From NCBI RefSeq assembly GCF_900880625.1, contig NZ_CAAHFB010000006.1, positions 124,001 to 188,000 of the forward strand: DNA of 64,000 nucleotides, given 5' to 3'. This DNA is from Halorhabdus rudnickae. GTDB lineage: Archaea; Halobacteriota; Halobacteria; Halobacteriales; Haloarculaceae. The position numbers and the translations under genes were made by a program. Positions 1 through 64,000 of the stretch are shown here, piece after piece (position 1 is the first letter of the stretch; each line of letters begins with the position of its first letter). Under the pieces are notes generated by a model, which did no database searches, was not told the DNA's origin, and was given only the letters and a program-made list of their open reading frames with translations.

Positions 1-411
1 GGCGTTGCCGCGGACGAGTTCGATCATCGAGACGCCGTTTACCTTCTCGACTTTATAGTTGACCCCGGAGAGGTCGCCCATCGCGCGACCCTTCGCGCCA
101 CCGATGCCCGCGATGGTCACTTCGTCGTGCTCGTCGATGAACGAGATGGCGCCGTCGCCGGGACAGAACGCCGTGACCTGTTTGCCGTTCTTGATCAGCT
201 GAACCCGGACACACTTTCGGATCGCCGAGTTTGGCTGTTTGGCCTCGATGCCGACCTTCTCTAAGACGATGCCCCGACCCTGAGGAGCGCCCTCGAGGGG
301 ATCGGACTTGGCCCCGAGCCCGCGCTCCCGTCGGGCGTACTTCGAGTCGGACCACCGGTGTTGCTGGCGGTCCTTCTTGAGTTTACGAGCGGCGTACTTG
401 CCGTTTGCCAT
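1..411 (-). CDS. rps12: 30S ribosomal protein uS12, 3' end outside the window
   Basis: Ribosomal protein of the small subunit decoding centre. Reading the minus strand from ATG at 411 gives a protein starting [20 protein letters not shown], with the S12 signatures [20 protein letters not shown] and [17 protein letters not shown]. 137 codons are inside the window; haloarchaeal uS12 is about 142 aa, so only a few C-terminal residues are missing. The start is the only ATG giving the conserved N-terminus. In haloarchaea this gene usually follows nusA directly and heads the rps12-rps7-EF-G block; here it is separated from nusA by two unrelated genes. Confidence 0.96.
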
Positions 412-437
412 AGTGACCGGGAATACCCCGTGAAGGT

Positions 438-443
438 ACTTAA
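438..443 (-). promoter_or_regulatory. Possible promoter (TTAAGT box) for rps12
   Basis: On the minus strand CTTAAGT lies about 30 nt before the rps12 start codon, the spacing of a haloarchaeal TATA box to a short-leader transcript. It would give rps12 its own promoter, needed because the normal upstream nusA gene is no longer adjacent. Confidence 0.4.
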
Positions 444-599
444 GCATCTTCTTTTCGACCCCAGTGATCCATCGGGGGTACGCTGTCCGCCCGGACCGTC
501 AGTATGCTACCGGTGCAAAATCTGCCTGCACGAGGCCACATTATCTCATTTGATACTAACAGAGCAACGCTTACACAAAGACTCGGCAATATTGCGGTA

Positions 600-3074
600 A
601 TGAGTAAGTTAGATGAGTGGCTTCCGGACCGGAACGGCAAAGAGTCTGTGTCGGAGAAGAAAACTATAGAACAGTGGTTACCGGACGGGATCAGGAAACA
701 GTACATCCGGAAATTTCTCGCGGTCGTCGTCGTATTTAGCGCTATCGTGTTACTGCTGGGTATCTACACCCAGATGACCGTCGCGACGGAGTTGACGGAG
801 AATCGCAACGAGCAACTGGCTGCTTCGGCGGATCTAACGGCAGAAAACATCAATAAGTGGATGAGCGGGAAAGAGAGCCAGGCACTAGCCCTCTCAAATG
901 ACCCAGCGATCGCGGCAAGCGACCCAAATTTGCAGAAGGTCAAAAACGCAATAGAGATCGAGGTGATGCTTCGGGACGATCTGGTTGCCATTCATTTCAT
1001 CGATACACAAGACGGCACGATCCTCGAAAGTACTGAAAACGAATTGAAAAACACAACGCTGGAATCACGAAACATCACCTGGAAATCGGGTATTCAAGGG
1101 GCGGGGCTGGAAGGGCTAACCCGGGATACCGCCGGGCGTCACGAGATTTATACCGTTGGGAACAGGTCACTCATCGGGTTTACGAGTGCGACCTCATCGT
1201 ACGGACACGCGATTATCATGGAGTACGATATAGATGAGAGAAGTGATGGGTTTCGAAACACTATCGACGGAGAAACGACACAGATCGTCTCAGCGTCCGG
1301 GACCGTACTGTTTCCGTCGAACGAGAGCAAAGCGCTGGAGCCATATTCCGACGGAGATACAAATATAACGGAGATACATCAGGACCTCAACGGAACGAAC
1401 GGCGTCTTCCAGCACGGAGAAAACGTTGTCGCGTACGCCCCGGTCGCAGGCATGGACTGGGTTGTCGTAAAGCAGGTGCCAAAAGAGAACGCCTACGCAC
1501 TCAAACAGACGGTCCAGACCGATCTGATCGTCCTGATTCTGGCGGCAGTGACGGGACTTGGGGGACTTGCATTGTTCGTCAGCCGGGATATCATTCCACG
1601 CATTACTGCGGTCAGCGACGCGGCCTCGGAGATCGCAAATGGTAACCTGAACGTCGCAATCGAAGACGAAGGCCGGATCGACGAAATAGGGCAGGTTCGT
1701 GACTCATTCAGGGAGATCAACGAGTACCTCGGTACCGTTGCGTCCCAGGCGGACGCGCTTGCTCGACAGGATTTCGACGATACATCTCTCGAATCCGATG
1801 TGCCAGGCGAACTCGGGGAGTCCCTGAAAACGATGCGAACGGATCTCCAGGAGTCGATCGAGGAAATCGAGGCCGCCCGTGAACAGGCCCAGGCCTCCAA
1901 ACAAGAGGCCCAAGCCTTGTCCGATTCGCTCCAGCAGCAAGCCAACGAATTCTCGACCGTGATGGCTGAGGCAGCCGATGGGGATCTAACCCAACGCCTT
2001 GACGAAGACGCCGACGACGAGGCGATGAGGGCGATCGCAGCGGCGGCAAACGAGATGCTCGAAGAGCTACAGGCAACCCTCCAGGAAGTTCGGTCCTTCG
2101 CCGAGGATGTGGATACGTCCGCTCGTGAGGTCGCCACCAGTGCCCAGGAAGTCCGCCGCGTCAGCGAGGATGTGAGCGGGTCCGTCCAGGAGATCGCGGA
2201 CGGTTCCGATCGGCAAGATCAGACGATCCAACAGGCGTCCGAGGAGCTAACGAACCTCTCGGCGACGATCGAGGAGGTCGCTTCGTCGGCCGAGGAAGTC
2301 GCCACCCAGTCCCAGCAAGCCGCCGAACTGGGCGAGACGGGACGGGAATATGGCTCGGATGCCCTCGAAGAGATGGACGCAGTCGAAACCAAGGCAGACG
2401 CCACGATCGACGAGGTCGAAGAACTCGAAGCCGCCATGACCGAGATCGGCGAGATCGTCGAGTTGATCGACGAGATTGCCGAGCAGACGAACATGCTCGC
2501 GCTGAATGCCTCGATCGAGGCCGCCCGTGCGGGCGAGGCAGGTGAAGGGTTCGCCGTCGTTGCCGACGAGATCAAGAGTCTCGCTGCCGAAACCGGCGAG
2601 GCGACCCAGGACATCGACCGTCGCATCCAGGAGATCCAGACGACAACTGAAGACGCCGTCTCGGATATGCGTGAAGTCGGCGACAGTGTCACGGATGGAA
2701 TAGAAGCGGTCGAGGATACGGTCCAACTGCTCGATCAACTCGTCGAACAGGTCGAGGAGGCAAACACCGGCATCCAGTCGATCAACGACGCGACTGACGA
2801 CCAGGCCAACTCCACCGAACAGGTCGTCGCGATGATGGACGAGGTCGGATCGATCAGCGAGGAGACTGCCAGGGAAGCCGAATCGGTCTCGGCGGCAGCC
2901 GAGGAACAGACGGCCTCGATCACGGAAGTGGCCGAACTGATCCAGGGACTGTCAGATCGTTCGACCGGATTACGCGACGCCGTCGAGCAGTTCCAGCTCG
3001 ACGCAGCGGAATCACACTCAGACTCCAGAACGCCAGGTGACACGGCCGCGGCCGACGGCGGCAGCCCGGACTGA
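600..3074 (+). CDS. Transmembrane methyl-accepting chemotaxis transducer (Htr family)
   Basis: Membrane receptor that passes an external signal to CheA/CheW and the archaellum motor. The 824-aa product has TM1 at about 39-56, an extracellular segment of about 250 aa (57-307, Cache-like length), TM2 at about 308-330, a HAMP domain, a second HAMP-like stretch and a long coiled-coil signalling domain. The hairpin tip is recognisable at about residues 628-665 ([19 protein letters not shown], then [13 protein letters not shown]). The open frame extends upstream to 504, but the ATG at 600 gives a normal cytoplasmic N-terminus before TM1. The ligand cannot be read from sequence. It is transcribed away from rps12, and no che genes lie in the window. 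Its place inside the RNA polymerase-ribosome gene block is unusual. Confidence 0.92.
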
Positions 3075-3124
3075 TCATCTGAGCACACCGTCTTCGGGGG
3101 GCCCATGGCTGGCGCGCCGTTAGT

Positions 3125-4285
3125 TCACAACCCCAGACCGGTGCTGTATTCCAGGGTTCCGAATCCGGGACCCAACGACGCTTCGTCGAGATGTGTCCCG
3201 TCGACGCGGCCGGAGAGACCGGACAGACGGAACATGAATTCGTTGTAGCTCCAGTGAGACGTAACCCGACCACCGAGTCGGTCGCGCTCGAGCCAGTTGC
3301 GCGCGTGGCCGTAGGTTCTGGCCACGAAACGCACGTAATCGCCGTCGTCGTTCTCGACGCGAACGTCGAAGTCCGGGTGCTCGCCTCCGTGGAGCAGTGG
3401 TTCGACAGTGACTCGATCGAATTCGACGTGACCGCTGCCGTCTCCCCAGTGCCAGAATCCGGACTGTCTGAGCGGGATCGTCAACCGTTCGAGCCGGTTC
3501 GAGGAGAAGAACTTGTAGCCCCGCCGGAGCAGTTGTGGGCCGACGAATGGAACCATCACCGAAAACGACGTCCCGTCCGGAAAGATCGCCCAGATCCACT
3601 TCCAGGGGAACAGCGGCATGTCGAAACACACGCGCTGAAAGTAACACGACCCGGAGAGGGTCTCTTCGCCGTCGGGGAGGTCGAATCGCCCCTCGAAATC
3701 CATCTGACGCATGGCGACGACCTCGACGCCACCCAACGGTGTATCGATATTCAGTGAGTGATGCGGGGCAGTCATCTTCGAATCGAGTTCGCCCCACGCC
3801 TCGAAGGTCGCTTCGACGTCCTGGCCGACGACTTGCGCTTCTAGCCCGACGGGACGATCCGAAAGGGCAGCGATCTCGCTGCCGCGCCGGGTCCCCTCTT
3901 CGTCGTCTACCCAGGCTTCGAGTCGCTGGTCCTCCTGAGAGAGAACGGCCTCGGCTGGTTGCTTGACGAGATGATCGTGAACCTGGTCGTCGTCGCCGGC
4001 CCACCCGACCGTCGTGGCATTGAACCGGTCGATACCCCCGCCAATGGGTCGGTCCAGATCCATTCCCTGTGCCGGAAGACCGTTGACGCGACACTGATCG
4101 CCCACGCCGGCAGCGATCGAGAACATGAGCTGTCGTGGCCCGTACCCCGCCTCACCCTCGGGGAACAACAGGAAAAACCACCACGAGGAGGAACTCCAGT
4201 TCTGGCGATCCGGGTTTTGAGACCAGATCTTCTCGAAGACGCGCTGGTGCTCGGACAGGGGCCGGTCTGCAAACTCATCAGTCAT
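3125..4285 (-). CDS. Conserved-looking hypothetical protein, 386 aa
   Basis: I do not recognise this gene with confidence. The product is acidic with typical haloarchaeal codon use. It is rich in tryptophan and aromatic residues in beta-like stretches (SSSSWWFFLLFPEG near the N-terminus, FPWKWIWAIFPDG mid-protein, WSYNEF near the C-terminus). That pattern recalls lipocalin-like CrtC/AttH or carotenoid-hydratase-type beta-barrels, but I see no decisive motif. There is no signal peptide or membrane segment. It is convergent with the transducer (50-bp gap) and lies 164 bp upstream of nusA, in the direction of the RNA polymerase operon. With the transducer it forms the insert between nusA and rps12. 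Confidence 0.75.
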   Translation of the reverse strand: MTDEFADRPLSEHQRVFEKIWSQNPDRQNWSSSSWWFFLLFPEGEAGYGPRQLMFSIAAGVGDQCRVNGLPAQGMDLDRPIGGGIDRFNATTVGWAGDDDQVHDHLVKQPAEAVLSQEDQRLEAWVDDEEGTRRGSEIAALSDRPVGLEAQVVGQDVEATFEAWGELDSKMTAPHHSLNIDTPLGGVEVVAMRQMDFEGRFDLPDGEETLSGSCYFQRVCFDMPLFPWKWIWAIFPDGTSFSVMVPFVGPQLLRRGYKFFSSNRLERLTIPLRQSGFWHWGDGSGHVEFDRVTVEPLLHGGEHPDFDVRVENDDGDYVRFVARTYGHARNWLERDRLGGRVTSHWSYNEFMFRLSGLSGRVDGTHLDEASLGPGFGTLEYSTGLGL

Positions 4286-4449
4286 CGATCGTACCTGTCG
4301 ATGGGGTCGCCCAACAAAGCGTGCATCGGTTTCGAACGATCGACTGGGCGGTAAGCGCCGTCATCACGGAGAGATGGCAACCAACCTGTTTGTGCTGTCA
4401 GAAGTGTATCGTCGAGCCGATAGACGGCCCGAGTCGGTGAGCGGCCCGG

Positions 4450-4884
4450 TTACGCCTCGACGACTTCGACGTCCGCAAGCTCGAAGTGCCGGGCGGCGAG
4501 TTCGCGTGCGAGTTCGATGCGTCGCCCGTCAGTACCGATCGCAGCCCCAATATCACGCTCGTCGACGTCCGCGACGGCGATCAGTCCGTCCTCGCGGTCT
4601 TCGATCGTGACCTCGTGGACCGCCGCGGGGGCCAGAGCGTTAGCGACGAACCCCTCTGGCGTCGGCGCGTCCTCGACGAGCGTGACGTCACGACCGAACC
4701 GGTCCTCGATCCGTTCGACCGTCTGTCCGTCCGTTCCGATCGCTTTCCCGATATCGCCAGCTGCGACGACGAAGGCGACGCGGTCGTGCTCGTCGTCGAG
4801 GACGCAGTCCGTGACAGTGACGTCGGCGACGTCCTCGGCGAGTGCGATCGCCCGGCGTGCCTCGTCCGACAGCGAGATCGTCAT
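4450..4884 (-). CDS. nusA: NusA-like transcription termination/antitermination protein
   Basis: Short archaeal NusA (144 aa) made of two KH domains without the S1 and acidic domains of bacterial NusA; binds RNA near the polymerase. The two KH GxxG loops are visible as GKAIGTDGQTVE (about residues 46-57) and GAAIGTDGRRIE (about 112-123). It follows rpoA2 by 3 nt and is clearly in the polymerase operon. The conserved next gene (rps12) is not the neighbour here. Confidence 0.93.
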   Translation of the reverse strand: MTISLSDEARRAIALAEDVADVTVTDCVLDDEHDRVAFVVAAGDIGKAIGTDGQTVERIEDRFGRDVTLVEDAPTPEGFVANALAPAAVHEVTIEDREDGLIAVADVDERDIGAAIGTDGRRIELARELAARHFELADVEVVEA

Positions 4885-4887
4885 GCG

Positions 4888-6120
4888 TCAGTCGGCCGTA
4901 CCGCCGGTGTTGGATCCCATCCGGAGATCGACGTCGCCGGTGCCCAGTTTGATCGGCTTGCCGACGATGACGTTCTCGGTGACGCCGTTGAGGTCGTCGA
5001 TCTCACCGTGGATCGCGGCGTCGAGCAGGTGGGAAACGGTGACCTCGAAGGCCGCCCGCGCCAGCACGGAGTCCTTGCTGCCGGAGATGCCGTGCCGGCC
5101 GATGGATTCGATGACTCCGCGGTTGGTCATGATGTCCGCGACGAGCATCAGGTGGCGGATGTTCACGTCGTCCAGGCCCTGCTCTTCGAGGGTATTCATC
5201 GTCTCGTCGATGATGGCCTCGCGGGCGGCTTCGACGCCGAGGTTGCTGTAGATCTCGTGAATGTTGTTACAGGTCGTCCGAGAGGCGTCGACGCCCTCGA
5301 TGCCGAGCACGTCGCCGAAGGCCGACCCCTCCGTGTAGAGGACAAATTCCTCGCCCTCTTCGAGTTCCTCCTTGCGGATGACGACCCGCGAGATGTCCTC
5401 GATACCCTTGAAGACGATCTCTCGAAGCTCCTCGACCAGCTGGAGAAGGTCCCGGTAGGACGGCTCCTCGGGACCGAACTGGATGACCGTTTCCTTGCGC
5501 TGGGTCTCGACGCCCAGCTGGGTTTCGATGATCCCCGCAATCTCCTCGGCGACGCTCTCGACGCTGTCTGCGGTCGGCCAGCGCTCTCGCAGCGTCTCGG
5601 GATTGAGATCGACCTGGACGAGCATGTCCGCGACATTCGTCGAGACGTCACCCAGCGCGAGGATCCGCGTCGCCTCGATCTTCCAGACGACCTCGTGGGC
5701 GCGCTCGCGCTCGGTAGCATACTCGTCCTCCAGGTGGACGGTCATCATCGGCGTGTCGGGCTCCTTGCGGGCGTCGACCAGTTCGATGAGCCGCGGCAGC
5801 CCCTGTGTCACGTCGATCTCGGCGACACCCGCGTAGTGGAACGTGTTCATCGTCATCTGCGTTCCGGGTTCCCCGATCGACTGCGCCGAAACCGTCCCGA
5901 CCGGATCGAGGGGATCGACGCGTGTGTCGAGATAGCGCGATTCGACCGCAGTGGCGATCTCGTCGGCCTGCTCGACGGTGACGCCGTCGCGATCCTCGAT
6001 CGTCTCGTAGACGCGAGTCTTCAGCCGCCGGGGGAGGTCGGTATCTTCGACGACAGCAGCGACGTCTGTGTCGACGGTCTCGTAGCGGTTCGTCGGATCG
6101 TATACAACGGATTCGGACAT
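4888..6120 (-). CDS. rpoA2: DNA-directed RNA polymerase subunit A''
   Basis: C-terminal part of the archaeal largest RNA polymerase subunit, carried on a separate gene (410 aa). It contains the bridge-helix/trigger-loop-following region with [20 protein letters not shown] (about residues 85-104) and the late jaw and clamp segments ([20 protein letters not shown], then LARAAFEVT). Its ATG overlaps the stop codon of rpoA1 by one base, and nusA follows after 3 nt, so the genes are co-translated. Length and order are standard for haloarchaea. Confidence 0.97.
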
Positions 6121-9100
6121 CAGTCGTCACCCTCCGCGAGCCAGCGCTCGTCGGCGTGTTCGGAGATGTTCGTCGGCCGGGCCTCCCGACCGAGGAACTC
6201 GGCTTTCTCCTCGTCGTCGTCAAATTCGGCGTCGACGATGCGGTCGGCGATCGCCTCGACGTCGATGTCGTGATCGTTGCTCGAAGAGACATCTACCGGC
6301 GAGGTACCGTCTTCGCCGAACTCGAACTGGACGATGTCGTCGCCCGTGTCCCGGACAGTCCCGTCGTACTGAGTTTCCAGTTCCGAGAGGGCGTTGATCA
6401 GCCGCCGCTGGAGATAGCCGGACTTTGAGGTCCGGACGGCCGTGTCGACCAGGCCCTCGCGGCCACCCATCGCGTGGAAGAAGAACTCCTTTGGATCCAG
6501 TCCCTCGCGATAGGAGTGCTCGACGAACCCGTGGGCCTCCGCCGAGAGGTCGTCGGGCTGGAAGTGACTGAGGGTCCGGTCCTCGTAGCCGCGGTTGATC
6601 CGCTCGCCCCGGACAGCCTGCTGACCGACACAGCCGGCCATCTGGGTCAGGTTGAGCATCGACCCCCGCGCGCCGGAGTCAGCCATCACGACTGCTGGGT
6701 TGTCCTCAGCGAAGTGGTCCTCGGCGATGTCACCCGCACTGTCACGGGCCTGGCCGAGGGTCTGCATGATCTTCATCTCTAAGGTCTCATCAACCGTCCG
6801 GCCCGGCAGACTCTCCAGGTCGCCGCGCTCGTAGGTGTCGATGAGTTCCTCGACGCGCTCGTAGGCGTTGTCGATGGCCTCCTCGACCTGCTCGACGGCG
6901 GCCGGTGGAATCGACTCGTCGTCGATGCCGATCGAGAACCCGAAGTGCATGATCGTCCGGACTGCGAGCGTCGAAACTTCGTTGATGAAGATCCGTGCCC
7001 GAGTCTTATCGTATACCTTCGCGATCGTATCGACGATATCCCCACCGAAGGCGCCGACCGCGCTGTCGTCGATCGTCCCCTCGACGAGCTGGCCGTCCTC
7101 GATGACGACATCGTCACCGGCCTCGCTGGTGAACTCGAGGTCCATATCGTCCGGCAGCAGTTCCGAGAAGATACTCCGGCCCGTCCAGTAGTCTTGTCCG
7201 TCCTCCGTTCCGTCGGGCTCGGGCAGCGTATCGACACTGGTCGCCCGCAACAGGTCAAGCGCCTGCGTTTCGTTGAACGTCGGGTTCTGGTGGGTCAGAA
7301 GGTACATCGCGGTGACGTGGTCCTGGATCGCACCGACGATGTTCTCGCCGAACCGTGGGCTGAGCATCTGCTCTTGGACGCGCATCAGTACGCGAGCTTC
7401 GGCACGGGCCTCCTCGTTCTGGAGGGCGTGCATGTTCATCTCGTCGCCGTCGAAGTCCGCGTTGTAGGGCGGACAGACGACGGTGTTCAGCCGGAAGGTC
7501 TTGTAGGGCATCACCACGACCTCGTGGGCCATGATGGACATCCGGTGGAGACTCGGCTGGCGGTTGAAGATGATGATGTCGCCGTCGACGAGGTGACGGG
7601 CGACCTCCCAGCCGGGTTCGACCTTCTCGGCGAGTTCCTCGCAGTTCTTCTCGGTGACCTTCAGCCGGCGGCCGTCCGGTCGGCGGACGTAGTTGGCGCC
7701 CGGGTGGTCCTCCGGCCCGTTGGCGACGTACTGGCGGGCCTCCGCGAGGTTGCGCTCGTTGACGTTCATCGTCTGGGTCATCTCACTGGCGACCCGGTCG
7801 GGAACCCCGACCTCGTTGAGCGAAAGGGTCGGGTCCGGCGAGATGACTGTCCGTGCCGAGAAGTTCACACGTTTCCCGGACAGCGAGCCACGGAAGCGCC
7901 CTTCTTTGCCCTTCAGGCGTTGGGAGAGGGTCTTCAGCGGTCGCCCCGAACGATGGCGTGCCGGCGGCGTTCCGCTGATCTCGTTGTCCATGAACGTCGT
8001 AACGTGGTACTGCAGCAGCTCCCAGAGGTCTTCGATGATTAGCTGGGGCGCGCCGGCCTCGCGGTTCTCCATGAACCGCTGGTTGATCCGGATGATATCG
8101 ACCAGTTTGTGGGTGAGGTCGTCCTCTGAGCGCTGGCCGTTATCCAGCGTGATCGAGGGACGGGCCGTCACCGGCGGCACCGGCAGCACGGTGAGGATCA
8201 TCCACTCCGGCCGGGAGCGCTCGGGGTTGATCCCGATAGATTCGATGTCCTCGTCCGGGATCTCCTCGAACCAGTCCCGGATATCGCTCGGCATCAGCTT
8301 GTCCATGTCCTCGTCGAGCAGGTACGAGCTGGAACTCTCGATGTCCAGTTGCTCGCCGAGATGTTCCTCTAAGTCGTTGAACCGGTTGAGGGCCTTGCCG
8401 ATCTTCTGGAGCGCCGAAATGTCGTTTCGGTCAGGGCGATACGTCCCCGAAAGCAACTCGCGAATGCGGGCGGCGTCGAAGGCACCGTCGATGGCCTCCT
8501 CGAGTTCGTCCGGCGTGACGGGTGCCCCCTCCGGCGGGTCCATCGCCATGCTGAGGCGCTCTTCGATCTCGGGGTGGGGAACCTCGATGATCTCGTAGTA
8601 GGTCGTCGGCTTCTCGTGTTTGATGTCGAACTGCTTGGCCCCACAGTAAGGGCATCGACTCGCCGAACGAGCCTGGCGAATGGCCGACTTCAACACGTCG
8701 TCTAAGTCGTCGCCGAGTTCACGCGTGCGCCGGAGTTGCTGGCTGAACTCGCGTTTCTTCTCCTCGGCAGCGGCCTCGGCGGCATCCAGGTCGACGTTCC
8801 CCTCGCCGTCGGTGAACTTCGAGGCGTCGACGGCCGTCAGCCGCGAACACTCCCGACAGGTCCCCCGTAGTAGCCGCCGGATGAGCTTCGAGAATCCGAC
8901 GTGGATCACGGGCGCGGCGAGTTCGATGTGGCCGAAGTGGCCGTTACAGGCCCCGGAGTGTTTCCCACACGTCTTGCACTCCAGGCCCGGATCGATGACG
9001 CCCAGACGAGGGTCCATCAGCCCCATGTCGATGGGGAAGCCGTCGTCGTCGTAGGTGTCGGCTGTGATGACCTTCGTCGCGCTCATCTCCCGGTACTCCT

Positions 9101-9161
9101 CGGGGTCCATCAGTCCGAAGCTGATCTTCCCGATCGCCTTGGGTGATTGTCCTGTGCTCAT
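6120..9161 (-). CDS. rpoA1: DNA-directed RNA polymerase subunit A'
   Basis: N-terminal two thirds of the largest polymerase subunit (1013 aa). The catalytic Mg-binding loop [12 protein letters not shown] is at 567-578, with Asp569, Asp571 and Asp573. Zinc sites are visible at Cys62/Cys65/Cys72/His75 ([17 protein letters not shown]), followed by CRECSR and CPYCGAK. The operon order is rpoH-rpoB2-rpoB1-rpoA1-rpoA2-nusA, with one-base gaps or overlaps throughout. Confidence 0.98.
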
Positions 9162-9162
9162 G

Positions 9163-10989
9163 TCAGACTGCGTCCTCCAGTTCGATCCGGGGCGCGATGC
9201 CCAGGGCCTTCATCTCGTCTAAGAGGAGTTTGAACGCGTAGCTCATCTCGACTTCGTGAACGTCGGTCTCCTCCTCGCAGTTCGGACAGTAGACGCGGCG
9301 TTGATCGACGTTCTCGACGGCGGTCATGCCACACTGCCCGCAAACGTTGATCCACTCCTGGTCGGACTCATCGAGCAGGCGCTCTTTGAGGGTAAGTGCG
9401 GCGCCGTGGCCGATGAAGACGTCCCGTTCCATCTCGCCGATCCGGAGGCCACCCTCGCGGGCGCGCCCTTCGGTCGGCTGGCGAGTGAGCACCTGGACTG
9501 GCCCGCGCGAGCGGGCGTGGATCTTGTTCGAGACCATGTGGTAGAGCTTCTGGTAGAAGATGGTCCCGACGAAGATCTCCGCCTCGATCTTCTCGCCCGT
9601 GATCCCCGAGTACATGACCTCCTTGCCCGAGGACTTGAAGCCGTGTTCCTCCAAGGAGTCCCGGAGTTCCTCCTCGTCCTCGCCGGTGAAGGCGGTCCCG
9701 TCGACGCGGCGTCCCTCCAAGGCCCCGACCTTCCCGCCGATCATCTCCAGAATGTGCCCGACTGTCATCCGCGAGGGCAGCGCGTGGGGATTGAGAATGA
9801 GGTCTGGCACGACGCCTTCCTCGGTGAAAGGCATGTCCTCCTGGGGGGCGATGTGGCCGACGACACCCTTCTGGCCGTGTCGTGAAGCGAACTTGTCCCC
9901 GAGTTCGGGGATCCGCTCGTCACGGACTTTGACCTTCGAGAGCTTCGAACCATCCTCGCCCTCCATCAGCGTGACGGTGTCGACGACGCCGCTCTCACCC
10001 GAGCGCATCGTGACACTCGTCTCACGGCGCTTCTGGGGGCTGAGTCCGCCCATGTCGTCCGGTTCCTCGAGGAACCGCGGCGGGCTCGTCTTTCCGAGCA
10101 GGACGGCGTTCTCTCCGACCCGTGTCTCGGGGTTGACGAGGCCGTCCTCGTCGAGATGGGTGTAGGCGTCTTCGCCGCGAGCACCCCGGACCTCGTCGTC
10201 CGGGATCTCGAAGCGGTCCTCCTGACCGCCCGGATACCGGCGTTCCTCGCCCTCGTAGGTCCGGAAGAAGTGCGAACGCGCGAGGGCACGCTCGACTGAC
10301 CCCTCGTTCATGACGAGAGCGTCCTCGATGTTGAACCCCTCGTAGGACATGACCGCGACCGTGAAGTTCTGTGCCGCCGGCCGGTCGTCGTAGCCGATCT
10401 GTTCGGTGGTCTGGGTCTTGACCATCGACAGCTGCGGGTAGTGCAGTAGGTGCTGTCGCGTGTCCGGCCGCACTCGGTAGTTGGCGCTGGGCAGCCCCAG
10501 ACTCTGCTTGATCATCCCCGATCCCATCGTAATGCGCGGACTGGCATTGTGCTCGGGGTAGGGGATCATCCCCGCGCCGATGCCGAAGATGAGCTGCGGG
10601 TCGACTTCGAGGTGGGTATGCTCTTCGGTGAGTTCTTCGTCGTCGACGGCGACGTAGATGTCCTCTTCCTCCTCGGCGTCGATAAACTCGACGTAGCCCC
10701 GATCGACGAGGTCCTCGAAAGCAAGCTCGCCGTCTTTGACGGCCTCGATCTCCTCGTCGGAGACGAGCGATTCACCGTCCCGAACGACCAACAGCGGGCG
10801 ACGCGCCCGCCCGGCGTCGGCGTTGATTATGACCTCGTCGGTGCGGTCCTTCACCGAGACGTTGACCATCTCGCTGACCTCGCCACGACGGCGGGCCTCA
10901 CGGACCTGATCGGCGAGCTGTTCCGGTTCGGGATGGGTCCCGACGAGACTTCCGTTGACGTAGACTTTGGCTTCGCGTCCCTGACTCAT
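9163..10989 (-). CDS. rpoB1: DNA-directed RNA polymerase subunit B'
   Basis: C-terminal half of the second-largest subunit (608 aa), split from B'' as in other haloarchaea. Recognisable segments include [20 protein letters not shown], the hybrid-binding region with [15 protein letters not shown], and the C-terminal clamp zinc ribbon ([11 protein letters not shown], then YCPNCEEE). One base separates it from rpoA1 and one from rpoB2. Confidence 0.97.
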
Positions 10990-10990
10990 G

Positions 10991-12556
10991 TTAATCGTCC
11001 GCGGGCGTTTGTGCGCTGGTCTCGATCGCGGGGATGCCCTGTACCCCCATATCGGCGAGCGTGTGTTTCAGATCGCGTTCGTCCTCGACGTGCTGGGAGA
11101 GTTCCATCGCCTGCGCGAAGTTCTTCACCAGGCCACAGTTCGGTCCCTCCGGCGTCTCGGAGGGACAGATCCGCCCCCACTGGGTGGCGTGGAGGTCACG
11201 CGCCTCGAAGTGGGGCTGAGAACGACTGAGTGGCGACCGCAGGCGTCGCAGGTGACTCAGTACACCCATGTAGTCGGTCCGGTCGACGAGCTGTGAGACA
11301 CCGGAGCGACCCCCGACCCAGTTGCCGGTCGCCAGCGGGTGTTCGAGGCGCTCGGTCAGCACGTCCGAGCGGACGACCGTCGAAACCGAGAGCTGGCGGT
11401 TGCGCATGTTGGCGCGTTCGAGTTGGTATTTGACGTCGCGTGCCAGCTTGTTCAGCGCCGTCCGGAAGAGATCTCGCATCAAGTCTCCGGAGACTTTCAA
11501 GCGCTTGTTCGCGTAGTGGTCCTTGTCGTCTGACTCCCGTCGGTCCAAGGCGAGTTCGAAACACGCCTCGGCCATCCGACAGAGATAGTAGGCCTTGTTG
11601 ATCCGGACCTCCTCCTCGTCGATTCCATCCTCGTGGAGATGGGGCAGGAGGTACCGATCGATCACGTAGTTCGCACGCTTGAGCTGGTAGTTCTTGCCCT
11701 GGCCGGAGGCGACGCGCTTGCCCAGCGCCTCGATGGCCCCCTCCTGGGACTGGACCTCGGCGGCCTCTAAGTTCTCCAGCATGAACTTCACGATCTCGGG
11801 ATCGTCGCTGACGCGGTGGACGATCTCCTCGTCGCTCTCCAAGCCGAGCGCGCGCACGAGCGTGACGAAGTTGACCGATCCCGAGACGCTCGGGAACGAG
11901 ACCTCGAGCAGGCCGTCGCGGGTGCGTTCGGTCAGCACCAAGGCCCGGTAGCCCCGGCGCTGGGAGAACGTCTTTGCGACCTGGATCTCGTCGCCGTACT
12001 TCGAATCGTACTCCGCGAGGATCTTGTTCGGCGCGAGGTCCTCGCTGGTCATGAGGACACGCTCGGAACCGTTGACGATGAAGTAACCACCGGGGTCGGC
12101 GGGGTCCTCACCGATGTCGATGAGTTCCTCGTCGGTGAAGCCGGCGATGTTACACTTGTTCGAGCCGACCATGATCGGCATGCGGCCGACTTTGGTCTCG
12201 GTCTGATCGACGACCCGCTCTTCTTCTTCCTCGCCGCCCTTGACGATGGCCATCTCCATGAAGACGGGCGCGGCGTAGGTGATGTTCCGGAGGCGGGCCT
12301 CCTGGGGATACAGCAGCTCCTCGCTGCCGTCGGCCTCACGGACGCGAGGCGTGACGATCCGGACGTCACCGAGTTCGACCCAGACCGGCTCTTCGCCCTC
12401 CTTGTCACCGATGTCGGTGTCGATGGTCGCCTTCTCGTCGACGACCTCCTGCATGCCCCGGTCGAGGAACGCGTTGAACGACCGGAAGTGATGTTCGGCG
12501 AGTCGATCCCTCGAGAAGTATTCGCGCGAAATCGTGCGTCGGTCTTCCGTATCCAT
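10991..12556 (-). CDS. rpoB2: DNA-directed RNA polymerase subunit B''
   Basis: N-terminal half of the second-largest subunit (521 aa): protrusion, lobe and fork domains. Conserved stretches are [20 protein letters not shown] near residues 158-177 and [20 protein letters not shown] near 473-492, the universal fork-loop motif. Start ATG at 12556 lies one base after the rpoH stop codon. Confidence 0.97.
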
Positions 12557-12557
12557 G

Positions 12558-12785
12558 TTATGTGACGACGAGTCGATACACCACTGCGGTGTCGGTTGTT
12601 CGTGAATCTCGGACGATCTTGATCACATCGCCGACCTCGGCGTCGTCGGGCAACGCCGGATCGGCGCGTTTGATCTTCGGCAAGTCCGTCCGTTTGATGT
12701 CGTACTCCGCGAGCACGTCCTCGAGTTCGGCTTCGTCGAGGACGGTGTGTTCCGGAACGAATTCGTGTTGACTTACGTCTACCAT
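12558..12785 (-). CDS. rpoH: DNA-directed RNA polymerase subunit H
   Basis: Small archaeal polymerase subunit homologous to the C-terminal domain of eukaryotic RPB5 (75 aa, usual length), starting [20 protein letters not shown] and ending in the conserved VYRLVV strand. First gene of the RNA polymerase operon, so the operon promoter should lie in the non-coding stretch just above 12785. Confidence 0.95.
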
Positions 12786-13107
12786 GTGTGTTTGCGTGGG
12801 TTTGCCGGGCTGGAGAAGGTGGCTATCACGATATACTACAGATGACTATCAGAGGGACGCATTTAACGCTTATCAAAACCGCCGGCAATGGCTATCGACG
12901 TACGGGCGAACAGTATCACGGTGTAGACAGACCAAAGATAAAGGTGTTCTGGTCAGGGTGCTTGCATATCGGTCGGCGACTGACAGGGCCGGACTGGAGA
13001 CGCGTCATAACGGACAAACGAAATCGGTCGGCGCCGGTGCGGACAGGGAACCAAGCACGACAGACCTAACCACGGGAGAGGCCGACATCCCGGATCCGTT
13101 TGGAAAG
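12786..13107. other. Non-coding region between rpoH and tRNA-Asp
   Basis: No convincing gene on either strand; the open frames here have non-haloarchaeal composition (few acidic residues, many Cys and Arg). The minus strand carries AT-rich box-like sequences near 12828-12838 and 12860-12870 that could be the RNA polymerase operon promoter. I cannot choose between them. Confidence 0.5.
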
Positions 13108-13116
13108 TCTTAATAC
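13108..13116 (+). promoter_or_regulatory. TATA-like box upstream of tRNA-Asp
   Basis: TCTTAATAC lies about 34 nt before the first base of the tRNA, a normal distance for an archaeal stable-RNA promoter with a short 5' leader. Confidence 0.5.
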
Positions 13117-13145
13117 TTCGACCGGGGTACGAATGAGTGCGTCGA

Positions 13146-13218
13146 GCCCGGATGGTGTAGTGGCCCATCATACGACCCTGTCACGGTCGTGACGCGGGTT
13201 CAAATCCCGCTCCGGGCG
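13146..13218 (+). tRNA. tRNA-Asp (anticodon GTC)
   Basis: Complete cloverleaf. The acceptor stem GCCCGGA pairs with TCCGGGC (13211-13217), with discriminator G at 13218. The anticodon stem CGACC/GGTCG encloses loop CTGTCAC with anticodon GTC at 13180-13182. The T-loop is GTTCAAATCC. No intron and no encoded CCA. Its 3' end faces the degraded region 13.25-16.4 kb, as expected for an integration hot spot. Confidence 0.96.
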
Positions 13219-13253
13219 CTTCTCCGATCTCAATCCACGAGTGGCGCGTTTCA

Positions 13254-13646
13254 TCATGCCGCGTTCCGTGTTCGGTGTGCGTGCCTGCAAGGGGTTTCGG
13301 TAAGGCCGCGCTCACCTCCATCCCGAGATGCAAGGCGGTCGTCGTGGAAAACGACCACCTCGAAGTCATCACCTTCGTACGGTCGACCACCACAAGGGAT
13401 CACGTCGATCTCGATCATGTCGGCACCGCGTTTGGCCGCGTTGTTGCTCCTACCCCCTCTAGCAGCCTTTGCTACCGCGCAGACAGTGTTTTCGGGATGG
13501 ACGCCTGCGAATCCTCGATGAGCGATGAGATCAGTCGTCGAATCATCTCCCCAGGCGCCACCTTTCGCCGTCGCGAGCGATCCGAGCACCGCACCTGTCG
13601 TCCCCTTGAGGAGAGTCCGACGGTCGATAGTGGGAATCCAAGACAT
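13254..13646 (-). pseudogene. Truncated glycerophosphodiester phosphodiesterase
   Basis: N-terminal third of a secreted GDPD-family enzyme, which hydrolyses glycerophosphodiesters. It has a twin-arginine type signal (IDRRTLLKGTTGAVLGS, about residues 7-23). The first GDPD catalytic motifs follow: LIAHRGFAGVHPENT (about 40-54), DMIEIDV, and VVFHDDRL. Homology stops near 13290, after RGLTETP, and about ten unrelated codons precede the stop. The normal enzyme is about 300 aa and this one is 130, so the rest of the TIM barrel is missing. The break lies only tens of bases from the 3' end of tRNA-Asp, suggesting deletion or integration at the tRNA. Confidence 0.75.
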
Positions 13647-13682
13647 TGTTACGTATCACACATACCTATCAAGCATTCAGGG

Positions 13683-14774
13683 CTAATTCCCGAGCTCTAT
13701 TTGGATACTCTCGATCGGTCGAGTCAGCCAACTCTGTCCGGATTCGTCGAGCAGTTCGAAAAAGTCCTCGTGAAGAGTGCCATTTGTGGCGATGACACTG
13801 CCCTCTAAGAGGCTATCGAGATCTTCGTTCCCCTCGAAGTCAGTCACCTTGCCGCCCGCCTCGCGGACGATGAGTACCTCGGGAGCGACATCCACGGGTT
13901 TGAGATCCTTCACCGAGACCGTATCGAACACGCCCTCCCCGACGAACGCGAGATCGGGAGCGGCAGCACCGAGTAAGCGGGTCCCCTGCGTATTTGCGAA
14001 CAGGTACCGCCAGACACCCATGTAGTCAAAGTCGTTGGCAGTCTCTTTGAGATAGAACCCGACACCGTTGAACGACTCCTCGAACGTATCGGTATCGGTG
14101 ACCGATAGCTCGGTCGGCTCGGAATCCTCGGCAACGAGGTCGTAACCATCGCTCCTGAACTTGTAGGCACCTTCACCTTTGACGGCCACGTACACTTCGT
14201 CGCGGAGCGAGTAATACATCACTCCAGCATGCAATTCGCCGTTTTTCGTTAATGCAATATTTACGCCAAAGTGAGGAATCCCTTTGGCGAAGTTCGTCGT
14301 GCCATCGAGCGGATCGATGATCCAGACGAAATCGCCTTCGAGGGTCCCACCCTGTTCTTCGCCGTAGAAGACGTGTCCAAAATCTTTGAAGTTATCGCCG
14401 AGTTCTTCTTTGATCGTCTTACGGATGAGTGTCTCCGCTTTTGTATCGACCGTCGTGAGGAGGTTCTGGGAATCTTTCTCTTTGGCTTCACCGATCTCTC
14501 CAAAGTAATTCTGTTGAAGTTGTGCTGCTTTCGCTGTTGCAAGGACGGCGATCCGGAGATACTGATCCTCTATCGGTAATTGGCCTTCAAGATCTTCTAC
14601 TTCGAGTTGCATGACACTCTCCCCATTGTTTGTGAGTGCACCCAAGACGTCGATGTTGGTAACAGCCCCAGCAGTTCCGAGGGCTGCTCCCCCGCCAGCC
14701 ATCTTGAGGAACCGACGTCGTGCTTCGTTCACAATGCCACTGTCAGTTGTGTCGGTATTGTCGTGCCGAGACAT
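13683..14774 (-). CDS. Tat-exported inositol monophosphatase-family phosphatase
   Basis: Member of the Mg/Li-dependent phosphatase family (IMPase/FBPase/CysQ fold). Metal-binding motifs are VFYGEEQGG and W151-IIDPLDGTTNF, with Asp154 and Asp157 as expected metal ligands, then LLGAAAPDLAFVGEG (the GSAA-like motif) and VDVAPEVLIVREAGG. The N-terminus carries a twin-arginine signal, RRRFLKMAGGGAALGTAGAV, so the enzyme is probably folded in the cytoplasm and exported. I start at the second Met, 14774, because it leaves a normal Tat n-region; 14792 is possible. Archaeal IMPase homologues are usually cytoplasmic, so the signal is notable. The substrate is not deducible. It lies next to a second Tat-type phosphoesterase remnant. 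Confidence 0.85.
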   Translation of the reverse strand: MSRHDNTDTTDSGIVNEARRRFLKMAGGGAALGTAGAVTNIDVLGALTNNGESVMQLEVEDLEGQLPIEDQYLRIAVLATAKAAQLQQNYFGEIGEAKEKDSQNLLTTVDTKAETLIRKTIKEELGDNFKDFGHVFYGEEQGGTLEGDFVWIIDPLDGTTNFAKGIPHFGVNIALTKNGELHAGVMYYSLRDEVYVAVKGEGAYKFRSDGYDLVAEDSEPTELSVTDTDTFEESFNGVGFYLKETANDFDYMGVWRYLFANTQGTRLLGAAAPDLAFVGEGVFDTVSVKDLKPVDVAPEVLIVREAGGKVTDFEGNEDLDSLLEGSVIATNGTLHEDFFELLDESGQSWLTRPIESIQIELGN

Positions 14775-14867
14775 TGCAGTAAGAAGTGTCACTCCACTAC
14801 ACTAAAACATACCGATTATTAATTATAGAATACCGTATGGAAAATGTTATTGGAAACTTACTATATA

Positions 14868-15054
14868 ATATCCAATAGAGATAATTAATCGCCATTGGGA
14901 ACACATACTGGTATTGTCGTGGACTCCATCTACGCTCTGGGCTCGTCTACGAATGCGTAGGACAGATTCCAAAGAGTGGCAGTAACTGTTTCCACCATTC
15001 CTCGATCGAGTTTAGATGGTAACGAGACACTGGAAGTCGAGCGAACTTGATGTC
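14868..15054 (-). pseudogene. Relic of an IS630-type transposase (C-terminal end)
   Basis: In one minus-strand frame the sequence reads KFARLPVSRYHLNSIEEWWK followed by QLLPLFG, then an in-frame stop and decayed residues ending in NYL. This matches the end of IS630/Tc1-mariner DDE transposases, where a Leu-Pro-Pro, then Ser-Pro, then Leu-Asn-Pro-Ile-Glu stretch precedes the catalytic Glu/Asp. Most of the transposase and both ends are gone. No terminal inverted repeat is evident. The upstream part of the region is too degraded to read. Confidence 0.55.
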
Positions 15055-15334
15055 AGCACGACCCGCATGTTACATGACTAATGTGGCACGAAAATCGGAA
15101 GCACCGTCGAAAATGACGAACAGATTCAGTCCAAACCGACACGCGGGCCAGTCTACATGCCAGGGTGCAAAATTTCCGATTGCGTCCCAACCTATGCTCA
15201 AATGTCCGTATACCGCGTCTGTCCATATTTGAGATGGGCTGGAACAACCAGCAGAAGATCACCGAACTGAGACAGATTGCCATCGTGGCGATCTAGGTCA
15301 CAAAGGGGTCGGGCAGTAGATCGGATCCGATTTA

Positions 15335-15474
15335 CGTGCGGAGTCAAGTTCGATCCCGCACGGAACGGGCCCGAAATCGCCCGATTGGGAAGGATTTGAA
15401 GCGACCACTATCGACGATAGTGGCGTACCAGGGTCGGCTTCGCCGACCCAGAAATACCCACCACCCCTGGGTAT
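15335..15474. repeat. Cluster of four perfect hairpins
   Basis: Four inverted repeats follow each other within 140 bp. CGTGCGG/CCGCACG (15335-15341 and 15356-15362) is a 7-bp stem. CCACTATCG-A-CGATAGTGG (15405-15423) is a 9-bp stem with a one-base centre. GGGTCGGC-TTC-GCCGACCC (15431-15449) is an 8-bp stem. ATACCCA/TGGGTAT (15454-15474) is a 7-bp stem with a 7-nt loop. A T-run follows at 15490-15495. There is no coding sequence. The arrangement could be the end of a decayed IS200/IS605-type element, a structured RNA or a recombination site; I cannot decide. Confidence 0.75.
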
Positions 15475-15532
15475 GAAATAGTGAGGTACTTTTTTAGAAT
15501 AGCCAAATCTGCAGCATCATTGTGCGTATTCT

Positions 15533-15694
15533 ATGACTGCGTCAATCGTTGATCTTGTTGCACATTTGGCCGGGATCGAGACCCTGCACGCTGATGATCC
15601 CTCTGGACAGATCAAACGACTGCCATTGGCGGCACGCATCGAAAGCGTTCGAAATGCCGACCCTTTGAGGAGTGCTTGGACAACGAGTAGATAG
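15533..15694 (+). CDS. Small open frame, 53 aa, doubtful
   Basis: ATG at 15533 opens a frame starting MTASIVDLVAHLAGIETLHA and ending WTTSR. The first 40 residues have plausible haloarchaeal composition, while the tail does not. It stands alone within degraded DNA, about 60 bp after the hairpin cluster, and may be the surviving start of a longer lost gene. I do not recognise the family. Confidence 0.25.
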   Translation: MTASIVDLVAHLAGIETLHADDPSGQIKRLPLAARIESVRNADPLRSAWTTSR

Positions 15695-15849
15695 TACTCG
15701 CACATCATATCGGCCCAGCCCACAGGAATTAGGTGCCAAACCGACGCGGTATCGGTAGTGCAATCAGTCACCCGGTAACAGACACCCAGAGAACCGCGAA
15801 TTGGCCTCAGGAAACAGATGTACGGGTAGTCGTCCGAGACCGGTCGAGC

Positions 15850-16231
15850 GGTTATTGTGAGACGTTTGCGTGTCGATCGAAGCGTCGTCCGCGACATCGG
15901 CGGCGCGTGCTTGCGTGAGATCGACGCCGAGATCGCAAGCAGCCTTGTACGGGCAGGCGCCGGCAACACCACTTGGTTTCTTGCCGCTAATCGTTCCCGA
16001 CTCGGCGAGTTACGTCGCGTACTTGCGGGCGAGTCGTTCGACCCAACTGCCGAAATCGAGTTTCGTAGTGAACCACGGGATGTACTCCGCGGGATTGATC
16101 GGTCCGACCGGCAGCCCCAGCGTTCTATTGAGCGCGTCGTACGCACACTGCAACACGCTGCGGTCACAACACCGGGTTGGGTCAACGAGTTTCCCCCCAA
16201 CACTCCAGCCACGATCAGTATTCCCCGACCG
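15850..16231 (-). pseudogene. Relic of a transcription initiation factor B (TFB) gene, C-terminal part
   Basis: One minus-strand frame reads AYDALNRTLGLPVGPINPAE (from about 16145), then WVERLARKYAT, an in-frame TAA at 16010-16012, then LAESGTISGKKPSGVAGACP and LTQARAADVADDAS. This is the second cyclin fold of archaeal TFB: a basal factor contacting the BRE and TBP, with a core such as LDLP..VERRA and GRNPSGVAAACLY..LTQ..VADV. The N-terminal zinc ribbon and first cyclin repeat are missing and the frame upstream is closed at 16234. It is a decayed fragment of one of the many haloarchaeal tfb paralogues, invisible to simple ORF calling because of the internal stop. Confidence 0.65.
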
Positions 16232-16396
16232 TCATTTTTGACGACGATCCTGTAGTATGTTATACTTCTATAATGAATTCCATATCCGGATGGCATCCGG
16301 AGGACAAACGACCGACGGCGACGGGACAAGCTCAAGTGGAGGAACGTACCCGAGAATCGCTGTCTGTTCGCTCGGTTCTTGTGGCGTACGCGGGGT

Positions 16397-19336
16397 TCAA
16401 CAGCTGTCCTCGGAGTCGGTTTCACCGCCCGTCGGGTCGTACCCGGGGCCGACGTAATCCCACTCCGCCGTTGGTTCGTCGACGTTGACCGCTTCGAAAA
16501 CAGCCGGATCGCCAGTCCCGGCTTTCCCGGACGGGACGATCATGGGGAACTCGGCGTACGTATCGATGGTTATCGGGTCGACGGAACCAAGTGTGGCCGT
16601 TTCGTTGCCGAGGGTCGTCGAGACGGTCTTGTCTTCACGGACGTAGGTCAGCGACGACACACGGGCGGGGTCACTGACGTTAGCCGTCACCTCAAAGCGG
16701 GCGTACTCGCCCTTGACGTCGACGCCCCACGAACTCGTCGTGACGACCCAGCCGCTCGGCCACGGTAGGACGGGGAGCCCGAAGTACCCGATGCGATTGT
16801 TCGTACACCCGCTTGCAGCGACGTGTTCGACATCTTCAGCACCCGTTAGATTCCGCGCGACGTTACCGGCCGGTCGAACGGCAGGGACTTCGGACCGATT
16901 CACTGCGTCGAATTCCAGATACGTCGGTGAGCCTCTGACCTCGAAGCTGACCGACCCGAGGAGATCAGACGACTCCATGGACCCCGCATAGGAGGGCGGG
17001 TCGCGATTGACGGCGTCTTGTGCGAGCTCTACACCCTCGTCGAGAGCATTGTCTCCATCGATTTTGTCGGTCAAATCGCTGTGGACGTCGTCGAACTCCT
17101 CGGATGCGTCGTCGGTGTACTCGACGGCTGCCTGATGATATCGATGGCGAATCTCGGTCCGAAGGAAATTGGGCATCCCGGTGAACGGGTCGTCGTCATC
17201 GTAGACGATGTCCGCGTGTTGGGCCGCGAGATGTGCTTCCATGTCCCGGAAGGGATTCCCCGTGAGGAATTCCGACCGTTGGTACTCGCGTGGTCCTTCG
17301 TCCAAAACCCGATCCTTGACCGTTTCGAGCGCTGCTTTGGCGAAGTCCATTCGAGCCTCCGACGGTGTACTGGTCACCGAATCGGGCCCGAGAGATACCC
17401 CGTCGGCATCGCTGGGACTCCCGAGCGTTGCCCAGGTGTCGGACGTACTTCTGTGGGCGGTTCCGTCGAGTAGCGATTCCAGATCGCGTTCGGGATCGTC
17501 GCTCAATTCGGTCACGTCGAACGCCTCGACGAGCGCGCTCTCGGGAGCCAGATCGAAGTTCCTCGGTGCGTCCCCATCGACGCCGTTGTCGCCAACAAAG
17601 AGGTTCTCGACGTCCCCCGAATGCGCAGTGAAGTCGGAATCTCCGCCAATAGTAACGGTCGCATCGGGATCGAACTCACCCCGGATCGAGACGTCGAGTT
17701 CGTGCGTGGCAGTGTCGGAACTCGTCCTGGTGTCGGAGATTGGTGGACCTCTGGGAACGCTTTTCAGACACGTATAAGTATCCTTTTTGCTGACGGTATC
17801 TTCGAGGTGGATCTCGAACAGGTCCGGATCGGTATCCGAGGGGTCGTCCCGATCCCGCCACTGTTCGGTGACGGCCGCGTCTTCCCCTCGATCAGTGTAT
17901 TCCGTCGACACGACGCCGCCGAAACTCCAGTCGCCGCCACACCTGTGATCGACGTCGAACGGCGCATCAGTCCCACTCGTCTCGACGTCCACTCCCATGC
18001 GGTAGATGGCGTCGATCACGTCGTCGAGCGTTCCGTTCGTCCGGCCATCCGCCGCTGGATCGTTCGTTACTCTCTCGATTTCGTCGCGGTCGTCCTCACT
18101 GACGTCAGTCACGTCCACGTCCACATTGTCGACCACGGGGTGGAGATCGACGTACGCCTGTTCGGCGAACAGCGCGTAACTGGCGTTCTCCGTCTCTCGC
18201 ATCACGTCTTGCTCGCCGAGTTCCCCCGAGATGATGTCCCACAGCGAGGGGACCTCCCCGGGCGTCCCGGTGGCGTCGCCGAAGAGAAATTCCGACCTCC
18301 GACAGAAGTATTCGTAATCTTCGGGGTTTCCATTCCCGGACTCCGGGAGCGAAGCGTTCTCAGGCGTCGGGAGGACGGAGAAGTTGTCGGCGCTGCCGTC
18401 GTAATTTTGGTCGGCCTCCCAGGCGAGCCAGCACAGCGTGTTGCTCTTGGTCGGGCGATCCCAGCGGGGGTCCCGAGTTTTGAACGTCTTCGACTGGACT
18501 GCGTAGTTGGCGTGATTGAACAACAGTTCGGTCTGTTTCTCGGGAACGATTTGCTGTATCGGCGCATTCTTCGGATTGCCCTGTGCGTAATTGAACATCG
18601 CCTTCGCGATGACGACCGGGTAGGTCCGGGCGGCGAACTCACGCCCGATGCCTTCGAATCCGGAACCATCGGTCATATCCATCTCCAGGCGATCCTGATA
18701 GGTCTGGACGCGCTCGTGTATCTGGAAAATCGGCGTGGCAACGACCACGGAGACGTCCGTCGATCGTGTCGCCACGTGATCCCCGTCCTCCCGAATGGTG
18801 TATGTCACGTCCGAAATTGTCAGACGGACCGTGCCACGTTCGCGATCGCTCGTTTCGTATCCTGCCTCGAAGGTGACGCGGTCCATCGCATCGGCGGCAT
18901 CAGCCCTGTCGTCGATCAACGGCAGCGAAACCGTCGCAGTCGTGTCGTTTCGTATCGCGTGTGTCGTTCCGTTGATTCGTGAATGGATGGATTTGTAGAC
19001 CATCAGCGCCGCGTAATTCCGAAACAACGCATCGCTACTGGTGTCCGCATCGCCCAGTAATTCTGCGAAGTCGCCCTCAGTTGCAGGCTCCGTAACCGGA
19101 GAGGCGGCGACCCGATCGGTCGCATCGAGGGCGGCGGCTTTGATCGCTGATTGTGTCACCGCCTCGCTTCGATCCAGTGCCACGGACGGATCGATATCGC
19201 GCTGGGGGTCCGCCCGGCTCTGTAAGACGGTCACGACCGCAACGCTCGAAAGTAACAGGAGTACGCCGACCACGGCAAAGGGGATCCGCGCACGGTTGTC
19301 CGATGCGATCGACACACTCGATCTATTCCGTTTCAT
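16397..19336 (-). CDS. Large pilus-locus surface protein (DUF7286-type)
   Basis: 979-aa protein with one N-terminal membrane segment (about residues 18-39, IPFAVVGVLLLLSSVAVVTV) and a very long, acidic, Asn- and Thr-rich exterior part with Cys pairs (CRRSEF, HRCGGDW, final DSC). The ATG at 19336 overlaps the stop codon of the upstream gene as ATGA, so I prefer it to the upstream start at 19384. Proteins of this shape end the haloarchaeal pilB-pilC operon; the role is unproven, perhaps a tip, base or adhesive subunit. It lacks a clear class III prepilin signal, and the TM segment may simply anchor it. Family naming is from memory of haloarchaeal annotation. Confidence 0.82.
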   Translation of the reverse strand: MKRNRSSVSIASDNRARIPFAVVGVLLLLSSVAVVTVLQSRADPQRDIDPSVALDRSEAVTQSAIKAAALDATDRVAASPVTEPATEGDFAELLGDADTSSDALFRNYAALMVYKSIHSRINGTTHAIRNDTTATVSLPLIDDRADAADAMDRVTFEAGYETSDRERGTVRLTISDVTYTIREDGDHVATRSTDVSVVVATPIFQIHERVQTYQDRLEMDMTDGSGFEGIGREFAARTYPVVIAKAMFNYAQGNPKNAPIQQIVPEKQTELLFNHANYAVQSKTFKTRDPRWDRPTKSNTLCWLAWEADQNYDGSADNFSVLPTPENASLPESGNGNPEDYEYFCRRSEFLFGDATGTPGEVPSLWDIISGELGEQDVMRETENASYALFAEQAYVDLHPVVDNVDVDVTDVSEDDRDEIERVTNDPAADGRTNGTLDDVIDAIYRMGVDVETSGTDAPFDVDHRCGGDWSFGGVVSTEYTDRGEDAAVTEQWRDRDDPSDTDPDLFEIHLEDTVSKKDTYTCLKSVPRGPPISDTRTSSDTATHELDVSIRGEFDPDATVTIGGDSDFTAHSGDVENLFVGDNGVDGDAPRNFDLAPESALVEAFDVTELSDDPERDLESLLDGTAHRSTSDTWATLGSPSDADGVSLGPDSVTSTPSEARMDFAKAALETVKDRVLDEGPREYQRSEFLTGNPFRDMEAHLAAQHADIVYDDDDPFTGMPNFLRTEIRHRYHQAAVEYTDDASEEFDDVHSDLTDKIDGDNALDEGVELAQDAVNRDPPSYAGSMESSDLLGSVSFEVRGSPTYLEFDAVNRSEVPAVRPAGNVARNLTGAEDVEHVAASGCTNNRIGYFGLPVLPWPSGWVVTTSSWGVDVKGEYARFEVTANVSDPARVSSLTYVREDKTVSTTLGNETATLGSVDPITIDTYAEFPMIVPSGKAGTGDPAVFEAVNVDEPTAEWDYVGPGYDPTGGETDSEDSC

Positions 19337-20277
19337 GCATGCCAGGTCCTGACGACGATTTCGACGTCCTCGATCGTGAGCCACCCCGCGAAGCGCTCGT
19401 CGGTCGCGAAGTTGCGCTGTTCGTCGGCCATCTGATCGGCCAGTGAATCGCTGGCGTCGATGGCGATCTTTTCGTTCAGTTCAGCCGGATCTGCGGCGTA
19501 TCGTGAAAGGGAATCACGATCGTCCGTGTGATCGTGGTCGGCCGCAGTACCGACCGCGTCCAAAAACCCATAGTAGCGATAGACCGCTATATCGCGGGCC
19601 ATTCCCTGACTCTCCAGGCTGTGTACCATCTCCTCCCGTGGAAACTGGGAGGCAACGATCCGGCGGGCGAGTTGCTCGGCCCTGTCTTCGCCCCGACTGT
19701 GCAGCGTCGAAACGTCGTTTTGCAACGTGATGCCGCTTGGAACCGTCATCGTGACGCTACTGATGTCCGCATCGACCGGTGGGCTCGGCCCAGCAGTGGC
19801 GATGCCCTCGATAGACGATCCGCGGTACGGCCGCCAGATAGCCGTCACGTGGACGTTTGTGTCCGCGCCACCGATTCGGGTCCTGAATCGGCCGTCGATG
19901 GCCTCTTCGAAGGGGCCATCAGTGACAGTCGGCTGCTTCCCACCGTACGTGGCGTTTGCGATGGCAGCTTCCGCGAGTAAATCCGCCATCGTGTCGTGGC
20001 GACTCCGAGCGAACGCAGTGGAATCGGTTGGCCACTCGATTTCAGTATCGGCTGGCGTAATCGTGGTGCTGTGTTCCGTGACCCCACTGACGTTGTAGCG
20101 CGCCGTCACCGTCATCCCGGCGACTGTTTCCGCGGAGCGATCGGCCGTCATCGGCTCGTGAGTCCCGGGATCAGCCTGCAGGAAAACCCCCATCATCACA
20201 ACGGCAGCACTGATAATAACGAGCGCGAGGGAAACGTCAGCGACCGTACTGACTGCTCGGAACCGGTTGCTCACCAT
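19333..20277 (-). CDS. Pilus-locus protein with pilin-like N-terminus (DUF7284-type)
   Basis: 314 aa. The N-terminus FRAVSTVADVSLALVIISAA followed by VVMMGVF (residues 6-32) resembles an archaeal pilin hydrophobic domain: a short basic leader followed by a hydrophobic helix. The remainder is acidic and presumably outside the membrane. It overlaps the preceding gene by 7 nt and the next by 4 nt (ATGA), so translation is coupled. Probably a minor pilin-like component of the PilB/PilC machine, inferred from the helix and operon only. Confidence 0.82.
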   Translation of the reverse strand: MVSNRFRAVSTVADVSLALVIISAAVVMMGVFLQADPGTHEPMTADRSAETVAGMTVTARYNVSGVTEHSTTITPADTEIEWPTDSTAFARSRHDTMADLLAEAAIANATYGGKQPTVTDGPFEEAIDGRFRTRIGGADTNVHVTAIWRPYRGSSIEGIATAGPSPPVDADISSVTMTVPSGITLQNDVSTLHSRGEDRAEQLARRIVASQFPREEMVHSLESQGMARDIAVYRYYGFLDAVGTAADHDHTDDRDSLSRYAADPAELNEKIAIDASDSLADQMADEQRNFATDERFAGWLTIEDVEIVVRTWHA

Positions 20278-20768
20278 ACGACCACCCGGAGCGTTCCCGC
20301 CCTGACGTCGCCCGGCTTGACCTCGACCGGCACTGGTCGCGTGATCGCACGGCCATGCTGGGGTGGCTCGTCCGGTCCCGGTGACAACTGCGTTGCGCTC
20401 TCGTCGTAGACTGTCTCGGCCAGTGTCACGTCACGACCGGAGTCATCGGCAGTGCTGACCGCGATGTACACCGTCGTTCCTCTCGGGAGCGCCTCCGCAT
20501 CGAGACCGCCCAGCGGACTGGCAACCGTATCGTAGCGGTCGTCCCCGCCGACGTCGTTCCACGGATTGTCCGTCGATGGATACACACCGTCCTCGGCGAT
20601 CTCCGACCAGACGCGTTGGATCGTCGGTTCCTCGACGGCGTCCTCGCTCGTTCCCGGAAGGACGTCGGCGACGTATGCCCCGTAGATGCTGATGCCAATA
20701 GCAATGGCAGCGACCGCTACCAGTGCTGCAAGCGGTTCGGTCTGGGCGCGGCAGTTGGTGTCAGGCAT
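20271..20768 (-). CDS. Pilus-locus protein with pilin-like N-terminus (DUF7285-type)
   Basis: 165 aa from ATG at 20768. The frame is open further up to 21203, but that part is an out-of-frame shadow of the previous gene. The N-terminus is CRAQTEPLAALVAVAAIAIG, a hydrophobic helix preceded by an RAQTEPL-type segment common in haloarchaeal small pilin-like proteins. Its start lies within the end of the previous gene (8-nt overlap). Function is inferred only from the operon. Confidence 0.8.
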   Translation of the reverse strand: MPDTNCRAQTEPLAALVAVAAIAIGISIYGAYVADVLPGTSEDAVEEPTIQRVWSEIAEDGVYPSTDNPWNDVGGDDRYDTVASPLGGLDAEALPRGTTVYIAVSTADDSGRDVTLAETVYDESATQLSPGPDEPPQHGRAITRPVPVEVKPGDVRAGTLRVVVW

Positions 20769-21279
20769 CGACGAGAATCGCTCGTTCAGTTTGACTGACA
20801 GACAGATCGGGATGTTCGTAGACGATCGTCCGAACGCGTAGCGTCCCGTCGGTAGGTCGCCACACTGGACTCTCGGCCAGCGTCTGAGCCTCCTGAACGT
20901 CCTCGTGAAACGCACGCCAGGATTCGCTGGCGTTGCCGGTGTAGTGGTCGGTCGGATGGACGCCGTACAGTACCTCTTCGAGATCCGAATCGTTGTAGAC
21001 GGGTGCGATCCGTCCGAACGAAATCGAGGCGTGTTGCGTGCCCCCGTCGTTGCGCATCGAAACGCCCTGTGGATCGATACGAACCATCTCCGCGTCGTGG
21101 TCGTACGCCGCCGTCCCCCCGAGTTCGGTCCCGGCCACGCTGTCGATGGTGTTCGCCACCTGCTGGGCGTCCGGCGGTGGCTGTGTCGGCATCGAGAGGG
21201 CAACGCCGGCCAGCGCGACCGTCATGATCGACGCGCCGGCCCAGACGTACCACGCATCCGCTGGCGCCTCTAGATCCAT
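20761..21279 (-). CDS. Pilus-locus small membrane protein (DUF7283-type)
   Basis: 172 aa from ATG at 21279. It has a short acidic start, MDLEAPADAWYVWAG, one membrane helix (WAGASIMTVALAGVALSM, residues 13-30) and an acidic exterior domain. Starts at 21300 and 21363 are in frame, but a TTTAAG box on the minus strand (21305-21310) would place transcription at about 21280, making 21279 a leaderless start. First of four tightly overlapping genes ending with the 979-aa protein. Likely part of the pilus envelope assembly; no catalytic motif. Confidence 0.8.
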   Translation of the reverse strand: MDLEAPADAWYVWAGASIMTVALAGVALSMPTQPPPDAQQVANTIDSVAGTELGGTAAYDHDAEMVRIDPQGVSMRNDGGTQHASISFGRIAPVYNDSDLEEVLYGVHPTDHYTGNASESWRAFHEDVQEAQTLAESPVWRPTDGTLRVRTIVYEHPDLSVSQTERAILVDA

Positions 21280-21302
21280 GTCCCCCATTGGTCTCGGCAT
21301 CG

Positions 21303-21310
21303 TACTTAAA
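21303..21310 (-). promoter_or_regulatory. TATA box for the DUF7283-7285-7284-7286 gene group
   Basis: Minus-strand TTTAAGTA with its first A 28 nt before ATG at 21279, the usual leaderless spacing. It suggests the four small envelope genes can be transcribed apart from pilB-pilC. Confidence 0.6.
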
Positions 21311-21390
21311 TCAAGACACGCTAACAGGTAGCCGACGATCGAAGGGACGGCATTCTTCCTCAACGGCTCATCAGTACCTCACAAAGCCGG

Positions 21391-21717
21391 TTAGTTAGAA
21401 CGTCTGCTTGCTGAGGATGGACACTCCAACTGGCGACGCCCCGCCGAGGCGGGCGTCGCCTCTGGTGGTGGCCGTACAAGGAGTTCGTACATATGGTTCG
21501 ACGGGCCGCGTGGACGGCCCTCGCGGTGCGTCGGGCCGTCCCCGCGAACCGGCCACTTGACGATCGGTTTACCCGGTAACTCCTGTCCGAGTTGGTTTGC
21601 AGTGTGAGTGGCGACGCTGTCGGCGTCAGCGGCAGCCGCCGCCGCCGACAGCGACAGCCCTCTGACGATTCGTGCAAGATTCTCTCGTCGAGACCGGCAG
21701 TGCAACCGCTCCGCCAC
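21391..21717 (-). CDS. Doubtful open frame, 108 aa
   Basis: Starts MAERLHCRSRRENLARIVRG and contains an alanine run. It is basic and Arg/Pro-rich, unlike neighbouring acidic proteins, though its third positions are GC-rich in the middle part. It has the same orientation as pilC and the envelope genes, 37 bp after pilC. It could be a small basic protein, a decayed fragment or chance. Confidence 0.25.
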   Translation of the reverse strand: MAERLHCRSRRENLARIVRGLSLSAAAAAADADSVATHTANQLGQELPGKPIVKWPVRGDGPTHREGRPRGPSNHMYELLVRPPPEATPASAGRRQLECPSSASRRSN

Positions 21718-21754
21718 AGAAATCAGGCTTCAGAAACAACTGGCCGAGGACGCT

Positions 21755-23476
21755 TTATGAGGTATTGATCATCGAGACGAGGACAATCGTAATCACGTAC
21801 AGTGGGATCGCCGAAAGCAGGGACCGGCCGACGCGATACCCGAGCAACGCTCGATCAAGCCCGTGCCGAAGCATGACCGACAGTGGCACGAGAATGAAAC
21901 AGAGCGTGATAACGAACACGCCGACGACGATACCGAGTTGATCGCTCGGTAACGTCGACGCAGCGGCCTGGGTTTCGGATAGATCGACATCCTGACTGAC
22001 GATGATGTCGGCCAGGCCGACAGTGGCCCCGGCGACCAGTGGGCCGAAATACGAAGCCGTGTGATCGAGCGTCCCGGTGACGTTCGCGAGTTGCCGTTTG
22101 GCCTCGTCGTCGACGTCCTGCAGTTCTTCGAGGTGATCAGCCATGGACACGATGGCCCGACCGGCCGGCTTCCCCTCGCGGGACGCGATCGCGAGCAAGC
22201 CAGCGGTACTGTGGGCCCGCGGGCTCGGGATATCGCGTAAGGCACCGTACTCGCCCATGAACGCCTCTTCGACGCCGACGTGGAGTCGGCGCTGTAAGCC
22301 GGCTGCGCTCTCGAAAACCGCACCGGTCTCCTCGGGAACTCGATCACCTGCCTGCTGGATCACGGACTCGACGGCTTCGCCTTCCGATACTTGCCGTCCA
22401 ACGAGGTACAGCGCGTCGACGAGGTGTTCCTCGACGGCACGGACGTGGTTTCGAACGAGGATGATCGGCCGAAACAGCGCGATCAATACCCCACCCAGAC
22501 CGAATCCAACGCCAGCGAGTACAGCGAGATGAGACGGCCCCCACAGAAGCGTGAGGACGAACGCCGGTGCCCCGACGATCGGCGCCCAGAAGAGACGGAT
22601 CCAGAGGCGGTCCGGCACGTCCGGGTGTTCGCGCGTCACTTTCGGTGGCGGAAAGGCGACGGGGCGACGGACGAGTAGCCAAAGACTTGCGGCGATCAAC
22701 ACGATCGGCAACACCACGTTGTACGTGACGATGAAAAATAAGATCGGGACCGGATAGCCCACGAGCGTCGCGGCGGGGACGAGTGCGACCAGCGCCAACG
22801 GGATCATGACCCCGAACGCGTAGAGTGCCGTCGTCGGGCCGCGTATGCTTGCGGTGAAGTCAGCCATCTGGTTTCGCGTTCCATCGAGGATGGACATCAG
22901 CGTCCGGTCGAGCGTCCGGCGGCGCTCGGCTTCCGGGGCATCCTGTGCCATCACGAGCAAATGCGCCGAGCGACGGACGGCCGGGAACCACTCCGCCCAC
23001 TCCTCGGCAAACGAGATGATGCCGGTCCGTGGCGTCCCCATCGACCGATCGATGTGTGCCGAGAGGTTCTCCGATAAGGGACCATAGCCGGTCTCCGCAG
23101 CGAACCGAACTGCACTCTCGGTCGCCGGCTGGATCTGCATGCGAAGCACCGCCCGGCCGATCAGGTTCGGCACCGATCCGAGGGCCTCGGTCCGTCGGAA
23201 CGCAGCCAGCAGGTTCGGAACGCTGTGTATCGAGTGGATGAGAAGGACCGCGATCGCGACAGTGAGAAACAGCGCCACCGGGAATCCGAGTCCAGTAGCG
23301 AGCAACGGCACAACGAACAGCAAGCTCAAGAGGCCCGCGCCGTATCCGCCGCGAACGACGGTCTCCGGGGCGAGTTCGGTATCGAGAAAGGAGAGTGACT
23401 CCTGCAGTTGCTGACCGACCTCGACCTCGTCGGGATACAATCGCGCAATCGTCCGGAGTGAGCCGACCAGAACCAT
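21755..23476 (-). CDS. pilC: Type IV pilus assembly platform protein PilC (FlaJ/TadC family)
   Basis: 573-aa polytopic membrane protein. Hydrophobic segments group near residues 46-85, 215-275, 290-340 and 495-570, with two cytoplasmic GspF-like domains between them (WAEWFPAVRRSAHLLVMAQD and LYLVGRQVSEGEAVESVIQQ). This duplicated layout is typical of archaeal PilC/ArlJ. It anchors pilins and couples to the PilB ATPase, which lies 6 bp upstream. In Haloferax the pilB3-pilC3 pair is needed for adhesive pili (established knowledge); orthology of this copy is inferred from gene order. Confidence 0.9.
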   Translation of the reverse strand: MVLVGSLRTIARLYPDEVEVGQQLQESLSFLDTELAPETVVRGGYGAGLLSLLFVVPLLATGLGFPVALFLTVAIAVLLIHSIHSVPNLLAAFRRTEALGSVPNLIGRAVLRMQIQPATESAVRFAAETGYGPLSENLSAHIDRSMGTPRTGIISFAEEWAEWFPAVRRSAHLLVMAQDAPEAERRRTLDRTLMSILDGTRNQMADFTASIRGPTTALYAFGVMIPLALVALVPAATLVGYPVPILFFIVTYNVVLPIVLIAASLWLLVRRPVAFPPPKVTREHPDVPDRLWIRLFWAPIVGAPAFVLTLLWGPSHLAVLAGVGFGLGGVLIALFRPIILVRNHVRAVEEHLVDALYLVGRQVSEGEAVESVIQQAGDRVPEETGAVFESAAGLQRRLHVGVEEAFMGEYGALRDIPSPRAHSTAGLLAIASREGKPAGRAIVSMADHLEELQDVDDEAKRQLANVTGTLDHTASYFGPLVAGATVGLADIIVSQDVDLSETQAAASTLPSDQLGIVVGVFVITLCFILVPLSVMLRHGLDRALLGYRVGRSLLSAIPLYVITIVLVSMINTS

Positions 23477-23482
23477 CAGTAC

Positions 23483-25414
23483 TCAACTCCGCTGACGGGC
23501 GTACGCCGTCGCGACCTCGCGAGGATTCGTCCGGCCATCCCCAGCCAGCGATTCGAGTTGGTCCGCCCGCTCGGAGATCGCCTGCCTGATATCCGCGTAC
23601 TCTTCGCCCGGCCCCGTAATATCGTCGACAAATCGACTCTCCCCGCGGTCGATACGCCCTGACGGTCGGGCTTTGTCCTCGTCGATCTCGAAGAGTGGGG
23701 CGAACCACACGTCCTCGCCGTCGTTCATAACTTCCTCGATGCGTGAAACGCGCCGCTTGCGGCCTTCGGGCGTGTCGTAGGCCTGGACCGTGACAACGAG
23801 ATCCGTAACGGCAAACGACGATGGTTCGACGCCCAGATCGGAGACGACCCGTTCGTAGATGTCTTCGGCACCGTCTCCGTGGATCGTCCCGAGGACGGCG
23901 TTGGCGTTCGCCCCCACGCGCATCGCCTCGTAGAGGACGCGCGCCTCCTCGCCGCGGATCTCTCCGACGACGAGCGCACCATCACCGAGTCGAAGAGCAG
24001 TCCGCAACGCTTCCGCAGCGGTGATCTCCGGGCCCTCTCCGCTGCCGGTCCTGAGTGCCTGGACATCTCGCCCGACGCTCTGGAGGGGATCGAGAGGCAA
24101 TTCCGGCGTGTCCTCGATGGCGACCGTTCGCGTTGCCGGCGCGAGTTCGTAAAGCAAGGTGCCGAGCAAGGTCGTCTTTCCCGCGCCACGCGTGCCGGCG
24201 ATCAGCGTCGCGCCGTTGCGTTCGATCGCAATCGAGAGGAAGCCGGCGACAGTGGCCGTCATCGTGCCGTTCGCGACGAGCGCGGGGAGCGTGAACCGGT
24301 CGTCGGCCCGCTCGCGGAACGCGAACGCGACGCCAGCGGACACCGGGTCGGTCACGCCGGCGATCCGGATCCCGGTCCCGTTCTGCAGATCGGCAGTCGC
24401 GTCCACGGTCGGGTTCGCCCGCGAGAATGCCCGTCCGCTCGTCCGACGGACGCGCGAGGCGAGCGCACGCGCCCCCTCGGCCGAGAGATGAATGTTCGTC
24501 TCCATGGTCTCGCCGTCGACGACGACCCGGAGCGGGTTCGACGAGACCGGCGCAGTGACGTAGACGTCGCTGACGCGCGGATCCGAGAAGAAATCCTCGA
24601 GGACGCCGTAGCCGTGCGTGTGTTTCCGGAGGATGCCAGACAGTCGCGGGTCGACAGCTTCGTCTGAAACATGTTCGATAGCACGCGACGCTGCACGCTC
24701 ACCTTCGACGACCCCCTCGGCGATCGCTTCGTAGGCATCGAGGAGAATCTCCCGTTCCTGGCGAGACAACGAAACGTCGATCGAACCGAGGAGGTACAGC
24801 GGAATGCCGGTCTCGCGCTCGTAGATCCGCACGTCGCTTCCGGTCTCCAGCGTTCGAACGTCCGTGAGATGAGGACCGCCACCGACAGACTGATCGAGGA
24901 AATAATACGAGATCGTCATCCCAACCGAGGGAAGCAGACACTCCTCGTAGGATTCGAGGTCCTCGGCGGCCGTCAGTAGGCCGGACTCGACAGCTACGTC
25001 TACAACAGGGCCGACCCGCTCACTGAGATCGTCCACTGCAGCGAGAGGATCCGTCGCTGCCGTCTCGGCCAGTCGCTCGTGACGATCACCCAGCAGTTCG
25101 AGAAAGCGGCCAGCCGCCGACAAGAGGGACACCCCCGCGTCGCTGTACCGGTACGCGAGACCGTGCGACCGGACGCGAATGTTCGTTGCATCTCTATCCT
25201 CTAGCTCGGCGATGACCGTCCGTCGACACTCGGGTTCCGTCCTGAGGTCTCCGTCACAGCCGTCCGCGTCGACCCTGAGTGTCGTCTCGTCGAACGACGT
25301 CTCACAACGACAGCCCCCGCCCTCGTTTCGCGACGGGAGTCGGTCCAGGACGGACTGGGGAGTCAGTGAGAGTACCGCATCCGAGAGTGACGTATCCGTC
25401 GCCTCCTTCGACAT
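23483..25414 (-). CDS. pilB: Type IV pilus assembly ATPase PilB (VirB11/GspE family)
   Basis: 643-aa hexameric secretion ATPase powering pilus assembly. Walker A is GTRGAGKTT with Lys413. An Asp box follows (VAIEDTPELPL), then Walker B-like DGALVVGEIRGEEARVLYEA and the His box LGTIHGDGAEDIYERV. A Cys-rich N-terminal segment (GGGCRCETSF, DGCDG, PECRR) and an insert precede the ATPase core, as in haloarchaeal PilB. pilC follows after 6 bp. The exact pilus type cannot be fixed without the main pilin. Confidence 0.92.
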   Translation of the reverse strand: MSKEATDTSLSDAVLSLTPQSVLDRLPSRNEGGGCRCETSFDETTLRVDADGCDGDLRTEPECRRTVIAELEDRDATNIRVRSHGLAYRYSDAGVSLLSAAGRFLELLGDRHERLAETAATDPLAAVDDLSERVGPVVDVAVESGLLTAAEDLESYEECLLPSVGMTISYYFLDQSVGGGPHLTDVRTLETGSDVRIYERETGIPLYLLGSIDVSLSRQEREILLDAYEAIAEGVVEGERAASRAIEHVSDEAVDPRLSGILRKHTHGYGVLEDFFSDPRVSDVYVTAPVSSNPLRVVVDGETMETNIHLSAEGARALASRVRRTSGRAFSRANPTVDATADLQNGTGIRIAGVTDPVSAGVAFAFRERADDRFTLPALVANGTMTATVAGFLSIAIERNGATLIAGTRGAGKTTLLGTLLYELAPATRTVAIEDTPELPLDPLQSVGRDVQALRTGSGEGPEITAAEALRTALRLGDGALVVGEIRGEEARVLYEAMRVGANANAVLGTIHGDGAEDIYERVVSDLGVEPSSFAVTDLVVTVQAYDTPEGRKRRVSRIEEVMNDGEDVWFAPLFEIDEDKARPSGRIDRGESRFVDDITGPGEEYADIRQAISERADQLESLAGDGRTNPREVATAYARQRS

Positions 25415-25453
25415 GCCCCATCTGGTCCCGGTATGGTAGATAAACGGACGCCC

Positions 25454-25930
25454 TCACGGAGCATCGATCTCGTCGAAGCGAACCACCGTAACGACGGGGC
25501 GTCGCCGGGCATCTCTGGTAAGCGTCAGCCGGAGGCGTCGATCCGCTGTACCCGAGAGTTCGACCAGATCGCCGCCGGTCGCGTTCCGTATCGGCACGTC
25601 GATCGTCTCGGTATGCATCGGGCCACCCTCGATCCGAAAGGCCACGACCGAAAGCCGCTCGCCCGTCACTCGGCGCAACTCGAAATGGCTGATCGGCTTC
25701 GTCGTGAGTGAGTCCGCTGGCATCTCGACAGTGACCAGCCGTTGTGCACCTGGATGGCCTTCGGGTGGCAGTTCGTCGTTGCTGATCAAAGAGACTGCGG
25801 CGTCCTCCAAGTCTGTGATGCTTGCCCACACTTCCCGTTCGCTGGCGGCTGTACTGGCGGTTTCCAGCCCCGCAAAGCTCACTCCCAGAATGGCGACCGT
25901 CAGAACGATCGCCACGACGTACCGGATCAC
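25454..25930 (-). CDS. Small membrane-anchored pilus-locus protein (DUF7311-type)
   Basis: 158 aa. An N-terminal membrane helix, MIRYVVAIVLTVAILGVSFA, is followed by an acidic, beta-rich exterior domain. Its ATG overlaps the stop of the coiled-coil gene above (25927-25930, ATGA-type), and pilB follows after 39 bp. Function unknown; conserved association with pilB-pilC in haloarchaea is from memory. Confidence 0.78.
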   Translation of the reverse strand: MIRYVVAIVLTVAILGVSFAGLETASTAASEREVWASITDLEDAAVSLISNDELPPEGHPGAQRLVTVEMPADSLTTKPISHFELRRVTGERLSVVAFRIEGGPMHTETIDVPIRNATGGDLVELSGTADRRLRLTLTRDARRRPVVTVVRFDEIDAP

Positions 25931-26652
25931 GGGACGTGCTGGCGAAGACGCTCCAGTACGCCCTCACCTTCATGGTTTTCATCGCTGTCGCCGGATTCCG
26001 TGCTGGCCAGTATTTCGTCGACCCGCTGTTGGGAGGGCGTCCGATCCGACGAAGTCGTGTCTGTCCCGTCCCCAGTCCCGTCCGGAGCGTCGTCGCCATC
26101 GCTTCCCCCCGCGGCCTCGCTGGAACGGTCGTCAGAGCTGTGGGAAGCCGATCGAAACTGGCCGGGAAAGGACTCACTGTTCCCCGTTGTGGCCGCGTTC
26201 GTCCCATTGTCGTCGTGTCCCGTTCCCGTAGCGTCCGTTCCATTCCCGTTTTTCGCGGGAACTTCGCCCTCGTCAGTGGCGTCGGCGGCAGCGACGGACT
26301 GCTCGACAGCCCGCTGTATCCGTTCAGTAGCCGGGTCGAGATCGCTGACTGACCCCTCCAAGTCAGCAACGCGATCCTCAAGTCGATCGACGGCCGCGAC
26401 CGCGGACAGCGCGTGTCGTTCGACCTCCTCGTTGACCGACTCGACTTCCGAATAGTATCCCCCGATGGACTGGACATCGGCTTCGATCGTCGCGATCCGC
26501 TTTTCGAGCGCTTCGAGACGGTCCTCGATGTCCTCGACGTCCCCGGATAGCGCCAGGACCGCCTGCAGTCGCTCGGCGTCGATGTCGATCTCACCCGTTA
26601 CCGTCCGCTCGACTGCCGATAGTCGTTGTTCGATCCGTTCGATATCGGTCAC
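25927..26652 (-). CDS. Coiled-coil protein of the pilus locus (DUF7310-type)
   Basis: 241 aa. Residues 1-105 form long heptad-rich helices (IERIEQRLSAVERTV, VEDIEDRLEALEKRIATIE, VDRLEDRVADLEGSV). The rest is low complexity, rich in Gly, Asp, Thr and Ser, and probably disordered. There is no membrane segment. It is coupled to the next gene by a 4-nt overlap and lies 31 bp after the frameshifted HerA-like gene. Possibly a cytoplasmic scaffold of the pilus machine; inferred. Confidence 0.75.
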   Translation of the reverse strand: MTDIERIEQRLSAVERTVTGEIDIDAERLQAVLALSGDVEDIEDRLEALEKRIATIEADVQSIGGYYSEVESVNEEVERHALSAVAAVDRLEDRVADLEGSVSDLDPATERIQRAVEQSVAAADATDEGEVPAKNGNGTDATGTGHDDNGTNAATTGNSESFPGQFRSASHSSDDRSSEAAGGSDGDDAPDGTGDGTDTTSSDRTPSQQRVDEILASTESGDSDENHEGEGVLERLRQHVP

Positions 26653-26683
26653 GCCGTATTTCGCCCCGTTCCCCTATTTAAAC

Positions 26684-27746
26684 TCACCCGTCATTCCCGG
26701 AACCCATCTCACTGGCTCGGGGAGAGTCCCCGCCATGTGGGGTGTCACGCTGCCGTATCTGTGCGGCGTGGACAGTCTCGGTGGCGTCATCAATGACGAC
26801 GACTTCGCCGGTTTCGGTCGGCAGTTGCTCTTCGAGAGACTCCTGCATGTAGGTCGGCTGGGCGGCCTCCAGTGCTTGGAGGTCCTGTTCGGAAGTGAGT
26901 CGGTGGGTGATCAAGATATCCGACTGGGAGACTGCCACCTCTGGGACGATCGCAGGGCGCTGGGTGGCAAGGACGACGACTAATCCCGGGTGCGCGCCCG
27001 CGCGTAAGAAGCCGTTCTACTGCTGGCCGGGCGACCCCGTCGAAGAACGCGTGGGCCTCGTCGATCAGCAGCCAGGGGAGTCGTTCGACCGTGCGATCGA
27101 TCCGCGCACGATAGAGCGCCTCGCCGACGCCACGCACGACCGCGTTCATCGGCGCCGTATCCATCCCCGAGACGTCGACGACGGTGATCTCCGGGCTGGC
27201 GAGTGCCGCCGAATCGAGGCCGTCGGGGTCGAAGACATCCCAGGATTCGGCCAGATTGAGGTGGTTGCTCGCGGCGCGCTTGTCAGTCTGTGGGGCGTCG
27301 GTGCCGGCCACGTGCTCACGCATGCCGTCGAGCGTATCGGTCTCGCTGGCGGCCTGCCAAACGAGCCCGCCGGCACCGCTCTCGGGCGACAGCGACAAGA
27401 GTTCACACCACGATCGCGGGTCTAGCGACGTCGCGACCACGCATGGCTGATCGAACACCGTCGTCGGGACGGGATCGTCGTTGCTGCCATCGCCGATAGT
27501 GTCGAAGACGCCCATCGGGTCGACGATCACGGGCGCGACGGCGTTCGCGCGGGCGAGGTCCTCGGCGAGGACGCCCAGAGTGTAGGACTTGCCGTACCCG
27601 CGCTTGCCGACGATCAGGACGGCATGGGGACCGTCCAGATCGAGATATAGTTTCGCGCCTCTGCTGCCGTCGAGTGCCCGATAAGACCCGAGCGTCGCGG
27701 TCGGTCCCCTCTCCACTGCCTCACCGCGTCCGATGACGAACGTCAC
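26684..27746 (-). pseudogene. HerA/DUF87-type ATPase, frameshifted
   Basis: RecA-like ATPase. From a GTG at 27746 the frame reads VTFVIGRGEAVERGPTATLG, Walker A GKRGYGKSYT with Lys53, Walker B LPWLLIDEAHAFF and RLLTRGRAPG. There, at about 26983-26987, the frame shifts by one base. The other frame continues LVVVLATQRPAIVPEVAVSQ and SDILITHRLTSEQDLQALEA to the natural end at 26684. Without the shift the protein would be about 353 aa and complete. An extra A or T in CCCGGGATTAG explains it. It may be a true mutation, a sequencing error or, less likely, programmed frameshifting. First gene of the pilus operon on this strand; it may drive DNA or protein movement, but the role is unknown. Confidence 0.8.
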
Positions 27747-27813
27747 GCCGAAACAGACAGTCTGAAAGATACATTTCGTTTGGGATTCGATCCGACGAGT
27801 CAACGGTCCAACG

Positions 27814-27820
27814 TTTAAGT
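27814..27820 (+). promoter_or_regulatory. TATA box, cassette copy 1
   Basis: TTTAAGT whose first A is 27 nt before the ATG at 27844. The same box and spacing recur before the other two copies of this gene (30250 and 32646). Confidence 0.65.
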
Positions 27821-27843
27821 GGGATAACGCAACCAAAGGGGGT

Positions 27844-28341
27844 ATGCGCGGTCCACCAATCCCGAACGGGTCGGATCGATCGTTCAAAGAAGACGAACGT
27901 GCCATCGAGGGCCTACCGATACGGCTCGTCATCGCACTGGTCGTCGGCGTCGCCGCACTCGGCATTATGATGCAAGTGCTGGGGACGTTCGACTTCGGGG
28001 CGGATAAAGAAGTGACTGTAGAATATGAGAATCCTGTAGTGAGTGAAAATGGTGATGATTTAATCATTAGTGTTGTAGACAGCAAAGGGGAAGCAGTGAA
28101 AAATTCCTACGTAGTGGTGAAAGGAGACACGTTGAGCACAGAAGGCGTAGTGAGCGCCCATACTGGAGAAAACGATCACACGGTTCAGATTGCAATTGGC
28201 GGTGGAGATGATGAGATCACACCCCAATGGCGTTCGAACCAGGATTCAGGTGAGCTCACCGTGACGGTAAAACCACCACAAGATGGAAACTATGTTGATG
28301 ATCGAGGAAATCCAGATCCAACAATCATAAGACAAAATTGA
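27844..28341 (+). CDS. Small membrane-anchored protein with exterior beta domain, copy 1
   Basis: 165 aa: a short cytoplasmic start, one membrane helix (LPIRLVIALVVGVAALGIMM, residues 24-43) and an exterior domain that reads like a carboxypeptidase-regulatory or Ig-like beta sandwich (VTVEYENPVV, LIISVVDSKGEAV, YVVVKGDTLS). It lies head-to-head with the HerA-pilus operon and just before a GLUG surface protein. Bases 27858-27908 are identical to 30293-30343 in copy 2. After about 28010 the codons become AT-rich, unlike the first third, so the gene is a mosaic. Possible roles are a minor pilin-like subunit or an anchor for the following adhesin; not demonstrated. Confidence 0.8.
   Translation: MRGPPIPNGSDRSFKEDERAIEGLPIRLVIALVVGVAALGIMMQVLGTFDFGADKEVTVEYENPVVSENGDDLIISVVDSKGEAVKNSYVVVKGDTLSTEGVVSAHTGENDHTVQIAIGGGDDEITPQWRSNQDSGELTVTVKPPQDGNYVDDRGNPDPTIIRQN
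27858..27908 (+). repeat. 51-bp exact direct repeat, copy A
   Basis: Identical to 30293-30343, starting AATCCCGAACGGG and ending GTGCCATCGA. It codes for the pre-membrane segment of the small anchored protein. Similarity continues with scattered changes for about 100 bp. It marks a recent duplication or gene conversion and is a possible recombination substrate. Confidence 0.9.
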
Positions 28342-28413
28342 AAATGGAATACAACCATCGATAGAATGGTTGATATTGATTACTAATACAATTTGGTATA
28401 ATATCATCTAAAT

Positions 28414-30183
28414 ATGTATATAAATACAGACAACCACAATAAGATAGAAGTAGCACCCTTTTTTGAAAGGTCCACAAAAATATTTATATTCATATCATTA
28501 TCCTTAGTGTGTGTATCAACTTTTGTTGTATCACCAGTAGTTGCAGGGTCAGATAATCTACAAAATATGAATGGTACCGGAACCGCCGAAGATCCCTACG
28601 TCATCACGAATGCGGAAGAGTTGCAAGCGATAAGTGAAGATATAAACGCCTATTATGCCCTCGGAAACGACATCGACGCGACAGAGACATCAAATTGGAA
28701 CGCGGGTGCTGGATTCGAACCGATTGGTCTCAGTCATGGATCAATTGAGAGAGGTCCTGCCTTCAAAGGCGTCTTTAACGGACGTGGCTACACCATAGAG
28801 GGGCTGACCATTCGTAGACCAAAATGGAGTGGGATGGCCATGTTTGCAGAATCAGAAGGATTAGTAAAGAATGTCCATATATCTAGGGCGAAAATTGAGG
28901 GTCATGATCCAGCTGTCCTTGTAAGCCAAAATAGCGAAAAAGGAGTGATAGAATCGGCCTCAGCAACAGGAAGTGTGACCACTGATGACTCTCTAGCTGG
29001 GGGGCTCGTTGGGATTAACGGAGGTAAAATCAATGAATCGTGGGCAGATGTTGATGTATCCGGTGCAGAATATTATACTGGTGGATTGGTTGGTCGTAGC
29101 TGGTATAATGGACAAATAAGTAACTCGTATGCAATCGGAGATGTTGTAGGTGAGAATCGTGCTGGGGGAATAATAGGAGGGAATGCAAACTCGATGCAGC
29201 GCGTGTATGCAACTGGAAGAGTGGACGGAAGCACTACAGGAGGACTTGCTGAAAAGAACAATGGTCTTATCGTCGACTCGTACTGGAATATCGAAGCTAC
29301 GGGACAACGAAACGGCGTTGGTGAGGGTGGCGAAGCCGGAACCGGCCTATCGACGGAGGAGATGACTGGGACGGACGTGTACTCCTCGATGGACGCACTT
29401 GTCTCCGATGAGGCCTGGACGGCAACGGACGGTTATCCAATTCTCCAGCGAGAAGTTGAGGGAGTTTCTCTTTCTACCGATAATGAGATCGTAATCGCCG
29501 GAAATGAGACAGACGCAAATGTCTCACTTAGTCTGATCGGCGATCGTACCGAAACCGCAACTACTGTCGCCGAATACGCGAGCAATAACCCCGAAATCGC
29601 GACGATCAGCAATGGTGTCGTGACTGGTCACCAACCAGGTGAAGTCGAACTATCTTCTACGCTCGCCGGCAATACCGGAATGACCGACGTGACTGTCATT
29701 GCTAACGAGGGCATCTCCGCCATTGATGCCGAAGTCGACGCAACCGATGTGACAGCCGGCGACACCGTCACGATCACAGCAACGTTCCGCAACGTCGACG
29801 AGAACGCGACTTACCTCCATTCCGACCTACTCGTCAACGGCGAAGCAGTGGTCACAGAGAATGTCACGGTAGTCGGCAACGCCGATAGCAAGCACACCTT
29901 CGAATGGACGGCCGAGAGTGCAGGCACATACGACCTTGCGATTGACGGAATCGATGCTGGCTCGGTCGACGTTTCACCGAAGTCAACCACTGAACAACCA
30001 GCAGACGACAATACTGGAGAGAATGCTGACGGATCGGGTGATGGTGAAGCAGGCGACAACGCACCGTCAGGACAATCCAGTTCGAATGGCGATGACTCCG
30101 GTGGACTACCAGTAGTCCCACTGGCTCTCGGCGGTGTCGCTGTGGCTGCTGGCGGCGGTATCGTTCTCGGACGACGCCTGTAA
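28414..30183 (+). CDS. Secreted GLUG-repeat surface protein, copy 1
   Basis: 589 aa. Signal peptide at about 22-45 (KIFIFISLSLVCVSTFVVSP). Then an N-terminal domain with GTAEDPYVITNAEEL, GLUG-type repeats at about 95-290 (GGLVGINGGKINESWAD, GGLVGRSWYNGQISNSYAIG, GGLAEKNNGLIVDSYW), a BIG2-like domain (about 320-430) and a CARDB-like domain (about 430-530). An acidic Gly/Ser/Asp linker and a C-terminal membrane helix with RRL end (about 562-589) complete it. Such proteins are cell-surface adhesins or biofilm factors. Codons are AT-rich up to about 29270 and GC-rich afterwards. It lies 72 bp after the small anchored gene, probably in one operon. Confidence 0.85.
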   Translation: MYINTDNHNKIEVAPFFERSTKIFIFISLSLVCVSTFVVSPVVAGSDNLQNMNGTGTAEDPYVITNAEELQAISEDINAYYALGNDIDATETSNWNAGAGFEPIGLSHGSIERGPAFKGVFNGRGYTIEGLTIRRPKWSGMAMFAESEGLVKNVHISRAKIEGHDPAVLVSQNSEKGVIESASATGSVTTDDSLAGGLVGINGGKINESWADVDVSGAEYYTGGLVGRSWYNGQISNSYAIGDVVGENRAGGIIGGNANSMQRVYATGRVDGSTTGGLAEKNNGLIVDSYWNIEATGQRNGVGEGGEAGTGLSTEEMTGTDVYSSMDALVSDEAWTATDGYPILQREVEGVSLSTDNEIVIAGNETDANVSLSLIGDRTETATTVAEYASNNPEIATISNGVVTGHQPGEVELSSTLAGNTGMTDVTVIANEGISAIDAEVDATDVTAGDTVTITATFRNVDENATYLHSDLLVNGEAVVTENVTVVGNADSKHTFEWTAESAGTYDLAIDGIDAGSVDVSPKSTTEQPADDNTGENADGSGDGEAGDNAPSGQSSSNGDDSGGLPVVPLALGGVAVAAGGGIVLGRRL

Positions 30184-30249
30184 GAGAGAATTTCGCGAAC
30201 GGATTCATTTTTGCAGTGTGTCCCTGAGTAAGAGGGGCGGCAGTCAACC

Positions 30250-30255
30250 TTTAAA
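30250..30255 (+). promoter_or_regulatory. TATA box, cassette copy 2
   Basis: TTTAAA with its first A 27 nt before ATG at 30280, the same geometry as copies 1 and 3. This makes 30280 the expected leaderless start, which is out of frame with the rest of copy 2. Confidence 0.65.
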
Positions 30256-30279
30256 TCAGAGAACGAGGCCAATGGGAGT

Positions 30280-30782
30280 ATGCTCACGAGAGAATCCCGA
30301 ACGGGTCGGATCGATCGTTCAAAGAAGACGAACGTGCCATCGAAGGGCTACCCATACGGCTGGTCATCGCACTGGTCGTCGGCGTCGCGGCCTTGGGGAT
30401 CATGATGCAGATCCTGGGGACGTTCGATTTTGGGGCGGATCAGGAGGTGGACATCGAGTTCAACAACGCAGTCGTCCAGGACGACGGCTCAAGCAAGACG
30501 ATCACCGTGGTCGACGACAAGACCGGCGACCCAATCCCCGAAGCCGACGTGATCGTCCGCGGTGACACGCTTAGTATCGCGGAACCGTACACCGCCACCA
30601 CGAATAGCGACGGGAAGATATCATTCACCGTCGGTGACGGCAGTGGCGACGTCGCCGCGGGGTGGCGCACGACCCAGGAGACCGGCAAGATTCGCTTCGA
30701 AGTCGTTCCGCCAGCGGACTCGCCGTACACGGACGACCAGGCGAACGACAAGATGACCGTCATCCGGTCGGGCAGCCCCTGA
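30280..30782 (+). pseudogene. Small membrane-anchored protein, copy 2, frameshifted at its start
   Basis: The body (membrane helix IRLVIALVVGVAALGIMMQ and beta domain with TVVDDKTGDPIPEADVIVRG) is intact and close to copy 1. However, the ATG at 30280 that fits the promoter is out of frame: reading must shift by one base between about 30283 and 30293 to reach the conserved IPNGSDRSFKEDERAIEGLP segment. The only in-frame alternative I see is a TTG at 30393 inside the membrane helix, which would destroy the anchor. Either a real start-region mutation (an off state) or a sequencing error. Codons are GC-rich throughout, unlike copy 1. The GLUG protein starts 55 bp later. Confidence 0.75.
30293..30343 (+). 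repeat. 51-bp exact direct repeat, copy B
   Basis: Partner of 27858-27908, at the same place in the second copy of the small anchored gene and 2435 bp downstream. Recombination between the two would delete or exchange the GLUG gene lying between them. Confidence 0.9.
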
Positions 30783-30837
30783 CGCTTCTCCTCCGGGACC
30801 GGCTAGGAGCGTCCAACTACCCCCTCTACGCAAAACA

Positions 30838-32604
30838 ATGAAAATCAATCAGGACCGAGCTTCGAAGCTGGTCGTGCTCGCAGTGTGCGTCGCCGCACTC
30901 GGCCTAGTCGCGCTCGGCGGCGCTGCCGGCAGCGCAGGTGCAGCCGGTGGGCCGCCAGCCCAGCTCGACGGCACCGGCACCGCGGCCGATCCGTACGTAA
31001 TCACGAACGTCTCGGGCCTCCAAGGGATCGACGACGACCTGGACTCCCACTACATACTCGGGGCCGACATCGACGCGAGCGACGCCACCAGAGCCGAGGC
31101 CATCGGGGAGTTCGAACCAATCGGCGGACCCGAAGACCCCTTCCAGGGGAGCTTCGACGGCCAGGGACATGTAGTCACCGGGCTGAGTATCACGCGATCC
31201 AATTCGGACGGTATAGGCGTCTTCAGCCGGTTGAAGGGGACGATCCGGAACGTCCACTTTGCGGACGTGTCCGTCCACGCCCAGGGCCAATCCGGCACCG
31301 TCGTCGGGACGAACGACGGCACGGTTCGCCGCGTGTCGGCGACCGGGGAGATGCAAATCGAGACGCGCGGGAACGTCGGCGGAAGCGCTTCGACGGTCGG
31401 CGGCCTCGTAGGTCGCCAGACCGCCGACGGGGAACTCCTTGAGTCGTGGGCCGACGTCGACATCCAGTCGCCCGGGCAGTTGATCGGCGGCGTCGCCGGC
31501 CGGAACGACGGCCTAGTCGCCAACAGCTACGCGCTCGGGTCCATCGAGAGCGCCACCGCCGGCGGACTTGTCGGGTACAACACCGGGACGACACGTGCAG
31601 GCTACGCTGCCGGGGCCATCACCACCGTGGAAAACGACGGGGTGCGGTACGCCGGCGGACTCGCGGCCAGGAACACCGCCACTTTGACCGGCGTCTACTG
31701 GGACCAGGCGGCCACCGGACAACCCGCCGGCGTCGGCGACGGGCCGGCGGCCGGGACGGCCTTGCGGACGGCCGACATGACGGGTGCTCAGGCAGCGACG
31801 GAAATGCCAGAGCTGGACCTCGAGGAGACGTGGGTGCTGACGGACGACTACCCGATCCTTCAGTGGGAGGTCCAAGCCGTGCACGTCGACATAAGCCGAC
31901 AGATAATCTCGGCGGGCAACAATACAACAGCCACGATCAGTGCCTCACGAGTAAGCCCAGATATGGTCGGATTGACCAGCACTGTTACCGCCCAAAGCGA
32001 GAATCCAGACATCGCGACCGTCACGGGCGACAATACAATCGTCGCCGAGAGTCCCGGACAGGCAACCATCTCCGCCAGCGCAGCCGGCGAAACCGGTTCG
32101 ACAGATATCATCGTCATCGCTGCTGAAGGAATCTCCGCTATCGACGCGCATACTAACTCACCTGACGTGATGGCCGGCGAGACCGTCACCGTCACGGGGA
32201 CGTTCCGCAACGTCGACAAGAACACAACGTATCACCACGCCGACTTGCTCGTCGACGGCGAAGCAGTGGCTACCGAGAACGTGACCGTCGATGGCGATTC
32301 GAACGAAACCCACACCTTCGAGTGGACACCAGAGAGTGCAGGCACGTACGCCCTCTCGATCGACGGCATCGACACCGGTTCGGTCGAGGTTTCGCCACAG
32401 CCGAGCACCGAGTCAATAGCTGACGACAGCGGTAAGCGGAACGGAGATGGTGACTCGAATCAGGCCGGTGATGGCGACCAGACCGACAACAGCGGCCCGG
32501 CTACACGCGACGACAGCGGGTTGGGAGGACTGCCGGTCCCGCTGGTCGGCGGTGTCATAGTCGTGGCTATCGGGGGTGGCGTGCTGCTCGGACGACGACT
32601 GTGA
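30838..32604 (+). CDS. Secreted GLUG-repeat surface protein, copy 2
   Basis: 588 aa with the same plan as the 28414 gene: signal peptide (VVLAVCVAALGLVALGGAAG, about 12-31), GTAADPYVITNVSGL, GLUG repeats (GGLVGRQTADGELLESWADV, GGVAGRNDGLVANSYALG, GGLVGYNTGTTRAGYA), BIG2-like and CARDB-like domains, acidic linker and C-terminal membrane helix ending GRRL. Unlike copy 1 it is GC-rich from end to end. The C-terminal 200 residues of both copies are most alike (TFRNVD, HTFEWT, ESAGTY, IDGID). Likely a surface adhesin anchored in the membrane through its C-terminus. Confidence 0.86.
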   Translation: MKINQDRASKLVVLAVCVAALGLVALGGAAGSAGAAGGPPAQLDGTGTAADPYVITNVSGLQGIDDDLDSHYILGADIDASDATRAEAIGEFEPIGGPEDPFQGSFDGQGHVVTGLSITRSNSDGIGVFSRLKGTIRNVHFADVSVHAQGQSGTVVGTNDGTVRRVSATGEMQIETRGNVGGSASTVGGLVGRQTADGELLESWADVDIQSPGQLIGGVAGRNDGLVANSYALGSIESATAGGLVGYNTGTTRAGYAAGAITTVENDGVRYAGGLAARNTATLTGVYWDQAATGQPAGVGDGPAAGTALRTADMTGAQAATEMPELDLEETWVLTDDYPILQWEVQAVHVDISRQIISAGNNTTATISASRVSPDMVGLTSTVTAQSENPDIATVTGDNTIVAESPGQATISASAAGETGSTDIIVIAAEGISAIDAHTNSPDVMAGETVTVTGTFRNVDKNTTYHHADLLVDGEAVATENVTVDGDSNETHTFEWTPESAGTYALSIDGIDTGSVEVSPQPSTESIADDSGKRNGDGDSNQAGDGDQTDNSGPATRDDSGLGGLPVPLVGGVIVVAIGGGVLLGRRL

Positions 32605-32645
32605 CCCCGATGCACGAATACAGTCGGCCGACAGGTCACTCGGAC

Positions 32646-32652
32646 TTTAAGT
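32646..32652 (+). promoter_or_regulatory. TATA box, cassette copy 3
   Basis: TTTAAGT whose first A is 27 nt before the GTG start at 32676, identical spacing to copies 1 and 2. Confidence 0.6.
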
Positions 32653-32675
32653 AGGATGACGGGACGAACGTCGGT

Positions 32676-33320
32676 GTGTCGCGGAAAACACTCGAACGGA
32701 TCACGTCGTCCGGGACCGACGACCGGGGGCTGTGGACGCCGTCGCTCCCACAGGCGATCACGCTAGTACTACTCGTGACGATGGGATGGACCGCAGTATA
32801 CGTCTCGCTGGCAACGACGAATCCTCTCGGCGTGAACGAAGAGGTAACGACCGAGTTCGACGACTCGGTCCTCGACGACGATGGGACAGTAGTCGTCACC
32901 GTCGTCAGCGAACAGAACGGCGACCCTGTCGAAGGGGCGACGGTGGTTCCAACGAGCGAATCGGTCCGACTCGATTCGACGCCGGAGCGAACGGCCGACG
33001 AGGAGGGGAAGGTCCGCTTCGAGTTCGGCAATACAGGAGACGACATCGGGATCGATTGGTCGGTTGGCGAACAGATAGCAACAGTCACCTTCGAGATCGA
33101 TCACCCGGACGAAGGATACGTCGATCGACAGTCGAATCCCGATTTGACTATCAGACGGTCCATGACAGGATGGAGTGGCCCAACGAGCGAAGCGAGGAAA
33201 GGGAAAGAATTCCTCGGGATGGGAGCGCGGGATCGATCCGTCTCGAAGGAGCGGATAGCGATGCACTTCCGGTTCTTGGGTGGCGATCGGACGGGATTCG
33301 GTGCGGTTTCGTTCCAGTGA
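32676..33320 (+). CDS. Small membrane-anchored protein, copy 3, with odd C-terminal extension
   Basis: 214 aa from GTG at 32676, the start fixed by the TTTAAGT box. It has the same plan as copies 1 and 2: N-terminal helix (QAITLVLLVTMGWTAVYVSL), the EVTTEFDDSVLDDDG strand and a beta domain (VTVVSEQNGDPVEGATVVPT), ending in the family-like DRQSNPDLTIRRS. The frame then runs on for 52 codons of basic, low-acid sequence (starting MTGWSGPTSEARKGKEF) that looks like translated non-coding DNA, including the haloarchaeal filler AACGAGCGAAGCGAGG. This suggests loss of the original stop codon near 33165. No GLUG gene follows; the RCK-like gene starts 12 bp later. Confidence 0.75.
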   Translation: MSRKTLERITSSGTDDRGLWTPSLPQAITLVLLVTMGWTAVYVSLATTNPLGVNEEVTTEFDDSVLDDDGTVVVTVVSEQNGDPVEGATVVPTSESVRLDSTPERTADEEGKVRFEFGNTGDDIGIDWSVGEQIATVTFEIDHPDEGYVDRQSNPDLTIRRSMTGWSGPTSEARKGKEFLGMGARDRSVSKERIAMHFRFLGGDRTGFGAVSFQ

Positions 33321-33332
33321 GGTGCCACGTAT

Positions 33333-34574
33333 ATGGACTCAGTGTACGTCGAAGTGATTCTGGGGGTTTCCCTGGGGGGAATCGTCGGCGTCGTGCCGGC
33401 AGTGGCTGCCGGGATAGCCGGTGGGATCGTGCCGTCGCTCGCCGAGTATCGATTCATCCGTGGAACCCTCGCGGTTGCATCGCTACTGATCGCAGGAGTC
33501 GTGGCGACATCGATCGGTGGGGTCGCAGTACAACTCAAGCACGTGCCGCGGATGGTGACCGGAGGGAGCGTCGTCGTATTGCTGACGGTATTCGGCTTCG
33601 AACAGGGGAGACGCGTCGGGTCGACCCTGCGACGTGACGGATCAGAACCGATCGAACGGGGCCGCTCACTGGCCGACGTGGCCGTCGACGCCATCGACGC
33701 CTCGGGACAGGTCACGATCCGGCCGCAGGGAGCGATCCGGACCGTCCCCGGCTATCCCGAACTACCCGGTGATCTCCAGAGCGAGATCGCGGCGGAGCGA
33801 TGGCGTCTACCCGCCGATCTACCGCTCTCGGAGCTGGAAAGGCGGATCGAACGACAGCTTCTCCTAAAACACGACCTGGAAGCGGCCGAGGTGACCGTGA
33901 ACCCGCGGGGGACCGCGACCGTCGCCGGGGCGCCACCGGCATCTGGAATCGCACGGACAGTGCCGGCGGGGCAGCGAGCCGTGTCGGTCCAGACGACAGT
34001 CCCCGACGGGGTCGAACCGGGAGATGAGATCGTCGTCGAAACGGAGAAGGGAACGATCGACGGGTTCGTTCTCAGTACAGATCCGATCGATGTCCGGGCG
34101 AAGGCTGACGGAGATGGTCGCCGCATTTCGAGCGGCGAGACCGGAATCCCCCGGAAAGCAGGAACAGTGGCCGGTGACGGAACAGAACAAGCAGGCGGGC
34201 GTTCTCGCGTGACCGTCGCCGTTCCGACAGATGACATCGACGCCGTACTCGAAGCGGATCGGGTGACAGTAGCCGTTCGTTCCCGTGATATGCGACCGGA
34301 TTTCCGGGCAATTTCGCTGTTCGATCGGGCGGGGAAAGCGGTTCGTGTGACGTCCCTCGACGACGATGTCATAGACAGAATCGAGAACGCACAGACGAGA
34401 GTCGATATCTTTGCCGCCCGTTCGCCGTCGAAGCGATCGAGTGGAGAGTGGACGATCGACCCGTCGCCCGAGGATCTCGCCTCCGGGTGGCAGGTGGTCC
34501 TCGTCGGTGACGAGACTGGACTCACGGAGCTCGTAGATGCCACTGCGAGCGGCGGGACGGTGGTCGAGACATGA
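33333..34574 (+). CDS. Membrane protein with RCK/TrkA-C-like domains, first of a pair
   Basis: 413 aa. Three hydrophobic segments at the N-terminus (about 5-27, 28-58 and 66-88), then a cytoplasmic region with two modules. DLPLSELERRIERQLLLKHD precedes a beta-rich domain, and the C-terminus has WTIDPSPEDLASGWQVVLVG, the pattern of the TrkA-C (RCK_C) ligand-binding fold. Haloarchaeal relatives are often annotated as potassium-transporter TrkA-like, but no ion-pore sequence is present, so it is more likely a ligand-sensing membrane protein. It overlaps the next gene by 4 nt (ATGA), and the two products are related. Confidence 0.72.
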   Translation: MDSVYVEVILGVSLGGIVGVVPAVAAGIAGGIVPSLAEYRFIRGTLAVASLLIAGVVATSIGGVAVQLKHVPRMVTGGSVVVLLTVFGFEQGRRVGSTLRRDGSEPIERGRSLADVAVDAIDASGQVTIRPQGAIRTVPGYPELPGDLQSEIAAERWRLPADLPLSELERRIERQLLLKHDLEAAEVTVNPRGTATVAGAPPASGIARTVPAGQRAVSVQTTVPDGVEPGDEIVVETEKGTIDGFVLSTDPIDVRAKADGDGRRISSGETGIPRKAGTVAGDGTEQAGGRSRVTVAVPTDDIDAVLEADRVTVAVRSRDMRPDFRAISLFDRAGKAVRVTSLDDDVIDRIENAQTRVDIFAARSPSKRSSGEWTIDPSPEDLASGWQVVLVGDETGLTELVDATASGGTVVET

Positions 34575-35725
34575 CGATACCACTGCTTCAACTCGGGACC
34601 GTCGGGTTACTCAGAGATGCGTCCGTCCAGCTCGTCGGACTCGGTCTCGCGGCAGCGGTCGTCGCCACGGGGTGGACGGTCCTCTATCGTCGTCGAACCA
34701 CCCGACCACTCCCGCCGGGGTCGGGCGCCTTCCTCGGTGTGTCGACAGTCGCAGCCTGGATGTTCGTCGAGATAGTGCTGCGTGGATCGTTGGTCGGATC
34801 ACTACCGTACGAACACCATGGAAGCGCGATCTACGGGGTCGCCGGACTAAGTCTCGGAGGCGTCGTCGGGGCCGTTGGGAGACCGCTCGGTGACCGGATC
34901 GCGTGTGTGGTCTACGGTATCGAGCGCCTGGTGGCCGAGCGGGACGTGGCGAGACTGTTGCGATCGGCGCGAGTACTCACCGTAGTCACAGTATCGGATA
35001 GTGTTTCGGACACCGAGGGATACAGCCCCGCGAGCAACAAGACGAAACGCGCACTCGCGGGAGCACAGTTCAGACTCCCGAGTCGACTCTCCGAAGACGA
35101 ACTGATCGATCGCCTCGAAACGCGAATCGTTGCGGACTACGACGTCGATCACGCGTCCGTAACGTTCGATGACGGTGCCGTCGCGTCGCTTTCCGTTGGA
35201 AGGCGCCGTTCCAGCCTGGGACCGACCCTGCCACCGGATACCGTGGCTGTCGGGATACGGGCCGATCCAGCCGGAGACGCGTCGCCGGGCGATGCAGTAG
35301 AGATCTGGGAAACAGGCCCGGACGCAACGAGACTCGTGGCCCGAGGACGTCTCCGAGCCAGTAGTGAGGAGCGAGCAACCGTCGTCGTCGACCGTGACGA
35401 TGCAGCCAGATTCGACCCTACCACACGATACCGGCTGGTGACGCCGTCGGAAACCCCGTCAGATCACTACCGGCTCACCTCGTTGCTCCGTGATGTCGAG
35501 GAGACCACGATCGCCGTTTCGGTGGCCGATGACGACGACCTCCTCGGGGAGTTCGTCGGCTGGCTCCCGGGGAGCGCACTCGCGATCGAACGCGACGACG
35601 AGGTTCTGGTACTGCCGGACGATCGCGTCACGCTCCAGAGCGACGACATCGTCTTCCTCGTCGGACTTCCGTCGGCCTTTGCGGAACGTCTGAACATCAG
35701 CGAGGCCAGAACTGTAGCGGTTTGA
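34571..35725 (+). CDS. Membrane protein with RCK/TrkA-C-like domains, second of a pair
   Basis: 384 aa, paralogue of the preceding gene and coupled to it. Hydrophobic segments lie at about 15-38, 50-75 and 85-105. The soluble part has LPSRLSEDELIDRLETRIVA (like the first gene's LSELERRIERQL module), a beta domain with FDPTTRYRLVTPSETPSD, and a C-terminal RCK_C-like fold (SALAIERDDEVLVLPDDRVT then LQSDDIVFLVG). The two probably form a heteromer. No transporter gene adjoins, so the partner is unknown. Confidence 0.72.
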   Translation: MTIPLLQLGTVGLLRDASVQLVGLGLAAAVVATGWTVLYRRRTTRPLPPGSGAFLGVSTVAAWMFVEIVLRGSLVGSLPYEHHGSAIYGVAGLSLGGVVGAVGRPLGDRIACVVYGIERLVAERDVARLLRSARVLTVVTVSDSVSDTEGYSPASNKTKRALAGAQFRLPSRLSEDELIDRLETRIVADYDVDHASVTFDDGAVASLSVGRRRSSLGPTLPPDTVAVGIRADPAGDASPGDAVEIWETGPDATRLVARGRLRASSEERATVVVDRDDAARFDPTTRYRLVTPSETPSDHYRLTSLLRDVEETTIAVSVADDDDLLGEFVGWLPGSALAIERDDEVLVLPDDRVTLQSDDIVFLVGLPSAFAERLNISEARTVAV

Positions 35726-35749
35726 ACACGAGAAAGAGGTAATCAGGAT

Positions 35750-36112
35750 ATGATCCGTCTCGATGTGGATTGGACCCGACAGAGAGGAGTGACTCGCGTC
35801 CGTGCGACCGTGACGAACGACCGGAGCACCCCCCAGCGTGTCGAAATCGGGAGTACGCTTGACGGGCCGGTCTGGGCACCTCGATCCGGACCGCTCGCCG
35901 TCACCGAGTGGTCAGGGTCGCGATGGAACGGGGTCGTTCCCACGGAGTCGACACGCGGTGTGGGCTTTGCCACACCAGCCGAACCGAGTGAAGAGCCCGT
36001 CGAGATCGTCTCGGAAGAACGGGCGGACGAATGGACGGACGAGGAGGACTCCATCCTCGAGGAGTTGGAGCGTTCATCGCCGCCCTCGGCGATCGTCGCC
36101 AGCGATCCATGA
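35750..36112 (+). CDS. Hypothetical acidic protein (DUF7857-type)
   Basis: 120 aa with a beta-rich N-terminal half (MIRLDVDWTRQRGVTRVRAT, then VTNDRSTPQRVEIG) and an acidic tail (EEPVEIVSEERADEWTDEED). Its stop codon overlaps the MinD start (ATGA at 36109-36112), so the two are co-translated. No motif of known function. The family label is from memory of haloarchaeal annotation. Confidence 0.72.
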   Translation: MIRLDVDWTRQRGVTRVRATVTNDRSTPQRVEIGSTLDGPVWAPRSGPLAVTEWSGSRWNGVVPTESTRGVGFATPAEPSEEPVEIVSEERADEWTDEEDSILEELERSSPPSAIVASDP

Positions 36113-36807
36113 TCGTCGCCGTTACTGGGGGGAAAGGCGGCGTCGGGAAGTCGACGATGGCTTGGAACTTGGGCCGGGAACTCGAGGCCGTCGTCGTCGA
36201 CGCAGACCTCGCGACGGCGGACCTGCCACAGGGTCGTAATCCGGACCTCCACGACGTACTCGCCGGTCGAGCGACGGCCGTCGACGCCGTCGAGGAGGTG
36301 TCGTCGGTCGCGTTGTTGCCCTCGGGGCGGACGCTCGCCGGCGCACGAGCCAGTGATCTCTCAGATCTCTCGGCGGCGCTCGAGACGCTCAAGCGGCAGT
36401 ACGGCCGCGTCGTGGTCGACTGCCCGGCCGGCCTGGCCCGGGACGTCGGCGTCGTTCTCGACGGGGCAGACGTCGCAGTGCTCGTCACGACGCCGGGCAA
36501 GTCGGCCATCCGCGACGCGATGAAGACCCGAGACCTGGCCCGCAAACTCGGAACGCCGATCGCCTGTCTGGCGATCAATCGGGCCCCGGAAGGGGACTTC
36601 TCCGGCCTCGTCACAGAGATCGAAACGGAATTCGGTGCGCCGGCGACGGTGATCCGGGCGGACCCGGCCGTCAGAACGGCACAGGCCGAGTGGCTACCCA
36701 TCCGGGAGAGCGAGGCGGAGTCAGACGCTGTCGAGCGGATCGAATGGCTCGCAGCGCGACTCAAGGCCTGCGAGCGGCGGACCCGTCGAAGACGCGACGG
36801 TGCCTGA
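36109..36807 (+). CDS. MinD/ParA-family ATPase
   Basis: 232-aa deviant Walker ATPase. The P-loop GGKGGVGKST (residues 7-16) has signature Lys9 and Lys14; switch I and II are VVVDADLATADLP and VVVDCPAGLARDVG. I start at 36109, where the conserved MIVAVTGGKGG begins; the frame is open earlier but overlaps the DUF7857 gene. MinD-family proteins position complexes in the cell. In Haloferax a MinD homologue (MinD4) affects placement of motility and chemosensory arrays (established), so a role in placing the pilus or surface machine encoded nearby is a reasonable inference. I cannot place a membrane-targeting helix with confidence; the last residues are Arg-rich. Confidence 0.86.
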   Translation: MIVAVTGGKGGVGKSTMAWNLGRELEAVVVDADLATADLPQGRNPDLHDVLAGRATAVDAVEEVSSVALLPSGRTLAGARASDLSDLSAALETLKRQYGRVVVDCPAGLARDVGVVLDGADVAVLVTTPGKSAIRDAMKTRDLARKLGTPIACLAINRAPEGDFSGLVTEIETEFGAPATVIRADPAVRTAQAEWLPIRESEAESDAVERIEWLAARLKACERRTRRRRDGA

Positions 36808-36832
36808 AGACAGTCCGTCACTCCGTGGGCAG

Positions 36833-38134
36833 TCAGTCACCCTCTTGCGTTCGGGTCGGTGAGTCGGAGGTCGGCCGTTCGATCGGGACAGCTTCGCTGA
36901 GTGAGAGGGATTCGTACCGGTCGGGACTGCGTTCGGACCGGAACTTGCGAAGTTCGAGGCCCGGATCGACGCCGTCCCGTTCAGGGCAAAACTCGACGAC
37001 GACGTCCGCGAACTGTTCGGTGACACCCCGTCCGTCGGTCGCTGATGGTGTCTCGAGACAGTGCAACACGGCGAGTCCCGCCGTGTCCGCAACTCGTTCC
37101 GCAAGCACGTTGAGAAAGTCCACGTAGTCCCGACGACCGATTGTCTCCAGCGGGTCGACAGCGTCGACGACGAGGTTCGCGCCCTCGGGCAGGTTCTCGA
37201 TCAGTTCCGTCGCTGTTCCCAGTGGCGCGTCGCTATCGAGTTCGCGGATCGTGGGGTTGCCGACCTCGACGGGGGACGACGCCAGAGCGTTCCGGACGGT
37301 AGCCTCGGACCGTTCGCTGGTGAGGTAGAGTGTCCCGCGCGTGGCCGTCAAGTTATAGAGGAGCAACTCGGCCTGGCTGGCCGGCGGGGCCTCCAGAGCC
37401 ACGACGCCACCGCAGGGAACCCCACCACCGAGGAGTCGATCGAGACCAACGACCCCGGTCGGGAGACGGTCGGGACGCTGGGGAACACCCGTGTCTGCCG
37501 TGGCCGATCCAGTGACGCCTCTCAAGTCCTTTGCCACCTCCTGAAAGGCCTCGATCGCGTCGTCGACGAGCGGCGAGTCGCGGTCCGGAACCGCCCCCAA
37601 CGTCTCGGCGTCGAGTTCGGCCGCCAGCTCGTCCGGCACCGTCTCACACCGATTGAATACGACCCCGGCGATCGAGATATCGAGTCGGTCGGCGGCGTCG
37701 ATCGTCGTGCGGGCCGCCTCGAGGCTTCGTTCGGTACCGGTCGTGACGACTACCGCGTGATCGGCCGCGGCAAGCGGCTCGACGACATCTGGGCCCACAC
37801 CCGACGGACAGTCGACCAGCACGTCGGCGGTCTCGTAGTCGAGCCGTTCCAGCACCGCCGCCTGATCGACCGTCTCGCCGGATCGCTGTGCGGTGATAAC
37901 GCCGACGCCTGGGACGCCCGGTACGCCCTTGGCCACCGAAGCTACGTCTGTCTGCCCGTCCAGAGCGGCGATCGTCGGTTCGCGATCGACATCGGCCGTC
38001 GTGTGCAAGTCCGGGAGTTGTCTGTCTGCGTCGACCGCGATGGTCGGTCTGCCACTGTCGGCGAGGGCCTTCGCCAGGCCAAGCGTCACAGTCGTCTTCC
38101 CACACCCACCTTTCGCCCCGGCAATCGCAATCAT
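36833..38134 (-). CDS. Fusion of MinD-like ATPase and RecA/KaiC-like domain
   Basis: 433 aa. N-terminal MinD domain: MIAIAGAKGGCGKTTVTLGL with Lys8 and Lys13, then ADVLVDCPSGVGPD. C-terminal RecA-like domain from about residue 245 begins RLPTGVVGLDRLLGGGVPCG, the usual KaiC/RadA entry, but the P-loop position has ALEAPPASQAELLLYNL with no GKT/S, so this half is probably catalytically inactive. LNVLAERVADTAGLAVLHCL follows. The start is 38134; the longer open frame upstream is a shadow of the zinc-ribbon genes. Convergent with the MinD gene (25-bp gap). Confidence 0.83.
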   Translation of the reverse strand: MIAIAGAKGGCGKTTVTLGLAKALADSGRPTIAVDADRQLPDLHTTADVDREPTIAALDGQTDVASVAKGVPGVPGVGVITAQRSGETVDQAAVLERLDYETADVLVDCPSGVGPDVVEPLAAADHAVVVTTGTERSLEAARTTIDAADRLDISIAGVVFNRCETVPDELAAELDAETLGAVPDRDSPLVDDAIEAFQEVAKDLRGVTGSATADTGVPQRPDRLPTGVVGLDRLLGGGVPCGGVVALEAPPASQAELLLYNLTATRGTLYLTSERSEATVRNALASSPVEVGNPTIRELDSDAPLGTATELIENLPEGANLVVDAVDPLETIGRRDYVDFLNVLAERVADTAGLAVLHCLETPSATDGRGVTEQFADVVVEFCPERDGVDPGLELRKFRSERSPDRYESLSLSEAVPIERPTSDSPTRTQEGD

Positions 38135-38183
38135 ATCGGGGTTTGTCCCGTCTTCCCTTTTGAACCCGGACCCGATCGCTCGG

Positions 38184-38351
38184 TCACTCGATCGCGTGAA
38201 CGTCCTCGCCCCCGCAGTCGGGACAGGTTTCGTAGGCTGTGTAGAACTCGGCGTCGCAGTCGCCACAGCGATGAGTCGGCGCCGAGGCGTTCTCGGTGGC
38301 GTCCTGCTTGAAGGACTCGACCTTCCGGCCGAGGTTCTCGAACAGTCCCAT
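38184..38351 (-). CDS. Small zinc-ribbon protein, 55 aa
   Basis: Reads MGLFENLGRKVESFKQDATE then HRCGDCDAEFYTAYETCPDC and ends DVHAIE. The CxxC...CxxC pair is a rubredoxin-like zinc knuckle following a short amphipathic helix. Too short for many gene callers. It is transcribed in the same direction as the MinD-RecA fusion, 49 bp upstream, and may be co-transcribed. Function unknown. Confidence 0.75.
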   Translation of the reverse strand: MGLFENLGRKVESFKQDATENASAPTHRCGDCDAEFYTAYETCPDCGGEDVHAIE

Positions 38352-38444
38352 AGGCCCGAAACGGTTGCGAGCGGCAAAAACGTGGCCCTCCGTGGCACAG
38401 CGGACTGACAGCGAACATCCCGAAGGTACCCGACTTCCGGTAAA

Positions 38445-38891
38445 CTACTCCGCCTGGTCGACCCCCAGCGCACGTAGTTCGTCGAGCGTCGGTCCCTCGA
38501 AAGAGTCCTCGAGCAGGCCGACCAGGACGACGAGTCCGAGTGCGCGCTGGTCGGCCTCCGGGAGATCGGTATCTGGAGAAAGATCACGATCCAGGGCGCC
38601 GAGGTCCTCGTCGTCGAGGTCTATCAGTTCCGAGAGGTCGAGCGCCTCGATCTCGGCGAGATACGAGAGGTCGGCAACGGCGGCACCCAGGTCGGCACGG
38701 AGAGCCTCGTGGTAGGCACTCGACGGGTCGAGCGGACGCGCGCCGTGACGGACCCCCTGAAGGTACTGGACCGATGTCCGGCGGAAAAAGCCCTCCCGAG
38801 ACTCGTCGTCCACCGACAGCCGCTCCCCACACCGATCACAGAAGCGTGCTCCCTCGTCCGAATCGGCCCCACAGTAGGGACACTCGATCAT
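38445..38891 (-). CDS. Zinc-ribbon protein with acidic helical domain, 148 aa
   Basis: Starts MIECPYCGADSDEGARFCDR followed by CGERL, a double CxxC zinc ribbon (Cys4, Cys7, Cys18, Cys21). An acidic helical region follows (DLSYLAEIEALDLSELIDLD). No membrane segment and no enzymatic motif. Probably a small adaptor or regulator; upstream of the 55-aa zinc protein on the same strand, 93 bp apart. Confidence 0.78.
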   Translation of the reverse strand: MIECPYCGADSDEGARFCDRCGERLSVDDESREGFFRRTSVQYLQGVRHGARPLDPSSAYHEALRADLGAAVADLSYLAEIEALDLSELIDLDDEDLGALDRDLSPDTDLPEADQRALGLVVLVGLLEDSFEGPTLDELRALGVDQAE

Positions 38892-38971
38892 ACGTCCGCG
38901 TTCGATCTATCCCATCAATTGCCTTTCGACGGGCCGTAACCACTAATATTCCTTATGATGAATGATTATGT

Positions 38972-39130
38972 ATGCCCGGGCCAGAGGCTGTGTGGAAATA
39001 TCTGGTCGCGAATGCGCCGGGAGAAGGCGACGACACGGTTCCCGCTGGCACCCGGTGCCGTCGCCTTCGTTCGGACCGTCGTCCGAGAGGGCACAGATCG
39101 ACGTCCCGGGGCGAGGAAGACAGGGTGTAG
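38972..39130 (+). CDS. Possible leaderless small gene, 52 aa
   Basis: ATG at 38972 lies 27 nt after the first A of a TAATATT box (38944-38950), normal leaderless spacing. The first half, PEAVWKYLVANAPGEGDDTV, has haloarchaeal composition. The second half becomes Arg-rich and chance-like (RSDRRPRGHR), so the gene may be a truncated remnant. I do not recognise it. Confidence 0.3.
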   Translation: MPGPEAVWKYLVANAPGEGDDTVPAGTRCRRLRSDRRPRGHRSTSRGEEDRV

Positions 39131-39168
39131 CCGGGAAGGGTTTAGTGCCGGGGACCGAAACGAGGGAC

Positions 39169-39825
39169 ATGGACCAGCCGGATGATGCCGGGGAGTTGCC
39201 GGGGATGCTCGTCGAGGAGTACCTCGAGCGGGAGACGGGCGTGCGCGCCCTGCTGGACGATCTCGAGCGCCAGGCGCTGGAGGGAAATCACGAGGGCGTC
39301 CGTGAGCGTGTCCGGGGACTCGCCGAAGAGAACCGGAGTGTCTTCTTTACTGTCGCGTTGAGCCTGACCGGGTCGGCACAGTTCTTCGGCGACGTCGAGT
39401 CACAGCTTGACGTGACTGCCGCCGACCGGCTGCGCGACCTAGCCGACACCTATCCCGCATTGGCAGAGCCCTTCAGCGTCGTCCGCAACGAGCAGGCCCG
39501 CGACCGCCGCAATCCCGTCACCGGCCTGGAGACGACGACGAGCTACCACGCCGAGGAGGCCCTCCCACTCATCCGCTACACCGTCACCTCGGGCAACGTC
39601 GACCTCTACGAAGGATGTGAGTCACCTGAAGAAGTGCTGGGCGTCGCCACGCAGTTCGTCCGGTCGACGACCGACGCCCTGGAAGCCGCAATGGACGACG
39701 ACTTCTCGGTCAACACCGAAGAGCTGAGCAACCTGATCGACCGCCGGGAAGAGCTGGAGTCAGAACTCGATCGCCTGCGAGGGCAGATCGACGAACTCCG
39801 GCGGCGACCGGTCGGCGACGAGTGA
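39169..39825 (+). CDS. Conserved-looking hypothetical protein with C-terminal coiled coil
   Basis: 218 aa from ATG at 39169, supported by a TTTAGTG box 25 nt before it. It is acidic and largely helical, ending in a coiled coil of about 30 residues (NLIDRREELESELDRLRGQI). No signal peptide, membrane helix or catalytic motif. It stands alone, convergent with the PLP enzyme (19-bp gap). The upstream in-frame extension to 38962 is Arg/Cys-rich and not part of the gene. Confidence 0.72.
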   Translation: MDQPDDAGELPGMLVEEYLERETGVRALLDDLERQALEGNHEGVRERVRGLAEENRSVFFTVALSLTGSAQFFGDVESQLDVTAADRLRDLADTYPALAEPFSVVRNEQARDRRNPVTGLETTTSYHAEEALPLIRYTVTSGNVDLYEGCESPEEVLGVATQFVRSTTDALEAAMDDDFSVNTEELSNLIDRREELESELDRLRGQIDELRRRPVGDE

Positions 39826-39844
39826 GTGACGGCGGACGTGGCCC

Positions 39845-40954
39845 TCACGTTTCCAATGCGTCGAGCAACCGATCGACGTCGTCCTCGGTGTTGAACACGT
39901 GGACGGACGCGCGAACGGCGTCGGGATACGGAAGCGATCGAACGACCACGCCTGCCTCCGCGAGGCGTTCGACCGTCGCCTCGGGATCGTCGGCGTCGAA
40001 GGTGACCAATCCCGACTCGTAGGCCTGCGGGCTGATGAGTCGGTCCTCCAATCCGTCTTTCAGACGGTCGGTCAACCGTTCGATCCTGCCCTGGACAGTC
40101 TCCATCCCGATCGCCTCCAACAAGTCGATCGCCGCGGCCAGGCCGACGTGGGGAGTTGGCGAGGTCGTCCCGAGTTCGAATCGCGGGGAGCCAGATTTAT
40201 ACTGATAGGCCGACGCTGACGGATCCTCGACGCTTCGGTAGCCGATCTGTCGCGGCGTGAGCGTGTCGATGGCGTCGGCATCGACGTAGAGAAAGCCCGC
40301 GCCCATGGGGCCAAGTAACCACTTGTGGCCCGACCCGGCGACGAAGTCCGCATCCCACGCGTCGAGGTCGACGGGGCGCTGGCCCGGGGACTGCACGGCG
40401 TCAACGAGGACCTGCGCGCCCGCGTCGTGGGCGATCTCGACCGCCTCCTCGACCGGCAGGCGGGTGCCATGACTCCAGGTGACGGAACTCATCACGAGCA
40501 GACGGGCGTCCGCAATCGCCGAGCGGAGTTCGTCGAGGTCCACTCGACCGTCGGTCGTCTCAAGCGTGCGTACCTCGACGCCGTGCAGGTCGGCCATACG
40601 CTCGAAGGGCAAGACACCTGCCGAGTGTTCGAGATCCGTCCGGACGATCACGTCCCCCGGTTCCCAATCGATCGAAGCAGCGATCAGGTTGATCCCGTCG
40701 ACCGTGCTCCCCGTGAGTGCGATCGTCTCCGGCGGGACGGAGAGAAAGCCAGAGACCGTTTCGCGGACGGCTTCATAGGTGTCCCAGGAGTGGGGGTACA
40801 TCCCCTCGGAAACTGGTGCTTCGAAGTTGTGATGCTCCAGCCAGTCAGTCACCGCCTCGACGACCGGCCGCGGGGCGGGACTGCTCGCGCCGGTGTTGAG
40901 ATAGGCCACCTCGTCCGTGACAGGCATGGCTGCGCGGAGTTCCGTCGGGTCCAT
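39845..40954 (-). CDS. Class V aminotransferase / cysteine desulfurase-like PLP enzyme
   Basis: 369-aa PLP enzyme of the aminotransferase class V fold. The cofactor lysine is Lys211 in GSGHKWLLGPMGAG. VLVDAVQSPGQRPVDLD carries the Asp that contacts the pyridine nitrogen, and TGSTVDGINLIA is a phosphate-binding segment. It resembles SufS/isopenicillin-N epimerase-like members. I see no obvious catalytic Cys loop typical of desulfurases (the C-terminal part lacks a conserved RxGxHC), so desulfurase activity is doubtful. No suf genes adjoin. Confidence 0.82.
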   Translation of the reverse strand: MDPTELRAAMPVTDEVAYLNTGASSPAPRPVVEAVTDWLEHHNFEAPVSEGMYPHSWDTYEAVRETVSGFLSVPPETIALTGSTVDGINLIAASIDWEPGDVIVRTDLEHSAGVLPFERMADLHGVEVRTLETTDGRVDLDELRSAIADARLLVMSSVTWSHGTRLPVEEAVEIAHDAGAQVLVDAVQSPGQRPVDLDAWDADFVAGSGHKWLLGPMGAGFLYVDADAIDTLTPRQIGYRSVEDPSASAYQYKSGSPRFELGTTSPTPHVGLAAAIDLLEAIGMETVQGRIERLTDRLKDGLEDRLISPQAYESGLVTFDADDPEATVERLAEAGVVVRSLPYPDAVRASVHVFNTEDDVDRLLDALET

Positions 40955-41062
40955 GGTCGAACGAAAGAGCGGAAGGTACGTGAACCCGGCGAAGGGGACG
41001 ACACGGGGGGAGTCAGCGTCCCGTGGAGACAGGCGACCGGAGGCTGGCGACAGCCCGCAGAG

Positions 41063-41413
41063 TCAAGCGATCACGAAGGAAACAACCACCGTCCCGAGAC
41101 CGACAGCAAGCAACGCGCCGACGAGGTGTCCCGTCGCGTTGGTGAGCGCCCGACGGCGCCGACCCGTCTCGTAGAGCCGGACAGTCTCGAAGGCGAACGT
41201 CGAGAAGGTCGTGAACGCGCCACAGAACCCGGTCCCCAGGGCCAGCGCGATCGGATCGCCGACCGGCGCGGCGACGATGGCCCCGAGAAGGAGACTCCCG
41301 AGGACGTTGACCGCGAAAGTATCGGCATGCTCGCGTTCGAGTCGCTGCCCGACCGCGTGGCGGGCCAGCGCCCCGAACGTTCCGCCGATACCAACCAGGA
41401 CGGCGGGATTCAC
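41063..41413 (-). CDS. crcB: Fluoride ion channel subunit CrcB/Fluc (1)
   Basis: 116-aa, four-helix membrane protein exporting fluoride. Family motifs are GGTFGALARHAVG (the GGxxGAxxR type), NVLGSLLLG and GFCGAFTTFSTFAFE, which carries the Phe-box and the TM3 break. It overlaps the partner gene by 4 nt. Haloarchaea often carry two small Fluc subunits that assemble as antiparallel heterodimers (established for paired Fluc genes). Confidence 0.92.
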   Translation of the reverse strand: MNPAVLVGIGGTFGALARHAVGQRLEREHADTFAVNVLGSLLLGAIVAAPVGDPIALALGTGFCGAFTTFSTFAFETVRLYETGRRRRALTNATGHLVGALLAVGLGTVVVSFVIA

Positions 41414-41796
41414 GCGATCATCCCCCTGGTGACGGCCCGTCCGGCGAGGATGCCGGCGACCCCGAGCGCGTAGTTCGCGAGGACGTTCCCGACTGCCCAG
41501 GCCGGCGAGAGCGAGGCTGTCTGGACGGCGAAGGTACTGTAGGTGGTAAACGAGGAGAGAAAGCCAGTTCCGACGATCAATCGAGTCTCCGTCGACAGCA
41601 CATCGGCGAGGCGCGCCTCGTAAAGGACGATCCCGAGCGCGAAACTACCCAGAGCGTTGGCTGCCAACGTCCCGAGGACGGCGTCGGGCAATCTGGCGGC
41701 GAGCGCGTACCGCAAAATCGCGCCCGCGAACCCACCGATTGCGATGAGAATCACGGGTTCAACACGTTCGAGCGCGTGTGTCTCGCCGGTCGTCAT
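41410..41796 (-). CDS. crcB: Fluoride ion channel subunit CrcB/Fluc (2)
   Basis: 128-aa second subunit: GGFAGAILRYALA, NALGSFALG and GFLSSFTTYSTFAVQ. First gene of the pair; its stop codon overlaps the start of the other subunit. I see no fluoride riboswitch upstream. Confidence 0.92.
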   Translation of the reverse strand: MTTGETHALERVEPVILIAIGGFAGAILRYALAARLPDAVLGTLAANALGSFALGIVLYEARLADVLSTETRLIVGTGFLSSFTTYSTFAVQTASLSPAWAVGNVLANYALGVAGILAGRAVTRGMIA

Positions 41797-41858
41797 CGAG
41801 CGTTGCTACTTGCGTCGAGTATTCGTGCGTTTCGAAGTGACCGTCTGCCCGCGTTCGC

Positions 41859-41960
41859 TCACGCTCGACGGCCAGCGCACTCGCTCCAGCCACAATCGGG
41901 ACAGAACGGACAGCCCTCGAAGGGGTGGACGCGCTCGCTCCCGCAGTCCGGACAGGTCAC
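41859..41960 (-). CDS. Tiny zinc-ribbon protein, 33 aa
   Basis: From a GTG at 41960 the frame reads MTCPDCGSERVHPFEGCPFC then PDCGWSECAGRRA. It has two CPxC-type knuckles, a complete zinc ribbon in 33 residues. The GTG overlaps the stop codon of the preceding gene as GTGA. Similar minimal zinc-finger proteins are known in haloarchaea. Role unknown. Confidence 0.7.
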   Translation of the reverse strand: MTCPDCGSERVHPFEGCPFCPDCGWSECAGRRA

Positions 41961-42145
41961 GCCGATCCCTCCCCGACGGTGAGCGCGTCGTCTCGCTGCT
42001 GGCAATCAACGACGTGCAGTCGATCCCTGTTGCAGACCCGGCAGTGATGCCGGACAGGGTGGGGACCGGGCGAGGCGTCGTCGATCGTCACCGTTCGATC
42101 CGTCCGACAGACCCGACACGTGACAGACAGCGTCTGCAGTGTCAC
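41957..42145 (-). CDS. Small zinc-finger protein, 62 aa
   Basis: From GTG at 42145: MTLQTLSVTCRVCRTDRTVT, then HHCRVCNRDRLHVVDCQQRD, ending VGEGSA. Two CRVC knuckles should bind one zinc. Both ends overlap neighbouring zinc-protein genes by 4 nt (GTGA), so all three are translationally coupled. The upstream open frame to 42355 is a shadow. Confidence 0.7.
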   Translation of the reverse strand: MTLQTLSVTCRVCRTDRTVTIDDASPGPHPVRHHCRVCNRDRLHVVDCQQRDDALTVGEGSA

Positions 42146-42414
42146 ACCTCCCCCCTCCGGTCGAGATCCTTGTCGTAGGGACCGACGCGATCGTGGAGGT
42201 TCACGCGTTCGCGGGCGATCAGGCGATCGTCGCGCACGTCTCGCAACTGGTCGAACACTCCGTCGGTGCTGTCCATTCGCGCGCAGGTTCGACACCAGAA
42301 GTGGTGGTTCGTCGGCTCCCACGTCGTGTGCCCGTTCGGGCACCTGAAGCGCCACCTGTCGGTCCGATCTTCGATGTTGACGGTCGCGACGGCCTCGTCA
42401 TCGGGCATATCCAC
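42142..42414 (-). CDS. Small zinc-finger protein, 90 aa
   Basis: First of three coupled zinc-protein genes. The central motif is FRCPNGHTTWEPTNHHFWCR followed by TC, giving a C-x3-H ... C-x2-C type site. The C-terminal half is charged and helical (VRDDRLIARERVNLHDRVG). A start at 42408 (second Met) is equally possible. Probably a regulatory or adaptor protein; family not identified. Confidence 0.72.
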   Translation of the reverse strand: MDMPDDEAVATVNIEDRTDRWRFRCPNGHTTWEPTNHHFWCRTCARMDSTDGVFDQLRDVRDDRLIARERVNLHDRVGPYDKDLDRRGEV

Positions 42415-42590
42415 CCGGGACTGACGGATGGGAGTCTAAAGGATCGAATCCTGCAGCGGAGTGAAAGTGGAACTGGTCCCGTGGAGCTTCCGCCGAGCGC
42501 AAGCGGGGACGCCTCGCGACTTCCATAGGGCGAGCGGTGCAACCGTGAGCGAGCAAGGCGGTCAATCGGAGCGATTTCGGTGATCAAAAA

Positions 42591-42733
42591 CTGCGTCACC
42601 CCCTCCCTGATCGCACCCGTTTCGGGATGCTGGTAGCGGAGTTTGAGGTGCTTCCCGTTCGATCGACGGGATAGTAACACATCTCGATCAATACCGATGC
42701 CACTTCGTCGCCTGTGAACCGGGGCTGACTCAT
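42591..42733 (-). pseudogene. hicA: Decayed HicA toxin
   Basis: ATG at 42733 starts MSQPRFTGDEVASVLIEMCY then YPVDRTGS, the N-terminus of a HicA mRNA interferase. About 42648-42656 the frame shifts, and the sequence continues in another frame as HLKLRYQHPETGAIREGVTQ. HicA toxins have G-S-H in the catalytic dsRBD-like strand exactly where the break falls, so activity is lost. Its start overlaps the antitoxin stop (ATGA), the normal hicBA arrangement. The remainder down to about 42450 is unreadable. Confidence 0.65.
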
Positions 42734-42983
42734 CCGTCGAACCAGGGAGCGTCGGGTTCACGTGGCTCGTCTGGAACCGTTTCGGGATCGATCCCCACTC
42801 ATGGAGGTCTTCGTCGGTGACGGGGTCACCGATTTCGCCCTTGTGCAGGGAGACTGCCTCGTCGAGATTTGTCAGCGCAGCCTGACGCGTCACCCCACAG
42901 CTCGCGACGCCGGTCTCTTCGTCAATCGCCGACCACGCGCCGCTGTCTTCTTCGATCAGGCGGATCTCGCGACCCGTACTCAT
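42730..42983 (-). pseudogene. hicB: Frameshifted HicB-type antitoxin
   Basis: ATG at 42983 starts MSTGREIRLIEEDSGAWSAI, then ASCGVTRQAALTNLDEAVSL, a HicB partial RNase-H fold. One base is missing in the CCCC run near 42793-42796. After it, the proper continuation GIDPETVPDEPREPDAPWFD-G-stop lies in the next frame and ends at 42730. Both partners of this toxin-antitoxin pair carry single-base lesions. Confidence 0.65.
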
Positions 42984-43095
42984 AAATGCCGCTACGTTAA
43001 CGGCCCGGATATGCGTCCGAGGCTTGTAACATAACCAGATCTTTTCTGTCTGAATTATCCACAATCACTATCTCTATCAATGGAAACTAGAACAC

Positions 43096-43983
43096 ATGGG
43101 ATACTCTGGAAAATTTGAGGGGTTGGTGCCGAGGGAGAAGCGAACAGTCTGGAGATATGTGGACTATTCTAAATTAATGTGGATATTAAGCCAAGGGAAG
43201 CTACATTTTCATAGGGGCGATCTCTTTGACGACCCCTTCGAAGGAACACTACCAGAGATTGTAGCTAAAGCCCGGAAACAAGCATATATAGAGGATTACG
43301 ACTCTCCGGAAACGATGGAAGAGATCCATGCTGAAACAACTAAGCAGATCCGCCAAGATGTTTTCTTAAATTGCTGGCACGTTAATGGACATGAATCGGC
43401 GGGTATGTGGGAGATATACAGCAATACAGACAAGTCTATTGTGATTAAATCAACGATTGGTGATCTGATATCTGCTTTAGAACAGACTAGCAAGCGGATT
43501 TTGATGGGTGAAGTTACATATTTGGACTTCGATAGTACGGGTCGAAAACAAGAAAGAAAGCTCGAAGAATTCAGCAAGCAAATCCCGGACTCGGCATCAA
43601 CTCCTGCGGAGCCATTCTTGTTAAAACGTAACAGTTTTCGCCATGAACCAGAATTTCGTCTGTTGATCATTGATCCGACTCTGTTGAGTGAACGTGAGTA
43701 TGAAGATCTGAAATACAATATAGAATTAGATGGGGTCAACCGAAAAATCCCACTCATGATATCAAATGGTCACGAGGAGGGATTTTATTATGCTCTTAGA
43801 GAAAGGGATACAACAGGTTTCAATATAGATATCAATACCAGTGAGTTGATAAACGAGATACGGATCTCTCCTGACGCTCCTGCATGGTTTAAAGATGCGG
43901 TGGAGGCCACAGTAACAGCGTCGTCTGATTTAGGGAAAGAACAGGTGAATTTCTCTGAACTTCGAGGAGAGTCAATTTACTGA
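43096..43983 (+). CDS. DUF2971-type protein, AT-rich, probably acquired
   Basis: 295 aa. Features are VWRYVDYSKLMWILSQGKLH, FHRGDLFDDPFEGT, NCWHVNGHESAGMWEIYSN, TDKSIVIKST and LLKRNSFRHEPEFRLLIID, the conserved pattern of DUF2971 proteins, whose activity is unknown and which are often found in mobile and defence islands. Codons are AT-rich and the protein has far fewer acidic residues than its neighbours, so it was probably transferred from a non-halophile or a virus. It lies between the decayed hicAB and tRNA-Ile. Confidence 0.78.
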   Translation: MGYSGKFEGLVPREKRTVWRYVDYSKLMWILSQGKLHFHRGDLFDDPFEGTLPEIVAKARKQAYIEDYDSPETMEEIHAETTKQIRQDVFLNCWHVNGHESAGMWEIYSNTDKSIVIKSTIGDLISALEQTSKRILMGEVTYLDFDSTGRKQERKLEEFSKQIPDSASTPAEPFLLKRNSFRHEPEFRLLIIDPTLLSEREYEDLKYNIELDGVNRKIPLMISNGHEEGFYYALRERDTTGFNIDINTSELINEIRISPDAPAWFKDAVEATVTASSDLGKEQVNFSELRGESIY

Positions 43984-44349
43984 ATGCTTGCCACTACTTC
44001 AAATATTCCCTGCGGTGTATTTTGAAGAAGTGGCCCTAGACACACTCCTAAGAGAGAACCAAACGCGAGCGTCGCCACTATCTGGGGATCGGGACGTTCC
44101 CGGCCCTCGGGCGGCTACCTGCTACGGGCGTGAGGCATTGACGCGGTTCCGGTCCTGAAAGCGAATGCTAGACGGACAATAATGGATTCAGAAATCAGTA
44201 CCCGTTTCGAGCATACGCGCGAGCGAAGCGAGCGCGTTTCACTGCGAGCGGACCAACGGCCCGCGAGCAGGTGTTTTTGGTCCAGATTTTTGCAAGGAGC
44301 GGTTCGCGAGCGTAGCGAGCGAACCCTCCGCAGTAAAAAGGTGGTATAG
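43984..44349. other. Non-coding stretch between the DUF2971 gene and tRNA-Ile
   Basis: No gene seen on either strand. It contains haloarchaeal intergenic filler: GCGAGCGAAGCGAGCGCG (44219-44237) and GCGAGCGTAGCGAGCGAACC (44308-44327), each a near palindrome, flanking GTGTTTTTGGTCCAGATTTT (44271-44290). It borders the 3' end of tRNA-Ile, an expected integration site. Confidence 0.6.
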
Positions 44350-44423
44350 TGGGCCAAGCCGGATTTGAACCGGCAGCCTCCCGGTTATCAGCCGAGCGCT
44401 CAACCTGATTGAGCTATTGGCCC
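44350..44423 (-). tRNA. tRNA-Ile (anticodon GAT)
   Basis: Acceptor stem GGGCCAA (44423-44417) pairs with TTGGCCC (44357-44351), discriminator A. Anticodon stem CTCGG/CCGGG has one G-T pair, and loop CTGATAA holds anticodon GAT. The T-loop region is GGTTCAAATCC. No intron and no encoded CCA. Upstream on the minus strand a CGCTTAATGG box (about 44453-44462) fits a tRNA promoter. Confidence 0.95.
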
Positions 44424-44503
44424 AGGTGAGCGCATCAGGGCGTACCGGAGGGGTACCATTAAGCGTTTCTTTTCGGCGGCGACATCCGGATCCCGCATGA
44501 CAG

Positions 44504-45079
44504 TCACGCCCGTCGATCGTCGTCCACGTCGTCGACGTCCCGCGCCTCCCCGATATCGCGGACTTCTCCCCCACTACCCGGATCTGGCCCACCGGGACCA
44601 CCCGGACCGGATCCCCCGGGACCGTTCGACCCGCCAGCACCGCCGAGATTCATGTCTCCGTCCCCCGGAAAGCCGCCGATGTAGACCGAGCCAGTAGCGA
44701 AGCCGCCGGTCTTTTGCTCGATGTAGGGCGTGACGACCCACTTTTTCAGCGCGACGCGAACGGGATAGCGCGTCGGCGGCAAGACGAAGACGAAACCGAT
44801 GACGTCCGTCACGATCCCAGGGGTGAGCAGGAACGCCCCGGCGACCAGCAGGAGTGCGCCGTCGAGCAGTTCGTCGGTCGGTGGCTCGCCCTGGGCAGCT
44901 TTCCGTTGGATCTTCGCCAGGGTGTGGCGCCCCTCAGCGCGGACGAGCATCATCCCAACAAGCCCGGTCAGTACGACCAGCGCGACCGTCGGAAGGATGT
45001 CGATGATGCCCGCCACTGCCACGAGCAACAGCATGTCCAGCAGCGGGATGAGGAGCAACACCGCGATGAGCCGGAGCAT
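44504..45079 (-). CDS. FxsA-family membrane protein
   Basis: 191 aa from ATG at 45079 (an ATG at 45106 is in frame but leaves an atypical start). FxsA core: LRLIAVLLLIPLLDMLLLVA, VGMMLVRAEGRHTLAKIQRK, then ELLDGALLLVAGAFLLTPG and IVTDVIGFVFVLPPTR, with about four membrane segments. A C-terminal Gly/Pro/Asp-rich tail (residues 140-191) is an extension seen in many haloarchaeal members. In E. coli FxsA relieves F-exclusion of phage T7; the archaeal role is unknown. Confidence 0.87.
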   Translation of the reverse strand: MLRLIAVLLLIPLLDMLLLVAVAGIIDILPTVALVVLTGLVGMMLVRAEGRHTLAKIQRKAAQGEPPTDELLDGALLLVAGAFLLTPGIVTDVIGFVFVLPPTRYPVRVALKKWVVTPYIEQKTGGFATGSVYIGGFPGDGDMNLGGAGGSNGPGGSGPGGPGGPDPGSGGEVRDIGEARDVDDVDDDRRA

Positions 45080-45195
45080 ACCCGCCCGTACCGCCTGGGG
45101 CCCCAAACACTTTTCGAGGTGTCCCCCGTCCGGTTCGGGTGCTGTCGACCGGCTCGTCCGCCGGGCTTAGGTGGCTCGAGCCACGGACGTGACGT

Positions 45196-45525
45196 ATGGT
45201 TCTTGACTTCGAGGTCAGGACCCAGGATGCGCTATGGGCCGAACTGAGACGGGGGCTCGACCGCGCGCTCGCGCTGAAAACGTGGATCACAGACGCCGAT
45301 GACGGCGTGGTCTCGGAAGCGTTCGTTCGTCGGCACACGCGCTTCGAATCGGTGACTGCCTTTTGTGAGGCCTGCCCATGTGAATCGAATACAATCGGCG
45401 GGGTCCAGCGTCTCGCCGCCGGGGAACGCGACGCGTTCGTCGACCGGACAACCGACTTCGAGACGTGGCCGGCCATGAAAGAGAGCGCGGCAGTCGAGGA
45501 CATGGTTACGCTTCACAACGTCTAA
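45196..45525 (+). CDS. Hypothetical protein, 109 aa
   Basis: Starts MVLDFEVRTQDALWAELRRG and contains FCEACPCESNTIGG and ERDAFVDRTTDFETWPAMKE. The paired Cys residues could bind metal. Haloarchaeal composition with GC-rich third positions. A TTAGG box about 30 nt upstream could be the promoter. I do not recognise the family. Convergent with the phosphate transporter. Confidence 0.68.
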   Translation: MVLDFEVRTQDALWAELRRGLDRALALKTWITDADDGVVSEAFVRRHTRFESVTAFCEACPCESNTIGGVQRLAAGERDAFVDRTTDFETWPAMKESAAVEDMVTLHNV

Positions 45526-46734
45526 TTAACCCAGACCCGGGAGCGCAGCGAGCACGCGATAGAGCGCGAAGCTGATCGCGGCCCCGCCGACCATCGAGAC
45601 GATCCACGCAGCGACCGTATAACCCGTTTTCGTGGCCGAGACTCCGTCAGAACTCGAGGAGCCACCAACGAGACCGGCCCCGAGGATGCTCGATATCATC
45701 ACCTTATTGAACGAAATCGGGTACCCGAGGACGATCGCGGCCTGTGCGATGAGAAAGGCGGGGACGAACGCGGCGATCGACCGCTTGGGTCCGAGAGAAG
45801 CGTACTCGCGCGCGACGGCCTGGATGAGACGGGGCGAACGGAACCAGCCACCCAGTAAAATCCCAGTTCCGCCGAGTCCGAGCAGGACGATCGACGGGAG
45901 ACCGAGCGTCGACTCGAAGACTGGCTCTAAGGGGCCGGTCGCGAGTCCGACCTGCGAGCCGCCGCTGGTGAACACGACGACGAGCGCGAGGGCGATCAGC
46001 ATGCGATTGATCCCGGTCGTCACGTCGGCTCGAAGCTGCCAATAGGTCGCCGCGATGGTGCCGAGGGCGAGGACGATCGCGACGATAACGACCCCGTCAA
46101 CCCCGAACGCCCCCGAAGAGAGCTGCATCTGTCTGGCGATGACACCGGCGATAGACCCTTGACCGCCCTGTGGCGTCGGGAAGAAGGAAAGCCCGACGTT
46201 CGCGAGCGCGTAGCCGACGCCACCGGCTAAAAGCGGAATGCTCAGTGTATCCGCGACCCGCTCGTCGAGCAACAGCCACGCCAGGCCGTACGCGAGGACA
46301 GCTTCGACGATCGGGATCGCAAACCAGAACCCCAGAATCCGGGCGTAGGTCCCGATTGCGAACCCGCCGCCGAGCGCGACGCCGGCACCGATTGCCGCGC
46401 CAGTCACTGTAAACGCCGAAGGGATTGGATAGCCCCGCGAGTTCCCGATGGTGATCAGCGTGGCCGCGGTGAGGAGCGTCGCCGTAGCGGCCAGCGGGGT
46501 GATCGTCACGCCCGTCACGAGGCCGTGACCGATCGTCTCCGAGATACTCCCGCCCTGTGCGACGGCACCCAGCCCGGCGACGAGGCCAACGAGCAGTGCC
46601 CCACGAAGGGTCGATAACGCGTTCGCACCGACGGCCGGGGCGATCGGCGCGGAGTTGCTGTTGGCCCCGACGGTAAAGGACATGAAAAGCGACGCGACCA
46701 GCGCCACGGCGACGATCCCGATGACCGAGGACAT
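45526..46734 (-). CDS. Inorganic phosphate transporter, PiT family
   Basis: 402 aa, about ten membrane helices. The two PiT signature repeats are visible: VGANSNSAPIAPAVGANALS (residues 23-42) and SFNKVMISSILGAGLVGGSS near the C-terminus, with inverted-repeat symmetry. The family takes up phosphate (or sulfate) with H+ or Na+. A stand-alone gene with no PhoU beside it. Length and motifs are complete. Confidence 0.9.
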   Translation of the reverse strand: MSSVIGIVAVALVASLFMSFTVGANSNSAPIAPAVGANALSTLRGALLVGLVAGLGAVAQGGSISETIGHGLVTGVTITPLAATATLLTAATLITIGNSRGYPIPSAFTVTGAAIGAGVALGGGFAIGTYARILGFWFAIPIVEAVLAYGLAWLLLDERVADTLSIPLLAGGVGYALANVGLSFFPTPQGGQGSIAGVIARQMQLSSGAFGVDGVVIVAIVLALGTIAATYWQLRADVTTGINRMLIALALVVVFTSGGSQVGLATGPLEPVFESTLGLPSIVLLGLGGTGILLGGWFRSPRLIQAVAREYASLGPKRSIAAFVPAFLIAQAAIVLGYPISFNKVMISSILGAGLVGGSSSSDGVSATKTGYTVAAWIVSMVGGAAISFALYRVLAALPGLG

Positions 46735-46935
46735 CGATGACTTGCTCGGCCGGTCCGTCTCCGGAGTCCTAAACCATCCGATCGCGCTCCGTCGAGTCGG
46801 GGACCTGTACGCGAAAGCAGACCGTATCGTCTCCCAGCCGTGCCAGCGGGTGAGACGACGGATTGCCTGCCGACGTAGATCAGTGATCTCCGAGTGAAAC
46901 GACGAAGACCGAACCGACGGAGCGAACAGTCCGCG

Positions 46936-47919
46936 TTACAGTCCGCCGGCACCGTTCGTCCGCGGTTCGGGATTGCCCGCCGGCCCCTCGCCAGCGCCGT
47001 CGATCTCCGCCTTTAGATCGGAGAAGCGAGCGAGCCGCTCGGCGTGGGCGTTGTGCTGGTGGATCGATTCGTCGTTGGATTGTTCCATCCGGACCACGGC
47101 GTCGTCGTCCATCTCGGGGAAGCGATCGACGACGCCCTCGGCCATCGACCGGACGCAGTCCTCGACGAACTTGGCGTCTGAGTGGGCCTCGTAGGTCATG
47201 TGGTCCTCGTCGGGTCGCTTCGCGAGGTTGTAAATCCGGGCGCTCATCGACTCGCGAGCGATCTCGATGAGGTTCCGGAGATCGACACCGGGCGAGCCAT
47301 CACACTCGACGGTGAGCGTCGCGTGACCGCGCTGGGAGTGGCCCGGCTGGGGGACTTCTTCGAGGAATTCCTCGACCGTTTCCTCCTCGACGCCCAGATC
47401 GAAGAGCGTCTCGCGGGCGCGGGCCTCGCTCATCCCCTGCGAGCAGGGACAGACCGTCATGCCGGTGACGCGGGCACCGATCTCCTCGCGCGTGCCCTCC
47501 TCGGTCGCGGTCGCGCTCGCGACGATGTCGGCGGTGCTCTGGGTCGGCTTGTCCGTCGCTGGCGTTTGGTCGCGGCTGACGTACTCCGCATCCATCCGAA
47601 CCTCCGCCCGGTCGGTATAGTCGTGCTTCGAAAGCAGTCGCTCGGCGGCGTCGCCACAGACGTCCTCGACGCGGTAGTTCGTCTCCTCGACGGCCGTCTC
47701 TAAGGTCTCGTCGACGACCTCCATGTTCCGGCTCATGTCAGCACCCTTTCGCCAGTCCGGCAGGTCGACGAAGACGTCGAATTCGGCCATCAGGACGATC
47801 GGGCGGCGATCCTCGCGGGCGATCTTCAGCAACTTCTCGACGCCGGTGACGCCAACGCGGTTCAACCCGACGGTGACGTCCGGACTGTCTGCCTGCGTGT
47901 CCGGAAGTTGGTGACTCAT
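46936..47919 (-). CDS. mptA: GTP cyclohydrolase MptA (FolE2 family)
   Basis: 327 aa. Opens the GTP ring in the archaeal pterin pathway (tetrahydromethanopterin or tetrahydrofolate synthesis). Motifs: [18 protein letters not shown] at the N-terminus, [20 protein letters not shown] with the metal-binding Cys, and [15 protein letters not shown]. The C-terminus is Gly/Pro/Asn-rich. Single gene; the rest of the pathway is not in the window. Confidence 0.93.
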
Positions 47920-48076
47920 TCGCCTCGTTGTAGGGTTGAATCGCGGTTAGGGCTTACGGAAGGGGTGGTGCTGGCCACGCATCTGACTCCCGCCGTTAGT
48001 CGCCTGTCGGTAGAGAGCAACGTCCCACATCTCCGTTAGGAGACCGGAACGCCGACGGAGATTCGATCAGTAGATA

Positions 48077-48487
48077 TCAATTCCGGGCCCACTCGATTGC
48101 CGCATCGGTTTCCTCCAGGTCGAAGGCCTCGACAGTGAGACCCTCGACATCTACCGTCGTCTTCATCGTCAGTTTCTTCGTGCCATCGGCGACGACTGCC
48201 CAGCGAGTAACGCCGTGATCGACGCTCGCGAGTGCAGACTGCCGCAGGTTTTCCTGCCCCTCCTTCGAGTACGGTTCGCTAGATCGGAGGATCGTCACGT
48301 GGGAATCGGTGTCGGATCGTTCCAGCAAATCGGTGAACGCTGCGACCATCTTGTCGCTCTCCGGACCAGTCAACTCCGTCGCTTCCGGGAATTCACCGAT
48401 GATAACGCCATCGTCGGCGTAGAACTCCCAGTCTGCGCTTTTCTGGGTTGCCATGCGGATCGTAATATCCGTGGGAGGCACATCCAT
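48077..48487 (-). CDS. Hypothetical protein, SpoIIAA/STAS-like pattern
   Basis: 136 aa (or 124 from the Met at 48451). WEFYADDGVIIGEFPEATEL, AAFTDLLERSDTDSHVTILR and DHGVTRWAVVADGTKKLTMK show alternating strands and helices like SpoIIAA/STAS-fold proteins; this is only a structural impression. No membrane segment. Single gene. Confidence 0.68.
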   Translation of the reverse strand: MDVPPTDITIRMATQKSADWEFYADDGVIIGEFPEATELTGPESDKMVAAFTDLLERSDTDSHVTILRSSEPYSKEGQENLRQSALASVDHGVTRWAVVADGTKKLTMKTTVDVEGLTVEAFDLEETDAAIEWARN

Positions 48488-48550
48488 CGTCTACCCAATA
48501 GATGGGGTATACAGGGATCGATAATGGGTCCGCAGTCCTGTCGGTCGTCC

Positions 48551-49231
48551 TCAGGGGACGACGCCGACGGTCAACAGCGTGCCGTGCTCGCGGTAGTGTT
48601 CGACCATCGCGTCCCTGGACTCCCAGTCCTCCGTCGGGAACGCATCGGCGGGTGGAATCTCGACTTCCTCGTCGGGAATACGGTCCTGCTCGGCGACGTG
48701 AAAGCCCGCCTCCCGGAAGGCCTCGCGGTACTCCGCCCGTGACCAGCGAGTCATCTCGATGTCGACATACTCGTCCCACTCGGCCGTGTGTGGGTTATCG
48801 GCGACGTAGTCGACCGCACAATAGAACGTCCCGCCCGACCCCAGGACGCGGTGGAGTTCCCGGAGGGCGTCGACTGGATTGCCCGCATAGTAGATAGCCT
48901 CCATCGAGAAGGCGTGATCGACGCTGTCGGTCTCGAAGGGCAGAGACTCGAAGTCCCCGACCATGAATCCCACACGGGAGTCTTCGGTGTAAGAACTGGC
49001 GTTATTGGCCATCTGCACCGCTCCGTCCAGGCCGTAGGCCCGACCGGCACCGCCAACGCCTCGCAGGGCGCGGGCGGCGTAACCGCTGCCACAACCCAGA
49101 TCCAGTACCACGTCGCCGTCCTCGACGGGCATGCGCTCTAAGGCGTGTTTGGCGGTGTGCCAGTGGCGTTGTTCCATCCCCTGGTCGCGGCCGTCTTCGG
49201 CCCACTCGTCGAAGGCGTCGCTGACGCTCAT
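48551..49231 (-). CDS. Class I SAM-dependent methyltransferase
   Basis: 226 aa. SAM motif I VVLDLGCGSGYAARAL (about residues 41-56), motif II AYGLDGAVQM, and post-motif VGDFESLPFETDSVDHAFSM, followed by ALRELHRVLGSGGTFYCAVD. Fold and layout of the methyltransferase type 11 (UbiE/COQ5-like) group. Substrate unknown. Confidence 0.88.
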   Translation of the reverse strand: MSVSDAFDEWAEDGRDQGMEQRHWHTAKHALERMPVEDGDVVLDLGCGSGYAARALRGVGGAGRAYGLDGAVQMANNASSYTEDSRVGFMVGDFESLPFETDSVDHAFSMEAIYYAGNPVDALRELHRVLGSGGTFYCAVDYVADNPHTAEWDEYVDIEMTRWSRAEYREAFREAGFHVAEQDRIPDEEVEIPPADAFPTEDWESRDAMVEHYREHGTLLTVGVVP

Positions 49232-49331
49232 ATCTCCCCTCGGGACGGGGTGACCAAAACCAGTTCGTCTTCGTCCGGAAATTCAGTCTTCGTCCGGAAA
49301 GATTCAACCGGCTCGCCCGCGGAGGAGACCC

Positions 49332-49754
49332 ATGGCACGGCGAAGGCGCTACCGGCTCGCGGACACGGCCCAGCAGATCGTCGGCGGGTTCCTGCTGGCG
49401 GGGCCGTTCGTCGTCACCGAAGAGGTGTGGGGCCTGGCCGGGGAAATGACGATCTGGCACGGGATGGCGACGGCGATCCTCGTCGCCATCATCGGGTACG
49501 GCGCGCTCTACCAGGCCGACGACGGCCGCGATCCCGACACCGAGGCGGAGGTGGCGGGCCTGCCCGTGCGGTTTCTCTCCCTGCTCGGTGTCGCGTTCGG
49601 ATCGGTCGCGGTGCTGGCGTTGCTGTTGAACGCGCCGGCGTCGTTCCTCAGTGGCGAGAGGACGGCCACCCAGGTCGCGACCACGCTCAAGGTGATCAGC
49701 GTGGGCGCGATTTTCAGCGTCGTCGGGGCCGCGACGGCCGATAGCATCTTCTGA
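49332..49754 (+). CDS. DUF2391-type integral membrane protein
   Basis: 140 aa with four membrane helices (about 16-36, 41-62, 78-100 and 116-136). QQIVGGFLLAGPFVVTEEVW is the family signature as I remember it. Function unknown. It is divergent from the methyltransferase and precedes the next gene by 53 bp. Confidence 0.8.
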   Translation: MARRRRYRLADTAQQIVGGFLLAGPFVVTEEVWGLAGEMTIWHGMATAILVAIIGYGALYQADDGRDPDTEAEVAGLPVRFLSLLGVAFGSVAVLALLLNAPASFLSGERTATQVATTLKVISVGAIFSVVGAATADSIF

Positions 49755-49807
49755 ATCGAATCGAGCCAGCATGCTTAAGAGTTAGCCAATCCCCTCTCAG
49801 GACAGAG

Positions 49808-50386
49808 ATGGACTACGCGCTAGCGGTCGACGGTGCACCGGAAACGATCCCGGCCGGGACGGGCGTGCTGTTGGTCCACCCAAGTACCGCCGAGACCGAC
49901 CGCGTCGACACCGATTTCCTCAAAACCGATACCGACCGATTTCTGGTCATCTCCACGCGGACGAGCGCGCGGGAGGTCACCCAGAAGCTCGAACACTACG
50001 AGGTCGAAGAGTCGAAAGCCACGATCCTGGACGCCCTCTCTGTCGAACGCGGATACACCCGTCGCCAAAGTGACGACGTCAGGTACGTCTCCGCACCCGA
50101 CGATCTGGATGGGATCGTCGAGCAGACCCGTCAGTTCCTCAAGGAAACGGAGGGCAGGCGGCGGATCAGTTTGGATTCGCTGACTGAGTTGATCTATTAC
50201 ACCGACGTCGAACGGACGATTGGGGCCGCCGAAGAACTCCTGGCCCTCCTGGGCGAACACGACGCTGTCGGCCTCTTTCACCTGGCCGGCGGCGTCCACG
50301 ACGAGGAGGTCGTCTCCGAGTTCCGCGAGCGATTCAACGGCGTGGTGGACCTCGATCCCGACGGAACGACGACAGCCACGTTCTGA
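49808..50386 (+). CDS. KaiC/RecA-fold-like protein lacking a P-loop (DUF7090-type)
   Basis: 192 aa. The sequence alternates strands and helices: TGVLLVHPSTAETDRVDTDF, DRFLVISTRTSAREVTQKLE, ISLDSLTELIYYTDVERTIG and HDAVGLFHLAGGVHDEEVVS. These resemble the core of RecA/KaiC-like proteins, but there is no GKT/S motif at the expected place after strand 1, so ATP hydrolysis is unlikely. A CTTAAGA box 31 nt upstream gives a likely promoter. The role is unknown. Confidence 0.7.
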   Translation: MDYALAVDGAPETIPAGTGVLLVHPSTAETDRVDTDFLKTDTDRFLVISTRTSAREVTQKLEHYEVEESKATILDALSVERGYTRRQSDDVRYVSAPDDLDGIVEQTRQFLKETEGRRRISLDSLTELIYYTDVERTIGAAEELLALLGEHDAVGLFHLAGGVHDEEVVSEFRERFNGVVDLDPDGTTTATF

Positions 50387-50556
50387 ACACCGGGATCGTG
50401 GACGGACCGCCGAAGCATCGAATCCCGTCCGATTCTGTCCTGAGACTGGCGAAATGAGAGATGTGAACGTCCGCTTATTGCTAACAATACCCGTGACACA
50501 ATACCACATTCACTATCACCAATAGTTAAGGTTCGGGACATACACAGAACGTATGT

Positions 50557-50715
50557 ATGCCGGAATGCCAGAACTGCGGTTCGTTCGTAACCGCTGCATA
50601 CGCTCGTGTTTTCACGCCCAACGGTGTGGACCAACCGCGGGTGTGTCCCCAGTGTGAGGACAAGATACGCGACGGCGCGGACGTCAGGGAAGCGCGCTCG
50701 ACGCGGCGAGGGTAG
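50557..50715 (+). CDS. Small zinc-ribbon protein, 52 aa (DUF7563-type)
   Basis: Reads MPECQNCGSFVTAAYARVFT then DQPRVCPQCEDKIRDGADVR, a C-x2-C ... C-x2-C ribbon. A TAGTTAAGG box (50523-50531) places a leaderless start here. A related gene is at 54188. Such proteins are common in haloarchaea and have no assigned function. Confidence 0.78.
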   Translation: MPECQNCGSFVTAAYARVFTPNGVDQPRVCPQCEDKIRDGADVREARSTRRG

Positions 50716-50754
50716 ACCGGCGATCAATATCCCGATCCGATGGGAGCCCTCCCG

Positions 50755-52059
50755 TCACGGGAGTGCGTCCGTGACGATCCCGCTTGCCTCTTCGAATATC
50801 ACCCGGGCGCGTGCCGGCTCCCGGGCTTCTGCCGTAATACGTATCAGCGGCTGTGTTCCGCTCGCACGGACGAGAAACCAGCCGTCACCGAGATCCACGC
50901 GCACGCCGTCAAGCGTCGTGACGTCCTCGTAGGTCGGTCGGACCTGCTCGCGGACGCGTTCCATCACCGCAGCTTTCTCCTCGACCTCGACGCTGTCGCG
51001 CTGGATCGGATAGCGCTCGACCTCGGCAACCCGCTCGCTGAGGGGTCGCTCGGCGACGAGTTCGACAAGTTTCGCGGCTGCGAGTGGACCGTCCGGGCAC
51101 AGCGCCACGTCCGGCCAGATCCAGGCGCCGCTTGGCTCGCCGCCAAAGACCACGTCCGGGTCGCTGGCTCGCTCGGCGACGTAGACGTCACCGACTCGCG
51201 TCCGCTCGACGGCGATGTCCTCGCGGGCGAGGTAATCGTCGACCGCGAGGCTGGTGTTCAGCGGTGCGGCGATCTTCTCGCCCGGTTGGGCTGCCTCACG
51301 TGCCAAAATCGCCAGTAACGTGTCGCCGCTGACGAACTCGCCGTTCTCGGTGGCCGCACGCATCCGGTCGGCGTCGCCATCGTGGGCGATCCCGACGACC
51401 CCCGACTCGCCAGCGAGTGACGCCAGCGACTGGCAGTGTTCGGCAGTTGGTTCGCTCAGTCGACCCGGGAACGAGCCGTCGGGCTGGGCGTTCAACGTCT
51501 CGAAGTCACAGCCCAGCGCCGAGAGCGCCCTGGCACTGACGCCGCCGGCACCGTTGCCCAGATCCAGGACGACTTCGGGTGGATCAGCCACGTCGACGGC
51601 GTCGAGAATGGCTTGGACGTGTTCGGAAGTGGCATCACGACGCTCGCAGTCGCCGATCGCGTCCCACGGTCGCAAGTCCGTGACGCCGTCGTCGATCCGC
51701 CGAGCGAGTTCCTCCTGGCGCGGCGCGTCGAACGCTTGAGTCGTCGGTTGCCAGAGTTTGATCCCGTTGTCGGGCGGTGGGTTATGTGAGGCCGTGACCA
51801 CAGCGCCGGCGTCGGCTCCCTCCCAGCGGACTGCCCTGGCGACCGTCGGCGTCGCCGCCAGCCCGAGGTCGATCACGTCGGTTCCGGACTCCCTGAGACT
51901 GGCAGTGAGTACGTCCAGCAGGACTTCACCGCTCTCCCGTGGGTCACGGCCGACGACCACCCGATCCGCCTCGACGCCAAGTGCGCGTCCGACCCGCAAT
52001 GCCAGCTCGGCAGTGATCGTCTCGCCGACCGGCCCGCGAATGCCGCTCGTTCCGAACAT
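50755..52059 (-). CDS. Phosphoglucosamine/phosphohexomutase (GlmM-like)
   Basis: 434-aa alpha-D-phosphohexomutase. Catalytic phosphoserine Ser91 is in TASHNPPPDNGIK; the Mg loop DGDADR (227-232) and sugar-specificity loop FGGEPSGAW are present, and the C-terminal phosphate-binding RASGTQPLIRI is conserved. It interconverts sugar 6- and 1-phosphates (glucosamine, mannose or glucose), feeding nucleotide-sugar and glycan synthesis; the precise sugar cannot be told. Start ATG gives the standard FGTSGIRG opening. Confidence 0.92.
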   Translation of the reverse strand: MFGTSGIRGPVGETITAELALRVGRALGVEADRVVVGRDPRESGEVLLDVLTASLRESGTDVIDLGLAATPTVARAVRWEGADAGAVVTASHNPPPDNGIKLWQPTTQAFDAPRQEELARRIDDGVTDLRPWDAIGDCERRDATSEHVQAILDAVDVADPPEVVLDLGNGAGGVSARALSALGCDFETLNAQPDGSFPGRLSEPTAEHCQSLASLAGESGVVGIAHDGDADRMRAATENGEFVSGDTLLAILAREAAQPGEKIAAPLNTSLAVDDYLAREDIAVERTRVGDVYVAERASDPDVVFGGEPSGAWIWPDVALCPDGPLAAAKLVELVAERPLSERVAEVERYPIQRDSVEVEEKAAVMERVREQVRPTYEDVTTLDGVRVDLGDGWFLVRASGTQPLIRITAEAREPARARVIFEEASGIVTDALP

Positions 52060-52125
52060 AGCGGACCCTCGGCGACTGGATACAAAAATCGCCCGTCGTT
52101 TCCGGGGCCGATGACCGCTCGACGT

Positions 52126-52833
52126 CTAGCGCCACTTGTCGGTGTCGGCTTCCTCGCCGAGTTCCCCTTTCGCCTGCCGTGAAGCTGGCCAGAGTACCAA
52201 CATCACCATACAGACATAAAAGAGACCGACGATCACGAGGACTGCTGTCCCCGGAACGCCGCCGACTGCCGCTGTGCCGACCGGCCCCTTCGTAGAGTCA
52301 GCGAAGACAGTCAGCCGGATGATCCAGGCGGCAAGCAGTACCGAGAGCAGGGGGGCATATACACGCCGGAGTCGGCGCGCGATCGCCTCTCTGGCCGGCG
52401 TCTTGATGGTTGGCTCCCGCAGGTCCTCGCTCAACAGTTCCCGCCAGTCGGGTTGCTCGGCGCCCTCCGGATCGAGCGCGTTGGCGAAGACGTTCTCCTC
52501 GAAGAGACGCACCCGGGATCGCCAGACATCGTAGATACGATATCGACGTGCCTCGATCCCCAGGAAGACGACCATCATCCCCATGCCGACCAGCAGGACG
52601 TAATGCGGTCGCGAGTCGCCCGAGAACGCCCACGTGAGCAGCGTCGCCGTCAGTACGACCGCCCAGTTGGTAGTCCGGTCGATCCGCGTCCGCCAGGCGG
52701 TCGTCCGTCCGAGTTCGCCGCGGTAGGCGTGGCCCATCAACGAGAGGAAGTCCGACCGGTCGGTCGCTGCCTCCCCGGCGACCTCCCGTTCTGCCGGCGA
52801 TTCCGGGTCGAAATCTTCAGGTGGCGTTGCCAT
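52126..52833 (-). CDS. DUF2270-type membrane protein
   Basis: 235 aa from the Met at 52833 (the open frame extends to 52881). SDFLSLMGHAYRGELGRTTA and WRTRIDRTTNWAVVLTATLL, then IEARRYRIYDVWRSRVRLFE and NVFANALDP, match the family as I know it. About four membrane helices in two pairs (about 74-110 and 175-220). Function unknown. Confidence 0.85.
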   Translation of the reverse strand: MATPPEDFDPESPAEREVAGEAATDRSDFLSLMGHAYRGELGRTTAWRTRIDRTTNWAVVLTATLLTWAFSGDSRPHYVLLVGMGMMVVFLGIEARRYRIYDVWRSRVRLFEENVFANALDPEGAEQPDWRELLSEDLREPTIKTPAREAIARRLRRVYAPLLSVLLAAWIIRLTVFADSTKGPVGTAAVGGVPGTAVLVIVGLFYVCMVMLVLWPASRQAKGELGEEADTDKWR

Positions 52834-52944
52834 GGGTGCCGTTTCACCGGAAGACTGGTAAAACCGACTGCCGGGGGACACCGATCGATCCCGATAGTTG
52901 CCACTAGGGACTGTAGCAGCCGAAAAACCGAGACAGCTCGCGGC

Positions 52945-53112
52945 TTACAGGTCGCGCGGCTGGACGGTCTTGCGGTCGTTCTCCTCGGCGCGTCGGGCGG
53001 CGTCCTCGAGCAGTTCCTCGACTTCCTCGTCGAGGGCACCGTAGAAGTCCGAGGCGACGTTCATATCATCGAGCGCTTCCTTGACGGCGGCTTTGACGAT
53101 TAGGTCTGCCAT
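52945..53112 (-). CDS. Single histone-fold protein (DUF1931-like), 55 aa
   Basis: Reads MADLIVKAAVKEALDDMNVA then LDEEVEELLEDAARRAEEND and ends KTVQPRDL, the helix-strand-helix pattern of a histone fold (VKAAVKEAL, VEELLEDAARRAEENDRKTV, then P-x-D). This matches DUF1931 proteins of haloarchaea, structurally related to archaeal histones. It is acidic, so DNA compaction is not assured. The start at 53112 is the only suitable ATG. Confidence 0.78.
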   Translation of the reverse strand: MADLIVKAAVKEALDDMNVASDFYGALDEEVEELLEDAARRAEENDRKTVQPRDL

Positions 53113-53341
53113 ACAGGGATGTGTTCCGATGGGTTGTTTATAAACGTTCCCAATTCCATCCGCTCTCGGCGGGGCTGAAGGGGGTCTGAGCCGGGGAGAC
53201 GGTTCGTCGATCGTCCGAACGACCCGTACGACCGGCGAGACTGAGAAGTGACCAACGATACGTGGTTGATGCTCTCACAGAGGTCGACGGCGGCGACGCC
53301 CGGCACCGATCAATGGGTAAGAGTAGCTCCGACTCTGACGG

Positions 53342-54121
53342 ATGCGCATGCGTGAAACTCTCGAAGCCCTGGCCGCGGGTGAACTGAGTGTCGCGGCCGC
53401 ACAGGCCCGACTGGCCGGCTACGCCGACAACGACGGCGGACGCTTCGACGCCGCCCGGCGATCCCGGGCCGGCGTCCCGGAGGCGATCCTGGGCGACGGC
53501 AAGACGCCAATGGAAGTCGCATCGCTGGCCGCGACGGCGGTCGAGACCACCGGTCGAGCGATCGCGACCCGGATCGACGACGAGCAGGTAGCGGCGATCC
53601 GCCGCCGACTCGACGGGGACCATCCCGAGGCAACGCTCCGGTGGAACGACCGCTCGAACGTCCTGGTCGCGCACGGTCCGAACTTCGAGCCGCCGCACCT
53701 GGACGCGACCATCGGCGTCGTCACCGCGGGGACTTCCGACGCCGTGCCCGCCGGTGAGGCGGTCGCGATCGCCGGCGAGATGGGTGCACGAATCTACCGT
53801 CTCGAGGATGTGGGCGTGGCGAGCATCGCCCGTTTGCTCGACCGACTCGAAGAACTCCGGGAGCTGGACGTGGTGATCGTCGCCGCCGGCCGGGAAGGGG
53901 CACTCCCGACTGTCGTCGCCGGACTGCTCGATATGCCGGTGATGGGTCTGCCGGTCTCGACGGGCTACGGTCACGGCGGCGAGGGCGAGGCGGCGCTGTC
54001 GGGGATGTTACAGTCCTGTACGGCGCTGTCGGTCGTCAACGTCGACGCCGGCTTCACCGCTGGCGCCCAGGCTGGCCTCATCGCTCGTCGAATCGACGCG
54101 GCCCGCGGCAATACTTCGTAG
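53342..54121 (+). CDS. larB: LarB-like carboxylase (nickel-pincer cofactor pathway)
   Basis: 259 aa. LarB carboxylates and hydrolyses nicotinic acid adenine dinucleotide in synthesis of the nickel pincer cofactor; it is related to PurE. Motifs: TIGVVTAGTSDAVPAGEAVA, VVIVAAGREGALPTVVAGLL, PVMGLPVSTGYGHGGEGEAA and SVVNVDAGFTAGAQAG. LarC and LarE partners are not in the window. The N-terminal helical part (TLEALAAGELSVAAAQARLA) is usual for LarB. Confidence 0.9.
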   Translation: MRMRETLEALAAGELSVAAAQARLAGYADNDGGRFDAARRSRAGVPEAILGDGKTPMEVASLAATAVETTGRAIATRIDDEQVAAIRRRLDGDHPEATLRWNDRSNVLVAHGPNFEPPHLDATIGVVTAGTSDAVPAGEAVAIAGEMGARIYRLEDVGVASIARLLDRLEELRELDVVIVAAGREGALPTVVAGLLDMPVMGLPVSTGYGHGGEGEAALSGMLQSCTALSVVNVDAGFTAGAQAGLIARRIDAARGNTS

Positions 54122-54187
54122 GGACCGACCGTTCATGTGGATTGATCACGTATCTCATGTGTTAGCCTTCGCGGCTGACGGTGCCCA

Positions 54188-54337
54188 ATGCCAGATTGCA
54201 ACCACTGTGGTGCGCACGTCTCCGAAAGTTTCGCGAGAGTGTTTGGCGACGCGAAGGGACGACTGCTGGCCTGTCCCGACTGTGCCGCCAATGCCGGGAT
54301 CGCGGAGACGGCCCAACGGCGCGCCATCAATGCCTGA
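54188..54337 (+). CDS. Small zinc-ribbon protein, 49 aa (DUF7563-type paralogue)
   Basis: Reads MPDCNHCGAHVSESFARVFG then LLACPDCAANAGIAETAQRR and ends AINA. Same MPxCxxCG...FxRVF...CPxC layout as the 50557 gene. It lies 66 bp after larB and 13 bp before the GIY-YIG gene, so it may be in that transcript. Confidence 0.75.
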   Translation: MPDCNHCGAHVSESFARVFGDAKGRLLACPDCAANAGIAETAQRRAINA

Positions 54338-54350
54338 CTCCCCCCGATAG

Positions 54351-54626
54351 ATGTCCCAGCCCGCCCACTACGTGTACGTCCTCCAGTGTGCCGACGACAC
54401 ACTGTACACCGGCTACACGACCGAACCCGAGCGTCGAGTCCGCGAACACAACGCTGGCGACGGCGCAAAATACACCCGCGGCCGCACCCCCGTCGAACTG
54501 GTCCACCTGGAGCGCTTCGAGAGCCGTTCGGCCGCCCAAACGCGGGAGTACGAGATCAAACAGCTCACGAGAGCCCAAAAGGAATCGCTGATCGACGGCT
54601 CGGCCGTCGATGCCGACCACCGCTGA
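54351..54626 (+). CDS. GIY-YIG domain nuclease (YhbQ/UPF0213-like)
   Basis: 91-aa single-domain GIY-YIG protein: YVYVLQCADDTLYTGYTTEP carries the YVL...YTGYT version of the motif. ERRVREHNAGDGAKYTRGRT has the catalytic Arg, and REYEIKQLTRAQKESLI the family-typical end with Glu. Possibly DNA repair or structure-specific cleavage; the substrate is not known. Confidence 0.9.
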   Translation: MSQPAHYVYVLQCADDTLYTGYTTEPERRVREHNAGDGAKYTRGRTPVELVHLERFESRSAAQTREYEIKQLTRAQKESLIDGSAVDADHR

Positions 54627-54650
54627 ACGTCCGGAGGGCCGTGGCGACGT

Positions 54651-55034
54651 TCACGTCTCCAAAACACCCACGTACCGCCCCGCCGGGAGTGGGCGAACAT
54701 CGAATCCCAGAGACTCATAGAACGGGACCGCGTCGGCGTCACATTCGGCAATCAATCGCTCGCGGTCGCGGGCCGCCGTCGCGATCAGGGCGGAACCGAT
54801 ACCCCGATCACGGCGCCGACGACGGACAGCAACTGCTACGATCTCCGCACCGTCCAGAACACACGCGCCGAGAACGCGCCCGGGATCGCCCGCAGGGCCG
54901 GCCACGATCACGTCTTCTGCCCGCACCCGGTCGCGAACGCGCGCGTAGTCGGTCGCCAGCGCCGCCCCGTCGAGAACGTTCAGGACGGCAACGAGATCAT
55001 CGCCGTCAGCCGTCCGGACGACGACATCCATCAC
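54651..55034 (-). CDS. GNAT-family N-acetyltransferase
   Basis: 127 aa. The acetyl-CoA binding motif A is VAVRRRRRDRGIGSALIATA, with the preceding strand RVLGACVLDGAEIVAVAV. ECDADAVPFYESLGFDVRPL is the usual end. It overlaps the ubiquitin-like modifier gene by 4 nt. The acetyl acceptor is unknown, and the coupling to a SAMP is the only functional hint. Confidence 0.87.
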   Translation of the reverse strand: MMDVVVRTADGDDLVAVLNVLDGAALATDYARVRDRVRAEDVIVAGPAGDPGRVLGACVLDGAEIVAVAVRRRRRDRGIGSALIATAARDRERLIAECDADAVPFYESLGFDVRPLPAGRYVGVLET

Positions 55035-55231
55035 CCGCCTTTAACGACTCGCAGGACTTGCACCCGATCGACATCGACGTCGCCGTCCTCCGGAACTGGT
55101 TGGCCGTCGACCAGTACCGTCGCCTCGTGGGGGCTGACCTCGACTCCAGCGAGCAGATCCGCGTAGGTCGCTCCCGTATCGACCTCCACGTCGCGTTCGC
55201 CCTCGCCGACGACCTCGACCGTGACGCGCAT
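55031..55231 (-). CDS. Ubiquitin-like small archaeal modifier protein (SAMP, MoaD/ThiS fold)
   Basis: 66-aa beta-grasp protein: [37 protein letters not shown], ending QVLRVVKGG. The terminal diglycine is the adenylation and thiocarboxylate or isopeptide site. Similar in length and ending to Haloferax SAMP2, which acts in sampylation and tRNA thiolation (established); orthology is likely but untested. Confidence 0.88.
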
Positions 55232-55323
55232 ACCTGTGGGTTCGCCCGGACAGACATGAGCGCTTCGGGCGCCGACGGTTCCTTCTCGGGGACTTTATCC
55301 CGGTCGGGACTGACGTGCCAGTC

Positions 55324-56298
55324 ATGAGCAGCGAGCCTGCCCAAGCGGGTCGGGGGGAAGTCTGGATCGAGAAGTACCGCCCCCAGTCACTCGAAGACAT
55401 CGCAGGACACGAAGCGATCGTCGACCGGCTCCGGAGTTACGTCGCCCGGGACGATCTGAGTCACATGCTCTTTGCCGGCCCGGCGGGGACGGGGAAAACT
55501 ACTGCCGCCATGGCCATCGCCAAGGAACTGTACGGCGACGAGTGGGAAGAGAACTTCCTCGAACTCAACGCCAGCGACGAGCGCGGGATCGACGTCGTGC
55601 GCGACCGGGTGAAGTCCTTTGCGCGCACTTCTTTTGGCGGCCATGACTACCGGATTATATTTCTCGACGAGGCCGACGCACTTACTTCGGACGCTCAGTC
55701 AGCGCTTCGCCGGACGATGGAGCAGTTCTCGAACAACGTCCGCTTTATCCTCTCGTGTAACTACTCCAGTCAGATCATCGATCCGATCCAGTCCCGATGT
55801 GCCGTCTTCCGCTTTTCGCCACTGGCAGACAAAGCGGTCGCGGAGACGATCCGAACGATCGCCAGCGAGGAGCGCATCGAGATCACCGACGAGGGCATGG
55901 ACGCGCTGGTGTACGTCGCCGGTGGCGATATGCGCAAGGCGATCAACGGCCTGCAGGCCGCCTCGATGTCCGGGGATCGAGTCGACGAGGAAGCGGTCTT
56001 CGAGATCACCTCGACCGCCCGGCCAGAGGACATCCGCGAGATGGTCGAACGCGCCCTCGACGGGGACTTCACGGCTGCCCGATCCCAACTCGACACCCTG
56101 CTGACCGAGGAAGGCATCGCCGGGGGAGACATCATCGATCAATTGCACCGCTCAGTCTGGGAGTTCGGGCTCGAGGACGACGCCGCGGTACGGATCCTCG
56201 ATCGGGTCGGCGAAGCCGACTACCGCATCACGGAGGGCGCAAGCGAGCGGATTCAACTCGAAGCGCTGCTGGCGTCGCTGGCGCTTGAAGACGACTAA
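55324..56298 (+). CDS. rfcS: Replication factor C small subunit
   Basis: 324-aa AAA+ clamp-loader subunit. [20 protein letters not shown] at the N-terminus; Walker [21 protein letters not shown]; Walker [21 protein letters not shown] with the SRC motif [12 protein letters not shown]. The C-terminal collar domain is complete. I use the ATG at 55324; a GTG at 55315 is possible. It loads the PCNA sliding clamp. Confidence 0.95.
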
Positions 56299-56304
56299 AA
56301 TTTC

Positions 56305-56808
56305 TCAGTTGAGCCACCACAGGCTCGCGTTCAGGACGGCAGCGAAGGACACCCACGCGAGGTACGGGACCAGCAGCAGGGCGGCGCGACGGTCGACGCG
56401 ATCGAACGCGACGATCGTTCCAACGATGGCGAGCCATAGCGCGGTGATCACGAGGAGGCCGAGCACCGGCGATTTCGCGCCGAAGAAGGCTGCCGACCAC
56501 GCGATGTTCAGGACGAACTGCCCGGCGAACGCGAGCAGGGCGATCCGGACCGGACGCGTAGTCACGTCGGCCCGCCAGACGAGCCAGAGGGCCACGCCCA
56601 TGAGCGCGAACAGGAGCGTCCAGACGGGTCCGAACACCCACGACGGTGGATTGAACCACGGTTTCGCAAGGTCGTCGTACCACGCGCCAAGCCCCATCAC
56701 AGTGAAGACGCTCCCGCTCGCGCCGACGAATTCACAGGCGAGAACGCTCGCCAGCAACGACGTCCGCGGGCGACGGTCCGGAAGCGTCCACAGGTGTCTG
56801 GCGTCCAT
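56305..56808 (-). CDS. TspO/MBR-family membrane protein
   Basis: 167 aa, five membrane helices. Family motifs: WYDDLAKPWFNPPSWVFGPV with the conserved Trp-Pro segment, TLLFALMGVALWLVWR, LFAGQF-type AGQFVLNIAWSAAFFGAKSP and LLVPYLAWVSFAAVLNASLW. TspO proteins bind porphyrins and cholesterol-like ligands and act in stress and tetrapyrrole homeostasis. Convergent with rfcS. Confidence 0.93.
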   Translation of the reverse strand: MDARHLWTLPDRRPRTSLLASVLACEFVGASGSVFTVMGLGAWYDDLAKPWFNPPSWVFGPVWTLLFALMGVALWLVWRADVTTRPVRIALLAFAGQFVLNIAWSAAFFGAKSPVLGLLVITALWLAIVGTIVAFDRVDRRAALLLVPYLAWVSFAAVLNASLWWLN

Positions 56809-56924
56809 ACCGACGGGTATCGAAGCGAGTGCAGAAACCGTTTCCGGGGCTGAGACGGTCAGAACGGGCCGAAGGCCCCCTTCGGAACTGATTTAGGCTC
56901 GGACGGGCCACACTAACCCAACGA

Positions 56925-59711
56925 ATGAGCGACCTCGAGGAGGAATACCGGCTCGACTATTTCGAGGAGCACGGGTTCCAACGCAGACAGTGTTCGGAGT
57001 GTGAGGATCACTTCTGGACGCTCGACCCCGAGCAGGAGACCTGCGGTGAGCCGCCGTGTGACGAGTACAGCTTCATCGACGACGCCGGCTTCGATGAAGA
57101 GTTCGAACTGGGCGAGATGCGTGAGGCGTTTCTCTCGTTTTTCGAGGAACGCGACCACGAGCGGATCGAACCGTATCCAGTCGCGGCCAATCGCTGGCGT
57201 GAGGACGTCCTGCTGACGCAGGCTTCGATCTACGATTTCCAGCCGCTGGTCACGTCGGGGACGACGCCACCGCCAGCTAACCCCCTGGCGATCAGCCAGC
57301 CCTGCATCCGAATGCAGGACATCGACAACGTCGGCGTCACGGGACGACACACCATGGCCTTCGAAATGATGGCCCACCACGCGTTCAACGCCCGCGAAGA
57401 GGCCGAAGGCGAGTACGCCTACGAGGGCGAGGTCTACTGGAAAGAAGAGACGGTCCGCTACTGCATGGAGTTGTTCGAGGAGCTGGGGGCCGATCCGGCC
57501 GAAGTCACCCTGATCGAGGATCCCTGGGTCGGCGGCGGCAACGCCGGCCCGGCCTTCGAAGTGATCTACAAGGGGGCCGAACTGGCGACGCTCGTGTTCA
57601 TGCAGTTCGAGGCCGATCCCGACGGGGACTACGAGATGAAGGACGGCAACCGCTACAGCCCGATGGACACCTACGTCGTCGACACGGGCTACGGGCTCGA
57701 ACGATGGACGTGGGTCTCTCAGGGCACGCCCACGGTATACGAGGCCGTCTACCCCGACATGATCGACTTTCTCACCGACAACGCGGGGATCGATCACGCT
57801 GACGACGAGGAGGAGATCGTCCACCGGGCCGCGAAACTCGCCGGGCGGATGGACATCGACGAGGCCGAAGATGTCGAGGCGGCACGGGACGATATCGCCG
57901 CGGAGATCGGCGTCGAGACCGATCGCCTCCGCGAATTGGTCGAGCCGCTCGAATCGATCTACGCCATCGCCGATCACTCCCGGACGCTCGCGTACATGCT
58001 CGGGGACGGGATCGTCCCGAGCAACGTCGGGACAGGCTATCTGGCGCGGATGGTCCTGCGGCGCACCAAGCGCCTGGTCGACGACATCGGTGTCGACGCC
58101 CCGATGGACGAACTCGTCGATATGCAGGCCGAGCGCCTGGGCTATTCGAACCGCGATACGATCCGGGACGTCGTTCGCACGGAAGTCGAACGATACCGCG
58201 AAACCCTCGAACGCGGACGCCGACGGGTCGAACAGTTGTCCGAAGAGTACGCCGGGAGCGACGATCCGATCCCGGGGGAAGAACTCGTCGAACTGTACGA
58301 CAGCCACGGCATCCAGCCGGACATGGTCGCTGAGATCGCGTCCGATCGCGGGGTCGCAGTGGACGTCCCCGAGGACTTTTACTCGGCGGTCGCCCAGCGC
58401 CACGAGGCGGGCGACGCCGAGGCGGGTGTCGACGACGAGTCGACGCCGTACGCGGACCGACTCGCCGACCTCCCGGAAACGGACCGTCTCTACTACGACG
58501 ACCAGGAGCGCATGGAGTTCGAGGCGGTCGTCCTCGAGGTCTTCGAACGCGAGGACGGCGAGTACGACGTGGTGCTCGACCAGACGATGTTCTACCCCGA
58601 GGGCGGGGGCCAACCGGCAGACCACGGAACGCTCTCGACAGAAGACGTCACCGCCGAGGTGAGTGACGTCCAGATCCACGATGGCGTGATCGTCCACCGG
58701 ACGGACGCTGATCCCGGGACAGGTGACTTCGTCCGGGGGACGGTAGACAGCACACGCCGTCGCCGGCTGATGCAACACCACACCGCCACCCACGTCGTCG
58801 TCCACGCTGCGCGGCAGGTGCTGGGCGAACACGTCAGGCAGGCCGGCGCACAGAAAGGGACCGACTCGGCCCGGATCGACGTCCGTCACTACGAGCCGGT
58901 CACTCGCGAGGAAGTCACGGAGATCGAACGGGTCGCCAACGACATCGTCACCGATAACGGGCAGGTGACCCAGAAGTGGCCCGACCGCCACGAGGCGGAG
59001 GCCGAGTACGGGTTCGACCTCTACCAGGGCGGCATCCCAGAGGGCGAGCAGATCCGGATCGTCCAGGTCGACGAGGACGTCCAGGCCTGCGGGGGGACCC
59101 ACGTCTCTCGAACGGGTGACATCGGGACGATCAAGCTCCTCTCGACCGAGCGCATTCAGGACGGCGTCGTCCGGCTGACCTTCGCAGCTGGGGAAGCAGC
59201 CATTGAGGCCACCCAGCGGACTGAAAATGCCCTCTACAAGGCGGCGGAGATCCTCGACGTGGACCCAGAAGATGTCCCCGTGACGGCCGAACGGTTCTTC
59301 GAGGAGTGGAAAGCCCGCGGCAAAGAGATCGAACAGCTACAACAGGAACTGGCCGAAGTCCGGGCGACGGAGGCCAACGACGGCGAAACAGTCGATCTCG
59401 ACGGAACGAAGGCAGTCATCCAGCAGGTCGACGGCGGAATGGAAGAATTGCGGGCGACCGCAAACGCGATCGCCGAGGACGGCTCGGTCGCCGTCGTCGG
59501 CTCGGCCGCCGACGGCGCACGGTTCGTCGTCGCCGCCCCCGAGGACACTGGTGTCGACGCCGGTGCAGTCGTGAGCGAACTCGCCGATCGTGTCGGCGGC
59601 GGCGGCGGCGGTCCGGCGGACTTCGCACAGGGCGGCGGTCCGGACGCCGACGCACTCGATGAGGCACTCGAATCAGCCCCCGAAGTCCTGCGCCAGGTCA
59701 AGAGTACCTGA
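56925..59711 (+). CDS. alaS: Alanyl-tRNA synthetase
   Basis: 928-aa class II enzyme of the archaeal type. N-terminal Cys cluster ([17 protein letters not shown]). The catalytic core has [20 protein letters not shown] and [20 protein letters not shown]. The editing domain has [16 protein letters not shown]-type HHTATH, and the second zinc site is [15 protein letters not shown]-terminal coiled coil ([14 protein letters not shown]) and Gly-rich DHHA1 domain ([15 protein letters not shown]) follow. Complete. Confidence 0.97.
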
Positions 59712-60069
59712 CGGTTTCGGCCTTGAGACGCCATCCCGGTACGGGAGTGCCGGACACGACCCGAGCTTGTTCACGTTCAGAAAACAGTATCCCCGTTTTA
59801 CAAGTACCGGCCACTAACGGTGGCATGGGTCGACACACTGACCCAGAACCGCTCGTCGCGACTGTCAGAGGCACGACGAATATCCCCCCGGCTTCGACAC
59901 TAAATCCCACCTCTCGTCGCCGCTCCACCTTTCTTTACCCAGGTCCCGAGTGGCGGCCTGTACGGACTTCTGTTCTGTCGCTGGCCGGTCCCGCCTGTCG
60001 CGTCGCCCACATACCGCCAAGTAGCTGCTAGGACACCTACTCACGTTCTGCTGTGGGATCGCTTCACCG

Positions 60070-60478
60070 ATACCTGAACTAGCCTATTGTAAAGATTAAT
60101 ATATAGAAGGAATATATATATACTTTTGACCCAACAATTTGTCAAATTAACCATATGTTCGGTATCACGGTCACCCGAATCGAATAGATAGTTTGCATCT
60201 ATGACCCCTGAAGCCACTTGAATACATTTTTACAATGAGACCTACGACTGATTCAAACGAGAAGGGTTACTGATCCCAGAAGAAATCAAGTAATGGCACA
60301 AAACTAAACAATATCCAATATAAACCATATATTAAATATACTTCCTATATACAGCTATTTTATTGACGAATACTCTATTATATAACGAAATAGTGAAGGA
60401 AAAGTGAGAAAGTAGAAAAGAGTAAAATAACCATATGAAAATCTATACTTCGTATAACCTTTAATCTTCTTGTGACTT
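60070..60478. other. AT-rich island
   Basis: About 400 bp of strongly AT-rich DNA with runs such as TTAATATATAGAAGGAATAT (60098-60117) and several short ATAT/TATA blocks, in a chromosome otherwise very GC-rich. No open frame of note. It could be foreign DNA, a regulatory region, or a DNA-unwinding or segregation-related element for the SMC-like gene next door. Confidence 0.7.
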
Positions 60479-60839
60479 CTTTTCAGCCAGTCAAGTCACG
60501 AAGAGGAGAGGGGTCACCAGTCTGCCGCGGTGGGAAGCGCGGCCTTTGCTTGTGGGAATATCGTGTTATCCACCCGCGGACGCGAGGCTTCCGACAGACC
60601 ACCGCACCGAGCAGTCGTCCCAAGAGAAAGGACGACGATCGTATGGACAGCGGACGCCGGGAGATCCAGACAGTGACCCGATTGATACCGGAGAAACAGT
60701 TCACAGATATAGCACAGGTGAGCGATCACAGCAGACAGTCGTAACGTCATCCGTTCGACCGCGGTCAAAAACGCGCTCCGAGATTACGAAAGAAACGGGG
60801 GCTGCTATTCAGTCCCGACAACAGGTTTGTTCAAAACGC

Positions 60840-60850
60840 TTTAATATATA
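60840..60850 (+). promoter_or_regulatory. TATA box for the SMC-like/RdfA operon
   Basis: TTTAATATATA with its first A 26 nt before ATG at 60869, indicating a leaderless transcript starting at or next to the start codon. This also decides against the upstream ATG at 60854. Confidence 0.7.
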
Positions 60851-60868
60851 TGAATGGTTCACCCAGAC

Positions 60869-62830
60869 ATGAGTACTCCAGAAACGATACCGGAGACAGC
60901 GGCTTTCAGCGTCGAGAACGTGGGGGGGATCGCCGAGACATCGGTGGCGTTTTCGCCTGGAGTGACCGTACTCACGGGAGAGAACGCGACGAACCGGACG
61001 TCGTTTCTGCAGGCAATCATGGCAGCCATGGGAAGCGATCAGGCGTCGTTGAAGGCCAACACGGACCAGGGATCCGTTCAGTTGACGCTGGGTGAGACCG
61101 AATACGAACGCACCCTCGAACGAGCAGGGAACTCAGTACTGTTCGAGGGGGAAGGGTACCTCGATGATCCGACCGTCGCGGAGCTGTTCGCCTTCCTCCA
61201 CGAGACCAACGAAGCCCGCCAGGCAGTCGCCCGTGGGGACGACCTCAGGGATCTCATCATGCGGCCGATCGACATCGCGGAGATCCGAGAGAAGATCGAC
61301 CGGCTGACCGACGAGAAAGCGTCGATCAACGATGAACTCGCGACGATCGAATCCCGAAAACAGGATCTCTCTGATCTCGAACGGCGTCGACAGTCTCTCG
61401 AATCCGAGATCGAAGAGAAACGCGAAGAGCTGGCCGAAAAGGAACGGGAGATCGACGAGAGTAGCAACGATCTAGAGGAGAGCCTCGCCGTCAAAGAGGA
61501 ACTCGAACAGTCCTTTGAGGATCTCCGATCAGTTCGCAGCGACCTCGAATCAGTCAGACGGAACGTCGAATCCCAGCGGGACAGCATCGCATCGCTCAAG
61601 CAGGAGCGCACGGAACTGGAGACCGAGTTGGACGAACTTCCGTCCGCGCCGATGGGAGAACACGAGCAACTCGCGGGCCAGATCGAACAGCTCCGGGACC
61701 AGCGACAGACGCTCAACGCCGAGATCAACGATCTCCAGAGCCTCATCACATACAACAACGACCGACTGGAAGACGAAGATTACGAGATCCTCCAGACCCT
61801 GGATGGCGACTCCGGCGCCGGATCGGACGGGGAGCTCACGGACCAGTTGCTCGCAGACGCGGACGAAGCCGTCGTCTGCTGGACGTGTGGCTCGCAGGTC
61901 GATCGGAGTCAGATCGAGGAGACGATTCAGCGACTCGAAGACCTCCGCGAACAGAAAGTCCGGGAATTGAACGAGGTGAAATCCGAGTTAGAGTCCCACA
62001 AGGACGAACAGCAGGAGGTCAGACAGAAACAATCTCGTCGCGAGGAGGTCGAACGAAAGCTCGAAGGGATCGACGACGAGATCGACCAGCGCGAGCAGCG
62101 GATCGACACGCTGAAAGAACAGCGCGAGGAGCTCACTGAAGAGGTAGAACGCTTAGAGGAGACGGTCGAGGAGTACGAGTCGGCGGACTTCGAGGAGATC
62201 CTCACACTCCACCGGGAGGCCAACCAGCTGGAGTTCGAGCTCGATTCCCTGGAGTCAGACCTGGAGGACATGACCGAGGAGATCACAGAGGTCGAGTCCT
62301 TAGTCGAGAAAGGCGAGGAACTGCGAGACCGACGGGAAGGGTTGCTCGAAGAGCTTGCAGACACCAGAACGAAGGTCGATCAGATCGAGAGTGAGGCGGT
62401 CGAGGCGTTCAACGAACACATGGACGCGATCCTCGAGATCCTCAAGTACGACAACCTCGATCGGATCTGGATCGAGCGCCTCGAGGAGACGACCCGCGAG
62501 GGCAGGGAGACAGTCAGACAGACGACCTTCGAGATGCACGTCGTCCGGACGACCGAAAACGGCGTGGCGTACGAGGACACCATCGACCACCTCAGCGAGA
62601 GCGAACGGGAAGTAACCGGACTGGTCTTCGCACTTGCCGGCTACCTGGTCCACGACCTCTACGAGGAGGTTCCGTTCATGCTGTTGGACTCCCTGGAGGC
62701 GATCGACTCCAGCCGTATCGCCCGACTCGTCGAGTACTTCGCCGAGTTCGCTACGTTCCTCGTGGTCGCGCTCCTCCCGGAAGACGCCCAGGCACTGGAC
62801 GACGAGTACACACGGATCACCTCGATTTGA
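60869..62830 (+). CDS. Archaea-specific SMC-related protein
   Basis: 653 aa. The N-terminal half-ATPase resembles the Rad50/SMC type, but its P-loop is degenerate: VTVLTGENATNRTSFLQAIM has GENATNRTS in place of GxNGxGKS. Long coiled-coil arms (about 140-290 and 345-490) flank a Rad50-like zinc hook, EAVVCWTCGSQVDRSQIEET (CWTC). The C-terminal half has a signature-like HLSESEREVTGLVFALAGYL and Walker B-like VPFMLLDSLEAIDS. It belongs to the haloarchaeal group paired with RdfA and recalls Halobacterium Sph1/Hp24, a cell-cycle-linked SMC-like pair (from memory). Likely acts in chromosome or cell-shape organisation. Confidence 0.85.
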   Translation: MSTPETIPETAAFSVENVGGIAETSVAFSPGVTVLTGENATNRTSFLQAIMAAMGSDQASLKANTDQGSVQLTLGETEYERTLERAGNSVLFEGEGYLDDPTVAELFAFLHETNEARQAVARGDDLRDLIMRPIDIAEIREKIDRLTDEKASINDELATIESRKQDLSDLERRRQSLESEIEEKREELAEKEREIDESSNDLEESLAVKEELEQSFEDLRSVRSDLESVRRNVESQRDSIASLKQERTELETELDELPSAPMGEHEQLAGQIEQLRDQRQTLNAEINDLQSLITYNNDRLEDEDYEILQTLDGDSGAGSDGELTDQLLADADEAVVCWTCGSQVDRSQIEETIQRLEDLREQKVRELNEVKSELESHKDEQQEVRQKQSRREEVERKLEGIDDEIDQREQRIDTLKEQREELTEEVERLEETVEEYESADFEEILTLHREANQLEFELDSLESDLEDMTEEITEVESLVEKGEELRDRREGLLEELADTRTKVDQIESEAVEAFNEHMDAILEILKYDNLDRIWIERLEETTREGRETVRQTTFEMHVVRTTENGVAYEDTIDHLSESEREVTGLVFALAGYLVHDLYEEVPFMLLDSLEAIDSSRIARLVEYFAEFATFLVVALLPEDAQALDDEYTRITSI

Positions 62831-62876
62831 GCGACGAAACGAGGCCCGCGATCGATCGGAGTCACTGACCGACACA

Positions 62877-63494
62877 ATGTCTGAAACACCGACTAACCGA
62901 CCGTCGAGTAAGGTCGCACGCGTGATCGAGGAGTACGGCCTCGACGGCATGGGTGCGCAACTGGAAGCACGCTGGACCGCCGAAGGCAACGACCGACTGA
63001 GCCTGCGTGATCTTGCCGACTTGTTGAACAGGCGCCTCCTCGAACAGGCGCTGTTGGAAGCGGGGATGAGCACACTCGAGAACGATATCGAGACGATCTA
63101 TCACAACCTGACCGACGACGCAGTGAGTACCGGCGTCGAGACTGATACGCGCAACCGGTTGCAACGAAACGGTGTCGACGTCGAATCCGTCGAGAAGGAC
63201 TTCGTCACCTACCAGGCCGTCCGCACGTATCTCAAAGAGTGGCGCGGCGCAGAATACGAGGGGATATCGGACACCGAGAAGATCGAGAAGGACGTCGAGG
63301 TCATCCAACGTCTCCAGACCCGGGCGCTCTCGATCGCAGAGACACGCGTCGAGAATCTCGACGAGACGGGACGGATCGACGTCGGTGACTTCGAGGTGTT
63401 TCTGGACATGCAGGTGCTCTGTTCGGAGTGCGGATCACAGTACGAGATCGCCGAATTCCTCGAACGCGGCGGGTGTGACTGTACGACCGACTAA
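62877..63494 (+). CDS. rdfA: Rod-determining factor RdfA
   Basis: 205 aa from ATG at 62877, 46 bp after the SMC-like gene. KVARVIEEYGLDGMGAQLEA, RWTAEGNDRLSLRDLADLLN, and a C-terminal Cys pattern (QVLCSECGSQYEIAEFLERG then GCDC) are the family features as I know them. RdfA is needed for rod shape in Haloferax volcanii (established). The mechanism is not settled; the constant pairing with the SMC-related protein implies that they work together. The upstream in-frame extension to 62634 is a shadow of the SMC-like gene. Confidence 0.85.
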   Translation: MSETPTNRPSSKVARVIEEYGLDGMGAQLEARWTAEGNDRLSLRDLADLLNRRLLEQALLEAGMSTLENDIETIYHNLTDDAVSTGVETDTRNRLQRNGVDVESVEKDFVTYQAVRTYLKEWRGAEYEGISDTEKIEKDVEVIQRLQTRALSIAETRVENLDETGRIDVGDFEVFLDMQVLCSECGSQYEIAEFLERGGCDCTTD

Positions 63495-63607
63495 GCAGGT
63501 AAACCGACCGACGCCCTCGGTTTCTCAACCGGGAGCGGTCCCGGGAAGATGGGGCGGCACGGGCGCGTTGGCACAACGTTGAACTTACCCAGTCATTGGG
63601 CCCCGAT

Positions 63608-64000
63608 ATGAGCAATGAACGGGGGCCGGTAGACTCCGACAATCGGGTCACTGCCGTGCACAATTCTCGAAAACCTCCGCGATTATTCATGTTGTACCGT
63701 AACGGAACTCGCCGAGCAGCTGGATATGTCGGCGAGTACCGTCACCGCCCATCTGCAGACGCTCAACGATCTCAGATCCGTGATCCGCGCCGACGATGGT
63801 ACGTACCGTCTCAGCCTCCGATTTCTCGAGTTCGGCGGACGGACCCGCACCGATCACGATATCTATCTGGCAGCTCACCCCCAGATCGATAAGCTGTCGC
63901 GGAAGAGCGAAGAAGTCGCGACGATGGGTCGAAGAGGGAGGCCGCCGCGTGCGCCTCTATCGGACCAACCCGTCGAGAGGATCTCGGACAACACACTGGT
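63608..64000 (+). pseudogene. IclR-family transcription regulator, frameshifted, runs off the right edge
   Basis: ATG at 63608 begins MSNERGPVDSDNRVTAVH. The winged-helix domain follows only after a frame change near 63660: ILENLRDYSCCTVTELAEQL then DMSASTVTAHLQTLNDLRSV. It continues into the ligand domain (LSLRFLEFGGRTRTDHDIYL, DKLSRKSEEVATM). Near 63925, at an ATGGG run, a second shift is needed for VEEGGRRVRLYRTN. Two lesions in 400 bp suggest a decayed gene, although sequencing errors are possible. The end lies beyond the window. Confidence 0.7.

Follow-up and report, generated by a model that had tools for sequence, protein, structure and literature searches.

The exposed parts of two adjacent surface-protein genes beside a pilus-type machine in Halorhabdus rudnickae probably constitute an allelic head cassette that is exchanged among strains through homologous recombination within its conserved ends. 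The window, i.e., the whole stretch of DNA analyzed here, comprises 64,000 nucleotides (contig NZ_CAAHFB010000006.1). The cassette in it would begin immediately after the membrane helix of a DUF7382 protein and stop where the beta-solenoid head of an anchored GLUG protein ends, and would be replaced as a unit over evolutionary time between cells having the conserved ends in common. Divergence patterns in Halosimplex and Haloarcula and a tree conflict in Halosimplex fit block replacement at these boundaries. This evidence for exchange comes from pairs of relatives, with one genome per species.

Organization of the Locus

The DUF7382–GLUG gene pair is divergent from a HerA-like ATPase gene, beyond which lie the DUF7310, DUF7311, PilB and PilC-like genes (Table 1). 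The same neighbors flank the pair in other haloarchaea: the PilB-type ATPase is 62–68% identical in relatives at the same position, and the PilC-like protein, for which a Pfam search gave no match, has a homolog 57–63% identical beside PilB. Orthologs of the HerA-like gene are 60–70% identical. In the window, this gene is split by a 1-base frameshift near 26979–27010, giving two tblastn pieces in different frames, each of which matches intact orthologs; the frameshift may reflect a pseudogene or a sequencing error.

Table 1. Genes and gene parts of the locus, in window positions
Feature	Position	Strand	Basis
PilC-like membrane protein of the pilus/secretion machine	21755..23476	-	named by context and conservation
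PilB-type ATPase (T2SSE, PF00437)	23483..25414	-	E 8.8e-21
DUF7311 and DUF7310 genes, between PilB and the HerA-like gene	25454..26652	-	
HerA-like (DUF87) ATPase gene, conserved left flank	26683..27746	-	Pfam DUF87
DUF7382 copy 1, GC-rich 5' end: start and membrane helix; conserved left arm, holds the 51-bp match	27844..28009	+	
DUF7382 copy 1, AT-rich part: exposed beta-sandwich	28010..28341	+	GC profile, Pfam PF24107, model
AT-rich intergenic spacer, GC 0.25	28342..28413	+	
GLUG copy 1: signal peptide plus AT-rich head (beta-solenoid by prediction, ending near residue 291)	28414..29286	+	Pfam PF07581, model, GC3
GLUG copy 1, conserved right arm: linker, Ig-like stalk and C-terminal anchor	29287..30183	+	model, stalk conservation in relatives
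DUF7382 copy 2, GC-rich, open frame without in-frame start codon	30261..30782	+	
GLUG copy 2, GC-rich, intact, own start	30838..32604	+	
Third DUF7382-like gene, diverged, 25% identical to copy 1, under the Pfam cut-off	32676..33320	+	
Two membrane/TrkA-C-like genes, downstream of the pair in many relatives too	33333..35725	+	

A second copy of the pair follows the first. Neither of the nearest ATG codons of DUF7382 copy 2 (30272 and 30280) is in the conserved reading frame, a frameshift which may be a sequencing error. Copies 1 and 2 are homologous throughout, with amino-acid identities of 46% for GLUG and 54% for DUF7382, and the AT-rich interior of copy 1 is therefore not an unrelated insert; the idea of two unrelated interiors is ruled out. 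The 5' end of DUF7382 is the most similar piece between the two copies of the window. The 51-bp exact match reported in the first-pass annotation lies there, ahead of the AT-rich part (27858–27908 = 30293–30343); 16–17 codons are identical, and the remainder of the 50 compared carry 12 synonymous and 2 non-synonymous codon differences. This tract suggests recent conversion or duplication between the copies, a single tract being weak evidence. As part of the explanation preferred here, copy 2 is likely a GC-rich tandem paralog that has recently shared the 5' end of its DUF7382 gene with copy 1.

Composition and Boundaries of the AT-rich Block

The region 28010–29275 has a GC content of 0.434, compared with 0.617 for the whole window, and is the GC minimum of the window (all 1266-bp stretches, step 100 bp). 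Its left edge is abrupt, falling from 0.64 (27901–28000) to 0.38 (28001–28100) in adjacent 100-bp bins. The earlier description of an AT-rich interior between GC-rich ends is thus borne out, as is that of copy 2 as GC-rich (GC 0.62 and 0.65; GC3 0.85 and 0.78). The accompanying statement that GC-rich coding resumes after 29275 holds in part: GC recovers, but GC3 reaches 0.58 in the copy 1 stalk compared with 0.72 in the copy 2 stalk.

A two-change-point fit to the third codon positions of copy 1 gains 21.4 lnL units, whereas the maximum gain in 20 codon shuffles is 9.4 lnL units. The fitted edges lie 32 residues past the Leu of the LPIR motif and at about GLUG residue 286–287, and GC3 before, inside and after them is 0.72, 0.36 and 0.56, respectively. 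The start of the block nearly coincides with the first beta strand of the DUF7382 model (residue 56 versus 55) and its end with that of the predicted solenoid (about GLUG residue 287 versus the strand at 290–292), indicating that the block edges are domain edges: the left one falls behind the DUF7382 membrane helix and the right one at the end of the GLUG beta-solenoid.

Elsewhere in the window, a second AT-rich island is present at 43000–44000 (GC 0.42–0.43), over a 295-aa ORF at 43096–43983. Another AT-rich stretch with few ORFs (60000–60500, GC 0.36) precedes a 658-aa coiled-coil ORF at 60854–62830, which is SMC/Rad50-like by eye.

Predicted Structures of the DUF7382 and GLUG Proteins

Against a curated cut-off of 27.4 bits for PF24107 (DUF7382), copies 1 and 2 and the third copy score 31.0, 28.9 and 25.6 bits, respectively. 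For PF07581 (GLUG), copy 1 scores 39.4 bits and copy 2 scores 18.3 bits, which is under the cut-off of 20.5 although the protein is homologous. The DUF7382 model (mean pLDDT 87) has a single hydrophobic helix at residues 24–48 right after the AIEG motif, followed by a beta-sandwich whose first strand begins at residue 55. The protein is thus predicted to have an archaeal-pilin layout, with a helix and a beta domain encoded at a PilB/PilC locus. The best matches in a fold search with this model were generic Ig-like domains only.

The model of GLUG copy 1 has a probable signal peptide and a head built from short, regular strands (residues ~120–292, mostly pLDDT >90), as well as Ig-like strands at 348–521 and a low-confidence C-terminal anchor. 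The head is read as a predicted beta-solenoid. Among the Foldseek matches of this model are surface-protein Ig/Big repeats and structures of bacterial IgA1 proteases, the latter in agreement with M26 N-terminal profile matches in six relatives. A PGF-CTERM sorting signal, as in archaeosortase substrates, is present in 9 of the 14 aligned relatives; copy 1 itself is without a PGF-CTERM match and has a sub-threshold GVDTG_CTERM match only. The architecture and the pilus context suggest that the GLUG and DUF7382 heads might act as adhesive or recognition surfaces.

The AT-rich State in Other Haloarchaea

A scan with the HerA-like protein yielded 80 named loci, to which whole-genome searches added more; genes were placed by tblastn. 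The same GC valley over the same gene parts is found in three species of the genus of the window and in a Halapricum. In the wider set, most GLUG-bearing loci of Haloarculaceae and Natrialbaceae genera have low GC3 in the DUF domain and the head, whereas in loci without GLUG at the same site the DUF domains are GC-rich, except in the AT-rich Haloquadratum. GC3 is lower in the head than in the stalk in all 25 loci compared (by 0.29 on average); heads in Halosimplex and a few others are nearly GC-rich, as exceptions to the low values. Head GC3 correlates with the GC3 of HerA as a proxy of the host (Spearman rho 0.75, p 1.5e-5, uncorrected for kinship). Fitted left edges lie 23–32 residues past the LPIR leucine in 7 of the 16 loci fitted (in L063–L065, left edges are to be read about two residues lower and 5'-end identities are set aside), and fitted right edges lie at the equivalent of GLUG residues 271–330 in 11 of the 16, with other breaks in the remainder.

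AT-richness is not a property of the GLUG domain as such, a possibility ruled out by a neighboring GLUG paralog in Halosimplex (GC3 0.83–1.0) and by other GLUG genes, which are GC-rich. The presence of GLUG varies at the fixed site within a single genus: the locus of Natronorubrum bangense (L093) yielded no GLUG gene, and DUF7382 is directly followed by the downstream gene, whereas in two other Natronorubrum species (L109 and L115) GLUG lies between DUF7382 and the same downstream gene.

Divergence of Heads and Flanks in Related Genomes

Several lines of evidence from pairs of relatives point to block replacement. In a Halosimplex pair (L067 and H. pelagicum L147), flanks within ~2.3 kb upstream are 88–100% identical. 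Identity breaks at +100 bp from the LPIR codon, which corresponds to 28010 in the window, falls to 44–73% across almost the entire head (with individual bins at up to 85%) and returns to 83–94% in the stalk, being mostly >90% at the far end. A Haloarcula pair (L084/L172) has the same identity profile; in the two pairs jointly, flanks are mostly 83–100% and heads largely 43–73% identical. The values of dS for HerA, DUF 5' end, DUF domain and head are 0.16, 0.10, 0.97 and 0.93 in Halosimplex, and 0.29, 0.24, 1.27 and 1.50 in Haloarcula, i.e., head dS is 5–6-fold that of the flank. By contrast, in a Halapricum control pair (L066/L168) of similar flank divergence, the AT-rich heads are 95% identical and the corresponding dS values are 0.11, 0.13, 0.16 and 0.11. 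AT-richness alone is therefore not the cause of fast change, and at comparable flank age the head is either the same allele or quite a different one. Stalk dS (0.41–0.68) is raised relative to HerA (0.16–0.29), indicating that the right edge is gradual.

In Halosimplex, the HerA and head trees are in conflict, and each rejects the pairing found in the other (AU p 0.0016 and 0.0011, for clades picked after seeing the trees); the HerA flank itself may have recombined. In Halopiger, the HerA tree does not significantly reject the head grouping (AU p 0.124). Heads mostly group by genus, suggesting that exchange occurs mainly among close relatives. In four Halosimplex genomes, the head of the neighboring GLUG paralog has a dS of 0.37–0.60, nearer to that of its flank, compared with 0.76–1.38 for the DUF-linked head, indicating that variability belongs to the site rather than to the GLUG domain.

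Within genomes, stalks are homogenized and heads are not. L179 has tandem GLUG genes in reverse orientation (5400–7692 and 7788–10083) behind one DUF7382, with stalks 91% and heads 52% identical. In Halopiger djelfimassiliensis (L180, L181), two GLUG genes ~700 kb apart have stalks 91% and heads 54% identical, and within the stalks their DNA is identical over at least 200 bp, up to an assembly gap in each copy. The view of the first-pass annotation that the exposed part is replaced through conserved flanks is accordingly upheld in relatives by the identity breaks, the dS excess and the tree conflict, but its derivation from composition in the window is not.

Alternative Explanations and Proposed Mechanism

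A recent import of the AT-rich block into copy 1 from a virus, a plasmid or an AT-rich haloarchaeon would account for the sharp GC edges and the GC-rich copy 2, but is very unlikely and already largely refuted. The first-pass annotation had inferred a recent swap from composition and had named a shared mosaic in orthologs as the finding that would show an old state; orthologous loci in other species, genera and families do carry this block at matching positions, so that it is an old state here. Also, the heads look resident rather than freshly imported, as their GC3 tracks that of the host. No match to an AT-rich viral, phage or plasmid donor was found in the search that had been proposed for such a donor, and no donor allele was found. 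Programmed antigenic variation within one lineage, with copy 2 or other copies serving as silent donors for copy 1, is extremely unlikely. It would be favored by the missing in-frame start of DUF7382 copy 2, the 51-bp identical tract at the 5' end and the second GLUG copies sharing stalks in some genomes. However, a search for silent heads in the genome found these two GLUG copies and no further match, most loci have a single such copy, and copy 2 has an intact GLUG gene with its own start and a head too distant (46% identity between the GLUG proteins) to be the source of the copy 1 head. A search for an invertible arrangement found one weak inverted pair (26 nt, 77%) inside copy 2 only and no flanking inverted repeats, and no recombinase for such variation was found; the likening of the locus to antigenic variation thus does not stand in its programmed form.

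Fast evolution in place, by diversifying selection on exposed domains and possibly a locally AT-biased mutation rate without replacement, is rather unlikely. The grouping of heads by genus and the AT-shifted heads in all compared loci agree with it, and the intermediate head dS of a Natrialba pair, moderately raised over its flank (0.64 versus 0.16), could represent in-place acceleration. Selection at the protein level, however, does not raise dS, and a higher mutation rate would be expected in every lineage, yet Halapricum head dS equals that of the flank; this control likewise weakens hypermutation as the sole cause. The conflict between HerA and head trees and the much lower divergence of the adjacent GLUG paralog also argue against evolution in place.

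In the preferred explanation, a replaced head cassette, HerA and the DUF7382 5' end would serve as the left arm and the Ig-like stalk as the right arm for intermolecular recombination, which might follow cell contact or fusion; the diversity could be favored by viruses, partners or substrates. In Haloferax volcanii, intermolecular gene conversion is very efficient, with tracts often >4 kb, and works between genes of different species (PMC8223754), and by analogy conversion of this type is a plausible route for cassette replacement. AT-richness is probably a by-product: a hypervariable block would seldom meet a matching partner and would escape GC-favoring gene conversion. Head GC3 lies at a constant offset from a host-tracking baseline, which fits this idea. 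The dependence of head GC3 on the host makes a donor pool that is always AT-rich a poorer fit. The direction of conversion in Haloferax, however, did not depend on GC content (PMC8223754), which counts against the idea of an escape from GC-favoring conversion.

Relation to Known Systems and Significance

Bacterial flagellin fliC has conserved ends and a variable exposed middle that is replaced by recombination in the ends, and polymorphic surface genes in bacteria have low GC. The present locus resembles fliC in its conserved ends and variable exposed middle, and relatives exhibit the identity breaks, the dS jump and the conflict between flank and interior trees; it differs in that the block spans two genes and a spacer.

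In Thermococcales, VARTIG is a secreted Ig-domain protein with one hypervariable domain, whose variation is attributed to recombination between strains and species (Makarova et al., 2021; PMC8416519). Both cases concern an archaeal surface protein with a hypervariable domain attributed to recombination. In VARTIG, the variable part is the C-terminal Ig domain and the genes downstream are shuffled, whereas here the N-terminal GLUG solenoid and the neighboring pilin-like domain vary as a block, the C-terminal stalk is conserved, and the haloarchaeal locus, with its AT-rich block, keeps a constant gene order beside PilB/PilC. Judging from sequences and models, the locus would not be classed with VARTIG, which is defined as a large Ig protein with hypervariability in its C-terminal Ig domain. 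Finer breakpoints are visible here than can be placed in the VARTIG paper (PMC8416519). In Haloquadratum walsbyi, surface genes of a cell-wall island are diversified by homologous recombination (PMC4535781); that island is large and multi-genic, whereas the present locus has a defined cassette of ~1.3–1.7 kb with edges at domain boundaries. No paper about DUF7382 and no description of this locus turned up in the literature library searched.

In the Ups pili of Sulfolobales, species-specific recognition, which precedes DNA exchange, is determined by a poorly conserved region of the type IV pilin (van Wolferen et al., 2020; PMC7064770). The proteins are different from those here, and recognition is established for Ups, whereas here it is suggested by architecture and context. 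It is conceivable, but improbable, that PilB/PilC, the HerA-like ATPase, the variable pilin-like protein and the variable GLUG adhesin form a haloarchaeal partner-recognition or mating apparatus like Ups/Ced, in which the head would decide the partners for fusion or DNA exchange and would be spread by that exchange.

Overall, the locus represents a defined and widespread hypervariable surface locus for haloarchaea, at a fixed site beside a pilus machine. As the cassette crosses a gene boundary, the exposed parts of two proteins would change together, which suggests that the DUF7382 and GLUG proteins work as a matched pair. The locus makes selection for archaeal surface diversity, whether by viruses, partners or substrates, testable. 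With a head GC3 that is lower than stalk GC3 in every compared locus and yet tracks the host, it also offers a natural test of why polymorphic surface loci tend to be AT-rich.
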